The notes under the pieces: model-generated
Database searches by the model: none
Seen by the model: only the letters and a program-made list of their open reading frames with translations
Told to the model about the DNA's origin: nothing
NCBI GenBank assembly: GCA_035550055.1
Contig: DASZRO010000083.1
Location: 1-53,093 of the forward strand
Source of the DNA: Mycobacteriales bacterium
GTDB lineage: Bacteria; Actinomycetota; Actinomycetes; JAFAQI01
Length of the DNA stretch: 53,093 nucleotides
Direction of reading: 5' to 3'
In this document: positions 1 to 53,093 of the stretch, piece by piece
How positions within the stretch are numbered: position 1 is the stretch's first letter
How the letters are laid out: each line of letters starts with the position of its first letter
Translations under genes and position numbers: made by a program

Positions 1-1
1 G

Positions 2-154
2 CATCACGACCTGATCCACAGCGGCCGCCGACCCTCACACAACCTCGGCTGGCTCGTGCACAGCAATACCGACCCGGCGGCCGTCCCCGTCCAGCTCACC
101 GAGGACCGGTCGGTGTACCTCACCGACGACGGCACCTACCAGGAGGTGGCCTAA
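2..154 (+). CDS. C-terminal end of a phage protein, 5' truncated by window edge
   Basis: Frame 2 is open from the first base to TAA at 152-154, giving about 50 residues ending in TYQEVA. It stops 3 bases before the next start codon, as in the tightly packed genes that follow. No family can be recognised from this fragment; it is polar, with several His and Asp residues. It is probably an early or middle phage gene. Confidence 0.5.
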   Translation, partial: HHDLIHSGRRPSHNLGWLVHSNTDPAAVPVQLTEDRSVYLTDDGTYQEVA

Positions 155-157
155 CTC

Positions 158-553
158 ATGTGCATGGTCGACCCCTCCGACACCGAGTGGGAGTTCACGA
201 GCGTCTCGCATCCACGCGCACGCAAGGAACACCGCTGCGACGAATGCCGCCGCATCATCAAGTCCGGCGAGGTCTACCAGCGTTTCGCCGGCAAATGCGA
301 CGGCTACCTGAGCAGCTACACGACCTGCTCGCACTGCGAAGCTGCTGTCGGCTGGCTGATCAAGGCCTGTGAGGGCTACATCTTCGGCCTGGCGCTCGCC
401 GACCTGCGCGAGCACTGGGACGACTCTCCGGACTACCGGTCACCGACGCTCAAGCTGCTCATCGACGGTATGGCGTCCGGATGGCACGACGGCCTCGACG
501 AGGTCCCTTCGGCCGAGCTCGTCGCAGCGGCCGTGCCGGTAGCGGCGGCATGA
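158..553 (+). CDS. Small phage protein with a four-cysteine zinc-finger motif
   Basis: A protein of 131 residues. The N-terminal half has two CxxC pairs (C27-DE-C30 and C57-SH-C60), spaced as in a treble-clef or zinc-ribbon fold, with C47 between them. The rest is acidic and Trp-containing, with an Ala/Val-rich tail. I do not recognise a named family. The ATG follows the preceding stop by three bases, and the end overlaps the next start (ATGA at 550), so translation is probably coupled. Zinc binding is inferred from the cysteines only; nucleic-acid binding would be typical in this position but is not shown. Confidence 0.7.
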   Translation: MCMVDPSDTEWEFTSVSHPRARKEHRCDECRRIIKSGEVYQRFAGKCDGYLSSYTTCSHCEAAVGWLIKACEGYIFGLALADLREHWDDSPDYRSPTLKLLIDGMASGWHDGLDEVPSAELVAAAVPVAAA

Positions 554-688
554 TCACGCGCACCTCACGCGGCGAGCTGCTGATCGTCGGCCGGATGGGC
601 CGCTTCGTGCACAACGTCATTGCCCACCCCGCTGCTCGTGCTGTGCCGCCCGGTCGGCGAGTGGCTTCATGAGAGGACCGAGCCGTGA
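550..688 (+). pseudogene. Small phage ORF with an apparent one-base frameshift in a C run
   Basis: ATG at 550 gives a 40-residue product that stops at 670-672. It contains HNVIAHP, which I recall from small actinophage proteins that continue LLV....WLH.RTE. Here the frame instead continues AARAVPP. If one C of the run at 627-630 is removed, the reading becomes LLVLCRPVGEWLHERTEP and ends with TGA at 686-688, overlapping the next GTG (685) in the usual 4-base GTGA coupling. A one-base insertion, a sequencing error, or less likely programmed frameshifting explains this. The family match is from memory. Confidence 0.55.
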
Positions 689-1131
689 GCGCCTATTGGG
701 TCATCGCCGAGCATTCCCGTGACTACTACGATTGGGTCAACGACCTCGTCGTCAACGCCCCCGATTCCTTCGATGATGACGTCGCGCTCGAAGAGATCGT
801 CACCCGTTACGTCCGATGGCTCGAATCGGAACAGACCGAGGATCTCGCCCAAGCCCGTCACATGGCGATGGAGCTCGAGGAGCAGAACGCCGAGCTGCTC
901 GTCACGGTGCGACGCCTCGCCGCGGAACTCGCCGCCACCGACAAGATGGTCGGCCGATGCACAGTGACCAGGGACGGCCTCTTCGAAGGCGACGAGCTCG
1001 GCTGCGACCTCCTCCACGGCCACACTGGCCGACACCACGACCCGCGCTACGACGGCCACTGGCTTCCCCTCGGCTACGCGCCCACTCCAGCCGACGAGGC
1101 GCACAGCGACGCAGGGCCGCACCGTGGCTGA
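685..1131 (+). CDS. Hypothetical phage protein with central coiled coil
   Basis: GTG start at 685, 148 residues. The N-terminal half is acidic and aromatic. Residues about 45-90 are Glu/Ala/Leu-rich with heptad character, probably a coiled coil. The C-terminal third holds a Cys/His-rich stretch (C93, C108, then HGHTGRHH) that resembles small zinc-binding modules of actinophage proteins. No function can be assigned. It overlaps the next gene by 8 bases, so it belongs to the same transcript as its neighbours. Confidence 0.65.
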   Translation: MSAYWVIAEHSRDYYDWVNDLVVNAPDSFDDDVALEEIVTRYVRWLESEQTEDLAQARHMAMELEEQNAELLVTVRRLAAELAATDKMVGRCTVTRDGLFEGDELGCDLLHGHTGRHHDPRYDGHWLPLGYAPTPADEAHSDAGPHRG

Positions 1132-1339
1132 CCACTTCAAGATCATCCTCGGCTACGGGCCGGTCGCCGGCATCCCCCGATGCCCGTGCAACGACCCGGG
1201 CAACCATGTCGCGGTCGAGCAGAGCACCACCGACCCCCTCGACCTGCTGATCCGCTGCTGGTGCGGCCGCACGATGCGAGCCCGCGCCGACAACGAGCAA
1301 GAGATCACCGACCTCATCGCCACCCGACGGACCGCATAG
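1124..1339 (+). CDS. Small cysteine-containing phage protein
   Basis: GTG start at 1124 inside the end of the preceding gene; 71 residues. Two short Cys motifs (CPC near residue 20 and CWC near 46) might bind one zinc ion. The C-terminus is charged and helical. No family recognised. The gene is supported by overlap coupling, frame openness and codon use like its neighbours. Confidence 0.55.
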   Translation: MADHFKIILGYGPVAGIPRCPCNDPGNHVAVEQSTTDPLDLLIRCWCGRTMRARADNEQEITDLIATRRTA

Positions 1340-1380
1340 ATGACGTGCTGGCCCTATTCCAAGCCGGAGCCTCGCAGCTC

Positions 1381-2514
1381 ATGAACACAACCGCCGCACG
1401 CCGCCGCGCACGCCTCACCACAGACATTGGCCGCTACACGCGGCGAGCCTGCCGCTGCGGCCGGCCAATCCGCGACGCCTACCTCTGCCGCGAATGCACC
1501 GGCACGCTCGCCGCGCTGCTCGAGCAGGTGCCACAGCTCGCCGCCGACGCCGCGATCGCCTACAGCAAACGGTCACGCATGGCAGCGAAGGTCGGCGCCG
1601 CCCGCAGCGCCGAGACGTCGCTGCCGTACGACCCGCGGCCGCGCCGCGCGTCAGATCGCCTCGCCAAGGTGCTCTACCGCTACGCCGTCACCTTCAGCGG
1701 CCTGCTCCTGCCCGCAGGCCGACCGGCCGGCCCAACCCACCCTCGCTGCCAGCACACCTCCTGCACCGCGATCCGCGGCCAGCTCTCCACCGACCCACTC
1801 GACCTCGCCAAGCAGCTGCACGACCGCCGACACAAGATCCGCCGCCAACCAGCCGCACCCAACCTCCTCGCCGATCTGCAGCGCGCCACCGAGCGCCTCA
1901 GCGACCTCATCGACCGACACGAACACTGGTACGCCGGCCCGTGCCTCGAGCCGTACGTCTACCTCGACGAGAACAACGAGATCCGCCTCCAATGCACAGC
2001 CGAGCTCTACGCCCGCGACGACGCCACCGAGATCACCTGCCCGACCTGCGGCGCGATCCACAACCTCGAAGCCCGGCAACGCTGGCTCATGAAAGAAAGC
2101 GAAGAGGTCCTCGCCACCACACTGGAAATCTGCCGCGCAGTCGAGACCTACACCGGCACCGCACTCACCCAAGAACGCCTCCGCCAATGGCGCCACCGCG
2201 ACAAGCTCCACGCTCGAGCCTGCCGCCTCGACGACCAAACGAACCTCTACCGCCTCGGCGACGTCCTCGACCTCCTCCACGCAGCACGCCGAGCCGCCAT
2301 ACCCGACCAGCGCGAAGACCTCGACGCATGGAACCTCGGCCCCGACCACCACTGCTCCAAGCCCAGCAAACCCCACGGCGTCGCGCTCTGCCCGGTCTGC
2401 GACGACCCAGTCAACATCAACGGACTCGCCATCGTCATGACCCACGGCACCTGCGACGGAGCCGGCATCACCGCCCGCCCACTACGCGTCACACCGGCGT
2501 GTCGAATCGCCTAA
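1381..2514 (+). CDS. Phage zinc-ribbon and helix-turn-helix protein
   Basis: 377 residues from ATG 1381; the frame is open further upstream, but that part overlaps the previous gene and is Pro/Arg-rich shadow sequence. The N-terminus has a CxC...CxxC cluster (C24, C26, C36, C39). A second ribbon (C, then CPTCG) lies near residues 200-222. Near residues 255-300 a segment TQERLRQW...LYRLGDVLDLL reads like the winged HTH of MerR or excisionase-type proteins that choose DNA sites. A last CPVC pair lies near the end. Such proteins are common beside the HNH/terminase genes of actinophages. The role, DNA binding in regulation or packaging, is inferred. Confidence 0.65.
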   Translation: MNTTAARRRARLTTDIGRYTRRACRCGRPIRDAYLCRECTGTLAALLEQVPQLAADAAIAYSKRSRMAAKVGAARSAETSLPYDPRPRRASDRLAKVLYRYAVTFSGLLLPAGRPAGPTHPRCQHTSCTAIRGQLSTDPLDLAKQLHDRRHKIRRQPAAPNLLADLQRATERLSDLIDRHEHWYAGPCLEPYVYLDENNEIRLQCTAELYARDDATEITCPTCGAIHNLEARQRWLMKESEEVLATTLEICRAVETYTGTALTQERLRQWRHRDKLHARACRLDDQTNLYRLGDVLDLLHAARRAAIPDQREDLDAWNLGPDHHCSKPSKPHGVALCPVCDDPVNINGLAIVMTHGTCDGAGITARPLRVTPACRIA

Positions 2515-2569
2515 CCGCGAAGGATCTGTCACGCTCCACTTCTCTACGTTGAGAGTGTTGTGCCCAGCC

Positions 2570-2593
2570 AAGCCCGGCCCACAAGCCGGGCTT
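2570..2593 (+). terminator. Hairpin terminator upstream of HNH gene
   Basis: Nine-base arms AAGCCCGGC and GCCGGGCTT enclose a 6-base loop and are followed by TTCG. It lies 56 bases after the stop of the HTH gene and before the HNH start, which argues that the GTG at 2560 (inside the hairpin region) is not the HNH start. Confidence 0.6.
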
Positions 2594-2596
2594 TCG

Positions 2597-2610
2597 TATT
2601 CCCGCGGAAT
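2597..2610 (+). promoter_or_regulatory. 14-bp prophage motif, copy 1 (TATTCCCGCGGAAT)
   Basis: TATTCCCGCGGAAT stands directly before the HNH start codon (2617). An exact second copy sits at 19914-19927 over the start of the DUF3263-like gene. The near-palindromic form suggests a protein-binding site such as a phage operator, but only two copies are seen and the role is a guess. Confidence 0.3.
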
Positions 2611-2616
2611 AGGCCA

Positions 2617-2937
2617 ATGCCACAGCCCCAACGAACCACCACACAGCGCGGCTACGGCACTGAACACCAGCGCATCGCCCAAGCACTCAAGCGCGCAGCG
2701 ATCGGCACCGAATGCCCCGGACCAGCTGACGGGCCACGCTCACCCAACTGCGTCGGCATCATGCGATCGGTCCGCGACATGGACGCCGACCACGGACGCC
2801 CGCTCAGCAAGGGCGGCACCAGGGCCGACCGCGTCTGCTGCAAGGCATGCAACCGATCCCACGGCGGCAGACTCGGCGCCGAGAAGACCAACGCGAGTAA
2901 GCGGACCGTGCGAGCGAACCCGAGCCGCGACTGGTGA
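2617..2937 (+). CDS. HNH endonuclease beside the terminase genes
   Basis: 106 residues from ATG 2617. The HNH signature is clear: DADH (H59), followed by CxxC-type cysteines (C75, C78) and N79...H82-GG; a further Cys pair (C33, C45) may complete the zinc site. In HK97-like cos phages a small HNH protein next to the terminase is needed for cleavage of the cohesive-end site during DNA packaging. Position just upstream of the terminase genes fits. GTG 2560 would add 19 residues, but that stretch overlaps a terminator hairpin, so I prefer 2617. Confidence 0.88.
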   Translation: MPQPQRTTTQRGYGTEHQRIAQALKRAAIGTECPGPADGPRSPNCVGIMRSVRDMDADHGRPLSKGGTRADRVCCKACNRSHGGRLGAEKTNASKRTVRANPSRDW

Positions 2938-3040
2938 CCCGGGGGCACACCCCCACACGGAATCCGAGCGTCACCGTTGACCGCCGCCAGTCAAACTTTT
3001 TTACACGAACAAGTTCCCAAGCGTTACAGGCGGAATCGGG
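2938..3040. promoter_or_regulatory. Gap between HNH and zinc-protein genes
   Basis: 103 bases without a gene. A GGGGG-CACA-CCCCC hairpin (2941-2954) follows the HNH stop. TTGACC at 2977-2982 followed by a T-rich tract with TTTACA near 3000 could be a promoter for the packaging genes. Phage cos sites often lie near here, but none can be identified by eye. Confidence 0.3.
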
Positions 3041-3442
3041 TTGTTGCGTTGCGAGACCTGCCGGTCCGAGCTCGGTTCGCAACAGGCTGGCCGTGGCCGC
3101 CCGCGCCGATTCTGCCTGCAGTGCCGGCCACGCAAGCGCGCATTGGGCGCACCGGGACCGCGACCGCCGCGCCAATGCGCGCGTTGCGGCAAAGGGTCCG
3201 GTCAACGGGCCTACTGCTCAACAACCTGCCGGACGTTGAGCCTCGGAAAGGTCAGGTGCACGCTTTGCGGCGACGGGATGCACATGAATCCCAGCCGAGC
3301 CGCGATGCCGACCTGCCGCAGGTGTCGTCACGAGCTCCGCGCAGATCGCGATGCCGACCTCGTGCTTGAGGCGAAGGAACAGCTAGTCCGAAGGTGGCCC
3401 GCATGGAGCGCAAGTGCGGCGAGTGCCACCAGCTGTACATAG
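3041..3442 (+). CDS. Cysteine-rich multi-zinc-ribbon phage protein
   Basis: 133 residues with a TTG start at 3041 or 3044. Repeated CxxC pairs run along the chain (CETC near 4-7, CLQC near 25-28, CARC, YCSTTC, CTLCG, CRRC), suggesting three or more zinc knuckles. The arrangement resembles phage zinc-finger proteins found just before terminase genes. The last 16 codons overlap the next gene in another frame. Function is unknown; zinc-dependent DNA binding is an inference. The start is uncertain because no good ribosome-binding site precedes it. Confidence 0.6.
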   Translation: MLRCETCRSELGSQQAGRGRPRRFCLQCRPRKRALGAPGPRPPRQCARCGKGSGQRAYCSTTCRTLSLGKVRCTLCGDGMHMNPSRAAMPTCRRCRHELRADRDADLVLEAKEQLVRRWPAWSASAASATSCT

Positions 3443-3831
3443 CCCAGCGCAGCAACAGCCGGTATTGCTCGCCGAAATGCCGGGTGCGAGCGTCGCGGTC
3501 AGCCGCCAAGACTGGAGCGTCGTCGACACGCAAGCTCAGGGTCGTCGCCGACGTTGATGACGACACCGCGGCGAAGGACGACAAGCAGAAGGCGCGCTCC
3601 GTCCTTGAAGCGGTCGAGACCGGGGACTACCTCTCCGAGCTGGTCGCCACCCGTCGACGGATTGCTGTCGCGGTGAGCGATCCGAACACTCCGGCGCGCG
3701 ATCTTGCCGCTCTCACACGCCGCCAGCTCGAGATCTCGAAGGAGATCCGCGCGATCGAGAAAGACCGGAAGGATGAGGTTGGCGAAGCGGCGGACACCCC
3801 AGACGAAGCGTGGCCTGCTTCCCGAGGCTAA
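3394..3831 (+). CDS. Putative terminase small subunit with N-terminal zinc finger
   Basis: 145 residues from GTG 3394. The N-terminus carries CGEC...YCSPKCR, a zinc-finger motif. After a Lys/Ala/Asp-rich linker, residues about 65-130 form a predicted helical domain (LVATRRRIAVAV.DP.TPARDLAALTRR...EISKEIRAIE) typical of small actinophage proteins preceding the large terminase. Its location just before and overlapping the large terminase supports a role as DNA-recognition subunit. The assignment depends on position and the helical pattern, not on a strong family motif; another DNA-binding helper is possible. Confidence 0.55.
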   Translation: MARMERKCGECHQLYIAQRSNSRYCSPKCRVRASRSAAKTGASSTRKLRVVADVDDDTAAKDDKQKARSVLEAVETGDYLSELVATRRRIAVAVSDPNTPARDLAALTRRQLEISKEIRAIEKDRKDEVGEAADTPDEAWPASRG

Positions 3832-5206
3832 GCATCTGGTGCTGCCGGCCGGCATCGTCGCGTCCGGCTTCCCGAGAGTCGAGGCGATCTGCAAGTCGAT
3901 TCTGATCGAGTTCGATCCCTGGCAGCGCGACCTCAACCGGTGCATCCTTGCCAAGGGCAGCGATGGGCAGTACGCCGCGGATATCGTCGCACTCTCAATC
4001 GGCAGGCAGGTCGGTAAGACCTGGGATGTCGGCGCGGTGTGCTTCGCCGAGTGCATCGCCGTGCCGGAGACGACCGTCGTATGGACGGCCCATCGCTTCA
4101 AGGTGGCACGCGAAAGCTTCGATGAGCACCGAGGCATGGCACAGTCGCCCAAGCTGGCGGCGCACATTGACATAGATGAGATCACGACGGGCGCCGGCAA
4201 CGAGTGCATCCCGTTCCGTAACGGGTCCCGGATCGTTTATGCAGCTCGCGAGCGCGGATCGATCCGAGGGTTCCGCAAGGTACGGATCCTCGTCCTCGAC
4301 GAGGCGCAGATCCTCACCGAGGCCGCGCTGTCCGACCTCGCACCCACCCAGAACCAGGCGACCAACCCGCTGCTCATCCTGATGGGCACGCCACCAAAGC
4401 CCACCGATCCTGGGGACGTCTTCACGCGCATCCGCGCGGAGGCCCTATCAGGTGAGACGGACGCCACGCTCTACGTCGAGATCGGAGCGCAGAAGGGCTG
4501 CGATCCCGACGACCGCAACGCCTGGCGTGAAGCGAACCCGTCATACCCGAAGCGGACACCGGCACGCGCGATCCAACGGTTGCGGCGGCTGCTCTCGCTC
4601 GAGGACTTCCTGCGCGAGGCGCTCGGGATCTGGGACAGCTCCTCGACAGGCGTGCTTGACATCGACAAGTGGCGAAGGGAGCTCGCCGACCCGGCCCAGC
4701 AGTTCGAGGGCACACCGCCGCTCGGGCTCGACATGACACCCGACAGAGCGTGGTGCTCAATCGGTGCGGGCGCGATCGATGGCAAGCGCAGGCTCGTCGA
4801 ACTCGTCGAGCACCGGCGCGGCTCATCCTGGGTCGTTGACTGGTTCACCGACCCTGGCAAGCCACATCGCCGGGGCTACCGGGTCGCGATCATGCCGGGG
4901 TCGCCGGCCGGGTCGCTGATCGAACCTCTTCGCGCCGCGGGCGTTGCAGTGTTCGAGGTGTCGAGCCAGGAGTACGCCCACGGATGCGGCGCGTGGTTCG
5001 ACGCGTTCGAGGCGGGGACGCTGCGCCACCGCCCGCATCCCGATCTCGACGCGGCTGTTGAAGGTGCCCGCGTCACCAAGCGCGAGGCGTGGACCTGGGA
5101 CCGGCGAAGCCCCAACGCGGTGATCTCGCCGCTGGTCGCCGTGACGTTGGCGGCTCAATGCGCGGCGCAGCCGCGTGAAGCGTTCTTCGCCGCCGCATGG
5201 CGGTGA
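3773..5206 (+). CDS. terL: Terminase large subunit (packaging ATPase/nuclease)
   Basis: 477 residues from ATG 3773; an open frame upstream (to 3704) lies within the previous gene. It is the motor that pumps DNA into the prohead and cuts the concatemer. The ATPase domain shows a Walker A motif SIGRQVGKT (about 75-83), Walker B ILVLDEAQ (172-179, with D176 and E177) and a coupling motif MGTPP (204-208). The C-terminal half (LGLDMTPD and later Asp residues) fits the RNase H-like nuclease that needs metal-binding aspartates. Full length for the family. It overlaps the preceding gene by 59 bases, which suggests co-translation. Confidence 0.93.
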   Translation: MRLAKRRTPQTKRGLLPEAKHLVLPAGIVASGFPRVEAICKSILIEFDPWQRDLNRCILAKGSDGQYAADIVALSIGRQVGKTWDVGAVCFAECIAVPETTVVWTAHRFKVARESFDEHRGMAQSPKLAAHIDIDEITTGAGNECIPFRNGSRIVYAARERGSIRGFRKVRILVLDEAQILTEAALSDLAPTQNQATNPLLILMGTPPKPTDPGDVFTRIRAEALSGETDATLYVEIGAQKGCDPDDRNAWREANPSYPKRTPARAIQRLRRLLSLEDFLREALGIWDSSSTGVLDIDKWRRELADPAQQFEGTPPLGLDMTPDRAWCSIGAGAIDGKRRLVELVEHRRGSSWVVDWFTDPGKPHRRGYRVAIMPGSPAGSLIEPLRAAGVAVFEVSSQEYAHGCGAWFDAFEAGTLRHRPHPDLDAAVEGARVTKREAWTWDRRSPNAVISPLVAVTLAAQCAAQPREAFFAAAWR

Positions 5207-5225
5207 CCTGATGGAGGAGCGGTCG

Positions 5226-5381
5226 ATGACGAAGCGCGAGATGGTCGCCGCCGTTCTACTCCTGGTCGCAGCTGCCGCGATCACGTCGGGGGCGTGGCTG
5301 CTCGCGCCGCCGGCCGGGCTGATCGTCGCCGGCGTCCTTCTCATTGGGTGGACCGCGGTTGTCGTGCTGGACGTCGCGTGA
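5226..5381 (+). CDS. Small two-helix membrane protein between terminase and portal
   Basis: 51 residues. ATG 5226 is preceded by GGAGGAG, a strong ribosome-binding site, so I chose it over ATG 5211. Nearly the whole chain is hydrophobic, forming two membrane helices (about residues 7-27 and 30-49) with a charged MTKRE start. Its stop overlaps the GTG of the portal gene. Function unknown; small membrane proteins in this place occur in some actinophages, and a superinfection or lysis role would be speculation. Confidence 0.65.
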   Translation: MTKREMVAAVLLLVAAAAITSGAWLLAPPAGLIVAGVLLIGWTAVVVLDVA

Positions 5382-6721
5382 ACCTGCTGCAGCGGATCGC
5401 GCGACCGGCCGCGCCCGAGAGGCGGTTCGACGTTCAGACGATGATCGAGGCGCTGAGCCAGTTCTCGTTCGGCGGTCACACCTACCAGCTGCAGCAGACG
5501 ATGGCCGGTACAGCACTCGCCCCGACCGGTTCAGGGCTATCGGGTTACATGCGTGCGTTGAAGGGCTGCCCGCCTGCGTTCGCGGCCCAGCTGGTCCGGT
5601 CGATGGTGCTATCGCAGGCGCGGTTCGTCTTCCGGGGCGCGCGAGGCTCGAGCAGCCCAGGCCGGCTGTTCGGCACCACCGACCTCGCATTGCTCGAGCA
5701 GCCGTGGCCGAAAGGCACGACGAGCCAGCTGCTCACCCTCATGGAGTGGCACGCCGGAGTCGCCGGCAACGCGTACGTGTGGCGGACCGACAACGGCCTG
5801 AAGGTGCTGAACCCGGGCTGGGTGTCTGTCGTGCTGGGCAGCGCGTCGGAGCCGTCCGATCCCGCGGACGCGATCGACGCGGAGATCGTCGGCTACCTGT
5901 TCCACCCTGGAGGCCTCAGCTCCGGCAAGCAGCCTCGCACGCTTCTGCCGGCGGAGGTTGCCCATTGGGCGCCGCTTCCGGACCCCGAGACGCCCTCGGT
6001 AGGCATGTCATGGCTGACCCCGGCGGTCCAGGAGATGCAAGGGGACCAGGCCGCAACCGCGCACAAGCTGAAGTTCTTCGAGAACGGTGCGACGCCCAAC
6101 ATGGTCGTTAAGGGCATCCCGGCGATGAACGACGACGAGTTCAAGCGTCTCGTCAAGCTGATGGATGAGCAGTACTCCGGCGTGGCGAACGCCTACAAGA
6201 CGCTCTACCTCGTCGCCGGCGCCGACGCCACAGTCGTCGGGTCCGACATGGCGCAGATGGCCTTCAAGGACACGCAGGGCGCAGGTGAGACGAGGATCGC
6301 GATGCTCGCCCGCGTCCCCACCGTCGTACTGCAGGCCTCTGAGGGGCTGCAAGGGTCGGCGCTCAACGCGGGGAACTTCGGGCAAGCGCGGCGGCTGTTC
6401 TCCGACTCGTGGCTCTACCCGACATTGCAGTCCGTCGCCGCCACGCTCGGAGGGATCGTCACCGTGCCGGGCGGCGCGGACCTCTGGTTCGACACGGGCG
6501 ATATGCCCTTCGTCCGGGAGGACGCCTCCGACCTCGCTGACATCCAGCAGAAGCAGGCCGCCACGGTGAAGACCCTCGTCGACGCCGGCTACAGCCCAGA
6601 GTCCGCCGTGAACGCCGTGCAGGCCAACGACTTCAGCCAGCTGCAGCACACCGGCCTCGTCTCCGTCCAACTGCAGAAGCCAGGCGCGACCGCCCCGACG
6701 ACAGGAGAGCCCGATGCCTGA
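5378..6721 (+). CDS. Portal protein (HK97 type)
   Basis: 447 residues from GTG 5378, which overlaps the preceding TGA. The portal forms the twelve-fold ring at one head vertex through which DNA enters and leaves. Sequence marks include a middle segment WHAGVAGNAYVWR, the conserved KFFENGATPNMVV block and GNFGQARRLFSDSWLYPTLQ near the C-terminal third, as in HK97-family portals. The C-terminus has a short Pro/Thr-rich tail. Placed between terminase and protease as expected. The 5' frame is open further upstream, but that would run over the small membrane gene. Confidence 0.9.
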   Translation: MNLLQRIARPAAPERRFDVQTMIEALSQFSFGGHTYQLQQTMAGTALAPTGSGLSGYMRALKGCPPAFAAQLVRSMVLSQARFVFRGARGSSSPGRLFGTTDLALLEQPWPKGTTSQLLTLMEWHAGVAGNAYVWRTDNGLKVLNPGWVSVVLGSASEPSDPADAIDAEIVGYLFHPGGLSSGKQPRTLLPAEVAHWAPLPDPETPSVGMSWLTPAVQEMQGDQAATAHKLKFFENGATPNMVVKGIPAMNDDEFKRLVKLMDEQYSGVANAYKTLYLVAGADATVVGSDMAQMAFKDTQGAGETRIAMLARVPTVVLQASEGLQGSALNAGNFGQARRLFSDSWLYPTLQSVAATLGGIVTVPGGADLWFDTGDMPFVREDASDLADIQQKQAATVKTLVDAGYSPESAVNAVQANDFSQLQHTGLVSVQLQKPGATAPTTGEPDA

Positions 6722-7448
6722 GGAGATCTCACCGCTGTGGTGTGTGCGCGAGCTGCGCTCGACCCCGCGGATTCGCGCCGCGGCCGGCGACGACCAGGCG
6801 CCGACGCTGTTCGGTCACTTCTCCGCCGTGAACGAGTGGTACGAGATCGATTCGATGTTCGAAGGCCACTTCCTTGAACGGACCGCGCCGGGCTTCCCGA
6901 TCGTGGACGGCAACACCCAGATCCTGTTCAACCACGGCTTCGACGTCCTCGGCATTCAGGTCATCGCGGCGATCCGCTCGATCGACCCATCGACCACCGC
7001 CTACGAAGGCGACCTGTTCAGCGTGCCACAGCTGCTCATCGACGGGCTGCGCGCCGGCGTCTACGGGTCGTCCTTCCGATTCCAGGTCATCGAAGACAAC
7101 TGGGACTACCAGCCCGACCCGTCCGACTACAACCCGACCGCGCTGCCCGAACGCACCATCGTGTCCGCCGCGGTCCCCGAGTTCGGACCCGTCACCTTCC
7201 CAGCCAACCCCGCCTCCGACAGCGGCGCGCGCAGCGCCACCGACCGTTTCTACGAGCAGCTGCTGCGCCACCGACCAGACCAGGTCGACGCGCTCGCCGC
7301 GCGTTCCCTCGAACTTCGCAGCCCGTCCGGGCGATCCGACGCGCGACGCGCGGATGGTGGACAGCAGGGCAGCGAGACCGGCCAGCGGCCGGACCCCTCA
7401 TCCCAAGCGCGCGACCGCGCGCTTCGCCTGAACGGAGTGATCAAGTGA
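6714..7448 (+). CDS. Prohead maturation protease (HK97 type)
   Basis: 244 residues; starts 8 bases inside the portal gene. A herpesvirus-like serine protease that removes the scaffold part of the capsid protein. The expected His sits in LFNHGFD (H74), and the Ser in GVYGSSFRF (S119 or S120), with an EFGPVTFPANP block after it as usual. The C-terminal 60 residues are Arg/Gln/Ser-rich and probably disordered. It overlaps the capsid gene by four bases. Confidence 0.9.
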   Translation: MPEEISPLWCVRELRSTPRIRAAAGDDQAPTLFGHFSAVNEWYEIDSMFEGHFLERTAPGFPIVDGNTQILFNHGFDVLGIQVIAAIRSIDPSTTAYEGDLFSVPQLLIDGLRAGVYGSSFRFQVIEDNWDYQPDPSDYNPTALPERTIVSAAVPEFGPVTFPANPASDSGARSATDRFYEQLLRHRPDQVDALAARSLELRSPSGRSDARRADGGQQGSETGQRPDPSSQARDRALRLNGVIK

Positions 7449-9064
7449 GAGCCTTGCTGCTCTGCGCGAGCCTGCTGCTCGCGCTCACGGTCGTCGGCAG
7501 CTACCTGTCGACGATGGCGCGCACCTCGCGCGCGTTCCCCGCACTTCCCGGCCGGCTCACCTTGCTGCGGGTCGGCCTGACCGGCAACCAGCTCGGCGAC
7601 GTCCTGCTGAACATCCCCGACGAGCTGCGCGGCAAGACCGTCGCGCAGCTCGTCGAGATCCGGGACTACCTCGGCGAGTGCCTGCGTTCGCTGCATCAGG
7701 CCGAGGACGGCTCGCTGCGCTCGCTCAACGACGACGAGAGCGCTTCCTTCAACGCCGGCCTCGAGCTGCGCAACGCTGCCGAAGAGCTCATCAAGCGGCA
7801 CAACCAGATTGCCGGTCTGGCGAACACGCCGGCCGCGCTGCCTGGCGACGCTGGCGCTCGAGGAGGCGCCGCGCCGGGACTGATCGTGCGCAACGACCCG
7901 TACGACCTGGACGCGATCCGGTTCTCGCCGTTCGACACGCCGCAGCACCGCAGCGGCGTGATGCGCGACCACGCGCTGCGGGCCATCGAGGCGAAGGAGG
8001 TCAGCCTCACCGACGAGCAGCGTTCGCGCGTCGAGAAGCTGGTCCGCCGGCTGCCGGAGGTCGCCGAGCGGGTGCTCGTCACCGGATCGCCCGGCTACCG
8101 GGAGGCGTTCGCCGCCCTGTGGGACGCGGCGCTGCGCGGGCAGCAGGCGCTGCTAACCGCAGACCAGGCCCGGTTCCTGCAGCGCGCCGCATCGCTGACG
8201 AACAACGCCGGCGGCTACGCGGTGCCGTTCACGCTCGACCCGACCGTGATCCTCACCCAGGCGGGGTCGCTGAACCCCATCCGCCAGATCGGCACGGTGA
8301 AGATGATCTCCACCGACGTCTGGAAGGGCGTCACGTCGGCCGGGATCACCGTCTCCTGGGACGGGGAGGCCGGCGAGGTCAGCGACGACAGCCCGACGAT
8401 CGGCCAGCCGAGCATCCAGACCTGGAAGGCGCAGGGCTTCGTTCCGTTCTCGATCGAGATCGGGCAGGACTGGGCCGGCTTCGAGGCCGAGATGCAGTCG
8501 GAGTTCCAGGCCGCGCGGGACGTCGCCGAAGCCGCCGCGTTCGCGCTCGGCGCCGGCGACGGGTCGCACCAGCCGGAGGGCATCGTCACGAAGCTCGCCG
8601 GCGGGTCCAGCCAGGTGAGCTCGGCCACCACGGACACGTTCGCCATCGCCGACGTGTACGCGACCTACGAGAAGCCCGCGGCCCGCTACCGCTCCAAGGG
8701 CTCCTGGCTGGCGAACATGTCGATCTACGACAAGGTCCGCCAGTTCGGCACCGCGAACAACTACCACGCGTTCTGGACGGCGCTCGGCGGCGGCCTGCCG
8801 TCGTTGCTGCTCGAGCGGCCCGTGTACGAGTCGCCCGACATGGACGGGTCGATCACGGCAGACGCCGAGAACTACGCGCTGGTGTTCGGCGACTTCAGCC
8901 AGTACGTGATCGTCGACCGGGTCGGCATGAACGTCGAGCTGGTGCCGCACCTGTTCGCCACGGCGAACAACCGGCCGTCCGGCCAGCGTGGGCTCTACGC
9001 GTGGTGGCGAGTCGGCGGCGGTTCGGTCAACGACGCCGCCTTCGCGCTGCTCGACGTCACCTGA
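7445..9064 (+). CDS. Major capsid protein (HK97 fold) with scaffold domain
   Basis: 539 residues from GTG 7445, preceded by GGAG at 7434-7437. Residues about 50-115 are Leu/Glu-rich and fit the N-terminal scaffold (delta) domain that the protease removes. The HK97-fold part starts near residue 240 (LTNNAGGYAVPFTLDPTV) and runs to the end, including E-loop and P-domain-like segments such as WDGEAGEVSDDSPT. Odd: the first 20 residues (RALLLCASLLLALTVVGSYL) look like a signal or membrane helix, unusual for a capsid protein. An alternative ATG at 7514 would remove this stretch, but it has no ribosome-binding site. Confidence 0.9.
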   Translation: MRALLLCASLLLALTVVGSYLSTMARTSRAFPALPGRLTLLRVGLTGNQLGDVLLNIPDELRGKTVAQLVEIRDYLGECLRSLHQAEDGSLRSLNDDESASFNAGLELRNAAEELIKRHNQIAGLANTPAALPGDAGARGGAAPGLIVRNDPYDLDAIRFSPFDTPQHRSGVMRDHALRAIEAKEVSLTDEQRSRVEKLVRRLPEVAERVLVTGSPGYREAFAALWDAALRGQQALLTADQARFLQRAASLTNNAGGYAVPFTLDPTVILTQAGSLNPIRQIGTVKMISTDVWKGVTSAGITVSWDGEAGEVSDDSPTIGQPSIQTWKAQGFVPFSIEIGQDWAGFEAEMQSEFQAARDVAEAAAFALGAGDGSHQPEGIVTKLAGGSSQVSSATTDTFAIADVYATYEKPAARYRSKGSWLANMSIYDKVRQFGTANNYHAFWTALGGGLPSLLLERPVYESPDMDGSITADAENYALVFGDFSQYVIVDRVGMNVELVPHLFATANNRPSGQRGLYAWWRVGGGSVNDAAFALLDVT

Positions 9065-9085
9065 TAGGTCGACGCGACGCGTAGC

Positions 9086-9128
9086 GACCTCAGCCCCGAC
9101 TGGACGACCTCCGGTCGGGGCTGAGGTC
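9086..9128 (+). terminator. Perfect 15-bp hairpin after the capsid gene
   Basis: GACCTCAGCCCCGAC (9086-9100) pairs exactly with 9114-9128 around a 13-base loop. It lies 21 bases after the capsid stop. No long U tract follows. It probably works as a partial terminator that lets capsid mRNA outnumber downstream messages, or as a 3' stabiliser. Confidence 0.65.
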
Positions 9129-9189
9129 AGCCCACCTCCATTCCGCCGGAATATCCGGCGGCCACAACCCCTCGAAACGGAGCAAGCAC

Positions 9190-9498
9190 ATGGCGCGAGA
9201 GCTGCTGATCGCCACTGAAAGCTTCTGGATCGCCACCAAGGACGGCCGCGGCGAGCAGATCACCTCCGGCAGCCTGCACGCCGCTGACAGCGCCGTCGTG
9301 AAGGCCCACCGCGACAAGTTCAGGACCCCCGAGGACCTCGCCGTCTCGCCCGCGACGCCAACCTTCGGCCCGACCGAGCAGGCGACCGCGGCACCCGGTG
9401 AGAAGCGCCGAGGCCCTCGCCGCGGCACCAAGCCGGCCATCCATGCCGGCCCGACCGAGCAGGCGACCGCGGCACCCGCCGGCGACGGCCAGGATTGA
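9190..9498 (+). CDS. Small basic phage protein with a repeated GPTEQATAAP segment
   Basis: 102 residues after the AACGGAGC ribosome-binding site. The N-terminal half (ELLIATESFWIATKDGRGEQI) is compact and recalls small head proteins after the capsid gene. The C-terminal half is low-complexity: two identical GPTEQATAAP blocks flank a basic EKRRGPRRGTKP stretch, encoded by an exact 32-bp direct repeat. Function unknown; possibly a capsid accessory or DNA-contacting protein. Confidence 0.65.
   Translation: MARELLIATESFWIATKDGRGEQITSGSLHAADSAVVKAHRDKFRTPEDLAVSPATPTFGPTEQATAAPGEKRRGPRRGTKPAIHAGPTEQATAAPAGDGQD
9366..9478 (+). repeat. Exact 32-bp direct repeat pair inside the post-capsid gene
   Basis: Copies at 9366-9397 and 9447-9478 are identical, with starts 81 bases apart, an in-frame spacing (27 codons). 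Loss or gain by slippage or recombination would keep the reading frame. Confidence 0.85.
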
Positions 9499-9504
9499 CG
9501 CGCG

Positions 9505-10131
9505 TTGCCCGTCATCACCATCACCCAGCTCAAGGCGCATCTCGGTCTCACTGACAGCGTCGACGACGCGACGCTGACCGTCGCGGTCAACGCAGCGAAC
9601 GCCGCCATCGTCGCCTACTGCGGCCGCTCGTTCGACAAGACCAACCGCGGCGAAGAGACCACCCGCCTGTTCGAGGTGTGCGACCCCTACGTCGTCGACG
9701 TCGATGACATCTGGGACACCACCAACCTTGCCGTCAAGACCGACAGTGGCGGGGAAGGTGTCTACGACGTCACCTGGGGCAGCGCCGACTACCAGCTCGA
9801 GCCGCTCAACGGCCTCGTCACCGGCATCAGCGTCCCCTTCTACCGGCTGCGGGCCGTGCTCGGTAGGACCTTCCCTGTCCTCGGCGGCAGCCACCGTCCG
9901 GCACTGCAACTCACCGCCGCGTGGGGATGGGCGTCGGTCCCAGACATGGTCACCGACGCCGCGCTGATCAAGGCCGCACGGCTGTTCAAGCGCAAGGACT
10001 CCCCGGAAGGTGTCCTCGGCGGCTACGCCGACACCGGCGCCGTCCGGATCTCCCAGTACGAGGACCCGGACGTCTGCTCGTTGCTCGCGCCCTACCGCAA
10101 GGGCACTGTCGCCATGCCGATCGGGAGATGA
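9505..10131 (+). CDS. Head-tail connector, gp6-like
   Basis: 208 residues with TTG start at 9505, six bases after the previous stop. The start ITITQLKAHLGLTDSVDDATL, followed by AANAAIVAYCGR, is the typical helical opening of phage head-completion (gp6-like) connectors, which sit beneath the portal. A middle beta-rich insert and the segment WASVPDMVTDAALIKAARLFKRKDSPEG near residue 150 are also usual in the family. Position after the capsid fits. Confidence 0.8.
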   Translation: MPVITITQLKAHLGLTDSVDDATLTVAVNAANAAIVAYCGRSFDKTNRGEETTRLFEVCDPYVVDVDDIWDTTNLAVKTDSGGEGVYDVTWGSADYQLEPLNGLVTGISVPFYRLRAVLGRTFPVLGGSHRPALQLTAAWGWASVPDMVTDAALIKAARLFKRKDSPEGVLGGYADTGAVRISQYEDPDVCSLLAPYRKGTVAMPIGR

Positions 10132-10132
10132 G

Positions 10133-10300
10133 ATGGGCGTCTACGTCAGGCGAGGCCTCAAGCGCCCTCTCGTCGACCCGCGCCATGGCGGCAAGATCGT
10201 GCCGCGCCCCGACCGCGAGTACGACGAGAACGACCCGCTGGTCCTCGCGCATCCTCGCTGCTTCGCGCCCCGACCGGTCAAGAAGCCCCGAGGCAAGTAG
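10133..10300 (+). CDS. Small basic head-completion-region protein
   Basis: 55 residues from ATG 10133 (preceded by GGGAGATGAG). Basic, with several Arg/Pro runs (YVRRGLKRP, PRPVKKPRGK) and no hydrophobic core. Small proteins of this kind are common between the connector and tail terminator genes of actinophages. It ends directly before the next start (GTG 10301). Function unknown. Confidence 0.6.
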   Translation: MGVYVRRGLKRPLVDPRHGGKIVPRPDREYDENDPLVLAHPRCFAPRPVKKPRGK

Positions 10301-10738
10301 GTGGCGCTCGACCTAGTCGCGATCCGCGCCGCGCTGCAGGCCGCGATCGGGACCATCGACGGGATGCGCGTCTACCCGACGATCCCCGAAAAACCGGAGT
10401 TCCCGGCCGCCGTAGTGGCGCTCAGCCCCGACGAGACCGTCAACTACAACGTCGCGATGCAAAGGGGCCTCGCGGAAGCGAACTTCGAGGTTGTGCTGCT
10501 TGTCCCGCTCGCCAAAGGGTTCGACCGTGCGCAGAAACAGATCGACGGGTACCTGTCCGCCGGTACCGGCCAGACCAGCAGCGTGATCGACGCACTCGAG
10601 GCCGACAAGACCCTCGACGGAGCGGTGTCGCACTGCTACGTCTCCGCCGCGACCGGCTACGGCACCACCCAACCCGACAACTGCCCGGCGTGCGCGACCG
10701 CCCGGCTCACCGTCGTCGTCCGCAACCCGAGGAGCTAG
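10301..10738 (+). CDS. Tail terminator / neck protein (putative)
   Basis: 145 residues, GTG start next to the previous stop. The form (helical LVAIRAALQAAIG, then strands with VYPTIPEKPEFPAAVVA and a long central region ending SHCYVSAATGYG) matches tail-completion proteins that cap the tail tube at the neck. Located between the connector and the major tail protein, as expected. Family call from pattern and place. Confidence 0.65.
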   Translation: MALDLVAIRAALQAAIGTIDGMRVYPTIPEKPEFPAAVVALSPDETVNYNVAMQRGLAEANFEVVLLVPLAKGFDRAQKQIDGYLSAGTGQTSSVIDALEADKTLDGAVSHCYVSAATGYGTTQPDNCPACATARLTVVVRNPRS

Positions 10739-10741
10739 CCG

Positions 10742-11461
10742 ATGGGCGCCTTCGTTCTCACCGACTGCACCGTCTTCGTCGGCGGCTACGACCTGTCCTC
10801 GGACTCGAACAAGCTCACGGTCGCGCTCACCGCCGACGAGCTCGACGCCACCCCCTTCAAGGCCGGCGGCTATCACAAGCGTCTCGCCGGGCTGAAGTCC
10901 GGCCAGATCGACCACGAAGGGTTCGTCTCCTACCCAGACGAAGACGGCACCCTGTGGTCGGACATCTCCGCTGAGCGGCTCGTCACGGTCTGCCCGACCG
11001 GCGTCGAAGGTGACGTCGCCTACTTCATGAACGCGCGGCGCCTCGCCTATACGCCCGTCGACGCGACAGTCGGAGAGATCGCGAACTTCCAGGGCTCCGC
11101 GTCGTCATCGGACGGCGTCGGCGTCGCCCGAGGCCGGCTGATCCTGCCGCCAACCCGGGTGACGGGCATCGCCTCCGCGATCAGCCCGATCATGCAGCTC
11201 GGCGCGATCGAAACCGGCCAGAAGCTGTACGTCGCGGTGCACTGCTTCAGCGCCGCCGGCAGCTCCGCGGCCGTCACGGTCAAATCCGCCGCGACCATCG
11301 GCTTCACGGGCGCCACCGTCCGCTGGACCAGCGACGCGATCACCGCGCCCGGCGGCGTGTTCGCCGCAGTCGATCTCGGCGCGATCACCGACACCTACTG
11401 GGAAGCCCGCGTCGACGCTGGCGCCGACTTCGAGGTCGCCGTCGCCCTCGCCATCCAGTAG
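10742..11461 (+). CDS. Major tail (tube) protein
   Basis: 239 residues. N-terminal half: MGAFVLTDCTVFVGGYDLS, then ADELDATPF and a GLKSG motif, the usual tail-tube pattern. The C-terminal half (from about 135) is Ala/Gly/Thr-rich and beta-rich, an added decorative domain. The protein is closely related to the next gene product in its N-terminal half, giving two tail proteins in tandem. Confidence 0.78.
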   Translation: MGAFVLTDCTVFVGGYDLSSDSNKLTVALTADELDATPFKAGGYHKRLAGLKSGQIDHEGFVSYPDEDGTLWSDISAERLVTVCPTGVEGDVAYFMNARRLAYTPVDATVGEIANFQGSASSSDGVGVARGRLILPPTRVTGIASAISPIMQLGAIETGQKLYVAVHCFSAAGSSAAVTVKSAATIGFTGATVRWTSDAITAPGGVFAAVDLGAITDTYWEARVDAGADFEVAVALAIQ

Positions 11462-11524
11462 CAGCTCGCACGCACCCGGGCGTCACGCCCAACCTCACCG
11501 GATCCCGAACAAGGAGAACCCGTC

Positions 11525-11932
11525 ATGGGCGCTTTCGTCTGCCTCGACTTCACCGTCACCGTCGGCGACGTCGACCTGTCCGACCACATCTCGAAGGTGA
11601 CGATCGCCGCCACCGTCGACGAGGTCGACTCCACCGCCTTCACCGAGGACTGGCACTCGCGCCTCGGGGGCCTCAAGGACTGGAGCGTCCAGATCGACTT
11701 CAACCAGGACTTCTCCGCCGACGAGGTCGACGCCACCCTCTGGCCGCTGTTCGGCACCCTCGCCGCGATCACCGCCAAGCCCTTCGCAGGGTCGGTGTCC
11801 GCGACGAACCCGCAGTACTCCGGCAACGCGCTCATCTCCCAGCACAACCCGCTCGACGGGCAGGTCGGCGACCTGGCGAAGAACTCCGTCACCTGGCCGG
11901 GGTCGGGCGCGCTCGCGCGTGCAACGGCTTAG
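11525..11932 (+). CDS. Second tail tube-like protein, paralogue of the preceding gene
   Basis: 135 residues after AAGGAG. It shares the opening MGAFV..(D/T)..V, the DLS motif, VDEVDSTAF and a GGLKDW block with the 10742-11461 product but lacks its C-terminal domain. A GGGCG-TCA-CGCCC hairpin (11478-11490) lies between the two genes and might set their ratio. One may be the main tube and the other a minor or decorated form; which is which cannot be told from sequence. Confidence 0.7.
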   Translation: MGAFVCLDFTVTVGDVDLSDHISKVTIAATVDEVDSTAFTEDWHSRLGGLKDWSVQIDFNQDFSADEVDATLWPLFGTLAAITAKPFAGSVSATNPQYSGNALISQHNPLDGQVGDLAKNSVTWPGSGALARATA

Positions 11933-12308
11933 CGTCGAGGTCGAAGGCCTCAAGCAGCTCGCGGCCGACATTCGCCGCGGCCGCGACACCGACCTTCCGA
12001 AGAAGGTCAAGGCGGCGAACAAGTCCATCGCCGCCCGCGTCGTTGAGAAGGCGATGCCCAACGTGCCGCGGCTTTCCGGCGCGCTCGCCGGATCCGTGAA
12101 GGCCCTCGCCACCGTCACCTCCGCAAGCGTGAAGGCCGGCACACCCTCACGCGTCCCGTATGCCGGCGTCATCCATTGGGGATGGCGGGCGCACGGCATC
12201 ACCTCCCGACCCTTCCTCACCGACGCCGCGGCGTCCGTCGAGGCCTCGGTGACGGCCGACTACGAGCAGGCGCTGCAGGCCGTCATCGACGAGATCAGCG
12301 CCGAATAA
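11919..12308 (+). CDS. HK97 gp10-like tail/neck protein
   Basis: 129 residues from GTG 11919, overlapping the previous gene by 14 bases. The pattern LKQLAADIRR...KAANKSIAARV, then PRLSGALAGSVKAL and YAGVIHWGWRAHGI..RPFL near residues 80-100 is typical for the HK97 gp10 family, minor proteins at the tail's head-proximal end. Confident as a family, less so for the exact place in the virion. Confidence 0.72.
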   Translation: MQRLSVEVEGLKQLAADIRRGRDTDLPKKVKAANKSIAARVVEKAMPNVPRLSGALAGSVKALATVTSASVKAGTPSRVPYAGVIHWGWRAHGITSRPFLTDAAASVEASVTADYEQALQAVIDEISAE

Positions 12309-12320
12309 GGAGCTTCGTTC

Positions 12321-12647
12321 ATGGCACCCAAGCAACCCAAGGCGGCGAGCACCGCGCCCTCGTCGAGCATCACGTTCAACCCCAACGACCTCTCGGTCAA
12401 CGACCTGGTCGACTTCGAGGAAGCCACCGGCAAAGACCTCTTCGAGGTGCTGCCCACCGACGCGAAGGCCGTCGAGGACTGGCGGCCGTCCGCGAAAGTG
12501 ATGCGCGCCCTGCTGTGGATCGCCCGCCGGCGTGAGCAGCCGGGCCTCACGCTGCTCGAGGCCGGCGACCTGACCATCGAGGAGTTCGTCCTCGACTTCG
12601 GCGGCGATGAGCCGCGCCCTACCGGCGGCGCTGGCTCGACCAGCTAG
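12321..12647 (+). CDS. Tail assembly chaperone (G protein)
   Basis: 108 residues after a good AAGGAG site. The C-terminal half (LFEVLPTDAKAVEDW...MRALLWIARRREQPGLTLLEAGDL) is usual for siphovirus tail assembly chaperones that hold the tape measure protein before tube assembly. It is followed by an open -1 frame lacking its own start codon, as in G/GT systems, and lies just before the tape measure gene. Confidence 0.75.
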   Translation: MAPKQPKAASTAPSSSITFNPNDLSVNDLVDFEEATGKDLFEVLPTDAKAVEDWRPSAKVMRALLWIARRREQPGLTLLEAGDLTIEEFVLDFGGDEPRPTGGAGSTS

Positions 12648-12769
12648 CGCCCATCTGCTGCGTCTTCGGCTGGGACTTCGAGACGGCAATGCGCATGGAC
12701 TTCCAGCAGCTCGCCGCGGCCGGCGAGTTCGCCGGCACGTACCTGAAGGCGGTGACCTCACATGGCTAA
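12611..12769 (+). CDS. Tail chaperone -1 frameshift extension (T part)
   Basis: In the -1 frame relative to the G gene, sequence is open from the stop at 12608-12610 to TAA at 12767-12769 and encodes RRRWLDQLAPICCVFGWDFETAMR...YLKAVTSHG, a plausible T domain. No start codon occurs near its beginning. The shift must take place between 12611 and 12644. No canonical X-XXY-YYZ heptamer is seen there; the best slipping runs are the GGC GGC codons at 12624-12629 or the CCC at 12617-12619. The T part overlaps the tape measure start by 8 bases. Confidence 0.65.
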   Translation, partial: AAPYRRRWLDQLAPICCVFGWDFETAMRMDFQQLAAAGEFAGTYLKAVTSHG

Positions 12770-14507
12770 GGGCACTGTCGTCGTCAAGTTCCTCGGCGAC
12801 GCCTCCCAGCTGAACCGGACGATGACGGGCGTCGAGAAGGGCACCGGGAAGCTCGGCGCCGGCCTCAAGGTCGCTGCTGCGGCCGTCGTGGGTGGGTTCG
12901 GCTACGCGCTCAAGGGCGGCCTCGACCAGTTGGAAAGCTTCGGCAAGGGCCAGGCGCTTCTCACCCAAGGCCTCAAGTCCACCCGCGACGCCTCTGGCGA
13001 GACCGTCAAGGGGATGGAAGACCTCGCGGACAACATCCAGGACTACTCAGGACAGACCCGCGACTCGATCGTCAACACCGAGCAGCTGCTGCTCACCTTC
13101 CAGAACTTGCGCAACGGGATGGGCAAGGGCAACGACATCTTCACCCGCACCACCAAGCTCGCCGCCGACATGGCGGCCCGGTTCGGTGGTGACGCCTCCT
13201 CGCAGGCGGTCAAGCTCGGCAAGGCCCTCAACGACCCGGTCAAGGGCCTGTCGTCGCTGACCCGGGTCGGTGTGACGTTCACCGCCGCCCAGCAGAAGCA
13301 GATCAAGGCATTGGTCGCCGGCGGCAAGACGATGCAGGCGCAGAAAGTCATCCTCGGCGCGCTCGACCAGAAGTTCGCCGGCAGCGCCAAAGCGGTCGGC
13401 GACACCCTGCCCGGCAAGATCGCGAAGCTGAAGAACTCGTGGAACGACATGACCCGCCAGCTCGCCGCCGCGCTGCTGCCGGCACTGATCAAGGCCACCG
13501 ACTGGCTCGAGAAGATCGGCAGCTGGGTGCAGAAGAACAAAGGCTGGCTCCTGCCGCTGGTCGCGGTCCTCGGCAGCTTCGCCGCCACCGTGTTGATCGT
13601 CACGAAAGCGATCGAGCTGTGGACCGCCGCGCAGGAGCTTCTCGACGCCGCGATGGACGCCAACCCGGTCGTACTGGTCATCGCGGCCGTGGTCGCGCTT
13701 GGCGTCGCCCTCGTCGTGGCCTACAAGAAGTCGCAGACCTTCCGTGACGTGGTCAACGGCGTCTTCAACGCCATCAAGACCGTGGTCGGTGACGTGGTGG
13801 GATTCATCACCAAGCACTGGAAGCTGATCGTTACCCTCTTCGCCGGGATCGTCGCCGGACCCATCGGGCTGGGCATCGCGTGGATGGTGACGCACCTCGG
13901 TGACGTGAAGTCCATCGCGTCGGCCGTAGCGAACTTCTTCACCGGACCCTTCCTTCACGGAATCGGCCTGTTCATCTCGACCTTCATCCAGGGGCTGAAA
14001 GATCTCGCAAACGTCGCCCTCGACGTCTTCGGCTGGATCGTTAAAGGTGGCTCGACGATGCTTGGCTGGGTGCCCATCATTGGGCCCAAGCTGAAGAAAG
14101 CCGCCGCGGACTTCGCCTTCTTCAAAGAAGAGGTAACGAACCAGCTCAGCCAGATCGCCACCAGCGCGTCCGCGCTGGGCACCAAAACGGGCAACAACTT
14201 CGGTAACGCCGCGGCGGCCGCTATCCACGCCAAGCTGCTCGCGGTCGCGATCTCGCTGCCTGAGATCGGCGGAGATCTCGACCTGAGGACCGGAGTCACC
14301 ACCGCCCGCACACCAGGCGGAAAAGCCAAGGGAAGCTCAAGCGGAAGCGGCACCAGCACCTCGACCGGCACCACGTCATACGGCTGGAAACCCAACACCG
14401 CCCACACGACCATCAACGTCTACAACCCAGTGCCGGAGAAGGCCAGCGACACCGTCGCCCAGCGGTTGCGTGAGCTGGCCTACGTGCACGGCATGGCGTT
14501 CGCCTGA
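12762..14507 (+). CDS. Tape measure protein
   Basis: 581 residues. It sets tail length and passes into the host membrane at infection. Sequence: a glycine-rich N-terminal part, long helical segment with KGMEDLADNIQDYSGQTRDSIVNTEQ (typical phage tail tape measure opening), several hydrophobic stretches in the middle (about 260-440) and a Ser/Gly/Thr-rich tail. For the family this length predicts a tail of roughly 85-90 nm, using the usual 1.5 angstrom per residue rule. Short compared with many actinophages. Confidence 0.88.
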   Translation: MAKGTVVVKFLGDASQLNRTMTGVEKGTGKLGAGLKVAAAAVVGGFGYALKGGLDQLESFGKGQALLTQGLKSTRDASGETVKGMEDLADNIQDYSGQTRDSIVNTEQLLLTFQNLRNGMGKGNDIFTRTTKLAADMAARFGGDASSQAVKLGKALNDPVKGLSSLTRVGVTFTAAQQKQIKALVAGGKTMQAQKVILGALDQKFAGSAKAVGDTLPGKIAKLKNSWNDMTRQLAAALLPALIKATDWLEKIGSWVQKNKGWLLPLVAVLGSFAATVLIVTKAIELWTAAQELLDAAMDANPVVLVIAAVVALGVALVVAYKKSQTFRDVVNGVFNAIKTVVGDVVGFITKHWKLIVTLFAGIVAGPIGLGIAWMVTHLGDVKSIASAVANFFTGPFLHGIGLFISTFIQGLKDLANVALDVFGWIVKGGSTMLGWVPIIGPKLKKAAADFAFFKEEVTNQLSQIATSASALGTKTGNNFGNAAAAAIHAKLLAVAISLPEIGGDLDLRTGVTTARTPGGKAKGSSSGSGTSTSTGTTSYGWKPNTAHTTINVYNPVPEKASDTVAQRLRELAYVHGMAFA

Positions 14508-14926
14508 TGGCAGACGGGCTGCTCGTCGACGGCAGTGACATCCAGTCGGCCGGCGCGCGCATCATCCAGGTCTGGGACGACCCGCTGGACACGCCGCAGA
14601 AGCGTGGGTCGAACATCACGATCCCGTACGCCGACGGCGAGCTGTATGTGCCGAAGAAGCCCCTCGCCGCCCGGGACTATTCCGTGGGAATGCTCATCGT
14701 CGGGGCCGACCTCGAAGGGTTGTACGCCGAGCTCGATGCGCTCAATGCACTGCTCCCCGACCTCACTGGCGACGACACGACCTGCACACTGACCGAACAG
14801 TGCGCCGGCCGGGCTGATGTCACCGCGCTCGCCGAGTACACCGGCGGTCTGTCACCGAGCATGCAGAACTACCGGATGGCGAAACTGACGTTGCGGTTCC
14901 GGATCCTCGGCGGGATCTTCACGTGA
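14507..14926 (+). CDS. Minor tail protein (distal tail-like)
   Basis: 139 residues; ATG overlaps the tape measure stop (TGATG). The sequence has strands with RGSNITIPYADGELYVPKKPLAARDYSVGMLI, similar to the start of distal tail proteins that follow the tape measure in many siphoviruses. The protein is shorter than most Dit proteins, so it may be the core Dit ring only. It overlaps the next gene by four bases. Confidence 0.62.
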   Translation: MADGLLVDGSDIQSAGARIIQVWDDPLDTPQKRGSNITIPYADGELYVPKKPLAARDYSVGMLIVGADLEGLYAELDALNALLPDLTGDDTTCTLTEQCAGRADVTALAEYTGGLSPSMQNYRMAKLTLRFRILGGIFT

Positions 14927-17154
14927 CCCTGCTGCCCTGCCAGATCGTCGAGCTCCGCATCTACGACCGCGACGGCACGACGCTGCGCGGCACCTTCCGC
15001 GGCGCCGACGACACCGGTGTCACCGGACTGCAATGGTCTGACCTGCTCGGCACAGTCGGATCGTCGAGCCTCGCCGTGCCGCTCGTGCAGACCATCATGG
15101 CGAGCAGCCCGACCCTGCTCGACAATGCGATCGCGAAGATCGCCACCAACCTCGGCACCGACCCCGACGACCTCACGGAGATCTTCGGGTTCCTCTGCGA
15201 AGGCGGACAGTTCAGCCTCGTCGGCGACGAGGAAGACGCGGGCAAGCAACGCGGCCTGCAATGCCGCGGCCTGCTCGGTCTCTTCGATGACGCCATCATC
15301 TACCCGGAAGGCGGCTTCCGGGACGTCGCCGCCGACTCGCGCTACTTCGGCTGGATGTCCGCCGAGAACGCGCATTGGTTCGACGAAGACCAGTGGGACG
15401 GCACGATCCTCGGCACCGTCTGGAAAGACGTCACCTCCGACGCCGACCGGTACCGGCTCCCGAAGGGCTGGCCGGACCCCTACGCCAAATGGATCTGCGT
15501 CGAAGGTCGCAAACCCAAGCAGTACTTCCGGGCGAAGATCACCGTCGACGAAGCAACTCCCGTGCGCATGTACGCCTCAGCCGATGAGAACCTGCGGGTC
15601 TTCCTCGACTCGGAGCAGATCATCAAGCACAACGCGCGCGAGATGGGCTACACCGAGCTCAACCACTGGCGCGGCACCCTTTCCGCCGGCACCCACACCA
15701 TCGGGATCCACTTCCTTCGCGTTGACGACTCGTTCTGGACGTTCAACGAAGGCTGGGACACCGACTTCACCGACCGCGGCATCTTCACCTGCTTCGCCAT
15801 CGACGAGAAAGGCAACTACCACTCCCTGCTGCGCCACTCCAACGACACCCCCAACTGGCTCGGTGTCGGGATCGGATGGGACAGCAGGCCGCCGACGTGG
15901 CGCGCCGCTGGCATCGTCGGGATCCTGGTCGATGAGGCGATCGCCCGCGGCGTCCAGTCCATGTCGCGGATCAGCTTCGGTTTCGACGACACCGATGACA
16001 CCGCCGGCAACGCCTGGCCTGACCTGACGGAGAAGTCCTGGCCGGTCGGCACCAAATACACGCAGGTGCTGACCGACCTCGGCGACGACGTCGACTGGGA
16101 CCTCCTCCCGGATCTCACCCTCAACGCCTACAAGTCCCAAGGAAGCGAGAAAAGCGGCACGGTCGCGCTTCAGACCGGCGTGAACATCCTCGAGCTCACC
16201 GACACAGTCACCCCACCCAGCGCCACCACGATGCTCGCGCTTTCCGCCGAGAGATGGGTCGAAGTAGGGGACAAGGCCTCAGAGTCGGTCAACGATCGAC
16301 GCGAAGGGTTCCTGCAGACCGGCGGATCAACCTCACGCCAGGAAGCGCGCCACCGAGCGCTCGTCGCCCTCGAAGGCACCGCAACCGAACAGCACGACTA
16401 TTCCTGCCAGTTCGTCGCGGTCACCGGCTGCGTGCCCTACCAAGACTTCGGGAAAGGCGACTGGATCACCTGCCCGGACAAGACCGACACCCCCGTGTCA
16501 ATGCGGGTCCTGTCGATCTCCGGCGAGACACCCGACGACGGGCCCATCCGCTGGACAGTCGAGCTACGCCCCAACGGCCTCCCGCTGACCATCACCGGCG
16601 GCGGAGGTGGCGACGGCGACACGGGCCCTCCTGTACCGATCGGCGGCATGGTCAGCGAAGGAGACCTGATGGTCGCGGCCGGCTGGACCGGCGGCGATGA
16701 CCCGACCTCCTCACTCGGCCTCGAGTTCCAGAAAGCGGATGGCACCTGGGAGACCGTCGCCAGCTGGAGCAGCGCAACCGCAGGCACCTCGAGCGCGGGC
16801 AACGACCAGGTCGTCAAGCTGTGGACCTACGTCATCCCGAGCGGCGGGTCCACCGCCGTACGGCTGATCGGCACCGCCGGCGCCTCAGCGGTGATCCAAC
16901 GCGCACAGACGGACACCGCTCTCAACGCTGGCCACGCAGTGAGCGCCGCCTGGGCGGAGGTGCTCGGCGGCGGCACGATCAGCGTCGGCGCGGCCGACTT
17001 CTACCTCGCCGCCGCGTGGGACCTCGGCACCGACGACAGCGACGTCAGCCTCGGACCGCCCGCCATGTTCCTCGTCGGATGCGACGACAGCGAAACCGCG
17101 TCGTACGGCGCCACGCATTACGTGAGCGGTCTGCTCGTCGGGCTGAACACATGA
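14923..17154 (+). CDS. Large tail-tip protein with a PA14-like middle part
   Basis: 743 residues. Follows the distal tail-like gene, the position of tail-associated tip or baseplate proteins. Residues about 200-270 (FRAKITVDEATPVRMYASAD, RVFLDSEQII, LSAGTHTIGIHFLRVDD) resemble a PA14-like carbohydrate-binding sandwich. A Gly-rich hinge (GGGGGDGD) near residue 565 divides it from a C-terminal beta-rich domain (about 580-743) that may be the receptor-contacting or exposed part. The PA14 call is based on pattern and should be tested by structure prediction. Confidence 0.65.
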   Translation: MTLLPCQIVELRIYDRDGTTLRGTFRGADDTGVTGLQWSDLLGTVGSSSLAVPLVQTIMASSPTLLDNAIAKIATNLGTDPDDLTEIFGFLCEGGQFSLVGDEEDAGKQRGLQCRGLLGLFDDAIIYPEGGFRDVAADSRYFGWMSAENAHWFDEDQWDGTILGTVWKDVTSDADRYRLPKGWPDPYAKWICVEGRKPKQYFRAKITVDEATPVRMYASADENLRVFLDSEQIIKHNAREMGYTELNHWRGTLSAGTHTIGIHFLRVDDSFWTFNEGWDTDFTDRGIFTCFAIDEKGNYHSLLRHSNDTPNWLGVGIGWDSRPPTWRAAGIVGILVDEAIARGVQSMSRISFGFDDTDDTAGNAWPDLTEKSWPVGTKYTQVLTDLGDDVDWDLLPDLTLNAYKSQGSEKSGTVALQTGVNILELTDTVTPPSATTMLALSAERWVEVGDKASESVNDRREGFLQTGGSTSRQEARHRALVALEGTATEQHDYSCQFVAVTGCVPYQDFGKGDWITCPDKTDTPVSMRVLSISGETPDDGPIRWTVELRPNGLPLTITGGGGGDGDTGPPVPIGGMVSEGDLMVAAGWTGGDDPTSSLGLEFQKADGTWETVASWSSATAGTSSAGNDQVVKLWTYVIPSGGSTAVRLIGTAGASAVIQRAQTDTALNAGHAVSAAWAEVLGGGTISVGAADFYLAAAWDLGTDDSDVSLGPPAMFLVGCDDSETASYGATHYVSGLLVGLNT

Positions 17155-17579
17155 CCCGGCCGCGCCCGACCTTCACCCAACGGGTCATCACAGCGCTCGC
17201 CTCGATGATCCCGGGCACAGTCGGCGGGAAGGTCAGCAACGCCTCACCGCTGGCGTACGGCGAATCGACCGTCGAAGCGCTCAGCATCGGCTCGACCGCC
17301 ACCACAGTCGCTGCCACCACAGAGGCGCAGTGGTACCTCGACCGGTTCAGCCTCGCCGCGGACGGCGCGCAGACCCTCGATCTCACCCACGCGCCGGTCG
17401 ATGAGTCGTGGAACGTCTACCTCAACGGCGTCGAGCAGGACGAGGCGAACGACTACACCGTCGACGTTGACGCCGCGACCATCTCGCTTGAGACAGCGAT
17501 GAAGCCACTCACCGGCGACGTCGTCGACGTCCGCTACAGCTACACCGACAAGATCCCCAACGACACCGAGACGGGGTGA
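17151..17579 (+). CDS. Minor tail protein
   Basis: 142 residues from ATG 17151, overlapping the previous gene by four bases. The N-terminus is basic and the C-terminal half has WNVYLNGVEQDEANDYTVD..AATISLETAMKPLTGDVVDVRY, a pattern I know from phage tail fibre/tip proteins (short beta sandwich near the tail end). It ends three bases before the next ATG. Confidence 0.6.
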   Translation: MTRPRPTFTQRVITALASMIPGTVGGKVSNASPLAYGESTVEALSIGSTATTVAATTEAQWYLDRFSLAADGAQTLDLTHAPVDESWNVYLNGVEQDEANDYTVDVDAATISLETAMKPLTGDVVDVRYSYTDKIPNDTETG

Positions 17580-17582
17580 GCG

Positions 17583-18320
17583 ATGCGCCCCCGCCTCTCC
17601 CAGCTCGCCCAGACCGGCGCCACCGACAAGCAGGCCGCCGTCTGGGACAACGCTTCCGGACTGTGGCTTCCGAAATCGGTCGTCAACAGCCTCAACGGGC
17701 TCACCGGCGACCAGAAGGCCTACACCACCGTCGACGACGAAGGAACCGCGCTCACCCAACGACCAACGATCAACTTCGTCGGCGCCGGCGTCACCGCGAC
17801 CGACGACGCCGCCAACAACAAGACCATCGTCACCATCCCCGGAGGCGGCGGCGGATCCAGCGCCACCCTCGCCGCCCCGCTCATCGGCGACAGGTGCGTC
17901 GCCGCGGCCACGACCATCACGCTGAGCTCCCAGCTCTACGCCAAGTGGATCCTCGTCCCGTTCGCCGTCACCATCAGCAAGGCGCGCGTCTACTTCGCGG
18001 CCGCGGCCGGGCACGTCACCGCCTCCCTCTACGACAACACGGGCGCGCAGATCGCCACATCAGGCAGCGTCGCCGTCACCGGCACCCCTGCCAACGTGGA
18101 CCTCACCCTTACCGGCTCGCTCTCACTTGCCGCCGGCTGCTACATCCTCGCCTTCGGGCTCGACACGACCGCGAAGGCCGGCTGCTCAATGGCGCGCTCC
18201 GCAGACGCCGGCCTCGGCGGTGTCCTGGTGAGCAACACCTACCCGCCGCCGAACCCCATCGGATCGCTGACGATGAACGAGCAGACCTCCGGCCTGTTCC
18301 CCGCCGTGATGCTCTGGTAG
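17583..18320 (+). CDS. Tail fibre-like protein
   Basis: 245 residues. The first 40 residues (LSQLAQTGATDKQAAVWDN..GLWLPKSV) and the repeat-like NFVGAGVTATDD..NNKTIVTIPGGGGG are typical of the shaft segment in actinophage tail fibres. A glycine hinge near residue 90 leads to a beta-rich C-terminal domain (about 100-245) with aromatic patches, likely a receptor-binding head. Last structural gene before lysis. Confidence 0.65.
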   Translation: MRPRLSQLAQTGATDKQAAVWDNASGLWLPKSVVNSLNGLTGDQKAYTTVDDEGTALTQRPTINFVGAGVTATDDAANNKTIVTIPGGGGGSSATLAAPLIGDRCVAAATTITLSSQLYAKWILVPFAVTISKARVYFAAAAGHVTASLYDNTGAQIATSGSVAVTGTPANVDLTLTGSLSLAAGCYILAFGLDTTAKAGCSMARSADAGLGGVLVSNTYPPPNPIGSLTMNEQTSGLFPAVMLW

Positions 18321-18327
18321 CCGGCGA

Positions 18328-18768
18328 ATGCACCCCTTCGACGTCGTCGCCTGCTGCGTCACCGCCCTAACCGGCATGACCGCCGCATGGGAAGCATGGC
18401 TGTCGCCACGCGCCGCACGCCGCCGGCGCGACCAAGAGCAACACAGACAGTTCCTGGCCGACTGGAACGGCAACCCGGAACGTCGAGGCGCCGCCGGCGA
18501 GCTCATCGCCCCCGCGCAGCCCGGCGTCATGGAACGCCTCGCCGCCGTCGAAATGAAACTGTCCGCCCCGATCCTCAACGGCCGCGGTGACAACCTCCTC
18601 GACACCGTCGAACGGCTCGACCAGTCACAACGCCTCCACGGCAAACGACTCTTGCGGGTCGAACGCGCAGTCAAACGGATGGACCAGCGCATCGAGGACC
18701 GATTCGCCGAACAGGTCGCCGTCATCGCCGACGTCGCGCTCGACTCACCTGCGCCGCGCCGGCGCTGA
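18328..18768 (+). CDS. Phage membrane-anchored coiled-coil protein
   Basis: 146 residues. A short hydrophobic N-terminus (about residues 4-24) could be a membrane anchor, followed by a basic RRRR stretch. Residues 85-140 are rich in Arg/Glu/Leu (LDTVERLDQSQRLHGKRLLRVERAVKRMDQRIEDR) and probably form a coiled coil. Such DUF2746-like proteins often lie before the lysis genes of actinophages; the family name is uncertain. Role unknown. Confidence 0.55.
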   Translation: MHPFDVVACCVTALTGMTAAWEAWLSPRAARRRRDQEQHRQFLADWNGNPERRGAAGELIAPAQPGVMERLAAVEMKLSAPILNGRGDNLLDTVERLDQSQRLHGKRLLRVERAVKRMDQRIEDRFAEQVAVIADVALDSPAPRRR

Positions 18769-18800
18769 CCGCTCCCCCATCGATCAAGGAGCCCACTCCG

Positions 18801-19514
18801 ATGGCCAAAAGCATCACCTCGTTCGTGACGTCCTGCCTTGCCGACGCCGGCTACGCCGAGCAGCCCCTCGGCAGCAACAACACGAAGTTCGGCGTCGAGT
18901 TCGGATGGAACAAGGTCGCCTGGTGCGCGATCTACGGCTGGTGCAAGTACAAGGCCGCCGGCGTCACCCTGCCCATCAAGTCAGCTTCATGCGTCGCGAT
19001 CTACGACTACTGCGCCGCCCACGACCTCCATTACCCGGGCCGGCGGTGCGTGATCGGCGACTCGGTGATCCGCGGCTGGCAGGGCATCGCCCGCACGGCC
19101 GCCGGCTTCGACCCGGAGCAGACCCACTTCCAAGAGGTCCTCGAGACGAAGACCGAGAACGGCGTCAAGTACCTCGGCCTGTGGGGCGGCAACCAGGGAG
19201 CCGGCTACGTCGGCCCCTCCGTCGAATGGGTCAAGGCTGACGACCCGACGATCCTCGGCGGCCTCGCCTTCCACACCCTGTTCGCCGCGGCCGCACCGAC
19301 GACGCCGCCGGTGCACGACAAGGGGGCGGACGCCAAGACGATGCCGGCCGCGAAGTCCCACCCTCACGCGCTTTCCCCGAAGGACTCAGCCGCCGTCGCG
19401 CAGCTCGCCCAGACGCTGCCCAAACGCCGCCGCCCGCTCACCGCGAAGGCGCGAACCCGGCTCAGGCTCCTGCGGTCCCAGATCACCCAGACGCTGACCG
19501 GAGCAGCGAAATGA
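18801..19514 (+). CDS. Endolysin with CHAP-type peptidase domain
   Basis: 237 residues after CAAGGAGC. The N-terminal 160 residues contain NKVAWCAIYGWCKYKAAG with Cys42 as the likely nucleophile, a GDSVI block (86-90) and His109 in QTHFQEV, which form the Cys/His order of CHAP or NlpC/P60 amidohydrolases. The C-terminal part (about 175-237) is basic and Ala-rich and may contact the cell wall, but matches no known binding module. Positioned before the putative holin. Confidence 0.75.
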   Translation: MAKSITSFVTSCLADAGYAEQPLGSNNTKFGVEFGWNKVAWCAIYGWCKYKAAGVTLPIKSASCVAIYDYCAAHDLHYPGRRCVIGDSVIRGWQGIARTAAGFDPEQTHFQEVLETKTENGVKYLGLWGGNQGAGYVGPSVEWVKADDPTILGGLAFHTLFAAAAPTTPPVHDKGADAKTMPAAKSHPHALSPKDSAAVAQLAQTLPKRRRPLTAKARTRLRLLRSQITQTLTGAAK

Positions 19515-19750
19515 TCGCCGCCCTCACCAAACTCCTCGTCCGCGAAGAACCCGTCATCGCCGTCAAGGCCGCGACCGTGCTCACCAACGTCGCATTCAAC
19601 GCCGCGACGCACTACGGTCTGCACCTCGACGCCCAGACCCAGACCTGGGTCTCCTCGAGCGCGCTCGCGGTCACCTCGGCCGCAGCCGCATGGCTGCTGC
19701 GCCACCTCGTGACACCCGCTTCGAGGAACCCGCGACGCCGGCACGCATGA
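19511..19750 (+). CDS. Putative holin
   Basis: 79 residues, ATG overlapping the endolysin stop by four bases. One clear membrane helix (about 49-66, SSALAVTSAAAAWLLRHLV) and a weaker hydrophobic first half (AVKAATVLTNVAFNA). The ending (LLRHLVTPASRNPRRR) resembles actinophage holin-like proteins with a TP motif and basic tail. A holin would form the pore that lets the endolysin reach the cell wall. Call by size, topology and place. Confidence 0.6.
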   Translation: MIAALTKLLVREEPVIAVKAATVLTNVAFNAATHYGLHLDAQTQTWVSSSALAVTSAAAAWLLRHLVTPASRNPRRRHA

Positions 19751-19929
19751 ACGGCTCCGAGCTGCGCGCCGCGATCGACGCGGAGATCACGTGCGTGCGC
19801 GAGCAGCTCGTCACCGCCGAGGACAGCGGCCTCGACGGCCTCACGCTGCGTCGATGGATCCGCTGCCTTCAGTTCCTGCGCGAACAGATCCCGGCGAAGC
19901 GCGACGACCCGGATATTCCCGCGGAATGA
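19747..19929 (+). CDS. Small phage protein, unknown function
   Basis: 60 residues; ATG 19747 overlaps the holin stop by four bases, and its end overlaps the next start. Helical, charged (ELRAAIDAEITCVREQLVTAED..TLRRWIRCLQFLREQI). May be a small helical regulator of lysis; no family recognised. Confidence 0.55.
   Translation: MNGSELRAAIDAEITCVREQLVTAEDSGLDGLTLRRWIRCLQFLREQIPAKRDDPDIPAE
19914..19927 (+). promoter_or_regulatory. 14-bp prophage motif, copy 2
   Basis: Exact second copy of TATTCCCGCGGAAT (first at 2597-2610). It overlaps the start of the DUF3263-like gene at 19926. Being inside coding sequence, the match may also be chance or constrained by the protein. Confidence 0.3.
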
Positions 19930-20207
19930 GCGACCTCAGCCGGCGCGACGTCGACCTGCTGCTCTTCGAGGCCCACACCGCCGGTATGAACAGCCAGTGG
20001 AAGGCCGACGTTGTCCGCGACCTGTTCGACCTGTCCGCGACCAGCTACGCGCAGCTCCTCCTGGCGGCCGCGCGGCACCCGCAAGCCGTCAAGCTCGCCC
20101 CGGCCGTCGTACGACGACTGAGGGCCATCACCAGCAGCCCCGGCAGGCATAGCGCCGTCATCGGCGGCCGCCGACCTCAACGGGCAAAACCAATCGCCCG
20201 GCGGTAG
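19926..20207 (+). CDS. DUF3263-like small HTH protein
   Basis: 93 residues. The chain SDLSRRDVDLLLFE..., VVRDLFDLSATSYAQLLLAAARHPQAV...APAVVRRLRAI closely follows the DUF3263 pattern known in mycobacteria and other actinobacteria (ILxFE, I.ELF.MSATRYYQVLN, RP.AL..DP.LVKRLRR), a small domain with HTH character. The C-terminus is basic, which fits nucleic-acid binding. It is the last + strand gene before a strong terminator; the role in the phage is unknown. Confidence 0.65.
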   Translation: MSDLSRRDVDLLLFEAHTAGMNSQWKADVVRDLFDLSATSYAQLLLAAARHPQAVKLAPAVVRRLRAITSSPGRHSAVIGGRRPQRAKPIARR

Positions 20208-20224
20208 CCGCCGCCACGACCATG

Positions 20225-20267
20225 CGCCCCCGTTCCGGCCTACTTCTCCGAGGCCGGAACGGGGGCG
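20225..20267. terminator. Perfect 17-bp bidirectional terminator hairpin
   Basis: CGCCCCCGTTCCGGCCT (20225-20241) pairs with 20251-20267 around a 9-base loop and is followed by TTCTTCC. It lies between convergent genes (the late operon on + and the DUF2510 gene on minus) and can end transcription from both sides. Confidence 0.85.
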
Positions 20268-20292
20268 TTCTTCCATGTTCCGGGACAGTGGC

Positions 20293-20718
20293 TCAGGTCT
20301 GCCACTTCATCCCGCAGTTGGCGCAGCGCATCACGTTCACCCATTCCTTGCGGGAGAGTCCGGTCGCGAGCATCGACACGCCAAGGGTCAGGACAGCGCC
20401 GGCTGCCTTGCCTCCGCTGATGCCCTTCTTCTGCCTGATCCGTCTCACTGACACGCGACCGGCGGTCTGGCAATGCGGGCAAACCAGCGCGGCACGCTGC
20501 GCCTTGCGAGCCTCGGCCCGACCCTTGAGCGACCGATCCACGGTCCCATTCGCGGCGGGGACGATGTCCACGGGCGCGACGGGGTTCGGCAGCGCAGGCG
20601 GCGTGACTTGTTTCGGACTGGTGTGAGAGGTCCACGCCGAACCGTCCCAATAGCGCAGCTGGGGGAAACCGTCAGGGTCGTCGTACCAGCCAGCCGGGGG
20701 TAGTGGAGGCTGCGCCAC
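20293..20718 (-). CDS. DUF2510 plus zinc-ribbon prophage protein
   Basis: 141 residues. The N-terminus PPAGWYDDPDGFPQLRYWDGSAWT is a DUF2510 domain, an actinobacterial module often found in membrane-linked proteins. Residues 79 on carry CPHC...CANCG, a zinc ribbon, with a hydrophobic Ala/Gly/Leu stretch (about 103-121, KAAGAVLTLGVSMLATGL) between the two halves. It lies alone on the minus strand between the lysis genes and the integrase, where lysogenic conversion genes often sit, so it may be expressed from the prophage. Function unknown; superinfection exclusion or host change are guesses. Confidence 0.75.
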   Translation of the reverse strand: MAQPPLPPAGWYDDPDGFPQLRYWDGSAWTSHTSPKQVTPPALPNPVAPVDIVPAANGTVDRSLKGRAEARKAQRAALVCPHCQTAGRVSVRRIRQKKGISGGKAAGAVLTLGVSMLATGLSRKEWVNVMRCANCGMKWQT

Positions 20719-20780
20719 CTTCGATCACCCGATCCTTCCGCCGCGGAACGATACGCCGCTCGCGGCCGAAAGCAACTCCG

Positions 20781-21704
20781 CTACGCCGCGCGGCTGAGCA
20801 TCGCGATCGCGTCGGTCATCTGCTCGAGCGACACCAGTGTGTAGACCTCCGTCGTCGACAGTCGCGCGTGGCGGAGTAGCTCCTGGACAACACGAAGGTT
20901 CGCGCCGCGCGCGAGCAGCTCGGTCGCGAAGGTGTGGCGGAGCCGGTGAACGCTTCCCGGCACGCCGGCGCGGCGGAACACGTCGCCGATGATGATCGAC
21001 ACCGAGTTACCGGTGACGTGATCATGGCCACTCGCCCGCGTCGACGGGAACCAGTACGCGTCGACTGGCATCCGTTCGGCGAGCTCCGCGATCACCGGGT
21101 GCAGCGGCAGGTCACACTCGACATCACCCTTGCCGCGGACCTGAATGGTCCCGGCGACCCGGTTCACCTGCCGGCCGTGGAACTTCGCGATCTCATGAGC
21201 GCGCAGCCCCTCGTAGTTCGCGAGCAGCATCATCGCTCTGGTCCGGGCGTGCATCCGCACCGAGTAGACGGCGATCTTCTCGGCCGGCGACAACGGCTTC
21301 GGTTTCGTGCGCCGCGCCTTCGGGCCTTTGATCTTGCCGGTCGGGTCATCGTCGCGGTAGCCGTTCATCACCAGCCACGCGAACCAAGCGCGCAGCTGGC
21401 CGTAGTAAGTCGCGATGCTCGAAGCCTTGATCGGCTGCCCCCAACGGGCCCGTGCGCGGACCGCGGTCAGATAGTCGAGGACATCTTCAGTTGTCGCGTG
21501 ACGCGGATCCACCCCGAGCAGCTCGGCGAACTCACGCACCCGGTTGCAGCGTTCCTGGACGGTGCGCGGTGACAGTCCCTCGGCGCCGTGCTGCCACCGC
21601 GCCCATTCCTCGATCCCCCCGTGCGATCGATCCATGATCATCACTATCGGAGCGACCGGACCGCGGTTGAGCGACACGATGCGGCCGTGGCCGAGGCCGG
21701 TCAC
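20781..21704 (-). CDS. int: Phage tyrosine integrase
   Basis: 307 residues from GTG at 21704; ATG at residue 22 or 24 is a possible later start. It joins phage and host DNA at the tRNA-Arg site and, with an excisionase, removes it. An N-terminal SAM-like DNA-binding domain (about 30-115) precedes the catalytic domain. The catalytic set is complete: R168 in EGLRAHE, K192 in GKGD, H253 and R256 in HRLRH, H279 in LLRHARLS and Y288 in TTEVYT. Its 5' end lies 36 bases from the attachment site, as usual. No excisionase gene is seen nearby. Confidence 0.95.
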   Translation of the reverse strand: MTGLGHGRIVSLNRGPVAPIVMIMDRSHGGIEEWARWQHGAEGLSPRTVQERCNRVREFAELLGVDPRHATTEDVLDYLTAVRARARWGQPIKASSIATYYGQLRAWFAWLVMNGYRDDDPTGKIKGPKARRTKPKPLSPAEKIAVYSVRMHARTRAMMLLANYEGLRAHEIAKFHGRQVNRVAGTIQVRGKGDVECDLPLHPVIAELAERMPVDAYWFPSTRASGHDHVTGNSVSIIIGDVFRRAGVPGSVHRLRHTFATELLARGANLRVVQELLRHARLSTTEVYTLVSLEQMTDAIAMLSRAA

Positions 21705-21740
21705 GCCGCGGCGAGACGCAGCCCACCGAAAGCGCCAACA

Positions 21741-21781
21741 TACGGATCAGAAGGTTGGGGGTTCGAGTCCCTCCGAGCGCG
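21741..21781 (+). other. Phage attachment site: 3' part of tRNA-Arg(ACG)
   Basis: From the anticodon loop to the discriminator base the sequence reads as tRNA: anticodon ACG (21742-21744), stem TCAGA, variable loop AGGTT, T arm GGGGG-TTCGAGT-CCCTC (21757-21773) and acceptor strand CGAGCGC with discriminator G at 21781. CCA is not encoded. Upstream of 21741 the anticodon stem and the whole 5' half are missing. This is the duplicated core left at the right phage end. The intact tRNA is expected at the other end of the prophage, left of the window. Confidence 0.88.
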
Positions 21782-21790
21782 CAAAATCCT

Positions 21791-21855
21791 ACGTCGAGCC
21801 CATCGTTCTTGGTCTTTCAAGGCCCCCTGAGTGACCAAAAAGGTTGGGCTCGACG
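21791..21855. repeat. 65-bp structured palindrome, copy A
   Basis: An outer inverted repeat of about 10 bp (CGTCGAGCCC / GGGCTCGACG) encloses an inner one (TTGGTC / GACCAA). The same element, equal in length and about 80% identical, occurs at 30878-30942. It starts ten bases after the tRNA-Arg end, on the host side of the attachment site, so it may end tRNA transcription. It does not resemble a phage sequence. Confidence 0.8.
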
Positions 21856-21986
21856 GGGCGGGGTCGTGCGGCGGTCCTGATCGGCACGGCCGTTTTCGGA
21901 CCTTGGCACAAACCGGCCGCGGAGGACCGGGCTGCACGATGGCCTGATCCGGGCGACCATCCCGGAGCTGACGGCCGGGAGAGCCC

Positions 21987-23360
21987 ATGACGCTGGACCA
22001 GCAACACTGGGTCGACCGGCTCGCCGCCCTCGCCGAGCGCCACGACGTCCCGGGCGCGAGCCTCGTGATCCTGTCCGGCGACGAGGTCACGACGGCGGCG
22101 TACGGCGTGCTGAACCGCCGGACCGCGGTGACGGCGACGCCCGACTCGCTGTTCCAGATCGGCTCCATCACGAAGGTGTTCACCGCGACCCTCGTCATGC
22201 AGCTCGTCGACGACGGCCTGCTCGACCTCGACGAGCCGATCGTCACCTACCTTCCGGCGTTCCGCGTCGCCGACGACGTGGTCACCAAGCAGGTCTCCAC
22301 TCGCCACCTGCTCGCCCACACATCGGGGATCGACGGCGACCTGTTCGTCAGCACTGGCCGCGGCGACGACTGCATCGAGAAGTACGTCGAGGCGTGCGTC
22401 GCGCTGCGCCAGACGCATCCGATCGGCGCCACGATGTCGTACTGCAACTCCGGCTACGTCGTGCTCGGCCGACTGGTCGAGGTGCTGCGCGGCCAGCCGT
22501 GGCATCACGTGCTGCGCGAGCGGCTGACCGCTCCGCTGGGCCTGACGACCCCGACCGTCCTCGCGGAAGAGGCGATCCTGCATCGCGCCGCCGTCGGCCA
22601 CATCGGCCCGGCTGGCCGGCTCGACGTCGTACCGGTCTGGGACCTACCGCGCGCCACCTCACCGGCGGGCGGGCTCAACGCAACCGCCGCGGACGTGATC
22701 GAGTTCGTGAGGCTGCACCTGCGCGACGGCCTCGCCGCAGACGGCACCCGCATCCTGTCCGCCGCTAGTGCGGCTGCGATGCGGCAGCCGCAGGTCGAGG
22801 TGCCCAACCCCTACGACCTGGGCTCGCACTGGGGCCTGGGCTGGATCCTCACGACCTGGGACGGGCGCAGCGTCTACGGCCACGACGGCTCGACGCTCGG
22901 CCAGGGCGCGTTGCTGCGGGTGTGCCCGGACGCCGGCGTCGCCGTGTGTCTGACTGCCAACGGCGGCCGGGTGCGCGACCTCTACCACGACCTGTTCCCG
23001 GAGATCTTCGCCGAGACGGGGGTGCAGATGCCGCCTCGGCTCGAGCCGGCCTCACCGCCGCCGGACCTCGACCTTCAGACGTACGCCGGTTCCTTCGCCC
23101 GCGAGGGTTATCAGGTCTCGGTCGAGCCGAAGGACGATCGGCTGATCATCCACACGAAGGTGACCGGATCGCTCGAAGCGGCCCTCGCCGGCCAGCAGCA
23201 GCCACCCTTCGAGGCCTTCCCGGTAATGCCGGGCGTGTTCGCGATGAAGCAGCCGGAGTCGACCTCCTGGCTCGCCGCGGTCTTCTACCGCGGCGGCGAC
23301 GGCTCGGACTACCTCCACATCGGCGCGCGAGCGAACCCCCGCCTGGGAACGGACGGCTAG
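21987..23360 (+). CDS. Serine hydrolase of the beta-lactamase/class C family
   Basis: 457 residues. Catalytic motifs: S60-ITK63, Y152-CN154 and H299-DG301, the triad of class C beta-lactamases, DD-peptidases and related esterases. The N-terminus lacks a signal peptide, so the enzyme is probably cytoplasmic and more likely an esterase or peptidase than a resistance enzyme. Residues after about 345 form a separate C-terminal domain (QTYAGSFAREGYQVSV...) like the beta barrel that follows the catalytic domain in many such hydrolases. The next gene begins four bases after its stop, so the two may be co-transcribed. ATG chosen for its GGGAGAG upstream. Confidence 0.85.
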   Translation: MTLDQQHWVDRLAALAERHDVPGASLVILSGDEVTTAAYGVLNRRTAVTATPDSLFQIGSITKVFTATLVMQLVDDGLLDLDEPIVTYLPAFRVADDVVTKQVSTRHLLAHTSGIDGDLFVSTGRGDDCIEKYVEACVALRQTHPIGATMSYCNSGYVVLGRLVEVLRGQPWHHVLRERLTAPLGLTTPTVLAEEAILHRAAVGHIGPAGRLDVVPVWDLPRATSPAGGLNATAADVIEFVRLHLRDGLAADGTRILSAASAAAMRQPQVEVPNPYDLGSHWGLGWILTTWDGRSVYGHDGSTLGQGALLRVCPDAGVAVCLTANGGRVRDLYHDLFPEIFAETGVQMPPRLEPASPPPDLDLQTYAGSFAREGYQVSVEPKDDRLIIHTKVTGSLEAALAGQQQPPFEAFPVMPGVFAMKQPESTSWLAAVFYRGGDGSDYLHIGARANPRLGTDG

Positions 23361-23363
23361 TCG

Positions 23364-24920
23364 ATGCGACACGCCGGGACGGTACGTCGAGCGAGCGGGT
23401 TGCGCCGGGCGCTGCCGGCGCTGCCGGCGCTGCTGCTGTGCGCCGCGACCGCCTGCGGTACGACGCTGCAGGTGGCGCCCGGCCGCGTCGGGCCGTCGAC
23501 CGGCGCCGCGTCGGAGCAAGGGTTGTCACTGCCGCCGACCGTCGCCGCGCCCGCCGCGACGACCTCGTCACAGAGCGCGGCCACCGGTTCACGTGGGTCG
23601 GTGGCGCCGGGCGGCGGCGAACTGACGGCGCCAACCTCGGCGACCACGTCGGCACAGGCGTCGACGCCCGGCGCGCCGTCGAGGACCTCGGGCTCGACCG
23701 GGCCGACCGTCTCGTCGGGCCCGGCCGCCGGCTCACCCGTCACGATCGGCTTCTTCGTCGCCAAGGACCTCGGGCAAGCCTTCAAGAGCCTGGGTTACTC
23801 GGGCCTGTCCACGGGTGACGGCGCCCAAGAGGTCCGCGCCGCGGTCAAGCTCGTCAACTCGATGGGCGGCCTGGCCGGGCACCCGATCAAGCCGGTGATC
23901 GTCGAGACCAGCGTGAGCACCAGCGGGGTGAGCGACACCACCTTCCAGCAGACGTGCTCGACCTGGTTCGACGACAACCACGCGACCGCCGCCGTCACGG
24001 TGGAGTACTCGACCATCCTCGGCAGCTGCGCCCAGCAGCACCAGGCTCCGCTCATCTACGCATCACTCAGCGACTCGCTGTCCCAGCCCATGCTGCATAC
24101 GGCCGGCACAACGGTCATCACGGACATGCCGACCATCGAGGTCGACGCGGCTGCGCTCACCGACTCGTTGCTGCACCACGGCTTCTTCAGCGGGTCGGGG
24201 CTCATTGGCAAGCCGGTGATCGGGCTGGTGACGAGCGACGAGCCGGCGTACGCCGACGCGAAGGCCATCGTCACCAAGCATCTGACGGCAGCCGGCCTTA
24301 GTCTCAAGGACACGTTCGCGATGCCTCAGGCCGGTGACGTCACCGCCGCAGTGGCCGCCGGCGAGTCGGCCGCCTTGCGATTCAAGGCGGACGGGATCAA
24401 CCGGGTCATCTTCGTGTCGGGCAGCTTCGGGGCGTCGTGGTTCGGCGTCGCCGCGAGGCTGGACGCCTACTACCCGCGACTGGGCTGGGGCAGCATGGAG
24501 GAGCCGTCGCTGGAGCCGCAGGTGATGAGCGCGCAACAGCTTCAGGGCGCCGCGGGAATCGGCTGGGACCCGACCCTCGACACCACGCCGCAGTACCAGC
24601 CGACTCTCGGCACCCACGGCGCCGCGTGCGCGAAGGCGCTACACGACGACGGGATCGACATGAGCGTCGCTGCCACCCGCGTCGTGGCGCTCCCGGTCTG
24701 CGACGCGACTCTGCTGCTCGCCGCGGGAGCCGCTTCGGGCGGGATCACCGGCCCGGACCTGCTCAGCGGGATCGAAGGACTCGGTACGTCGTACTCGAGC
24801 GTGATGAACTTCGCGACCGACTTCCGCAGCCGCGCGGCGACCGCAGCCGCCCGCCCGATCGCCTACAGCTCAGGGTGCGGCTGCTTTCGGTACGCCGGGC
24901 CCACCGAGCCGCTGAAGTAG
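23364..24920 (+). CDS. Lipoprotein solute-binding protein, branched-chain amino acid type
   Basis: 518 residues. A signal peptide with lipobox ATAC (C at about 32) predicts a lipid-anchored extracellular protein. A Ser/Thr/Pro/Gly-rich stalk (about 40-125) leads to a type I periplasmic-binding fold (IGFFVAKDLG...AAVKLVNSMGGLAGHPIKPVIVET...). The C-terminus has a GCGCFRY motif, nearly shared with the 34546 protein (GCHCFRY). No permease gene is adjacent, so it may feed the Liv-type importer at 37648-42791 or act as a sensor. Ligand not deducible. Confidence 0.82.
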   Translation: MRHAGTVRRASGLRRALPALPALLLCAATACGTTLQVAPGRVGPSTGAASEQGLSLPPTVAAPAATTSSQSAATGSRGSVAPGGGELTAPTSATTSAQASTPGAPSRTSGSTGPTVSSGPAAGSPVTIGFFVAKDLGQAFKSLGYSGLSTGDGAQEVRAAVKLVNSMGGLAGHPIKPVIVETSVSTSGVSDTTFQQTCSTWFDDNHATAAVTVEYSTILGSCAQQHQAPLIYASLSDSLSQPMLHTAGTTVITDMPTIEVDAAALTDSLLHHGFFSGSGLIGKPVIGLVTSDEPAYADAKAIVTKHLTAAGLSLKDTFAMPQAGDVTAAVAAGESAALRFKADGINRVIFVSGSFGASWFGVAARLDAYYPRLGWGSMEEPSLEPQVMSAQQLQGAAGIGWDPTLDTTPQYQPTLGTHGAACAKALHDDGIDMSVAATRVVALPVCDATLLLAAGAASGGITGPDLLSGIEGLGTSYSSVMNFATDFRSRAATAAARPIAYSSGCGCFRYAGPTEPLK

Positions 24921-24933
24921 ACGCCTCGCCGGC

Positions 24934-25521
24934 TCAGTCGCCGAGGATGTTGTCGAGGTTGGTGCGGACCAGCTTGGCCACCTTGTCGTCGTCCTCGTCG
25001 CGGAACGCGTCCCCGAACAGGAACATCGTGCCGAAGACCGCACCGACGGAAGCGGCCATCTTCACCCGGTCGCGAAGTGAGATCGCCTGATCCGCGAGCA
25101 CCTTGCGGAACATGTCCTGGATGTCGTCGTGCTCGGCCTCGTGGTCTTCACGGTGCAGCTTCTCGAAGGCCGCTTGGTTGCGCTCGTGCAGCAGGAAGAT
25201 CTTGCGCTGGTTGAGCATCTCGGCGAGGAGCGCGTCGAGCAGCGACCGCCACCTCGCCGCCGTCACCTTGCCGCCACCGGAGAGCTGGGCGAGGGCGGTA
25301 CGTCCGAGCGCGTGAAGGCGCATGTGCAGCGCCATCAGGATGTCGTCCTTGGACTCGAAGTGGTAGTACAGCGCCGCCTTCGTCACTCCGAGCTGCTCTG
25401 CGATCTCGCGAAGCGAGGTCCCGTCGTACCCGTTCGCGATGAACAGGTCGAGCGCGACGTCGAGGATGCGCTCGCGCATCGACGGCTCGGCGGAGGACCT
25501 CTCGGTGACCATCGCCGCCAA
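24934..25521 (-). CDS. TetR-family repressor divergent from an ABC exporter
   Basis: 195 residues with the usual N-terminal HTH ([41 protein letters not shown] split over residues 15-55) and a helical ligand domain. It is transcribed away from the DrrAB-like exporter genes with 74 bases between the starts, and that gap carries inverted GTAAG/CTTAC repeats over a promoter. Likely it represses the exporter and itself until a ligand binds, as many TetR proteins do. The inducer is unknown. Confidence 0.88.
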
Positions 25522-25595
25522 TCCTACTTGACGACCGGTTAGTAAGTTGCTTACCGTGCGGTCAGTAAGTAGCCAAGTCCTGAGCGGAGCGCGAC
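25522..25595. promoter_or_regulatory. Exporter promoter with TetR-type operator
   Basis: TTGACG (25528-25533) and TACCGT (25552-25557), 18 bases apart, form a likely + strand promoter. GTAAG-TTG-CTTAC in the spacer (25542-25554) is a perfect small palindrome, and CGGTYAGTAAGT occurs twice (25535-25546 and 25559-25570). A repressor bound here would cover the promoter. Confidence 0.6.
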
Positions 25596-26570
25596 ATGAG
25601 TGACGCAGTCATCGAGGCGGAACACCTCGCCAAGCGTTACGGCGAGACCCAGGCCCTCGCCGGGGTGAGCTTCGCCGTGCCGGCGGGCACCGTGCTCGGC
25701 CTGCTCGGCCCCAACGGCGCGGGCAAGACCACCGCCGTCCGAATCCTCACCACGCTGGCGCTGCCGGACTCAGGCGCGGCGCGGGTCGACGGCATCGATG
25801 TCGCTTCCAACCCGGGCGAGGTACGCCGGCGGATCGGGGTCGCCGCTCAGGACGCGACGCTCGACGGCCTGCTGACCGGGCGGCAGAACCTCGCGCTCGT
25901 CGGGGAGCTGTGCGGTCTGGGCCGTGCCGCGTCCAAAGCGCGAGCGAGTGAGCTGCTCGAGGAGTTCGACCTGACCCACGCCGCAGACCGCGTGGTGAAG
26001 GGCTACTCGGGGGGCATGCGCCGCCGCCTCGACCTCGCCGCCAGCATGCTGACCCGACCACCCATCCTGTTCCTCGACGAGCCGACGACCGGACTCGATC
26101 CGACCAGCCGCGTCCGGGTGTGGGAGTCGATCCGGTCGCTGATCGCACAAGGGGTGACCTTGCTGCTGACGACGCAGTACCTCGACGAAGCCGACGCGCT
26201 CGCCGACCAGATCGTGGTGGTCGACCACGGCAGGGTCATCGCCGACGGCACACCGGAAGAGCTCAAGCGGCAGAGCCGCAACGCGCGGCTCGAGGTCACG
26301 CTGACCGAGTCGCATCACGACGCGGCTGCGGTGATCGAGTCACTGGTCGCGGGACGGGTGACGGTCGGCGACGACGGCCGGACCCTCAGCGCAGGGGTCG
26401 ACGCCGGGCCGGGCCTGGCCACCGAAGTGGTGCGAGCCCTCGATCAGGCCGGCATCCGGGTCGACGACATCGCCGTACGCCAGCCGTCACTCGACGACGT
26501 GTTCTTCGCCCTCACCGGCGAACACGTCGCGACGGCCGACGACGTGGAACTGGAAGAGGTGGCCTCATGA
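25596..26570 (+). CDS. DrrA-like ABC transporter ATP-binding subunit
   Basis: 324 residues. Walker [10 protein letters not shown] (38-46), signature YSGGMRRR, Walker [14 protein letters not shown] and a C-terminal extension (about 225-324) ending [13 protein letters not shown], the pattern of daunorubicin-resistance type exporters (DrrA). Energises efflux of a hydrophobic compound or antibiotic with the permease encoded next (4-base overlap ATGA). Controlled probably by the divergent TetR gene. The substrate is unknown. Confidence 0.9.
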
Positions 26571-27403
26571 GCGCGACCATCGCGCCGACGGCAGTGCGAG
26601 CGGGCACGGCGACGCGCCGCGTCAGCGACGTGTGGGCCATGACCCGCCGCAACCTGATCCACATCTCGCGCGAGCCGATGCAGCTGTCCGACGCGACGAT
26701 CCAGCCGGTGCTGTTCACCGTCCTGTTCGTCTACGTGTTCGGCGGCGGCATCCCGATCCCGGGCGGCGCGAGCTACAAGGACTTCGCGCTGGCCGGTCTG
26801 CTGTCGCTGAACCTCACGACCTCCAGCATGGGTACGGCGGTCGGGCTCAGCACCGACCTGCACGAGGGGATCGTCGACCGCTTCCGCACGTTGCCGATGT
26901 GGCGCTCGGCGGTGCTGGTCGGACGCTCGATCGCCGACGTCATGACCGCGGCGCTGTGCGCGGTGATCGTCGCGCTCACCGGCCTCGCGGTCGGCTGGCG
27001 CGCCCACGCGAGTGTGCTGTCGGTCATCGGCGGCTTCCTCGTAGCGCTGTTGTTCGCGTACTCGCTGTCGTGGGTGGCGGCGTGCGTCGGCATCAACAGC
27101 AGCAGCCCGGAGGGTGCCGCGTCGTTCGGGTTCATCGTGCTGTTCCCGCTGTCGTTCGTGTCCAACGCAATGGTGCCGACCCAGCACATGCCGGGTTGGC
27201 TACAGGACGTCGCGAACTGGAACCCGGTCAGCGCTGTCACGGCGGCGATCCGTGACCTGTGGGGCAACGCCAACCCGTCGGCATCGATTCACGCCTGGCC
27301 GATGCAGCATCCGGTGGCCGCGGCGCTGTTGTGGTCCGGAGCGATCCTCGCGGTGGCCGCGCCGTTGGCGGCGTACTTCTTCCGCCGCCGCACCACGGAG
27401 TAG
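26567..27403 (+). CDS. DrrB-like ABC-2 type permease
   Basis: 278 residues with about six membrane helices. The early segment SREPMQLSDATIQPVLFTVLFVYVFGG and the later block PLSFVSNAMVPTQHMPGWLQDVANWNPVSAV are the family marks of ABC-2 permeases of the DrrB group. Partner of the ATPase before it. The last four codons and the stop lie inside the first unit of a five-copy 16-bp tandem repeat; each later copy also carries the stop triplet. Confidence 0.9.
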   Translation: MSATIAPTAVRAGTATRRVSDVWAMTRRNLIHISREPMQLSDATIQPVLFTVLFVYVFGGGIPIPGGASYKDFALAGLLSLNLTTSSMGTAVGLSTDLHEGIVDRFRTLPMWRSAVLVGRSIADVMTAALCAVIVALTGLAVGWRAHASVLSVIGGFLVALLFAYSLSWVAACVGINSSSPEGAASFGFIVLFPLSFVSNAMVPTQHMPGWLQDVANWNPVSAVTAAIRDLWGNANPSASIHAWPMQHPVAAALLWSGAILAVAAPLAAYFFRRRTTE

Positions 27404-27466
27404 CCGCACCACGGAGTAGCCGCACCACGGAGTAGCCGCACCACGGAGTAGCCGCACCACGGAGTA
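27387..27466 (+). repeat. Five exact tandem copies of a 16-bp unit
   Basis: GCCGCACCACGGAGTA is repeated five times without change (27387-27402, 27403-27418, 27419-27434, 27435-27450, 27451-27466). The first copy holds the end of the permease gene. The unit is not a multiple of three and adds copies only after the stop, so copy number can change without altering the protein. Confidence 0.95.
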
Positions 27467-27476
27467 AAGGTGTCCG

Positions 27477-27500
27477 GGTCAGGTCGCCGAAGTCCTGACC
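27477..27500 (+). promoter_or_regulatory. Hairpin directly before a chemoreceptor start codon
   Basis: GGTCAGG (27477-27483) pairs with CCTGACC (27494-27500) around a 10-base loop, ending on the base before ATG 27501. No clear ribosome-binding site is present outside it, so the hairpin might limit translation, or the true start may be ATG 27513. Confidence 0.4.
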
Positions 27501-29045
27501 ATGATCGAGCGGATGCGCGGTGACGCCGCGCTGTCGTCAGGGGGCAAGTACGTCGCGGCCGCGATCGCGGTCGCGCTGCTCGCTCATTACACCGATGGCC
27601 CGGCACAACAGCACCAGCACGTGCTGTACCTGTGGCTCGCGCTCGGCGTCGTGTCGGCGCTTTTGGTGCCGATGTACCCGAAGATCGTCGCGGCCGCGCC
27701 GGCGCTCGACATCCCGACGTTGGTGCTCATCGCCGGTCTCGACCTCGCGGCCGTGTTCGCCGTCGTCGAACTGACCGGCGGGGTGAGCGGACCGTTCTGG
27801 GTCCTGATCATGGTCAACACAACCGCAGCCGCGGTGATCGCGCCGAACCTGCTCCTCGCCTTGGCCGCCGCGCTGTTCTACGTCGGCGCGCTGGTCGGCG
27901 CGACCGCGTGGGCACACACCCTGACTCACGCCGACGCCGGGCCTCTCGTGGTCGTGTCCGCCTGCCTGCCACTCGTCGCGTTGCTCGGCCAGGCCGTCGC
28001 GTCGCGGCTGGAGACGCAACGTGCGCAGTCCGACGCCGAGCGCGAAAGCCTCCAGCGGACGGTGGTCGAGCTGACCGCCGCGCTGGCGCAGGCGGCGCGG
28101 GGTGACCTGTCGGTGCGCGTCGGGTCCGATGAGGCGTCCGCGGAGATGCTCGGCCAGCTGGCGACCGCGTTCGAAGACACCCTGGGCAACCTGCGCGGAC
28201 TCGTGGGCCAGATCCACACCGGCGGCGAGCAGATCGTCGCCTCGGCGCACCAGCTGCTCGCCAGCGCCGAGCAGCACGCGGCGTCGGCAACCGAGCAGTC
28301 CTCGGCCGTCACCGAGACGACCTCGACGATCGAAGAGCTGGCCGCGACGGCAGCGCAGATCGCCGAGACGTCGGAGTCAGTGGCGAGGTACGCCGCAGAG
28401 ACATTGCGTCACGCGGAGGACGGCCGGGAGGCGGTCTCGGCGAGCGTCGCCGCGATGGACACCATCGCCGCGCGGGTGGAGCAGATCAGCGGCCGGGCGG
28501 GCTCGCTCGGCGAGAAGGGCATGGAGATCGGGCGCATCCTCGACGTCATCAACGACCTGGCCGACCAGACCAACCTGCTGGCGCTCAACGCGGCCATCGA
28601 GGCGGCGCGCGCCGGCGAGAACGGCCGCGGTTTCGCGGTCGTCGCCGCGGAGGTCCGCAAGCTCGCCGAGCGCGCGCAGCAGTCGACCGGGCAGATCTCC
28701 GCGATCGTCGCCGAGATTCGCGCCGAGACCTCGGCCACGATCCTCGCCAGCGAGGAGGGCGCGAAAGAGGTGCGGGTCGGCTCCGAGCTCGCCCGCGGCG
28801 TGGTCGACGCGCTCGAGCGGATCAGCGGAATGGTCGACGAGACCACGACGGCGGCGAAGGAGATCAGCGTCGCCACGCAGCAGCAGCGCAGCGCGTCGGA
28901 ACAGGTCGTCGCGGCGATGACCCAGGTCTCCGACGTGTCGCGTCAGTACGCCGTCGGCTCGAAGCAGGCAGCTGCGGCTGCCGCTGAGCTCAACAACCTG
29001 GCCTCCCAGTTGCGCGGTTCGATCGCGCAGTTCCGCATCGCCTGA
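27501..29045 (+). CDS. Methyl-accepting chemotaxis protein with membrane-embedded N-terminus
   Basis: 514 residues. The N-terminal part (about 15-175) is almost entirely hydrophobic, with about six membrane helices and no extracellular sensor domain. After it come a HAMP-like linker ([16 protein letters not shown]) and a full cytoplasmic signalling domain with the hairpin tip ([20 protein letters not shown] split, then [19 protein letters not shown]) that contacts CheA/CheW. The N-terminal domain is similar to that of the third receptor at 51919. It probably senses something in or near the membrane. No che genes lie in this window. Start at 27501 or 27513 is uncertain. Confidence 0.88.
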
Positions 29046-29122
29046 CCCCTGTCGCCTGACAGCCGACGCGGAGCAACGCGCGTTGGCAGCGGTTGTGCTG
29101 GTCATGTTTGGGATCGAATAGT

Positions 29123-29204
29123 CCGAAACGGCCATTGATTTCGGTCGTTTGGCGACGATCATTCGTATGACGGCCGCGTTGTAGCGGTTGTCATACGGAG
29201 GGGG
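29123..29204 (+). promoter_or_regulatory. Upstream region of the M48 peptidase gene with two inverted repeats
   Basis: CCGAAA / TTTCGG (29123-29128, 29139-29144) and CGTATGAC / GTCATACG (29164-29171, 29190-29197) lie before the gene. The second ends on the ribosome-binding site GGAGGGGG (29197-29204), so an RNA hairpin could hide that site. Either repeat could also be an operator. The 160-base gap after the chemoreceptor gene contains no other gene. Confidence 0.45.
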
Positions 29205-29205
29205 C

Positions 29206-30855
29206 ATGTCCTACGTCTGGCGCCGTTCGGCGCTGTCTTTGGTCACGCTCGGCGCGGTGTTGACCCTCGTCGGCGGCCTGGTCGTCGCTTTCACCGATGT
29301 GTCGGCGGTGGTGCCGTTCGTCCTGTCGATCGTGCTGGTGCTCGCGCAGTACGCGTTCGGCCCGACGATCATCGAGTGGCTGACACCGGCGTACGTCGTC
29401 GACCGCCTCCCCAACCGGGCGGCGTACGCGACGAACGAGCTGGTTTGTCAGGTGGTGGCGAAGCAGTGCCAGATCGCCGGAGTGCCGCTGGTGAAGCTCG
29501 GCATCATCGACGACGGCACACCGAACGCGTTCGCCTTCGGCCGCACGCAGCGCGATGCTCGGATCTGGGTGTCACGTGGGCTGCTCGAGCGCCTCGACGA
29601 GCGGGAGCTGTACGCCGTCATCGCCCACGAGGTCGGTCACGTGAAGAACCGCGACTTCATCGTGATGACGGTGGCCTCGATCATCCCGATCGTCTTGTAC
29701 TACGTCTACATCCTCGGCCGCGGGCAGCGGGGTCAGGCACAGGCCGTCTCGTTTGCGGCGTACCTCGGCTATCTCCTGTCCCAGCTTGCGGTGCTCGCCC
29801 TCAGCCGCGCCCGGGAGCTCGGCGCCGACCACGCGTCCTGTGTGGCGACCGGTGACGGCGAGGCACTCGCGTCGGCGTTGGTGAAGATCGCGTACGGCAT
29901 TGGTCAGGCGGACCGGCAGCGCCAGCAGCAGGTTCGTGCGCTGCTGTCGCAGAAGCGCCGCAAGGAGGCGCGGGCACTCGAACGACAGGGACACAAGTTC
30001 AAGGCCGTGCGCGCGCTGGGCATCGCGAACGACCACGTGGACGGCGCACTCGTCGACGCGATGGAGGGCGGCACCGCGCCGCAGGCCGCGCTGTCGGCGC
30101 TGAAGTGGGACGCGGTCAACCCGTGGGGCCGGTTCTCCGAGAAGCTCGCCACACACCCGCTGGTCGTGAACCGCATCGCCGCGCTCGAGCGGAGCGGGCT
30201 GCCCGGTGCACCCACCAGCTGGCACGCCGGCGACCTGCTGCACTCGCGCGGCCCCGAGGTGGACGCGGCGCGCGCCCGCTTCTGGTGGGAGCTGCCGCTG
30301 CGTTTCGCGGGGTTCGTCGCGCTCTTGGTGGCGATCGTCGTGGGTCTGGAGCACGGCCACGGTCAGCTCGGCGGCGAGATCGGCTTGCTCGCCGGCGCGC
30401 TGCTGGTGGCGCGGGCTCTGGTGCGGATCCCGACGACCGGATTCACCCAGGTCGACCAGGTCACGTCACTGCTCAACCGGATGGACGCCAGCCCGGTGAC
30501 CGGCATTCCGGTGCGGATCCGCGGTCGGGTGCTCGGGCGGGCGATGCCGGGCTACGTGTTCTCCGCGGACGTCGTGGTCGCCGACCAGAGCGGCTACGTG
30601 CCCGTGCTGTACACGAACCAGCTGCCGTTCACCCGGACGTTCTTCGCGTTGTGCCGAGCGGGGCGCTTCGCCGACCAGGACGTCATGGTGACCGGCTGGT
30701 ATCACCGCAGCACCAGCCCGTACGTCGAGCTGCGCCGGATCACGACCGCCGACGGCACGTCGTACAACAACTCGCAGTGGCTGGTCAGCTACAGCCTGTC
30801 GGTGCTGTGCCTGGCGGTCAGCGCGATCGTGGTGGTGGCGAGCTTCCTCAACTAA
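29206..30855 (+). CDS. HtpX-like M48 membrane metallopeptidase with C-terminal extension
   Basis: 549 residues from ATG 29206, eight bases after the start of a strong GGAGGGGG site; an upstream TTG (29188) is less likely. Two N-terminal membrane helices are followed by the zinc motif HEVGH (141-145), two more helices, and the third ligand E204 in SRARELGADHA. This is the HtpX arrangement for membrane protein quality control. After a charged stretch and a further helix pair (about 365-405), residues 425-520 form an added beta-rich domain (IPVRIRGRVLGR...DVVVADQSGYVPVLYTN...) that reads like an OB-fold, and the chain ends in a last membrane helix. That tail is absent in classical HtpX. Confidence 0.88.
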   Translation: MSYVWRRSALSLVTLGAVLTLVGGLVVAFTDVSAVVPFVLSIVLVLAQYAFGPTIIEWLTPAYVVDRLPNRAAYATNELVCQVVAKQCQIAGVPLVKLGIIDDGTPNAFAFGRTQRDARIWVSRGLLERLDERELYAVIAHEVGHVKNRDFIVMTVASIIPIVLYYVYILGRGQRGQAQAVSFAAYLGYLLSQLAVLALSRARELGADHASCVATGDGEALASALVKIAYGIGQADRQRQQQVRALLSQKRRKEARALERQGHKFKAVRALGIANDHVDGALVDAMEGGTAPQAALSALKWDAVNPWGRFSEKLATHPLVVNRIAALERSGLPGAPTSWHAGDLLHSRGPEVDAARARFWWELPLRFAGFVALLVAIVVGLEHGHGQLGGEIGLLAGALLVARALVRIPTTGFTQVDQVTSLLNRMDASPVTGIPVRIRGRVLGRAMPGYVFSADVVVADQSGYVPVLYTNQLPFTRTFFALCRAGRFADQDVMVTGWYHRSTSPYVELRRITTADGTSYNNSQWLVSYSLSVLCLAVSAIVVVASFLN

Positions 30856-30871
30856 CCCCCAGGCCCCCCGT

Positions 30872-30949
30872 CGTCGTACGTCGAGCCCAACCTTTTTGGT
30901 CTTTCACGGGGGGTTGAGGGACCAACTACGTTGGGCTCGACGTACGACG
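30872..30949. repeat. Structured palindrome, copy B
   Basis: Long inverted repeat (CGTCGTACGTCGAGCCCAAC against GTTGGGCTCGACGTACGACG, one outer strand 30872-30891) with the same inner TTGGTC/GACCAA pair as copy A; the shared 65-bp part is 30878-30942. It lies between convergent genes and holds the last codons and the stop of the minus-strand hydrolase. Likely works as a two-way terminator. Confidence 0.85.
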
Positions 30950-32200
30950 TAGGCAGTCGTAGAACGTGTGGATCACCAGGTTGCCGTACTCAGGCTTGTG
31001 CGCCATGGCGCTGCGGATGAACCCGCCGCTCACCCGCCGGACCGGGTCGGCGAACCCGACCTGGCCACCGGCGCCCAGACCGCCGACCGCTGTCGGAGTC
31101 GGGCCGAACCAGCGCGGACCCTTGGCCGGCGGGTCGTTGTAGAGGTAGCCGAGGGTGCGAGTCACCGCCGTCGTCTTCTCCAGCTTGCCGAGCTTGACCA
31201 GCCACCTGGGAGGCGAGTCGGTGATCGTCACGTCACCGGCGGTGATGACCGGCCGGCTCCACTTGCGCACCGACTCCTCGGAGACCAGGCGTTTGCCGTC
31301 GACCTCTCCGCCGAGGGCCAGGATTGAGAAGAACCGCGCCAACGCCGAGGCGGTCGCCAGACCGCTGCTCGACATGACCTCCGCGCGCAGGATCCCGCCG
31401 TGCTCCATCAGGTCCACCGCTTGTACGACGAGTGACGAGTCGCCGTTGCCGGCCATCGCCATGCCGGCGAGCGTCGTCGGGTCGGTCATCTTGGCCATGA
31501 CTCGTGGCATCAGCTGACGTTGCGGGAAGTCCAGCTCGGCTGGATCGAAGTTCACGACCTTGGCGACGCGCGCCAGGTCGTCGTCGGTCGCCGCGATGTG
31601 GATGTCGAGCCCGAGCGGCTCGATGACCTCGCTGCGGAAGAACGAACCCGGACTGGTCCCGGTGATCCGGCGCACGATCTCTCCGGCCAGCCAGCCGAAC
31701 GTCAGCGCGTGATAGCCGTGACGGCTGCCCGGTTGCCAGGCCGGCGGCTCTGCAGCGATCGCCGCCGCGATGGCCTCGTAGTCGTCCCACCCCTCGCCGT
31801 CGCCCTTCATCAGCCGCAGCTGTGGTGGCACCCGGATCGCACCGGCGGTGTGCGTCAGCACTTGGCGCACGGTGACGTCCTGCTTGCCCGCCGCCGCGAA
31901 CTCCGGCCAGTACTTCGCGACCTTCGCGTCGAGGTCGAGCTCGCCGCGGTCGTCGAGCAGCTGGAGGTCGAAGGCCACGAACGACTTGGTGACCGACATC
32001 AGTACGGCGAGGGTGTCCGGCTGCCACGGCGTACCGGGCCGGGCGAATCCGGTTCGTACGTCGACCGCCAGCTCGCCGTCGACGTACGCCGCGAAAGCGG
32101 CCCCACCCGCTCCGACCAGCGGCGAGTTGACCAGCGCCTCACGAACCGGCTCGAAACCGGCGGCGACGTAGCCGTGGTCGCCGTCCCCCGCCGCGGTCAT
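30926..32200 (-). CDS. Serine hydrolase / family VIII-type esterase
   Basis: 424 residues. S69-VTK72 is the nucleophile motif of the beta-lactamase fold, and Y163-HA replaces the class C YxN, as in many family VIII carboxylesterases. No signal peptide. Divergent from a TetR gene with an inverted repeat between them, so it is probably under that repressor. The last seven residues (RRTSSPT) are encoded within palindrome copy B, so the C-terminus has been changed or extended by that element. Likely hydrolyses esters of acyl compounds used by the neighbouring CoA ligase; the substrate is inferred. Confidence 0.85.
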   Translation of the reverse strand: MTAAGDGDHGYVAAGFEPVREALVNSPLVGAGGAAFAAYVDGELAVDVRTGFARPGTPWQPDTLAVLMSVTKSFVAFDLQLLDDRGELDLDAKVAKYWPEFAAAGKQDVTVRQVLTHTAGAIRVPPQLRLMKGDGEGWDDYEAIAAAIAAEPPAWQPGSRHGYHALTFGWLAGEIVRRITGTSPGSFFRSEVIEPLGLDIHIAATDDDLARVAKVVNFDPAELDFPQRQLMPRVMAKMTDPTTLAGMAMAGNGDSSLVVQAVDLMEHGGILRAEVMSSSGLATASALARFFSILALGGEVDGKRLVSEESVRKWSRPVITAGDVTITDSPPRWLVKLGKLEKTTAVTRTLGYLYNDPPAKGPRWFGPTPTAVGGLGAGGQVGFADPVRRVSGGFIRSAMAHKPEYGNLVIHTFYDCLRRTSSPT

Positions 32201-32215
32201 GCGAGCCTCCCTTGT

Positions 32216-32245
32216 GCGGTACCGATTGGGCCCTTACAGTACCGC
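32216..32245. promoter_or_regulatory. Candidate TetR operator in divergent promoter region
   Basis: GCGGTAC (32216-32222) and GTACCGC (32239-32245) are perfect inverted arms with a 16-base spacer. They lie 16 bases beyond the start of the minus-strand hydrolase and 60 bases before the TetR start. Confidence 0.55.
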
Positions 32246-32304
32246 GTGATCCGTGCTGGCGCAGCCGGCTCGTTGCGAGGGTGGTGGGCGGCGTGGTCGA
32301 GGTG

Positions 32305-32934
32305 ATGGCGAGGGCCTCCGCCGTCCCCGCACCTCCTGACCTGATGGCCGGCAACAGCTACGGCGCTCGTCATCTGGAGATCCTCGACGGGCTCGAGACG
32401 ATCGTGCTGACCGAGGGCTTCCGCGACCTCACCGTCGGGGGGCTCGCCGAGCGACTGCGGTGCTCCCGCCGGACGTTGTACGAGATCGCCGACAGCAAGG
32501 ACGGCCTCGTCCTGATCGTGATTGACCGGCTGATGCGGCGGCTGGCGCGGGTCGCGCGCGACGCCGCGGCTCGCGAGCAGACGTTGCTCGACCAGGTGCG
32601 CGCGTTCCTCACCAAGGGCCTGACCGAGCTGCACCGCGCCACCCTCAGCTTCACCGAAGACGTGTCCGCGTCTGCCGAGGCCGCGTTGCTGGTCGCCTCC
32701 CACTTCCGTTACGCCCGCAGCGTCGTCGAGCGGATGCTGATCCAAGGCATGGAGACCGGCGAGTTCCGCCAGATTCATCCGCGCATCACCGCGGAGACCT
32801 TCGACGCGGCGTTGATGCGTCTGCTCGATCCGGGGGTCCTGCGCGACGCGGGCGTGAGCTTCGCCGACGCCGTCGAGGAGTACCTCACGTTGTTCACCGA
32901 CGGCATTCGAGCCCCAGGGAAAGGAACGTCATGA
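32305..32934 (+). CDS. TetR-family regulator at the head of the importer gene series
   Basis: 209 residues from ATG 32305 (frame open upstream, but that part is not TetR-like). HTH part: LEILDGLETIVLTEGFRDLT, VGGLAERLRCSRRTLYEI. The rest is a helical ligand domain. Ends four bases into the acyl-CoA ligase gene, so the two are translated together. It probably controls both this series and the divergent hydrolase. Acyl-CoA or a related acid would be the natural effector, by inference from the next gene. Confidence 0.85.
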   Translation: MARASAVPAPPDLMAGNSYGARHLEILDGLETIVLTEGFRDLTVGGLAERLRCSRRTLYEIADSKDGLVLIVIDRLMRRLARVARDAAAREQTLLDQVRAFLTKGLTELHRATLSFTEDVSASAEAALLVASHFRYARSVVERMLIQGMETGEFRQIHPRITAETFDAALMRLLDPGVLRDAGVSFADAVEEYLTLFTDGIRAPGKGTS

Positions 32935-34478
32935 CCCTCACCCGTGCTTTGCACCGAACCGTGCAGCAGGACCCGGCCAAGCCGATGACGGTCTTCCGTG
33001 ACCGCACGCGCACGCACGGCGAGGTCTTCGAGCGGGTCTCGCGACTCGGCGGCGCGTTGCGCGGCCTGGGCGTGGGTGACGGCGACCGGGTGGCGATCCT
33101 CGCGCTGAACTCCGACCGCTACTCCGACTTCCTGCTGGGTACGGCGTGGGCCGGTGGCGTCGTGAACCCGCAGAACATCCGCTGGGCGCCGCCCGAGCTG
33201 GCGTTCGCCTTGAACGACTCCGAGACCGGCATCCTGTTCGTCGACGACCTGTTCGCCGGCGTCGGTGAGCAGCTGCTCGTCGAGGTCGACTCCCTCCACA
33301 CGCTGGTGTACGTCGGCGACGCCGAGACCCCGCCGGGCATGCTGTCGATGGAGGAGCTGATCGCGGGCAGCGATCCCGCGCCGGACCGCTCGCCGCGCGA
33401 CCACGAGATGGTCGGGCTGTTCTACACCGGCGGCACTACCGGTCAGCCGAAGGGCGTGATGCTCAGCGCGGCGAACCTGCTGACGTCCGCGCTCGGCTCG
33501 CTGTCGTCGGGCTCGTTCGTCGGGCCGGACGCTCGCTTCCTGCACGCCGCGCCGATGTTCCATCTGGCGGACCTGGCGGCGTGGTTCTCGGTGCTGCAGA
33601 TGGGCGGGCAGCACGTGATCGTGTCGCACTTCGACGTACCGCTGGTGTTGGAGGCGATCCAGGAGCACCACGTCTCCGATGTGCTGCTGGTGCCCACGAT
33701 GATCCAGATGGTCACCGACGCGCCGTCGCTGCCTGACTACCACGTGACCAGTCTCGAGCGGATCATCTACGGCGCGTCGCCGATCGACGACGACCTGCTC
33801 GCTCGCGCGATGAAGGCGTTCCCCAACGTCAGCTTCAGCCAGGCATACGGGATGACCGAGCTGTCGCCGGTCGCGACGATGCTGTCGGCGCAGGACCATC
33901 TCGACGAGCTGAACCCGCACCGCCGCCGCTCCGCCGGCCGTGCCGCGCCGCACGCGATGGTCACCATCGTCCGAGACGACGGCAGCGTTGCCGACACCGG
34001 CGAGGTCGGCGAGATCGTCGTCGCCGGACCGCACGTGATGTTGGGCTACTGGCGCCGTCCCGACGAGACCGCAGCGGCGCTGCAGCCGGACGGCATGCAC
34101 ACCGGCGACGCCGGCTACCTCGACGCAGACGGCTACCTGTTCGTCGTCGACCGGATCAAGGACATGATCATCTCGGGCGGGGAGAACATCTACTCCGCCG
34201 AGGTCGAGAACGCGCTGTGCGCGCACCCCGCGGTCGCGACCTGCGCGGTCGTCGGGGTGCCGGATGACAAGTGGGGCGAGATCGTCCACGCCGTCGTCGT
34301 GCTCCAGCCGGGTGCGGAGGCGACGGCGGATGACCTCGTCTCCTTCGCCCGAGAGCAGATCGCCGGCTACAAGGTGCCACGTCGCGTCACCTTCACCGAC
34401 GCGCTCCCGATCTCCGGCGCGGGCAAGGTTCTCAAGCGCGTCCTGCGCGACGAGCTCGCTACGCAGACTCACGGATGA
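32931..34478 (+). CDS. Acyl-CoA synthetase / AMP-dependent ligase
   Basis: 515 residues; start overlaps the TetR stop. Forms acyl-adenylate and then acyl-CoA. Motifs: P-loop YTGGTTGQPKG (165-175), AYGMTELSP, the hinge block TGDAGYLDADGYLFVVDRIKD with IISGGENIYS, and catalytic Lys499 in GAGKVLKR. Complete in length. Cytoplasmic. In this series it would trap an imported carboxylic acid as a CoA ester. Chain length or aromatic preference cannot be read from sequence. Confidence 0.92.
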   Translation: MTLTRALHRTVQQDPAKPMTVFRDRTRTHGEVFERVSRLGGALRGLGVGDGDRVAILALNSDRYSDFLLGTAWAGGVVNPQNIRWAPPELAFALNDSETGILFVDDLFAGVGEQLLVEVDSLHTLVYVGDAETPPGMLSMEELIAGSDPAPDRSPRDHEMVGLFYTGGTTGQPKGVMLSAANLLTSALGSLSSGSFVGPDARFLHAAPMFHLADLAAWFSVLQMGGQHVIVSHFDVPLVLEAIQEHHVSDVLLVPTMIQMVTDAPSLPDYHVTSLERIIYGASPIDDDLLARAMKAFPNVSFSQAYGMTELSPVATMLSAQDHLDELNPHRRRSAGRAAPHAMVTIVRDDGSVADTGEVGEIVVAGPHVMLGYWRRPDETAAALQPDGMHTGDAGYLDADGYLFVVDRIKDMIISGGENIYSAEVENALCAHPAVATCAVVGVPDDKWGEIVHAVVVLQPGAEATADDLVSFAREQIAGYKVPRRVTFTDALPISGAGKVLKRVLRDELATQTHG

Positions 34479-34545
34479 CTACCCATCGTTCGGTTTCGAG
34501 CGCATGCCGACCGACCACCCTGCCTGAGGCGAAAGGGGTCAGCCC

Positions 34546-36123
34546 GTGCCGATGAGACCGCAACTGTCCAGCCGGGCCGGCCTCGCGATCGGGGCGTTGT
34601 CGATCGCGCTTGCCGCAGGCTGCGGCAGCACGGTCGAGCCGTCGACCGAGCAGACGATCGGACCGATCAACGGCCTCGGCGTACCAAGCGTGACGATCGG
34701 CACCGCGCCGGCCACCACGACCGTTCCCGGTACGACGACAACGACTGCTCCGGGCGGGGCGACCGTGCCGGGACTGACCGGCAACGGCAAGAGCGGCGGC
34801 ACGGTGACCGCGCGGACGTCGACGGCGGCAACCGGCACCGGACCGGGCAGCACGTCCCCGGGCGCGACGACGACGCCGACCGGGACGCAGCCGACGCACG
34901 CCCCGGTCGAGACCGGCCCGATCACCGTCGGTTTCCTCACGACGGCGACGTCCAACGCGTCCTCGAGCGGCGCGTCGCTCGGCAACACGGTGACGGAGAC
35001 CAGCGTCGACCAGGCGCTCGTCAACGCGATCGACAAGCAGGGCGGGCTCGACGGTCGGCAGCTGAAGGTGGTGTTCGCGCACACCGACACCGGTTCGTCG
35101 AACTGGGACAACGACTTCCAGGCGGCGTGCGAGACGTTCACTCAGGATCATCACGTCGACGTCGTGCTCGGTTACGAGTTCAACTACGAGCCCGACTTCG
35201 AGTCCTGTCTGGCCAAGCAGGGCATCCCCCATCTGACCGACGGTTTCAACGTGCCCGGCACCGCGGAGCTCGCGCAGTACCCGCTGTTCTGGTCGCTCGA
35301 CGTGCCGACGATCGGGCAGCGTTCGATCGCGAAGTTCCAGGGTGCGATCAACACCGGGTTCCTGACGTCGAAGGACAAGCTCGGCATCCTGCTCGACGAC
35401 TGTCCCGGCACCCAGACGGCGTGGAAGGCGCAGGTGCTGCCGTTCCTCCTGTCACACCACATCGACGTGGCGTCGACGTTCTCCACGGCCTGCAGCACGG
35501 GAAACAACGCGGCCGTCACCTCGGCGATCGGCAGCCTCACCAACGGTCTGCTGAAGTTCCGCAGCGAGGGCGTCGACCGGATCAGCTTCGTGGCGGTCTC
35601 CGAGGCGCCGGTGCTCTACCTGGCCTCCACCGCCGCCAACGCGCAGGGCTATCGCCCCGGGTGGATCGTCTCCTCGCTCGGCCAGCTCGCGATCATCGGC
35701 GGCGAGTCGCCGATGCCGGAGATGCAGAACACCCACGGCTACGGGTGGCTGCCGAGCCAGGACGTGCCGCCGGCGTACGCCCCGAAGGAGAACGCCGCGC
35801 AGCACCGCTGCCTGTCGTTGCTGCACTCGCAGAAGGTTGACCCGAGGTCGGCAGCCGACTACGGCTACGCGTACAACGCGTGTGAGGCGGTGTTCGTCTA
35901 CGAGGCGGCGCTGAAGGCCGACGGCGGCAACTCCGACGGACAGGCCATCAGCAACGCGATCAGCAACTTGGGCAACTTCCAGAGCACGCTCAACCTGTAC
36001 GGCAAGTCGGTCTTCTCCTCCGCCCGTCGCAATGACGCGCCGGAGTACTACAAGCCGATCAACTGGGACGGCGGCTGTCATTGCTTCCGCTACGGCAGCC
36101 AGACCTACAAGATGCCGAGCTAG
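34546..36123 (+). CDS. Lipoprotein solute-binding protein of the importer
   Basis: 525 residues from GTG 34546 with AAGGGG upstream. Signal peptide with lipobox LAAGC, a long Thr/Pro/Gly-rich stalk (about 45-122), then a type I periplasmic-binding fold (ITVGFLTTATSNA..., VNAIDKQGGLDGRQLKVVFAHT) like Liv/branched-chain amino acid binding proteins. C-terminal GCHCFRY is nearly the same as in the paralogue at 23364. It sits just before the importer genes, so it probably delivers the ligand to them. The wide Liv-type family handles amino acids, amides, aromatic acids and steroid-related acids; the ligand here is unknown. Confidence 0.85.
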   Translation: MPMRPQLSSRAGLAIGALSIALAAGCGSTVEPSTEQTIGPINGLGVPSVTIGTAPATTTVPGTTTTTAPGGATVPGLTGNGKSGGTVTARTSTAATGTGPGSTSPGATTTPTGTQPTHAPVETGPITVGFLTTATSNASSSGASLGNTVTETSVDQALVNAIDKQGGLDGRQLKVVFAHTDTGSSNWDNDFQAACETFTQDHHVDVVLGYEFNYEPDFESCLAKQGIPHLTDGFNVPGTAELAQYPLFWSLDVPTIGQRSIAKFQGAINTGFLTSKDKLGILLDDCPGTQTAWKAQVLPFLLSHHIDVASTFSTACSTGNNAAVTSAIGSLTNGLLKFRSEGVDRISFVAVSEAPVLYLASTAANAQGYRPGWIVSSLGQLAIIGGESPMPEMQNTHGYGWLPSQDVPPAYAPKENAAQHRCLSLLHSQKVDPRSAADYGYAYNACEAVFVYEAALKADGGNSDGQAISNAISNLGNFQSTLNLYGKSVFSSARRNDAPEYYKPINWDGGCHCFRYGSQTYKMPS

Positions 36124-36132
36124 GGGCGCGTG

Positions 36133-37110
36133 ATGCCACGCAGCTACGGCGACCCGAGCAAGCATCGTCTGCCTATGCACATGCGGGCGCTGGTGAAGGC
36201 GAACGATCTCGCCCAGCGACTCAAGCTGGCGCCGTCGATGGGGGACTACATCACCAAGACGCCGCACGACGTGCGTCAGGTGGGTCATCCGGGATGGTGG
36301 ATGACCTACCGCATCAACCCGTCGGTCACGACCGACGAGATCAAGATCGACAGCCGCGGCGGTCCGCTGAAGCTGCGGGTCTATCGCCCGGCCGGCGCCG
36401 CGCCGGACGCCCCGATCGTGCTTTACATCCACGGCGGCGGGTTCATGCTCGGCGGCCTCGAAGCGTGCGCCTGGATCTGCGGTGAGATCGCGGCGCAGAC
36501 CGGCGCCGTACTAGCCGCGGTGGAGTATCGGCTCGCGCCCGAGCACCCGTTCCCGGCCGGCCTCGACGACTGCCGAGACGCCCTCGACTGGCTGGCCAAC
36601 GGCAACCTCGACGGCACCGACCCGAACCGGATCGCCGTGGCGGGGGACAGCGCGGGCGGCAACCTCAGCGCTGCGCTCTGCCTCGAGGTGCGAGACACCC
36701 GCGGCCCGGCGATCGCCCACCAGACGCTGATCTACCCGTTCCTCGACTCGAAGCTGCGTGGCCAGTCGTGGCGGGAGTTCGCGGACAGCGGCGTGAACCT
36801 CGACGCCGGCGAGATGATGGTTCAGGCGTACGGCGGAGCGGAGCGCGACAACCCGCTGGTCAGCCCGCTGCTCTCACCCGACCTGTCGAACCTGCCCCCG
36901 GCGTTCATCGTCAACTCCGACTACGACGTGCTGCGCGACGACGGGTTCGCCTACGCCGCCGCGTTGCGTGAAGCCGGCGTCGAGGTGCGCCACTCGAACT
37001 ACATCCGCGCGCCGCACGGCCTGCTGTCCATGCCACGGCTGCTGCCCGTCGCCCGGCAGATGATCGCCGAGATCACCGGTGAGATCAGCCGGCACCTGAC
37101 TGCGGCCTGA
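36133..37110 (+). CDS. Alpha/beta hydrolase, HSL-type esterase
   Basis: 325 residues. ATG 36133 has better spacing from AGGGG than GTG 36130. Oxyanion motif HGGGF, nucleophile GDSAGGN, Asp in NSDYDVLRDDG and His in APHGLLS form the hormone-sensitive-lipase type catalytic set. No signal peptide, so likely cytoplasmic. It may cleave imported esters to give acids for the CoA ligase. Nine bases follow the solute-binding gene, which supports one operon. Confidence 0.9.
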   Translation: MPRSYGDPSKHRLPMHMRALVKANDLAQRLKLAPSMGDYITKTPHDVRQVGHPGWWMTYRINPSVTTDEIKIDSRGGPLKLRVYRPAGAAPDAPIVLYIHGGGFMLGGLEACAWICGEIAAQTGAVLAAVEYRLAPEHPFPAGLDDCRDALDWLANGNLDGTDPNRIAVAGDSAGGNLSAALCLEVRDTRGPAIAHQTLIYPFLDSKLRGQSWREFADSGVNLDAGEMMVQAYGGAERDNPLVSPLLSPDLSNLPPAFIVNSDYDVLRDDGFAYAAALREAGVEVRHSNYIRAPHGLLSMPRLLPVARQMIAEITGEISRHLTAA

Positions 37111-37114
37111 TCTG

Positions 37115-37648
37115 ATGCTCAGCCGGGCAGTCGTCGTCGCAGCAGCGGGAGCGTTGTCCCTGCTGGGCACCGGCGGCTGCGCGACCAGCCTGCACGGGCT
37201 GGAGTTCCACAACGACAACCGGATGAAGATCGTCGAGCCGCACCAGAACGAGCTGGTCGCGAACCCGGTCACCCTCCGTTGGACGATGCGCGACTTCACG
37301 GTTGCCGGCCCCGGCGCCGGGCCGGTCAACGACGACACCGGCTACTTCGCGGTGTTCGTGGACCGCGCGCCGGTCAAGCCCGGGCAGACCCTGGCCGCCG
37401 TCAGCAAGCACACGCCGTCCTGCCAGCACACGACGTTGTGTACGACGAAGTCCTACCTCGCCTCCGAGCAGGTCTACACGACGACGAAGGACGCCGTCAC
37501 GCTGCCGGCCATCGCCGACTTGCTGAACAACCAGCTGTCGACGCAGTACCACACGGTGACCGTCGTCTTGATGAACACCGCCGGCGAGCGGATCAGCGAG
37601 AGCGCCTGGTCGGTGGAGTTCCGGATGCACTCCTCGGGAGTGACCTGA
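37115..37648 (+). CDS. Small secreted lipoprotein, unknown function
   Basis: 177 residues, starting four bases after the esterase stop. Signal peptide with lipobox GTGGC (C at about 22). The mature part has IVEPHQNELVANPVTLRWTMRDF and a beta-sandwich-like pattern recalling bacterial DUF4399-like or Ig-like modules, with two Cys (SCQHTTLC) near the middle that may form a disulphide. It lies inside the importer operon and may help capture the ligand outside the cell. Overlaps the next start by one base (TGATG). Confidence 0.7.
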   Translation: MLSRAVVVAAAGALSLLGTGGCATSLHGLEFHNDNRMKIVEPHQNELVANPVTLRWTMRDFTVAGPGAGPVNDDTGYFAVFVDRAPVKPGQTLAAVSKHTPSCQHTTLCTTKSYLASEQVYTTTKDAVTLPAIADLLNNQLSTQYHTVTVVLMNTAGERISESAWSVEFRMHSSGVT

Positions 37649-39864
37649 TGGCGCGCCGCAAGCCTGCTCCGGTGTCGGCGGCGGCGGTCGCCGACCAGGC
37701 CACGGCCGAGATCGAACGAACGAAGGCGAGTCTGCGCGACGAGGCCCGGCGAACCCTCGGGGTGACCGGCGAGGACGCCACCACCGAGAGCTTCCGGACG
37801 TTGTCGCGCCGGCACGGGCTGTCGGCGTACCCGATCATCGCCCTCGGGCTGCTCTTCGTCGCAGACGGCTTCCAGGGCAGCGCGCTCACCGTCCTCACCC
37901 CCAACGTCAGCGCTGCCCTGGGTCTCGGCATCACCGGCATCACCGCGGCGTACTCCCTCGCGGCGGTCGCCGCCTTCGCCTCGCCGCTGCCGATGGCGGC
38001 GCTCGCCCAACGCAAGCCGCGCCGCGCGATGCTGGCGATCGTCACCGGCCTCGGCTGGACGGTCACGACGCTGTTCACCGGTCTGGTGATCTCGACCGCG
38101 GGGTTGCTGGTGATCCTCGCGCTGGACGGGCTGTCTTCGGGCAGCGTCCGCGCCGTTCACGTCCCGCTGATCGTCGACAGCTACCACCCGGCGATGCGGG
38201 CGCGCGCGGTGTCGGCGTACCAAGCGCTGGGGCAGGCCGGCCTCGTCGCCAGCCCGCTGCTGGTGTCCCTGCTCGCGGGTCCGTTCAACCTGACGTGGCG
38301 CGGGATCTTCATCGCGCTCGGGCTGCTCTCGCTGCTGCTGACGTCGGTGTCGGTGTTCCTGCGCGACCCGGGCTTCGGCAAGTGGGACACCGAGCAGCTC
38401 AAGAGCAGCGTGCACGCAGTGCACGGTGAGGACGGGCTGCAGGCGTCGGACGTCGCCCTCGGCTTCTGGGAGATCTGCCGGCGGGTGACGATGATCCCGA
38501 CGGCCAGACGGCTGATGGCCGCGGCGACCGTGATCGGGATGATGCTCATCCCGTTCTCGACCTTCATCTCCTTCTTCCTGTTGCAGCGGTGGAACCTGGA
38601 CGCGAGCTCTCGCGGACTGTTCTTCGCCTACAGCAGCGCGATGTCGGTGGTGGCACTGCTCGTCTTCGGCGTCCGCGCCGAGCGTCAGTTCCGCCGCAGT
38701 CCTTCTGCGATGCTCCGCTCGACGGGCTGGCTGCTGTCGGGCGGCATCGTGTGCATCGGGTTCGGCGGGCTCTCGCCGTGGTTCGGCGGGATGCTCGCCG
38801 GCTTCGGGGTCGGCACCGGCCTGGTCTACGTGCTCCTGCCGGGCGTGTACCTCGCGCTGATGACGATCGTCCCGGCCAACATGCGTCCGCACGCGCAGTC
38901 GCTCGTCACCATCTTCATCGGCTTGGGCAGCCTGCTCGGCGCGTTGCTGCTCGGCAACATCGACGAGCAGTACGGCCCGCACGTCGCTCTCGTGGTGATC
39001 GCGGCGGTCGGGGTGTTCGGCGCGATCGTGGTGTCGAGCGCAGGTCGGTTCATCGACGCCGATCTCGATCGGATGATCGACGAGGTCCTGGAAGAGGAGG
39101 AGATCAAGCGGATCACCGCGTCCGGCACTCACCTCCCGATGCTCGCCGCCCGCGGCATCGACTTCTCCTACGGCCAGCTGCAGGTGCTCTTCGACGTCAA
39201 CTTCACCGTCGACGACGGCGAGATGGTTGCGCTGCTCGGCACCAACGGTGCCGGCAAGTCGACCCTGCTCAAGGTGATCTCGGGCATCGGGCTGCCCAGC
39301 AAGGGAAGCGTGCGGTTCCGCGGCCAGGAGATCACCTATCTCGACGCCGAGCGACGGCTGCGCCTGGGCATCACCCAGATCCCGGGCGGACGGGCCGTCT
39401 TCGGTCCGATGACCGTGCTCGAGAACCTGCGCAGCTACGGCTTCAGCCTCGACGTCTCGCGGCGTGAGCTCAACCGGTCGATCGAGGCCTGCTTCGCGGC
39501 GTTCCCTCGCCTCTACGAGCGGCGTACGTCGCTTGCCGCCACCCTGTCCGGCGGCGAGCAGCAGATACTCGGCCTGTCCAAGGCGCTGATGCTCCAGCCG
39601 AAGCTGCTCGTCATCGACGAGCTCAGCCTCGGCCTCGCGCCGGTCATCGTCGGTCAGCTGCTCGAGATGGTGAAGCAGATCAACGCCGCCGGCACCGCCG
39701 TCGTACTCGTCGAGCAGTCCGTCAACATCGCGCTGAACCTCGTCGATCACGCCTACTTCATGGAGAAGGGCGAGATGCGCTTCGACGGGCGAAGCGCCGA
39801 TCTGCTCGCTCGCGACGACCTGCTGCGGGCCGTCTTCCTGCAGGGCGCGGCGGTGGCCGGATGA
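37648..39864 (+). CDS. MFS transporter fused to a LivF-type ABC ATPase
   Basis: 738 residues from ATG 37648; upstream open frame overlaps the lipoprotein gene. Residues about 55-475 form a 12-helix major facilitator domain (IIALGLLFVADGFQGSALTV opening, ...HVPLIVDSYHPAMRARAVS.. in the middle). After an acidic linker (LEEEEIKR) a complete LivF-like ATPase follows: Walker A GTNGAGKST (about 530-538), signature LSGGEQQ, Walker B LLVIDELSLGLAP and H-loop-like VVLVEQSVN. Fusion of a secondary transporter with an ABC ATPase is rare. Together with the next gene it supplies all parts of a Liv-type importer, and the MFS part is extra. Confidence 0.92.
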   Translation: MARRKPAPVSAAAVADQATAEIERTKASLRDEARRTLGVTGEDATTESFRTLSRRHGLSAYPIIALGLLFVADGFQGSALTVLTPNVSAALGLGITGITAAYSLAAVAAFASPLPMAALAQRKPRRAMLAIVTGLGWTVTTLFTGLVISTAGLLVILALDGLSSGSVRAVHVPLIVDSYHPAMRARAVSAYQALGQAGLVASPLLVSLLAGPFNLTWRGIFIALGLLSLLLTSVSVFLRDPGFGKWDTEQLKSSVHAVHGEDGLQASDVALGFWEICRRVTMIPTARRLMAAATVIGMMLIPFSTFISFFLLQRWNLDASSRGLFFAYSSAMSVVALLVFGVRAERQFRRSPSAMLRSTGWLLSGGIVCIGFGGLSPWFGGMLAGFGVGTGLVYVLLPGVYLALMTIVPANMRPHAQSLVTIFIGLGSLLGALLLGNIDEQYGPHVALVVIAAVGVFGAIVVSSAGRFIDADLDRMIDEVLEEEEIKRITASGTHLPMLAARGIDFSYGQLQVLFDVNFTVDDGEMVALLGTNGAGKSTLLKVISGIGLPSKGSVRFRGQEITYLDAERRLRLGITQIPGGRAVFGPMTVLENLRSYGFSLDVSRRELNRSIEACFAAFPRLYERRTSLAATLSGGEQQILGLSKALMLQPKLLVIDELSLGLAPVIVGQLLEMVKQINAAGTAVVLVEQSVNIALNLVDHAYFMEKGEMRFDGRSADLLARDDLLRAVFLQGAAVAG

Positions 39865-42791
39865 GAGTCCAGCTCAAGTGGAAGTGGCTCGTCGCGGCGG
39901 CGGTCTTCGTCGCGGCGGTGGTGGTCGCGAAGCTCGTGCTGATCGTGCTCGGCCACCACGGCGTGATCGACACGTCGGCCACGCCGATGCAGGTCGTCGT
40001 CCTGGGCGGAATGACCGGGATGACCTACGGCCTGCTCGGCGTCGGCCTGGTGCTTGTCTACCGCAGCAATCGCATCATCAACTTCGCGCACGGCAACATC
40101 GGTGCCTTCGGCGCAGCGTTCTTCGGGGTCGCGGCGGTCAAGTGGCACGTGCCGTACTGGATCGCCTTCATTCTGGCGATGGCGCTGTCCGGCCTCGTCG
40201 GCGTGGGCACCGAGGCGGCCGCGGTACGCCGGCTGCGCAACGCGCCGCTGCTGATGAGCGTCGTCGTGACCCTCGGCATCGGGCAGTCCCTCGTCGTCTT
40301 CTCGCTGGTCGTCAACTCGACGGCGAGCGCCGGCGCGACGTACCCGAGCCCGCCGTTCATGCCGACGTTCCACGTGCAGTCGTTGCTCGTGACGCAGGCG
40401 TACTCAGGGATGCTGATCCTCTCGCCGATCCTCGTGGTCGGTCTGGCGATCTTCCTTCGGGTGAGCAAGTTCGGGCTGGGCCTGCGCGCCGCCGCAGCCA
40501 ATCCCGAAGCTGCGCGGATGGCCGGCATCTTCGCCGGGCGGATGTCGTCGCTGGCCTGGGCGATCGCGGGGAGCATCTCGGCGTTCACCGCGATCCTCAT
40601 CGCACCCGCGCAGGGCTTCGTGAGCGGCGACGAGTTCGGGCCGGACCTGATCCTTCGGGCGATGACCGCCGCTGCGATCGGGCGGATGGACAACCTGCCG
40701 GCGACGTTCTTCGCGGGCATCGGTCTCGGCATCGTCGAGAACGTCCTGGAGTGGGACACCAACAACACCGGCGTCGTCCAGATGGCGCTGTTCGTGCTCG
40801 TGCTCGCGGTCCTCCTGTTGCAACGCCGCCGCGGCGGCCGCGCCGAGGAGAAGAGCAACTGGGCGTCGGTCCAAGCGCTGCGCCCGCTACCGGAGCAGCT
40901 GCGGCGACTGCCCAGCGTGCGGCTGCTCGGCCCTTCGATCGCGATTGCGTTCTTCGGCCTGCTGGCGGTGGTGCCGGTGGTGTTCACCAACAACGCGACG
41001 CAGACCGTCACCTTCTTCATCGCGGCAGCCATCGTCGGTTTGTCGATCACGGTGCTGACCGGTCTCGGCGGCCAGCTGACCCTCGGCCAGTTCATGGTGG
41101 CGGGCATCGGCGCGGTCGTGTCGTTCCAGGTGTCCAGTCGCGTCGGTGACTTCCCGCTGGCGCTGCTCTACGCCGGATTGGCCGCCGGCGTCGTGTCGGT
41201 GCTCGTCGGGCTGCCGGCACTTCGGCTGCGCGGTCTGATGCTGACCATCACCACGTTGGCGTTCGCGATCGCCGGACCCGCCTGGCTGCTCGGTCGCGGT
41301 TTCATGTTCGGCGACGGTGTGGCGCCCGGCGTACCGATCGTTGACGGTCGGGCGCTCGACACCGGCCACGAGTACTACTACTTCGCCCTCGTGCTGTTCT
41401 TCATCAGCTTCGTGATCTGCGCCAACGTGCGCCGCGGTGGTTTCGGCCGACTGCTCGTCGCGATCCGCGACAACGAGGACAACGCGCGGGCGTTCACCAT
41501 CCGAGCCAGCCTCGTGAAGATGCAGGGCTACCTCATCGCCGGGTTCGTCGCCGGCATCGGCGGTGCGACGTACGCGCACTCGCTGTCCTCGGTCGATGCG
41601 TCGGTGTTCTCCGATGACTTGTCGATCAAGGTCGTCGTGATGACGGTGCTCGGTGGGATCTCCTCGTTGGCGGGACCGATCATCGGGTGCGCGTGGATTA
41701 TCGGCATCCCGAAGCTGCCGAAGCTCGGCAACCTCGGGCTGGCCGCGACGTATTTCGGAGCGACGGCGATGATCCTGTGGCGTCCCAACGGCTTGATCAG
41801 CTTCGTCGAGACTCCGCGCCGCCTCGTCGTCACCGCGCTCGCCCGGCTGCACGGGGTGGACGCGAATGAGGCGTTCCGCCGCGACCGATCGGTGGCGGCG
41901 GCCGAGGTCGCGACGGTCGGTGCTGCGGCGATCCCGGCGCGTCCAGCCGTGTTGGTGTCGGTGCCGGTGGCGGTGCCGGTGCAGCGCGCCGCCGTCCGGC
42001 CGACGATCCTCGAGGTGCGCGGCCTGGTGAAGCGCTTCGGCGGCGTCACGGCCGTCAACGACGTGTCGTTCTCAGTGCTTCGCGGCGAGACGCTCGGGCT
42101 GATCGGGCCGAACGGTGCGGGCAAGACCACGACCTTCGAGCTGCTCGGCGGCTTCACCAAGCCGGACCAGGGCACCGTTCACTTCGACCGCCGCGACGTC
42201 TCGCACCTCGGCCCGGAGTCTCGCGCGCGACTCGGTTTGATCCGGTCGTTCCAGGACGCCGCGCTGTTCCCGACGATGACGATCGAGGAGGTCGTGACGC
42301 TGGCGCAGGAGCGGATCAGCGGGTCGTCGTTCCTCGGCTCGGTGCTCGGCATCTCCGGTCGCTCCGAACGAGCCAAGCGGGAGCGCTCCCGTGAGCTGAT
42401 CGGGTTGCTCGGCCTCGACGCCTACCGCGACCGCCAGATCCGTGAGCTGTCGACCGGCACGCGCCGCATCAGTGAGATCGCCTGCCTGGTCGCCCTCGAG
42501 CCGACCTGCCTGCTGCTCGACGAGCCGTCGTCGGGCATCGCGCAGCGCGAGACGGAAGGGTTGGGCACACTGCTCGAGGACCTCAAGCGCCGGCTCGATC
42601 TGACGTTGATCGTGATCGAGCACGACATCCCACTGATCATGGGAATCTCGGACCGGATCGTGGCGATGGCCGACGGTTCAGTGATCTGCGAGGGCCTGCC
42701 GGAAGTCGTCCGCAGCAACCCGATGGTGGTCGACGCCTACCTCGGCGGCAGCATCACCGCGATCGAACGATCGGGGGCCGGCGTTGGCTAG
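39861..42791 (+). CDS. LivH-LivM-LivG fusion: two permeases and an ATPase in one chain
   Basis: 976 residues, four-base overlap with the previous gene. Residues about 30-320 match LivH (GMTYGLLGVGLVLVYRSNRIINFAHGN), 350-665 LivM (GLSITVLTGLGGQLTLGQF, LVAIRDNEDNARAFTI) and 715-976 LivG ([53 protein letters not shown]). The linker before LivG is Ala/Val/Pro-rich. The ABC signature is LSTGTRR instead of LSGGQ. With LivF from the MFS fusion this gives a complete importer of the branched-chain amino acid class in two proteins. Confidence 0.92.
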   Translation: MRVQLKWKWLVAAAVFVAAVVVAKLVLIVLGHHGVIDTSATPMQVVVLGGMTGMTYGLLGVGLVLVYRSNRIINFAHGNIGAFGAAFFGVAAVKWHVPYWIAFILAMALSGLVGVGTEAAAVRRLRNAPLLMSVVVTLGIGQSLVVFSLVVNSTASAGATYPSPPFMPTFHVQSLLVTQAYSGMLILSPILVVGLAIFLRVSKFGLGLRAAAANPEAARMAGIFAGRMSSLAWAIAGSISAFTAILIAPAQGFVSGDEFGPDLILRAMTAAAIGRMDNLPATFFAGIGLGIVENVLEWDTNNTGVVQMALFVLVLAVLLLQRRRGGRAEEKSNWASVQALRPLPEQLRRLPSVRLLGPSIAIAFFGLLAVVPVVFTNNATQTVTFFIAAAIVGLSITVLTGLGGQLTLGQFMVAGIGAVVSFQVSSRVGDFPLALLYAGLAAGVVSVLVGLPALRLRGLMLTITTLAFAIAGPAWLLGRGFMFGDGVAPGVPIVDGRALDTGHEYYYFALVLFFISFVICANVRRGGFGRLLVAIRDNEDNARAFTIRASLVKMQGYLIAGFVAGIGGATYAHSLSSVDASVFSDDLSIKVVVMTVLGGISSLAGPIIGCAWIIGIPKLPKLGNLGLAATYFGATAMILWRPNGLISFVETPRRLVVTALARLHGVDANEAFRRDRSVAAAEVATVGAAAIPARPAVLVSVPVAVPVQRAAVRPTILEVRGLVKRFGGVTAVNDVSFSVLRGETLGLIGPNGAGKTTTFELLGGFTKPDQGTVHFDRRDVSHLGPESRARLGLIRSFQDAALFPTMTIEEVVTLAQERISGSSFLGSVLGISGRSERAKRERSRELIGLLGLDAYRDRQIRELSTGTRRISEIACLVALEPTCLLLDEPSSGIAQRETEGLGTLLEDLKRRLDLTLIVIEHDIPLIMGISDRIVAMADGSVICEGLPEVVRSNPMVVDAYLGGSITAIERSGAGVG

Positions 42792-43818
42792 GTCCGGCTC
42801 GCGTCGTCGATGGCTCGCGGTTGCGACCGCCGCGGTGAGTCTCCTGCTTGCCGGGGGTGGCGTCGCCTCCGCGCTCACGGTCGGCACGGACCGCATCGCC
42901 GCCGCGGCGAGGTTGGTGGGCGACGCCCGGGTCGGTGACAAGGCCGAGGCGTGGTACGCCTCGCCATCAGGTGCGCTGTGCCTGCCCCTGGTCGGCTGCG
43001 TGCCGGTGCCGGTCTCGCTGCCCGCCTACCCCGCAGGGACGCTGCACGTCGGGGTGACCCTTGGACTGACGTCGACCCGCAGCTACGTCGTACCCGACCT
43101 GCCCTCCTCCGCGACGGCGCTGCCGGCTTCCGGCACCTTGATGGTGCCGGTGGACAGCAGCCCCCAGGCCGGAACATTCGATCTCGGCTCGGCCCGGATC
43201 AAGGCCTGTCTCACCACCGGACAGCCGCCCTCGCAGTCGTCCGCAAAGAGCGAGTCGACGGGCGCGGCGCCGACCGTCGACTGCGCGGTGTCGGCCCCGG
43301 CTCGTTACGACGCGGAGATCCACGCCTTCCGCGTCGACCTGACGCCGTTCCTTGCGAAGTGGCGGCACGGGCGGCCCGAACGCGGGATCGCGCTGCTGCC
43401 GGCTGCCGGAGGCGCCGCGCTCGCCGACTGGCAGGTCGCCCTCGACGGCAAGGGCGCCGCTGCCACCTCGATCTACTCGCTGTTCGCCACCACCTCGCCG
43501 CACCAGGCTGCGCCGACGCCGTCGACGAGTCCGAGCACCACGGCCACCGTCCCGCCGACGGCGGTGGTGCCGCCCGGGCCCGGCGTGGCGCTGCCCGGGA
43601 TCGGTGAGGTCAGCCCGGAGAGCTCGCCACCGGCGATCGCCGCGCCGGTTCAACCGGCGGTGTACTTCGTGCGCTCGACCCGCTTTCGCTATCCCGCCAT
43701 CTTCATCGCGCCGCTCGCGATCCTCGCCGGCGTGGTGTTCTTCGCCCGACTGTTCACGGGTACGACGACCCGTCCCCGCAACAAGATGACCGTGCACCGG
43801 ATCGAGAATGGGAGCTGA
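42784..43818 (+). CDS. Exported protein anchored by a C-terminal helix
   Basis: 344 residues; TTG 42784 overlaps the previous stop. N-terminal signal peptide (WLAVATAAVSLLLAGGGVASA), an extracellular beta-rich part (about 40-235) with two Cys pairs, a Pro/Thr/Ser-rich stalk (about 240-290) and a membrane helix (about 300-320) with a short basic tail. The block FRVDLTPFLAKWRHGRPERGIALLPA recalls DNRLRE-type adhesive domains; this is a weak resemblance. A cell-surface accessory of the importer is plausible from operon position. Confidence 0.7.
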   Translation: MARSGSRRRWLAVATAAVSLLLAGGGVASALTVGTDRIAAAARLVGDARVGDKAEAWYASPSGALCLPLVGCVPVPVSLPAYPAGTLHVGVTLGLTSTRSYVVPDLPSSATALPASGTLMVPVDSSPQAGTFDLGSARIKACLTTGQPPSQSSAKSESTGAAPTVDCAVSAPARYDAEIHAFRVDLTPFLAKWRHGRPERGIALLPAAGGAALADWQVALDGKGAAATSIYSLFATTSPHQAAPTPSTSPSTTATVPPTAVVPPGPGVALPGIGEVSPESSPPAIAAPVQPAVYFVRSTRFRYPAIFIAPLAILAGVVFFARLFTGTTTRPRNKMTVHRIENGS

Positions 43819-43826
43819 CGGCAGCG

Positions 43827-44156
43827 ATGGCTGACTTGGACACGAGAGCGCCGCGGTCCCGGCTGCGGGCCATCACCGACCCTTCCTCGACCGCCTTGGT
43901 GTACCTCGGCATCGTCGTCGCGGCGGTCGGCTTCGTCCTGCTGGTGATCGGCTGGTCCGACGTGGCAGGCACGATCGACGTGGGCCGGCAGATGCCGTAC
44001 CTGATGTCGACCGGGCTTCCCGGGATCGCGTTGGTCATGGTCGGGCTGGTGCTGGTCAACATCAGCGTCCGGCGGCAGGACAGCGCAGAGCGGGCTCGCC
44101 AGATGAGCGCCCTGACCGAGTCGCTCGACAAGCTGCGCAGCTCTGATCAGCGATGA
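43827..44156 (+). CDS. Small two-helix membrane protein
   Basis: 109 residues with two membrane helices (about 25-46 and 63-83) and a helical cytoplasmic tail (RRQDSAERARQMSALTESLDKL). Eight bases after the preceding gene. Together with the next gene (four-base overlap) it probably forms a small membrane complex. No family recognised; possible helper of the fused importer or anchored protein. Confidence 0.65.
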   Translation: MADLDTRAPRSRLRAITDPSSTALVYLGIVVAAVGFVLLVIGWSDVAGTIDVGRQMPYLMSTGLPGIALVMVGLVLVNISVRRQDSAERARQMSALTESLDKLRSSDQR

Positions 44157-44425
44157 ACCGCTTGCGCGCCGTATTGGTGCTCGCCGGGATCCTCGTCGCC
44201 GGCTTTGCCGGATTCGGCTGGGCGTGGCACGGCGCGAAGCACGCGACGTACGTCCCGTTGCAGGTGCCGTGGGTGATGTCCGGCGGGCTCGGCGCGCTCG
44301 CGCTCGTAGGCCTTGCGGCGGCCGCATGGCACATCGACCTCGCCCGACGCGACGACGTCGATCATCGCGCCGAGTGGGACCGCTTCACCGAAGATCTCAG
44401 CGAGGTCCTCGCCGAGCGCCGCTGA
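44153..44425 (+). CDS. Small two-helix membrane protein, last gene of the series
   Basis: 90 residues, overlapping the previous gene by four bases. Two membrane helices (about 5-24 and 41-60) and an acidic tail (DDVDHRAEWDRFTEDLSEVLAERR). Like the gene before it in size and topology, so the two may pair. Function unknown. Confidence 0.65.
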   Translation: MNRLRAVLVLAGILVAGFAGFGWAWHGAKHATYVPLQVPWVMSGGLGALALVGLAAAAWHIDLARRDDVDHRAEWDRFTEDLSEVLAERR

Positions 44426-44439
44426 CCGGCCTCCCTTTT

Positions 44440-44525
44440 CCCGAAGTAGCACACAAAGTGGCCCTCGAACCGGACACCCGGCCACAAACTAGGGCAGCCG
44501 CGGCGGCCTTGTGTGCTACTTCGGG
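44440..44525. repeat. Long inverted repeat between convergent genes
   Basis: Perfect 17-bp arms (44440-44456 CCCGAAGTAGCACACAA, 44509-44525) with 52 bases between, which hold a second GTGGCC/GGCCAC pair (44458-44463 and 44480-44485). The right arm carries the stop codon of the minus-strand TetR gene. Likely a two-way terminator, built like the elements at 21791 and 30872 but different in sequence. Confidence 0.85.
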
Positions 44526-45115
44526 CCCGTGGCGGGGGCGAGCAGCAGGTGCGTCATGTGCTTCCAGGCGGCGATTCTGGCCGCGGTGGACCGCTCGCTG
44601 CGGATCACGCGGGCTCGCGCTGCGCCGCGCATCGCGTCGACGATGACGAGCAGCGCCACCTCGAAGTTCGGGTGGTGGACGTACTCCGCCCACTGCGTCG
44701 CCGCCATGTCGCGGATCTGGTCGCGCAGCATCCGGTTCTGACGGGTCAACGCCTCGCGGAGCTCGGCGTCGTTGCGTGCGGCCGACCACAGCTCGTCGGC
44801 AGCGACGGCGAGTGGGCTGTTGAAGGTACGCCAGAGCGCGTCGATCCCGTCATCGATCCCGCGATGCGTGGGCGAGGCGTAGAACGCTTCGCGCTGCGCG
44901 GCGAAGAGCTCGTCGATCGCCGCGACCAGAAGTTCCGCCCGCGACGGGAAGTGGTGCAGGAGCGCGCCGCGTGAGACCCCTGCGCGACGCTGCACCTCGA
45001 GCGTGGTCGTCGCGGCATGGCCGAGCTCGACCAGCGAGTCGACGGTCGCGGCGATGATCACCGCCCGCGTCGCCGCACTGCGCTCGGCTTGCGTGCGCCG
45101 TACGGCGACCGGCAT
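44516..45115 (-). CDS. TetR-family regulator, last gene of the beta-oxidation operon
   Basis: 199 residues. HTH region with TTTLEVQRRAGVSRGALLHHF and a helical C-terminal domain. ATG overlaps the stop of the dehydrogenase gene (TGATG), so it is translated with it and probably controls the operon by feedback through the palindrome at 49343-49364. An acyl-CoA effector is likely by context. The C-terminus (LLLAPATGPK) runs into the inverted repeat. Confidence 0.87.
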   Translation of the reverse strand: MPVAVRRTQAERSAATRAVIIAATVDSLVELGHAATTTLEVQRRAGVSRGALLHHFPSRAELLVAAIDELFAAQREAFYASPTHRGIDDGIDALWRTFNSPLAVAADELWSAARNDAELREALTRQNRMLRDQIRDMAATQWAEYVHHPNFEVALLVIVDAMRGAARARVIRSERSTAARIAAWKHMTHLLLAPATGPK

Positions 45116-46338
45116 CAGGACAGCAAGCCGCGAGCGACGTGAGTGATCTGGACCTCGTTGCTGCCGGCGTAGATCATCAGCGACTTCGCGTCCCGGGCCA
45201 GCTGTTCGACGCGGTACTCGGACATGTAGCCGTTGCCGCCGAACAGCTGCACCGCCTCCATCGCGACCTCGGTCGCCGCCTGCGAGGAGTAGTACTTCAT
45301 CGCGGAGGCTTCGGCCAACGTCGGTGTCTTGCCCGCGCGGCGCAGCTCGATGGTGCGGAACACCATGTTCTGCACGTTCTGGCGCGCGACCTCCATGTTG
45401 GCGAGCTTGAGCTGGATCAGCTGGAACTCACCGATCTTCTGCCCCCACAGCTCACGGTTCTTCGCGTAGTCGATGCACAGCGACAGGCACTCCTCGATCA
45501 CGCCGAGCGACATCGCGGCGATCCCGACCCGCTCGGTCGTGAAGTTGGAGCGCGCGCTCTCGCGGCCGTCCGCCGCGCCGGATCCGCCGCCGTCGAGCAG
45601 CCGGTCAGGCTCCAGGTACACGTCGGAGAAGAACAGCTGTCCGGTGGGCGAGGAATGGATGCCCATCTTCTTGAACGGCTTCGACTGGGTGAAGCCGTCC
45701 ATCCCGGAATCGAGGACGAACGTCAGCACCGGCCGGCGGCGCTTGTCCTCGCTGGTGCCGTCGTCGAGCTTCGCGTAGACGACGGCGGTGTCGGCGTACG
45801 GGCCGTTGGTGATGAACGTCTTCTCGCCGTTGAGGACGTAGCCGTCGCCGTCCTTGCGGACGGTCGTCGTCATCCCGCCGAACGCGTCGGAGCCGGAGTT
45901 CGGCTCGGTGATCGCCCACGCGCCGACCTTGTTGAACGTCATCAGGTCCTTCGCCCAGCGCTCCTTCTGCTCGATCGAGCCGCGGGACATGATCGTGCCG
46001 CCGGCCAGACCCATGCTGACGCCCATCGCGGCGGTCAGGCCCATCGCGACCTTGGTCAGCTCGATCGACAGGATCAGCTGCATCGCGTCGTCGCCGCCGG
46101 CACCGTCGTCCGAACCGCCGGTCGAGCGCGTCGCGCCGTCCTTCTCCTTGGCGATTCGCTTGTCGAACGAGTCGGCCATCATCGCGTCGATGCCGAAGGT
46201 CGAGAACAGCTTGCGAATCAAGGCGTACGGCGGGAGCTCACCTGAGTCCAGCTCGTCGGCGTGCGGCCGAATCTCCGCGTTGACGAAGTCCCGGATCGCG
46301 TCGCGGATGGCGAGCTCGGTGTCTGACCAGCCGATCAC
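45115..46338 (-). CDS. Acyl-CoA dehydrogenase with IVD-type catalytic Glu placement
   Basis: 407 residues. FAD enzyme of the first beta-oxidation step. Family blocks: AWAITEPNSGSDAFG (140-154), ELWGQKIGEFQLIQ, and QLFGGNGYMSEYRVEQLARDAK. The classical Glu in the YEGT motif is replaced by Ala391 (IYAGSNEVQ). Isovaleryl-CoA dehydrogenases have the same change and use a Glu in an LER motif; here E269 in NFTTERVGIA lies at that place. An acidic/Ser-Gly-rich insert (about 65-83) is unusual. One base separates it from the SDR gene. Confidence 0.9.
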   Translation of the reverse strand: MIGWSDTELAIRDAIRDFVNAEIRPHADELDSGELPPYALIRKLFSTFGIDAMMADSFDKRIAKEKDGATRSTGGSDDGAGGDDAMQLILSIELTKVAMGLTAAMGVSMGLAGGTIMSRGSIEQKERWAKDLMTFNKVGAWAITEPNSGSDAFGGMTTTVRKDGDGYVLNGEKTFITNGPYADTAVVYAKLDDGTSEDKRRRPVLTFVLDSGMDGFTQSKPFKKMGIHSSPTGQLFFSDVYLEPDRLLDGGGSGAADGRESARSNFTTERVGIAAMSLGVIEECLSLCIDYAKNRELWGQKIGEFQLIQLKLANMEVARQNVQNMVFRTIELRRAGKTPTLAEASAMKYYSSQAATEVAMEAVQLFGGNGYMSEYRVEQLARDAKSLMIYAGSNEVQITHVARGLLS

Positions 46339-47220
46339 TTATTCACTCCAGGCGGTGAGGCGCTGCTCGACCTCGGTGATCGTCCAAGGCTTGTCGGTCT
46401 CGGTCTTGCGACCGTAGGTCCAGCCGGTGAGCTCCGAGATCGAGCTGCCCGACACTTCGTACACCTTGCCCGTCACGTCGCAGTTCGCAGTCGACAGGTA
46501 TGCGACGAGCGGGGAGATCGCGGCGGGGTCGAACGCGTCGAGCGCGTCGGCGCCTTCCGGCTTTGCCATCAGCTGGTCGATGCCCGGCGTCGCCAGGGTG
46601 AGCCGCGTGCGAGCCAGCGGCGTGATCGCGTTGACCCGCACGCCGTAGCGGCCGAGCTCCTGGGCGGCGACCAGCGTCATCGCCGCGATGCCCGCCTTCG
46701 CTGCGCCGTAGTTGACCTGACCCGGGTTCGGCAGCGTCGTACCCGAACCGGAGGAGGTGTTGACGACGGCGGCGTTGACGGCCGCGCCCGCCTTGCTCTG
46801 GTCCTTCCAGTACTCCGCCGCGTGCCGCAGCACGCAGAAGTGACCCTTGAGGTGTACGGCGATGACCGCGTCCCACTGCTCCTCTGACAAGCCCGCGAGG
46901 AACCCGTCGCGCAGGATGCCGGCGTTGTTGATCACTACGTCGAGCTGACCGAACTCCTCGATGGCCTGGGTCACCAGACCCTTCGCGCCGTCCCAGGTCG
47001 CGACGTTGTCGGTGTTCGCGACCGCGTGCCCGCCGAACGCTTTGATCTCCTCGACGACCTCGTGCGCCGGTCCGGCGTCGGAGCCGGAGCCGTCGTTCGC
47101 GCCGCCGAGGTCGTTGATCACGACGGCGGCGCCTTCACGGGCGAACAGCAGCGCATGCTCGCGCCCGATCCCACGGCCGGCTCCGGTGATGACAGCCACG
47201 CGTCCGTCGAGTGCTCCCAC
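46339..47220 (-). CDS. SDR dehydrogenase of the MFE-2 (R)-3-hydroxyacyl-CoA type
   Basis: 293 residues from GTG 47220 with AGGAGA upstream. Cofactor motif TGAGRGIG (12-19), NNAG (98-101), and catalytic S156/S157, Y171, K175. The long first loop (LGGANDGSGSDAG) and overall form are like the dehydrogenase unit of multifunctional enzyme type 2, which oxidises (3R)-hydroxyacyl-CoA. Beside an R-specific hydratase, this makes sense for a beta-oxidation path through R intermediates. NAD is the likely cofactor: Asp37 follows strand 2. Confidence 0.88.
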   Translation of the reverse strand: MGALDGRVAVITGAGRGIGREHALLFAREGAAVVINDLGGANDGSGSDAGPAHEVVEEIKAFGGHAVANTDNVATWDGAKGLVTQAIEEFGQLDVVINNAGILRDGFLAGLSEEQWDAVIAVHLKGHFCVLRHAAEYWKDQSKAGAAVNAAVVNTSSGSGTTLPNPGQVNYGAAKAGIAAMTLVAAQELGRYGVRVNAITPLARTRLTLATPGIDQLMAKPEGADALDAFDPAAISPLVAYLSTANCDVTGKVYEVSGSSISELTGWTYGRKTETDKPWTITEVEQRLTAWSE

Positions 47221-47231
47221 TGAAAGGTCTC

Positions 47232-47241
47232 CTATATATAG
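47232..47241. promoter_or_regulatory. CTATATATAG palindrome between MaoC and SDR genes
   Basis: A ten-base AT-rich palindrome in the 49-base gap, just beyond the SDR ribosome-binding site. Very AT-rich for this DNA. It could be a -10 box of an internal promoter or an mRNA processing site; no -35 match is clear. Confidence 0.35.
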
Positions 47242-47269
47242 ATGCGTGCCGGTCCGTTGAGCGGCGCGG

Positions 47270-48127
47270 TCAGTCTGCGATGACGGCGAGGCCGTCGCGG
47301 ATCACGAGGTCCTCGCCCACTCGGGTCTCGTAGGCGTAGTTGGTCGCACCGGCCGACGAGCCGGTGGCGAAGAACGTCGTCTCGATGTCCTGACCGGGGA
47401 TGACCGGCTTGGAGAAGCGCACCGCGAGACGGCGCAGCCGCTCGGTGTGGCCGTTGCCGAGCTCGGTCAGCGCGGCCCACGACGTGAACGCCATCGAGCA
47501 CAGGCCGTGGGCGATGATGCCCGGCAGCCCGACGGACTTCGCGAACTCCGCATCGAGGTGAATCGGCATCGGGTCACCCGATGCCGGCGAGTAGCGGAAC
47601 GTCTGGTCCTCGTCGACGTGTTGCACCGTCTTCGCCACCGGCGACAGGCCCGACGCCGCGGAGTCGAAGCGGTGGTCCGGCGCCTGCTCGCCCACGGTCT
47701 CGCCGGCGTCGATCCCGCGGATGAACGTCGACACGTACTGCTCGTTGACGAGCTCGCCGTTCGCGTCACGCGACTCGATGTACACGGTGCCGACGGTGCC
47801 GCTCGCCTTGCCCGCGTAGCCGACGACCTTGCCCTTGGAGGTGAGCTGGTCGCCGGCCTTGATCGGACGGTGGAAGGTGAAGTCCTGCTCGCCGTGCAGC
47901 ACGAAGGGCGCGATGCTGTCGGGTGCGACCGCGAACAGCTGGCTCAACAGGATGTCGAAGATCGGTACGACGGCGAAGACCGGCGGTGCGATCTCGCCGG
48001 ACAGGTGCGCCGCGATTGGGTCGTTGGTCGCCGCGGCGTACTGTGCGATCCGCTCGGCGGTGACGTCGAAGTGCTTCTCCGCGCTCCAGACCCCGACGCC
48101 GTCCGGGTTGAACTTCGTCTCGCTCAT
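47270..48127 (-). CDS. Double-hotdog MaoC-type enoyl-CoA hydratase 2
   Basis: 285 residues from ATG 48127, which shares a base with the thiolase stop. N-terminal hotdog domain (DFTFHRPIKAGDQLTSKGKV region) and C-terminal hotdog with the active-site motif PIHLDAEFAKSVGLPGIIAHG, as in peroxisomal hydratase 2. It adds water to trans-2-enoyl-CoA to give the (3R)-hydroxy form, which is the substrate of the SDR encoded next. The upstream open frame (to 48388) overlaps the thiolase and is not used. Confidence 0.9.
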   Translation of the reverse strand: MSETKFNPDGVGVWSAEKHFDVTAERIAQYAAATNDPIAAHLSGEIAPPVFAVVPIFDILLSQLFAVAPDSIAPFVLHGEQDFTFHRPIKAGDQLTSKGKVVGYAGKASGTVGTVYIESRDANGELVNEQYVSTFIRGIDAGETVGEQAPDHRFDSAASGLSPVAKTVQHVDEDQTFRYSPASGDPMPIHLDAEFAKSVGLPGIIAHGLCSMAFTSWAALTELGNGHTERLRRLAVRFSKPVIPGQDIETTFFATGSSAGATNYAYETRVGEDLVIRDGLAVIAD

Positions 48128-49320
48128 CAGGACGCCCGCTTGTACGCCGTGACGACCGCGGCGCCGCCGAGCCCGATGTTGTGCTGGAGCGCGACCTTGA
48201 CGTTGTCCACCTGGCGCGCGTCCGCGTCGCCGCGCAGCTGCCAGGTGAGCTCGGCGCACTGCGCGAGGCCGGTGGCGCCCAGCGGGTGGCCCTTGGAGAT
48301 CAACCCGCCGGAGGGGTTGACGACCCAGCGCCCGCCGTACGTCGTGTCGTTGTTGTCGACCAGCTTGCCGCCCTCGCCTTCCGCGCACAGCCCGAGCGCC
48401 TCGTAGGTCAGCAGCTCGTTGGCGGAGAAGCAGTCGTGCAGCTCGATGACCTGGACGTCGTCGGCGCTGATGCCCGCCTGCTCGTAGACCTTGCGCGCGG
48501 CTTCCTTGCTCATGTCGTAACCCACGAGCGTGGCGGCCGAGTTGTTCTCGAACGTGCTGCGCATGTCGGTGACCATCGCCTGCCCGACGATCTCGATCGC
48601 GCGGTCGCCGAGACCGTGCTCGTCGACGAACTTCTCACTCGCGATGACGGCGGCGCCCGACCCGTCGGAGGTCGGCGAACACTGCAGCTTGGTGAGCGGC
48701 AGCTTGTCGTAGATCACTTTCGACGCCTTGATCTCGTCGAGGGAGTAGACGTCCTGGAACTGCGCGTACGGGTTGTTCGCGGAGTGGCGGTGGTTCTTCT
48801 CGCCGATCTTCGCGAAGTGGTCGGGCGTGGTGCCGTACTTCTCCATGTGCTCGACGCCGGCCGCACCGAACATCCACGGCGCCAGCGGGAACGCGAGCTC
48901 GTACTTGTCGGTCAGCGCGACCACGTGCTTCTGCATCGGGTTCTCGCGGTCTTCGAACGTCGACTGGAGCGAACCGCGCTGCATCTTCTCGAAGCCGAGG
49001 GCCAGGGCGCAGTCGGCAACGCCGCTGCGGACCGCCTGGTTGGCGAGGTAGAGGGCGGTCGAGCCGGTCGAGCAGTTGTTGTTGACGTTGATCACCGGGA
49101 TGCCGGTCAGGCCGAGCTCGTAGACCGCGCGCTGGCCGCAGGTCGACTCGCCGTACACGTAGCCGACGTACGCCTGCTCGACCTTGTCGTAGGAGATGCC
49201 CGCGTCCTCGAGGGCCTTTGTGCCGGACTCGCGTGCCATGTCGGGGTAGTCCCACTCGCGGCTGCCGGGCTTTTCGAACTTCGTCATCCCAACGCCGATG
49301 ACGTATGTCTTCGCGGGCAC
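48127..49320 (-). CDS. SCPx-type thiolase
   Basis: 397 residues from GTG 49320 with AGGAGA. Nucleophile Cys83 in [16 protein letters not shown], and [14 protein letters not shown] match the SCPx/acetyl-CoA acetyltransferase-like thiolases, which often cleave branched or steroid-type acyl-CoA. First gene of the operon (thiolase, hydratase, SDR, dehydrogenase, TetR). Together these can carry a full beta-oxidation turn. Steroid or branched-chain substrates are possible but not shown. Confidence 0.9.
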
Positions 49321-49342
49321 TTGGTCTCCTTTGGGCCGGATC

Positions 49343-49364
49343 TAACAGTCAATGATGACTGTTA
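49343..49364. promoter_or_regulatory. 22-bp palindrome, candidate operator of the beta-oxidation operon
   Basis: TAACAGTCA-ATGA-TGACTGTTA: nine-base perfect arms with a four-base spacer, 23 bases upstream of the thiolase start and 62 bases before the + strand hydrolase. It is the size and form of TetR operators. The operon's own TetR is the obvious candidate binder. Confidence 0.7.
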
Positions 49365-49425
49365 AGTGTGAGAGGCGTCAACGGGCCTGGCGAAAAGGTA
49401 CTCGCGGCTGGTACGACTTGCGGTC

Positions 49426-50325
49426 GTGAGCTGGCAGAGCAAGGCCGTCGAACGACTCCTTCGAATCGCCCGCGGGGTGCAGCGCGGATCCGACGCGCAG
49501 GCCATGGAGCGGGCGATCCAGCGGGCGCGGTCCCGGGCGAAGGATCCCTCGCCGAAGGTGAAGCTGCTCCGCGACGATCTGGTGCTTGCGGAGGCGCAGC
49601 TGTTCGGGATGCGCGTGTTCGACCTACGGCTGCGAACCGGCGGGTCCGATCAGCACGTCGTCTACTACCACGGCGGGTCGTACACCTTCGACATCGCGCC
49701 GCCGCACTGGTGGTTCCTCACCCACCTGGCGCGTACGACGGGAGCGCGGATCTCGATCGCGATCTATCCGCTGGCACCGGAGTCAGCGGCGGCGAAGACG
49801 GTCCCGGTGGCGACCGACCTCGCCGAACAGATCATCGACGAAAGCAACGCGGGCACGGTGACGGTCATGGGCGACAGTGCCGGCGGCGGGCTGGCGCTCG
49901 CGGTCGCCCAGCAGCTGCTGGCACGAGGCAAGCAGCCACGTCAGACCGTCCTCATCTCGCCATGGCTCGACGTCTCGATGACCGATCCCGGCCTGCCCGC
50001 GATCGCGCCCCTCGACGCGATGCTCAACGTCGTCGGCCTGGCGCACTGCGGCCGTCTCTACGCAGGCGAGCTCGACACCTCCGACCCGCTGGCGAGCCCG
50101 CTGTACGGCGAGCTGGACGGCCTGGCGCCGATCGAGATCTACACCGGTACGCACGACCTCTTGAACGTCGACGCACACAACCTCGTCGAGCGCGCGAAAG
50201 GCCGAAACGTGCAGGTGACGCTGCATGAGGAGGCCGAGATGCCGCACGTGCACCCGCTGCTTCCGTTCATCCCGGAGGGCCGCCGCGCTCGCGACCAGAT
50301 CGTCGCGAACGTACATAGCGGATAG
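49426..50325 (+). CDS. Alpha/beta hydrolase, HSL-type esterase
   Basis: 299 residues from GTG 49426. Oxyanion motif YHGGSY, nucleophile GDSAGGG, Asp in TGTHDLL and His in MPHVHPLL form the catalytic set. No signal peptide. Divergent from the beta-oxidation operon, with the palindrome between them, so it may share its regulator. Likely releases acids from esters for the pathway. Substrate unknown. Confidence 0.88.
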
Positions 50326-50351
50326 CACCCAAACCTGCTGGACTTTCGGCC

Positions 50352-51917
50352 GTGGACGAGCACGACTTCCAACGAGCGTTCGATCGCGTCGGCACCTTCG
50401 TCTCATGGATCACCGCGGCCGCACTGGCGGGCGCGTTGAGCTTCGACCAGTACGGGTCGAACCACCCGCTGCACCACTGGCTCTACGTACTGCTGATGGG
50501 CGTGTGCGCACTGATCGCCGTCGCCTACGGTTCCCAGCTGGTCATCGCCGGGCGTACCGGCCAAGCGGGGCGTCTGCGGCTGTCGCCGAGCGGGTCGGTG
50601 TTCCAGCTGATCTTCAGCACCGCCGGGCTCACCTGGCTGTGCTCAGTCACTGACGGCATCGAGCGGCCGTTCTGGTTGTTCTTCATCGTCGCCCAGATCC
50701 CGGCGTCGATCAGCCTGCCGGTCGTCGTCACCGTCTTCTTCGGCTTCGCCGCGTCGGGTGGCGTGGTGTTGTCGTCGTTCATCGCCGGCACCGCGACCGA
50801 CCACAACCGCGGCTCGCTGCTGCTCGTCTGCGCCTTGCTTCCGGTTGCGGCTTGGTACATCGCAACGATCACCGACGGGATCCGCCGTGCGCAGGAGAGC
50901 GCCGTCGCCGACAAGGAGCGGCTGGGCAGTGGGGTCGACGAGCTGTCGACAGTGATGGCGAGGGCGGCGCAAGGCGACCTCGGAGCCTCGGTCGGCGACG
51001 AGTCGTTCAACGACGAGTCACTGCGGAAGCTGGGCAGCTCGCTGGACCACACCCTCGGCTCGCTACGGCTGCTGGTCGGCCAGATCAGAGGTGGTGGTGA
51101 GCAGATCGTCGCTTCGGCGCACCAGCTGCTGGCGACGGCGGAGGAGCACGCGGCGTCGGCGACCCAGCAGTCGTCGGCGGTGTCGGAGACGACCTCGACG
51201 ATCGAGGAGCTCGCGGCCACCGCGGCGCAGATCGCCGAGACCTCCGAGTCGGTCGCCCGCTACGCGGCCGAGACGCTGCGTCACGCCGAGGAGGGCCGCG
51301 AAGCGGTGTCCGCGTCAGTGGAGGCGATGGATACGATCGCGATGCGCGTCGAGCAGATCGGCACTCGCGCGGCATCGCTCGGGGAGAAGGGCCACGAGAT
51401 CGGTCGCATCCTCGACGTCATCAACGACCTGGCGGACCAGACCAACCTGCTCGCCCTCAACGCCGCCATCGAGGCAGCCCGGGCCGGCGAGAACGGCCGC
51501 GGCTTCGCCGTCGTCGCCGCGGAGGTCCGCAAGCTCGCCGAGCGGGCACAGCAGTCCACCGGGCAGATCTCGGCCATCGTGGCGGAGATCCAGTCGGAGA
51601 CCTCGGCCACGATCCTCGCCAGCGAGGAGGGCAGCAAGGACGTCCGTACCGGCTCCGAGCTGGCGCGCGGCGTCGTCGACGCGCTCGAGCGGATCTCGGC
51701 GATGGTGGACGAGACGACGACCGCCGCCAAGGAGATTTCAGTGGCGACCCAGCAGCAACGGTCGGCCTCGGACCAGGTCGTGGCGGCGATGACCCAGGTC
51801 TCGGACGTCTCGCGGCAGTACGCCATCGGCTCCAAACAGTCCGCCGCCGCCGCCGCCCAGCTCAACAACCTCGCTGCGGAGCTGCGGCTGGCCATCGCCC
51901 AGTTCAAGGTGGCCTGA
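50352..51917 (+). CDS. Methyl-accepting chemotaxis protein, second
   Basis: 521 residues from GTG 50352. N-terminal membrane part (about 15-175) with about six helices and no extracellular domain; it is less similar to the other two receptors than they are to each other. Linker ([15 protein letters not shown]) and signalling domain are nearly the same as in the receptor at 27501, including the tip hairpin. The next receptor gene starts one base after the stop. Shared signalling parts but different membrane parts suggest different inputs to one chemotaxis array. Confidence 0.88.
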
Positions 51918-51918
51918 C

Positions 51919-53093
51919 GTGGCCGCGACCTACGCCGCGTCGCCCGGCGCCAACGGCGAGCACATGTTCAACCGGCTGACCAACGACTCCGCGGTGTCCT
52001 CCTTCATCAAGTTCGCGGCCATGGCGGCAGCGGTCGCACTCATCGCGCACGACACCCCCGGCCCGACGCGGGACCACCGCAACCTGCTGTTCGTCTGGAT
52101 CGCGATCGGCGTCGCCTCGCCGGTCGGCGTGTTGATCCACAGCCGGATGAAGGCCAACCGACTTGGCGAAGCGGTCGTGCTGGGGATCATCGCCGGCGCG
52201 GACTTCGCCGCGTTGTTCGCGGCGCTGTGCCTGACCAACGCAGTCAGCGGCCCGTTCTGGGTCGTGACGATCATCAACACGATCGCCGCGGCCGTCATCG
52301 TTCCCAACCAGGCACTGGCTGTCGGGGTAGCGCTGGCGTACGGCGGGTCACTCGTCGGCGCCACTGCCATCGCGCACGACCTGAGCCGCGCGACGGCCGG
52401 ACCACTCGTCGTGATCGGCCTCAGCTTCCCGTTGGTGGCACTGCTGGGCAACGCGGTCGCGTCACGGCTCGAGACGCAACGCACTCATGCCGACGCCGAG
52501 CGCGACCAGCTCCGGGCCACCGTCGAGGAGCTGTCCGCGGCACTCGCCCAGGCCGCTCGCGGCGACCTGTCAGTCGGGGTCAGCGCCGACTCCCTGTCCG
52601 AGGAGCTGCTCAGCCGGCTCGCCCACGCCTTCGACAACACTCTCGGCAACCTGCGCGGTCTGGTCACGCAGATCCGCAGCGGCGGCGAGCACATCGTGAC
52701 CTCGGCGCACGAGCTGTTGGCGTCGGCGGAGGAGCATGCGGCGTCGGCGACGCAGCAGTCCTCGGCGGTGTCGGAGACGACGGCGACGATTGAGGAGTTG
52801 GCGGCGACGGCGGCGCAGATCGCGGAGACGTCGGAGTCGGTGGCGCGGTATGCGGCGGAGACGTTGCGTCATGCCGAGGATGGGCGTGAGGCTGTGTCGG
52901 CGAGTGTGGATGCGATGGACACGATCGCGCAGCGGGTGGAGCAGATCGGTGATCGGGCGTTGTCGTTGGGTGAGAAGGGTCAGGAGATCGGCCGGATTCT
53001 GGATGTGATCAATGATTTGGCGGATCAGACGAATCTGTTGGCGTTGAACGCGGCGATCGAGGCGGCGCGGGCGGGGGAGAACGGTCGCGGGTT
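51919..53093 (+). CDS. Methyl-accepting chemotaxis protein, third (3' end outside window)
   Basis: GTG 51919 with AAGGTGG upstream; ATG 51964 is a later option. Open to the window end, about 391 codons. N-terminal membrane domain is a clear relative of the receptor at 27501 (shared [28 protein letters not shown]). From about base 52720, where the signalling domain begins, codon use changes from C-ending to G- and T-ending codons (GCG, TTG, GAT, AAT), though the protein remains standard. This suggests a recombined origin. The last visible part is the tip ([14 protein letters not shown]). Confidence 0.87.

Follow-up and report, generated by a model that had tools for sequence, protein, structure and literature searches.

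A LivF-type ABC ATPase fused to an MFS carrier domain in a Liv-type importer operon of Actinomycetota

The two largest groups of transporters, ABC transporters and MFS carriers, differ in their energy source. A single gene in contig DASZRO010000083.1 of a Mycobacteriales bacterium (assembly GCA_035550055.1) encodes a member of each group in one chain; the whole stretch of 53,093 nt that was analysed is referred to here as the window. The locus raises the question of what an MFS carrier does when it is covalently joined to an ABC ATPase, i.e., whether it imports, exports or acts as a lock. Nothing relevant to MFS-ABC fusions was found in the literature searched; most subscription journals lay outside the scope of that search, and prior notice is possible. 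The fusion belongs to a widespread family of Actinomycetota that is apparently undescribed.

The MFS-LivF open reading frame lies on the + strand, with its ATG start at 37648, overlapping the stop of the preceding gene, and the end of its stop codon at 39864. It encodes a protein of 738 aa in which Pfam places MFS_1 at residues 68-398 (3.6e-27) and ABC_tran at residues 515-658 (2.7e-26). An AlphaFold2 model with 51 family members as input has a mean pLDDT of 91 and a pTM of 0.89, and in it an N-terminal helix precedes the 12 helices of the MFS fold, which are followed by a stalk helix and then by a nucleotide-binding domain that is complete. A preliminary description of this DNA had proposed an MFS domain with a full set of helices joined to an ABC ATPase, and both points are borne out by Pfam and the model. 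It had further suggested that both halves may work; each does look functional from sequence and predicted structure, and whether the MFS part imports, exports or locks is a real question. A frameshift or an assembly artefact was ruled out, as every one of the 51 aligned family members, which come from Actinomycetota, scores for both Pfam domains.

The C-terminal half (residues 497-738; 39136-39861, + strand) was assigned as a LivF-type ABC ATPase domain by NCBIfam, motif alignment and structure comparison. LivF is its top NCBIfam model (7.5e-58), with a score below the equivalog cut-off, which would make it a divergent LivF. Residues 496-735 align to the Thermotoga LivF-like ATPase 1ji0 with a Z of 32.2. 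In the family alignment the Walker A, signature, Walker B Glu and D-loop are intact in 51 of 51 members or nearly so, and the H-loop position is occupied by Gln (Q690) in every one of the 51. The earlier statement that all nucleotide motifs are present is thus nearly right, with the H-loop as the exception. Since 1ji0 likewise has a Gln at this position, the change is apparently characteristic of LivF proteins rather than a sign of decay. The joint between the two halves is a stalk helix (residues 469-491; 39052-39120, + strand), found with good confidence in the AlphaFold2 model and supported by the alignment. The gap between MFS and ATPase measures 13-14 residues in nearly all members of the window's clade, and linker length is almost constant inside each clade of the family.

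The fusion is flanked on the + strand by genes of a Liv-type importer. A divergent LivK-type substrate-binding protein is encoded at 34546-36123; it was identified by its family profile, which matches solved Leu/Ile/Val-binding proteins (best 1.3e-08), while a comparison with Pfam alone gave no significant match. Directly downstream of the fusion, at 39861-42791, is a LivH-LivM-LivG fusion of 976 aa, comprising both importer permeases and the second ATPase, with two BPD_transp_2 stretches by Pfam and LivG as the top NCBIfam match. Its start overlaps the MFS-LivF stop by four bases (ATGA). The locus therefore has the features of Liv/HAAT-type importers (TC 3.A.1.4; LivKHMGF; 1ji0), namely a LivK-type binding protein, LivH/LivM permeases, LivG and a LivF-type ATPase, the last with the H-loop Gln. 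It differs from them in that LivF bears a 12-TM MFS carrier and in that LivH, LivM and LivG are in one chain. Because no other LivF is present in the operon, the ATPase half is most simply taken as the LivF subunit of the importer, which the preliminary description had overlooked. A drug-efflux MFS protein with an unrelated ATPase was rejected, as the ATPase is LivF-type and lies in a Liv operon.

Four MFS-LivF fusions are present in the source genome, the other three being 64, 54 and 39% identical to that of the window. A scan of genome contigs with the window MFS half revealed only three close relatives. Several Liv systems of the same genome have a LivF without an MFS half. Among 394 genomes of the class, 29 have a match to the window MFS half, in four cases by an unfused MFS protein only; in a sample of the phylum the figure is 18 of 396 genomes. 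Some genomes have several copies of the family. LivHM permeases adjoin the fusion in all 26 fused loci with long flanks, and of 26 other loci, for which the flanks are short, 24 show a Liv component. The family falls into three clades. Clade I, which includes the window, and clade III have MFS-LivF with LivHMG, and clade II, the sister of clade I, has MFS-LivF-LivG in one chain together with separate LivHM. The clade II-type chains are about 950 aa or more in length; MFS-LivF-LivG chains are found at L046, L066, L067, L075, L076, L078, L081, L082, L084, L085 and L091-L095. A search of plasmids gave one good relative, in Embleya, where it is unannotated, and a clade II query against plasmids gave weaker matches, some of them annotated as plain MFS transporters.

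The same main clades appear in the tree of the MFS half and in that of the ATPase half, an agreement that points to an old fusion. In a tree taken without branch support, MFS-less LivF proteins of the same genome are placed among the fused ones. From this interspersion the MFS half would appear to have been gained or lost more than once, and it would be dispensable for Liv-type transport generally, which counts against the reading of the system as a composite importer. By sequence, some unfused MFS proteins (L043, L044, L045, L047 and L083) also belong to clade II. No Liv genes lie in L069, which covers a wider stretch around L043, and the MFS half may there have been freed from the fusion.

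Several further genes accompany the system. A probable lipoprotein of 177 aa (37115-37648, + strand) has a lipobox-like GCA and a predicted beta-sandwich, and its gene overlaps the MFS-LivF start. This extra lipoprotein, a further difference from known Liv/HAAT-type importers, is found at 15 of the 17 clade I loci examined (the window; L009, L010, L016-L018, L050-L058) and was absent from the clade II, clade III and MFS-less loci examined. The family has no Pfam match, and structure comparison of the model yielded weak beta-sandwich/FnIII matches only, with nothing below E 0.001. An MFS protein that works with a lipoprotein is on record in Actinomycetota: Rv1410 is reported to work with LprG in lipid transport (PMC10576003). 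That pair is not known to include an ATPase fusion, in contrast to the family described here, and the lipoprotein here is a predicted beta-sandwich without a close match among solved structures.

The same gene run has an alpha/beta hydrolase at 36130-37110 (+ strand; Abhydrolase_3 by Pfam, hormone-sensitive-lipase-like). Downstream of LivH-LivM-LivG, a secreted protein (42784-43818, + strand) has a hydrophobic segment at its C-terminus, an AWY motif near its N-terminus and no Pfam family; relatives are found beside clade I systems at L009, L010, L011, L016, L018, L050, L051 and L054. Two small predicted membrane proteins follow on the + strand, one of 109 aa (43827-44156) that is conserved near clade I systems, and one of 90 aa (44153-44425) with related copies near other clade I systems. 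A beta-oxidation cluster on the − strand (44516-49320) faces the transporter operon and encodes a TetR regulator, an acyl-CoA dehydrogenase, an SDR, a HadA/HadB-like hydratase and a lipid-transfer-protein-like thiolase; an acyl-CoA ligase and lipase-like hydrolases are also among the genes of the window. At 23364-24920 there is a second LivK-like binding protein with no adjoining Liv permeases, followed by a DrrA-type ABC ATPase (25596-26570) and an MCP-type chemoreceptor (27501-29045).

The MFS half (residues 61-465; 37828-39042, + strand) has 12 predicted TM helices, and Pfam, the AlphaFold2 model and structure comparison all place it in the 12-TM MFS fold. A direct sequence search of the PDB with the window MFS half found nothing and a profile was required; the profile matches HnSpns (6e8j) at 1e-39, DgoT at 1e-28 and Spns1 at 2e-26. 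Residues 57-485 align to human Spns1 over 408 residues with a Z of 36.4, the top structural match, with OxlT, VMAT2 and DgoT close behind. Judged by profile and model, the MFS half is nearest to the Spinster lipid carriers (HnSpns, human Spns1/Spns2), which give both the best profile and the best structural match, and to DgoT. The ACS/AAHS-type symporters (DgoT, PcaK-like) are the second-best profile match; they share an acidic residue in TM1 with the window and a DxxD with clade II, but their second acidic TM1 residue is a Gln in most of the window's clade, and the MFS half scores below the NCBIfam cut-offs for ACS/AAHS-type families. ABC domains are not known from those families, and the covalent fusion to an ABC ATPase likewise distinguishes the present protein from Spinster carriers.

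In HnSpns, D41 and E129 are protonation switches with which R42 and R122 act, and D87 of motif A is part of a charge relay (PMC9440201). In the alignment D41, R42, R122 and E129 correspond to Q76, G77, L157 and S164 of the window, and the motif A Asp, in the TM2-TM3 loop, corresponds to Q121. None of these residues is kept in any clade I member (n=20). It should be noted that the motif A Asp is common, not universal, in MFS proteins. Clade II keeps D41 (15/15), R42 (13/15), R122 (15/15) and D87 (15/15), with E129 not retained, and clade III has D87 in 11 of 11 members and R122 in most. The equivalents of W102, T106, W206, D142 and R91 are mostly or fully retained in clade I, a likeness to Spinster carriers. 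The preliminary description had proposed an alignment of the MFS proton and substrate residues, and had held that loss of key helices or motifs across the family would leave a mere membrane anchor; such motifs are lost throughout the window's clade and not family-wide, clade II keeping most of them, and the helices are all present.

Other polar residues are conserved in clade I. D73 (TM1) and H171 (TM4) are found in 20 of 20 members, D177 is invariant and D160 (TM4) is 90% conserved; the D73 position is nearly invariant, as Asp or Glu, in clades II and III as well. Judged by helix position, one turn separates D73 from the lost D41 and D160 from R122, and two turns separate H171 from E129; D73, D160 and H171 are on a similar face and may line the cavity. 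The loss of the HnSpns residues does not prove a loss of proton coupling, as D73, D160 and H171 could replace them.

These residues bear on whether the MFS half is an independent carrier on a tether, i.e., a self-sufficient secondary transporter or facilitator, exporting a pathway product or importing a related acid for example, for which fusion to LivF secures only co-expression and co-localisation. The complete MFS fold, the kinship to proton symporters and Spns carriers, the presence of most proton-coupling residues in clade II and the existence of unfused relatives are consistent with such a carrier, and the buried D73, D160 and H171 could make another coupling site. However, the window's clade has lost the motif A Asp and every HnSpns coupling residue that was tested, the stalk is short and constant where a tether would be variable, and the family as a whole retains the fusion, its two halves giving the same main clades. 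An independent carrier is possible, though we consider it doubtful.

Conservation also has a bearing on the role of the MFS half. In the clade I core, the MFS half has a median pairwise identity of 56%, below the 66% of LivHM and the 83% of the LivF domain and above the 25% of the substrate-binding protein. Among its best-conserved stretches are TM1 and TM4, the TM6-TM7 loop on the cytoplasmic side (RDPGFG) and the stalk. This level of identity, the conserved stretches and the short gap before the ATPase speak for a working part that is closely joined to the ATPase, over a loose tether or an anchor. A rival role is that of a scaffold or regulator, a non-transporting MFS half that holds, locks or regulates the Liv importer, e.g., as a ligand-sensing limit on the ATPase. 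The loss of motif A and of the coupling residues would fit such a role, as would the conserved TM6-TM7 loop (RDPGFG..D) and the stalk on the ATPase side and the coexistence of MFS-less Liv systems in the genome. Against it, the conserved buried polar and glycine/proline positions are typical of a carrier that moves, and conservation of the MFS half nears that of the permeases; a non-transporting role is quite unlikely. An inert membrane anchor for LivF, though LivF subunits normally have no membrane part and the canonical motifs are gone in the window's clade, is very improbable, as the persistence of the fold, the constant-length stalk and the conserved buried D73, D160 and H171 make a mere anchor unlikely for clade I, 12 helices, invariant buried charges and this degree of identity are needless for one, and the sister clade retains carrier residues.

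The reading that we favour, and to which we give about an even chance, is that of a Liv importer in which a divergent Spns-like carrier, attached to LivF, makes up a third membrane module. It builds on the domains, operon, family and residue changes seen in the sequence and on the fold and conserved stalk of the model. The protein would be the LivF ATPase subunit of a branched-chain amino acid type importer, with a covalently attached MFS half resembling Spinster carriers and anion symporters. Most likely the LivF half partners the LivG domain encoded next door in LivH-LivM-LivG, and the pair would most likely drive uptake of a substrate that the LivK-type binding protein brings. For the MFS half, which sits on a short helical stalk, the likeliest role is within this complex, on a substrate that is amphipathic or an organic acid; it may exchange or clear a related compound, or pass or gate the imported one. 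Its movement would be tied to the ATPase cycle, and not to the usual Spns proton network. This substrate class is inferred from the Spns/ACS kinship together with the neighbouring acyl-CoA ligase, lipase-like hydrolase and beta-oxidation genes; the other genes of the window suggest a lipid- or steroid-like acid.

A secondary carrier that gains an ATPase partner has a precedent by analogy in ArsB, which can also be powered by its ATPase partner ArsA (PMC13381914). However, the carrier and ATPase families there are unrelated to those of the fusion, and ArsA does not belong as an ABC subunit to another transporter. A stronger form of the favoured reading, in which the window's clade is a primary-active MFS whose Spns-like carrier has abandoned its proton network and draws on ATP hydrolysis by the attached LivF, within LivHMG, to power alternating access, is unlikely as matters stand; if true, two unrelated transport folds would be served by one ATPase pair. 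As far as the sequences go, ATP may now run or gate the clade I carrier. The family provides a ready comparison between a clade that keeps most of the proton-coupling residues and one that lacks them, which bears on the possibility of an MFS carrier that ATP runs or gates; the fusion also raises the question of what role a third membrane module may have in an ABC importer.

Follow-up and report, generated by a model that had tools for sequence, protein, structure and literature searches.

A codon switch inside an actinobacterial chemoreceptor gene coincides with a tract shared by two receptors of one genome

The truncated receptor gene and its codon switch

The window, meaning the whole stretch of DNA analysed, is contig C83 of 53,093 bases, which belongs to a draft genome of 3.54 Mb in 122 contigs. 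Three chemoreceptor genes lie on its forward strand. The first (C83a, 27501 to 29045) and the second (C83b, 50352 to 51917) were recognised by Pfam matches, the second also from the list of open reading frames, and both use ordinary codons and serve as comparison genes. Directly downstream of the second lies the third (C83c, 51919 to 53091), which is cut by the contig end. Its frame is open from a GTG at 51919, with an ATG at 51964, and its truncated product scores 73.4 bits against the MCPsignal domain (PF00015; cut-off 34.6), compared to 151.4 bits for a related copy on contig C31 of the same genome. Codon blocks and the comparison with C31 divide the gene into a sensor and membrane half with mixed G- and C-ending codons (51919 to 52701, forward strand) and the 5′ part of a tract with G- and T-ending codons (52702 to 53093, forward strand), which runs past the contig end and has its copy at positions 337 to 730 of C31.

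The original prediction had described a sharp change of codon use within the third receptor, and the change is real, as block shares, codon counts and change-point analysis all show. In the proposed scan along the gene, carried out in 30-codon blocks, the share of C-ending codons is 0.47-0.67 up to 52729 and then collapses to 0.03, 0.07, 0.17 and 0.17, while G-ending codons rise to 0.63-0.90 and T-ending codons to 0.07-0.23. The last 127 codons show an NNG:NNC ratio of 68:4, an NAT:NAC ratio of 10:3 and eight TTG codons, whereas the upstream part of the gene shows 77:86, 1:31 and three, respectively. At about 52702-52711 the endings at silent sites, until then a mix of G and C, become G and T, and the maximum-likelihood onset is at codon index 261 (interval 256-266; log-likelihood gain 31.8), corresponding to about 52702. 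Over the matching stretch, C83a and C83b have NNG:NNC ratios of 37:35 and 38:36, with NAC in excess of NAT; the expectation that these two receptors use C-ending codons is thus borne out for NAC over NAT, but not for NNG:NNC, which is mixed. Nor does the feature end at 53093, where only the contig ends: the sister copy in C31 keeps the style through most of the remaining gene.

The rarity of this style was gauged in a survey of 52,742 windows of 100 codons, taken from 989 heuristically called open reading frames (wrong frames included). The survey drew on 1.18 Mb out of 3.54 Mb, with N in place of a base over 11.5 kb of the sampled sequence. The value of ln(G/C) reaches 2.87 in C83c and 2.94 in the C31 copy, and the next highest value is 1.53. 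A further 262 reading frames (12,417 windows) gave at most 1.21. The codon switch is far beyond chance. Five small contigs absent from the survey, L108, L109, L152, L191 and L197 (C1, C2, C16, C75 and C105 of this genome), consist of N for more than half of their length. The window also holds the opposite codon extreme, an open reading frame at 1180-2514 (forward strand) with many GAA codons and with 3 NNG against 45 NNC in one 100-codon window; it has no Pfam match and is possibly a mobile-element gene. Similarly, a gene for a phage integrase family protein (L151, which is contig C15, 4225-5508, reverse strand) has one strongly C-ending window (8:47).

A tract shared by two receptors and its native protein

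From 52702 onwards, C83c and the C31 receptor differ at five positions in 392 nt, all of them silent (about 99% identity), whereas their sensor halves are 42-77% identical per 60-nt block, with a higher value in the block straddling 52699. The C31 receptor, which is the other extreme gene of the codon survey, lies at the start of its contig and runs off it. C101 and C49 both open with the 141 nt that close C31, and these two contigs carry different gene ends in ordinary codons (..RGSISRFNVG and ..RASIAQFKVA). Two sequences lead into the tract and two lead out of it, meaning that a tract common to two receptors has been collapsed into one in the assembly; it stretches from about 52702 to within about 12 residues of the stop. 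In both C83c and C31 the codon onset is located at the start of this tract. Two genes of one genome hence carry a near-identical tract with divergent flanks, and the borders at both tract ends, together with the different gene ends, would fit an exchange rather than a whole-gene duplication followed by acquisition of a new sensor. The proposal of a mosaic gene formed by recombination is therefore supported; as read from sequence and the assembly graph, the gene is an intragenomic mosaic.

The same proposal had named a distant receptor gene as the partner, and this part was not supported. When 46 signalling domains were placed in a protein tree, both tract copies, which are identical, nested among receptors of their own genus (support 99/94), while the other G/T-style domains lay in a separate clade beside domains that do not have the style; each tract groups with its host lineage, and the present one does not fall outside it. 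The tract protein is 92-94% identical to C83a and C83b and 87-93% identical to six entries from the congeneric genome G001 (one of them partial). It is 83% identical to the domain of Frankiales bacterium RYN_177, a metagenome-assembled genome (MAG), whose domain is in turn 93-96% identical to those of its own relatives. Among 393 genomes of the class searched at the DNA level (E <= 1e-85), no match outside the genome itself exceeded 80% identity, and a distant-mode search of plasmids and phages returned no near match. When the exact G/T-style pattern was sought in 84,980 species genomes, one contig matched, that of RYN_177. With viral contigs also scanned for exact patterns, the sole relevant match from all these searches was RYN_177, whose tract protein belongs with its own relatives, and a distant donor was rejected.

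Codon style and strand polarity in related tracts

Arrangements of the same kind are found in two further assemblies. In RYN_177, two receptors with different sensors (C94 and C106) both end in the 127 nt that open C141, the contig bearing the G/T-style domain. In G003, a member of the same family as the present genome, the tract common to the receptors on C46 and C62 begins near codon 184 of C46 and leads into two 3′ tails (C143 and C191) through an overlap of 147 nt. In a likelihood change-point analysis, this genome and RYN_177 each supplied the G/T model applied to the other, and G003 was analysed with a model built from both. All six gene copies of the three genomes gave an onset between -8 and +10 codons relative to the start of the tract (gains 18-34), and the tract begins at a different gene position in each genome. 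A related gene pair (61-68% identical; L096 8974-11717 and L088 3-2485) flanks the C31 receptor, about 7 kb away, and the C46 receptor of G003, which hints that these two receptors are orthologues.

A switch recurring in orthologues had been named as the sign of an old, selected feature, and the comparison gave a divided answer. The switch is absent in five receptors of the own-genus genome G001 that were examined, and it is present in milder form elsewhere: G416 and G402, which belong to another group, have orthologous receptors whose sensors are 77% identical and whose signalling domains favour G (100:25 and 91:38, respectively), and G002, another family member, has a G003-like gradient over the matching span. 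In G416, the milder G/T style occurs with one copy found, so present sharing was rejected as the sole cause of the style. An older pair in G001 (C161 and C156), identical at 390 of 429 positions, has no strong skew.

Within the tracts, the style changes from the 5′ to the 3′ end. By successive sixths of the tract, the G/T-ending share in G003 is 52/56, 34/56, 20/55, 18/56, 4/55 and 4/56; the corresponding values are 41/43, 38/42, 35/43, 39/43, 38/42 and 24/42 in this genome, and 42/48, 43/47, 38/48, 38/48, 39/47 and 33/48 in RYN_177. Amino-acid-adjusted slopes have z values of -10.4, -4.9 and -3.3 for G003, this genome and RYN_177, respectively, against a mean of -0.03 (SD 1.16) in 617 control reading frames; leaving out the 3′ tail brings this genome to -2.8, inside the control range, and the RYN_177 slope is barely past the lowest control (-3.1). 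The largest positive control slope, 7.7, belongs to a gene of the window itself, and the next is 4.0. G002, with a z of -5.3 across the corresponding span, and G396, with -4.4, follow the same order, a second copy not being known for either, and the steepest positive slope among 44 receptors is not above +1.8. A universal gradient in all receptors was considered and rejected: 30 of the 44 slopes are negative (mean z -0.93), but the second bin exceeds the sixth in only 21 of 39 genes, a count from which five extreme genes had been removed (6 of 50 genes were omitted as too short).

At the 5′ positions, fourfold sites, two-fold pyrimidine codons and leucine codons (TTG/CTG) shift jointly toward G/T, and in the 3′ part of the G003 tract the same classes shift toward A/C, with GAA, CAA and AAA up to 14/25. 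Isoleucine codons shift in this genome only (5/14, compared to 0/18 in RYN_177). The flip from GCG to GCC inside one G003 domain cannot be explained by tRNA-based codon preference, whereas a strand-based process at the DNA level can produce it. In bacterial GC-biased gene conversion, recombination shapes silent composition; here, in contrast, G/T is set against A/C depending on position and strand, and fourfold G+C shows no rise, at 120/134 for the tract against 144/155 for the C31 sensor. All three recently homogenised tracts run from G/T at the 5′ end to A/C or normal at the 3′ end, of which only G003 reaches A/C, and it was the G003 tract that suggested the idea, after the fact. G003 shows the polarity, and this genome and RYN_177 are consistent with it, the sample being three tracts from fragmented draft assemblies, including the RYN_177 MAG.

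Proposed polar conversion and competing explanations

Collectively, we give about an even chance to a reading in which the unusual codons are a property of the tract rather than of a donor species: the mosaic arose through gene conversion, or an exchange equivalent to it, and a strand-polar bias in that process sets the codons. The exchange would have made the signalling-domain tract of C83c near-identical to that of C31, each receptor keeping its own sensor and the gene ends remaining different. Biased conversion is inferred as the cause of the polarity: with the usual break point as the divide, the bias on the coding strand would favour G/T over A/C upstream and the opposite downstream. To the left of a double-strand break, the recipient top strand would pair with a donor-type bottom strand, and the reverse would apply to the right. 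If NucS rejected G-G, G-T and T-T mispairs in such intermediates, changes from G/T to A/C would be blocked and changes from A/C to G/T would pass on the left, with the opposite outcome on the right. NucS mismatch rejection in recombination intermediates is perhaps the likeliest agent, a step based on the published specificity of the enzyme: according to PMC11551744, NucS of M. smegmatis rejects dG-dG, dG-dT and dT-dT and tolerates dC-dC, dA-dA and dA-dC. According to PMC5290159, NucS limits homeologous recombination up to 10-fold and is, as a rule for the class, present in hosts that lack MutS/MutL, and its limiting role also appears in a review (PMC8228993). Crude motif scans over part of the present genome matched neither NucS nor MutS/MutL. 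In a simulation of two copies under this bias, uniformly placed breaks gave a G/T share falling from 0.73 to 0.18, and breaks confined to the last fifth kept it at 0.89-0.97 until it fell to 0.41 in the last sixth. These shapes resemble those of G003 and of this genome, respectively, in what is an after-the-fact fit.

Several other origins of the style have to be weighed. A RecA/Chi-like system could pair G/T-rich single strands better, so that a G/T-rich strand is selected or spreads and frequently recombining tracts turn G/T-rich on the invading strand, which predicts the same polarity. In-vitro selection with RecA yields GT-rich sequences. PMC3763553 describes preferential RecA binding to TGG repeats resembling Chi. 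This explanation requires a selective force at single silent sites and, taken alone, leaves the A-to-G and C-to-T shifts unexplained, which occur in every codon class and reach 54/58 and 11/107 G/T-ending; we therefore regard it as unlikely. The signalling domain could instead have been imported from a distant organism of other codon usage and then copied to the second receptor. The abrupt onset, a style seen nowhere else in the sampled genome, and the RYN_177 domain of the same style, whose DNA is 86% identical and which uses the same codon at 151 of 186 sites against 137 expected (z 3.8), speak for such an import. The codon exceptions in common are mostly at sites that nearly all receptors share, and on this ground the excess was not accepted as proof that the two genomes drew the style from one source. 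Moreover, the tract protein nests in its own genus, the RYN_177 protein is far closer to its own relatives, the searches described above found no donor above 80% in the class and no near match in plasmids or phages, and the G003 tract reverses its style within itself, which together make the import quite improbable.

An old switch selected at the level of translation or mRNA is hard to maintain because the preference between GCG and GCC flips inside one domain, own-genus receptors lack the switch, and its onset moves with the tract start. The common G leaning of G416 and G402 and the repetition of the G003 gradient in G002 over the same span could be explained in this way, but we consider it very unlikely. 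Finally, reads from the C31 receptor could have been used in error to extend the end of C83: the genome is in 122 contigs, the feature sits at the edge of one of them, and the exact run between C83 and C31 at this end is just 110 nt, compared to overlaps of 141 nt at other contig ends. Such an artefact is hardly credible, given the five silent differences from C31, the two exits (C49 and C101) that require two entries, and the same arrangement in two other assemblies with overlaps of 127 nt and 147 nt; in addition, a wrong join cannot make a codon style that is also present in C31.

The strand-polar conversion preferred here has partial counterparts in known systems. Tlp2, Tlp3 and Tlp4 of Campylobacter jejuni are, as here, receptors of one genome with identical signalling domains, their sensors being about 30% identical; the available text of that account (PMC9769880) concerns proteins and does not describe a codon switch at the border or strand polarity. 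Gene conversion between paralogues of M. tuberculosis (PMC13061034, a preprint) is likewise an actinobacterial tract exchange with an altered substitution spectrum. In its accessible portion, T>C changes are enriched, the median tract is 101 bp and the spectrum is read as reduced NucS action during recombination, with no such polarity reported, whereas the tracts here span about 700-1000 nt and show a directional gradient from G/T to A/C. Within the titles and abstract openings searched, with subscription journals mostly outside, strand-polar codon composition in conversion tracts was not described.

Horizontal transfer is a common interpretation of anomalous codon use within a gene. As the present anomaly follows an intragenomic conversion tract and encodes a native protein, such calls can be wrong in actinobacteria, and the data suggest that copying between genes, when repeated, can rewrite codons in a strand-directed manner. 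It is a tentative and rather doubtful generalisation that repeated paralogue conversion in actinobacteria is strand-polar through NucS and leaves codon scars, G/T at the 5′ side and A/C at the 3′ side, that mark tract borders and break positions. If the polarity were general, silent sites would record the place and direction of DNA exchange between paralogues, and in bacteria that lack MutS they would serve as a natural reporter of mismatch repair acting in the course of recombination.

Tract sharing also accounts for the breaks that assemblies suffer in receptor genes of this kind. In this genome, 109 contig ends were usable and were compared for sequence in common. A repeat of about 114-141 nt occurs at six of its contig ends (C13, C15, C19, C28, C34 and C46), in both orientations and in intergenic DNA. 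Other repeats of the genome were considered as a test and set aside, the sole multi-copy repeat being short, present in both orientations and uninformative. A fourth receptor is cut at the end of contig C35 (position 72270), and a receptor tail with ordinary codons starts at the end of C108 (position 36647); these may be the two ends of one gene.
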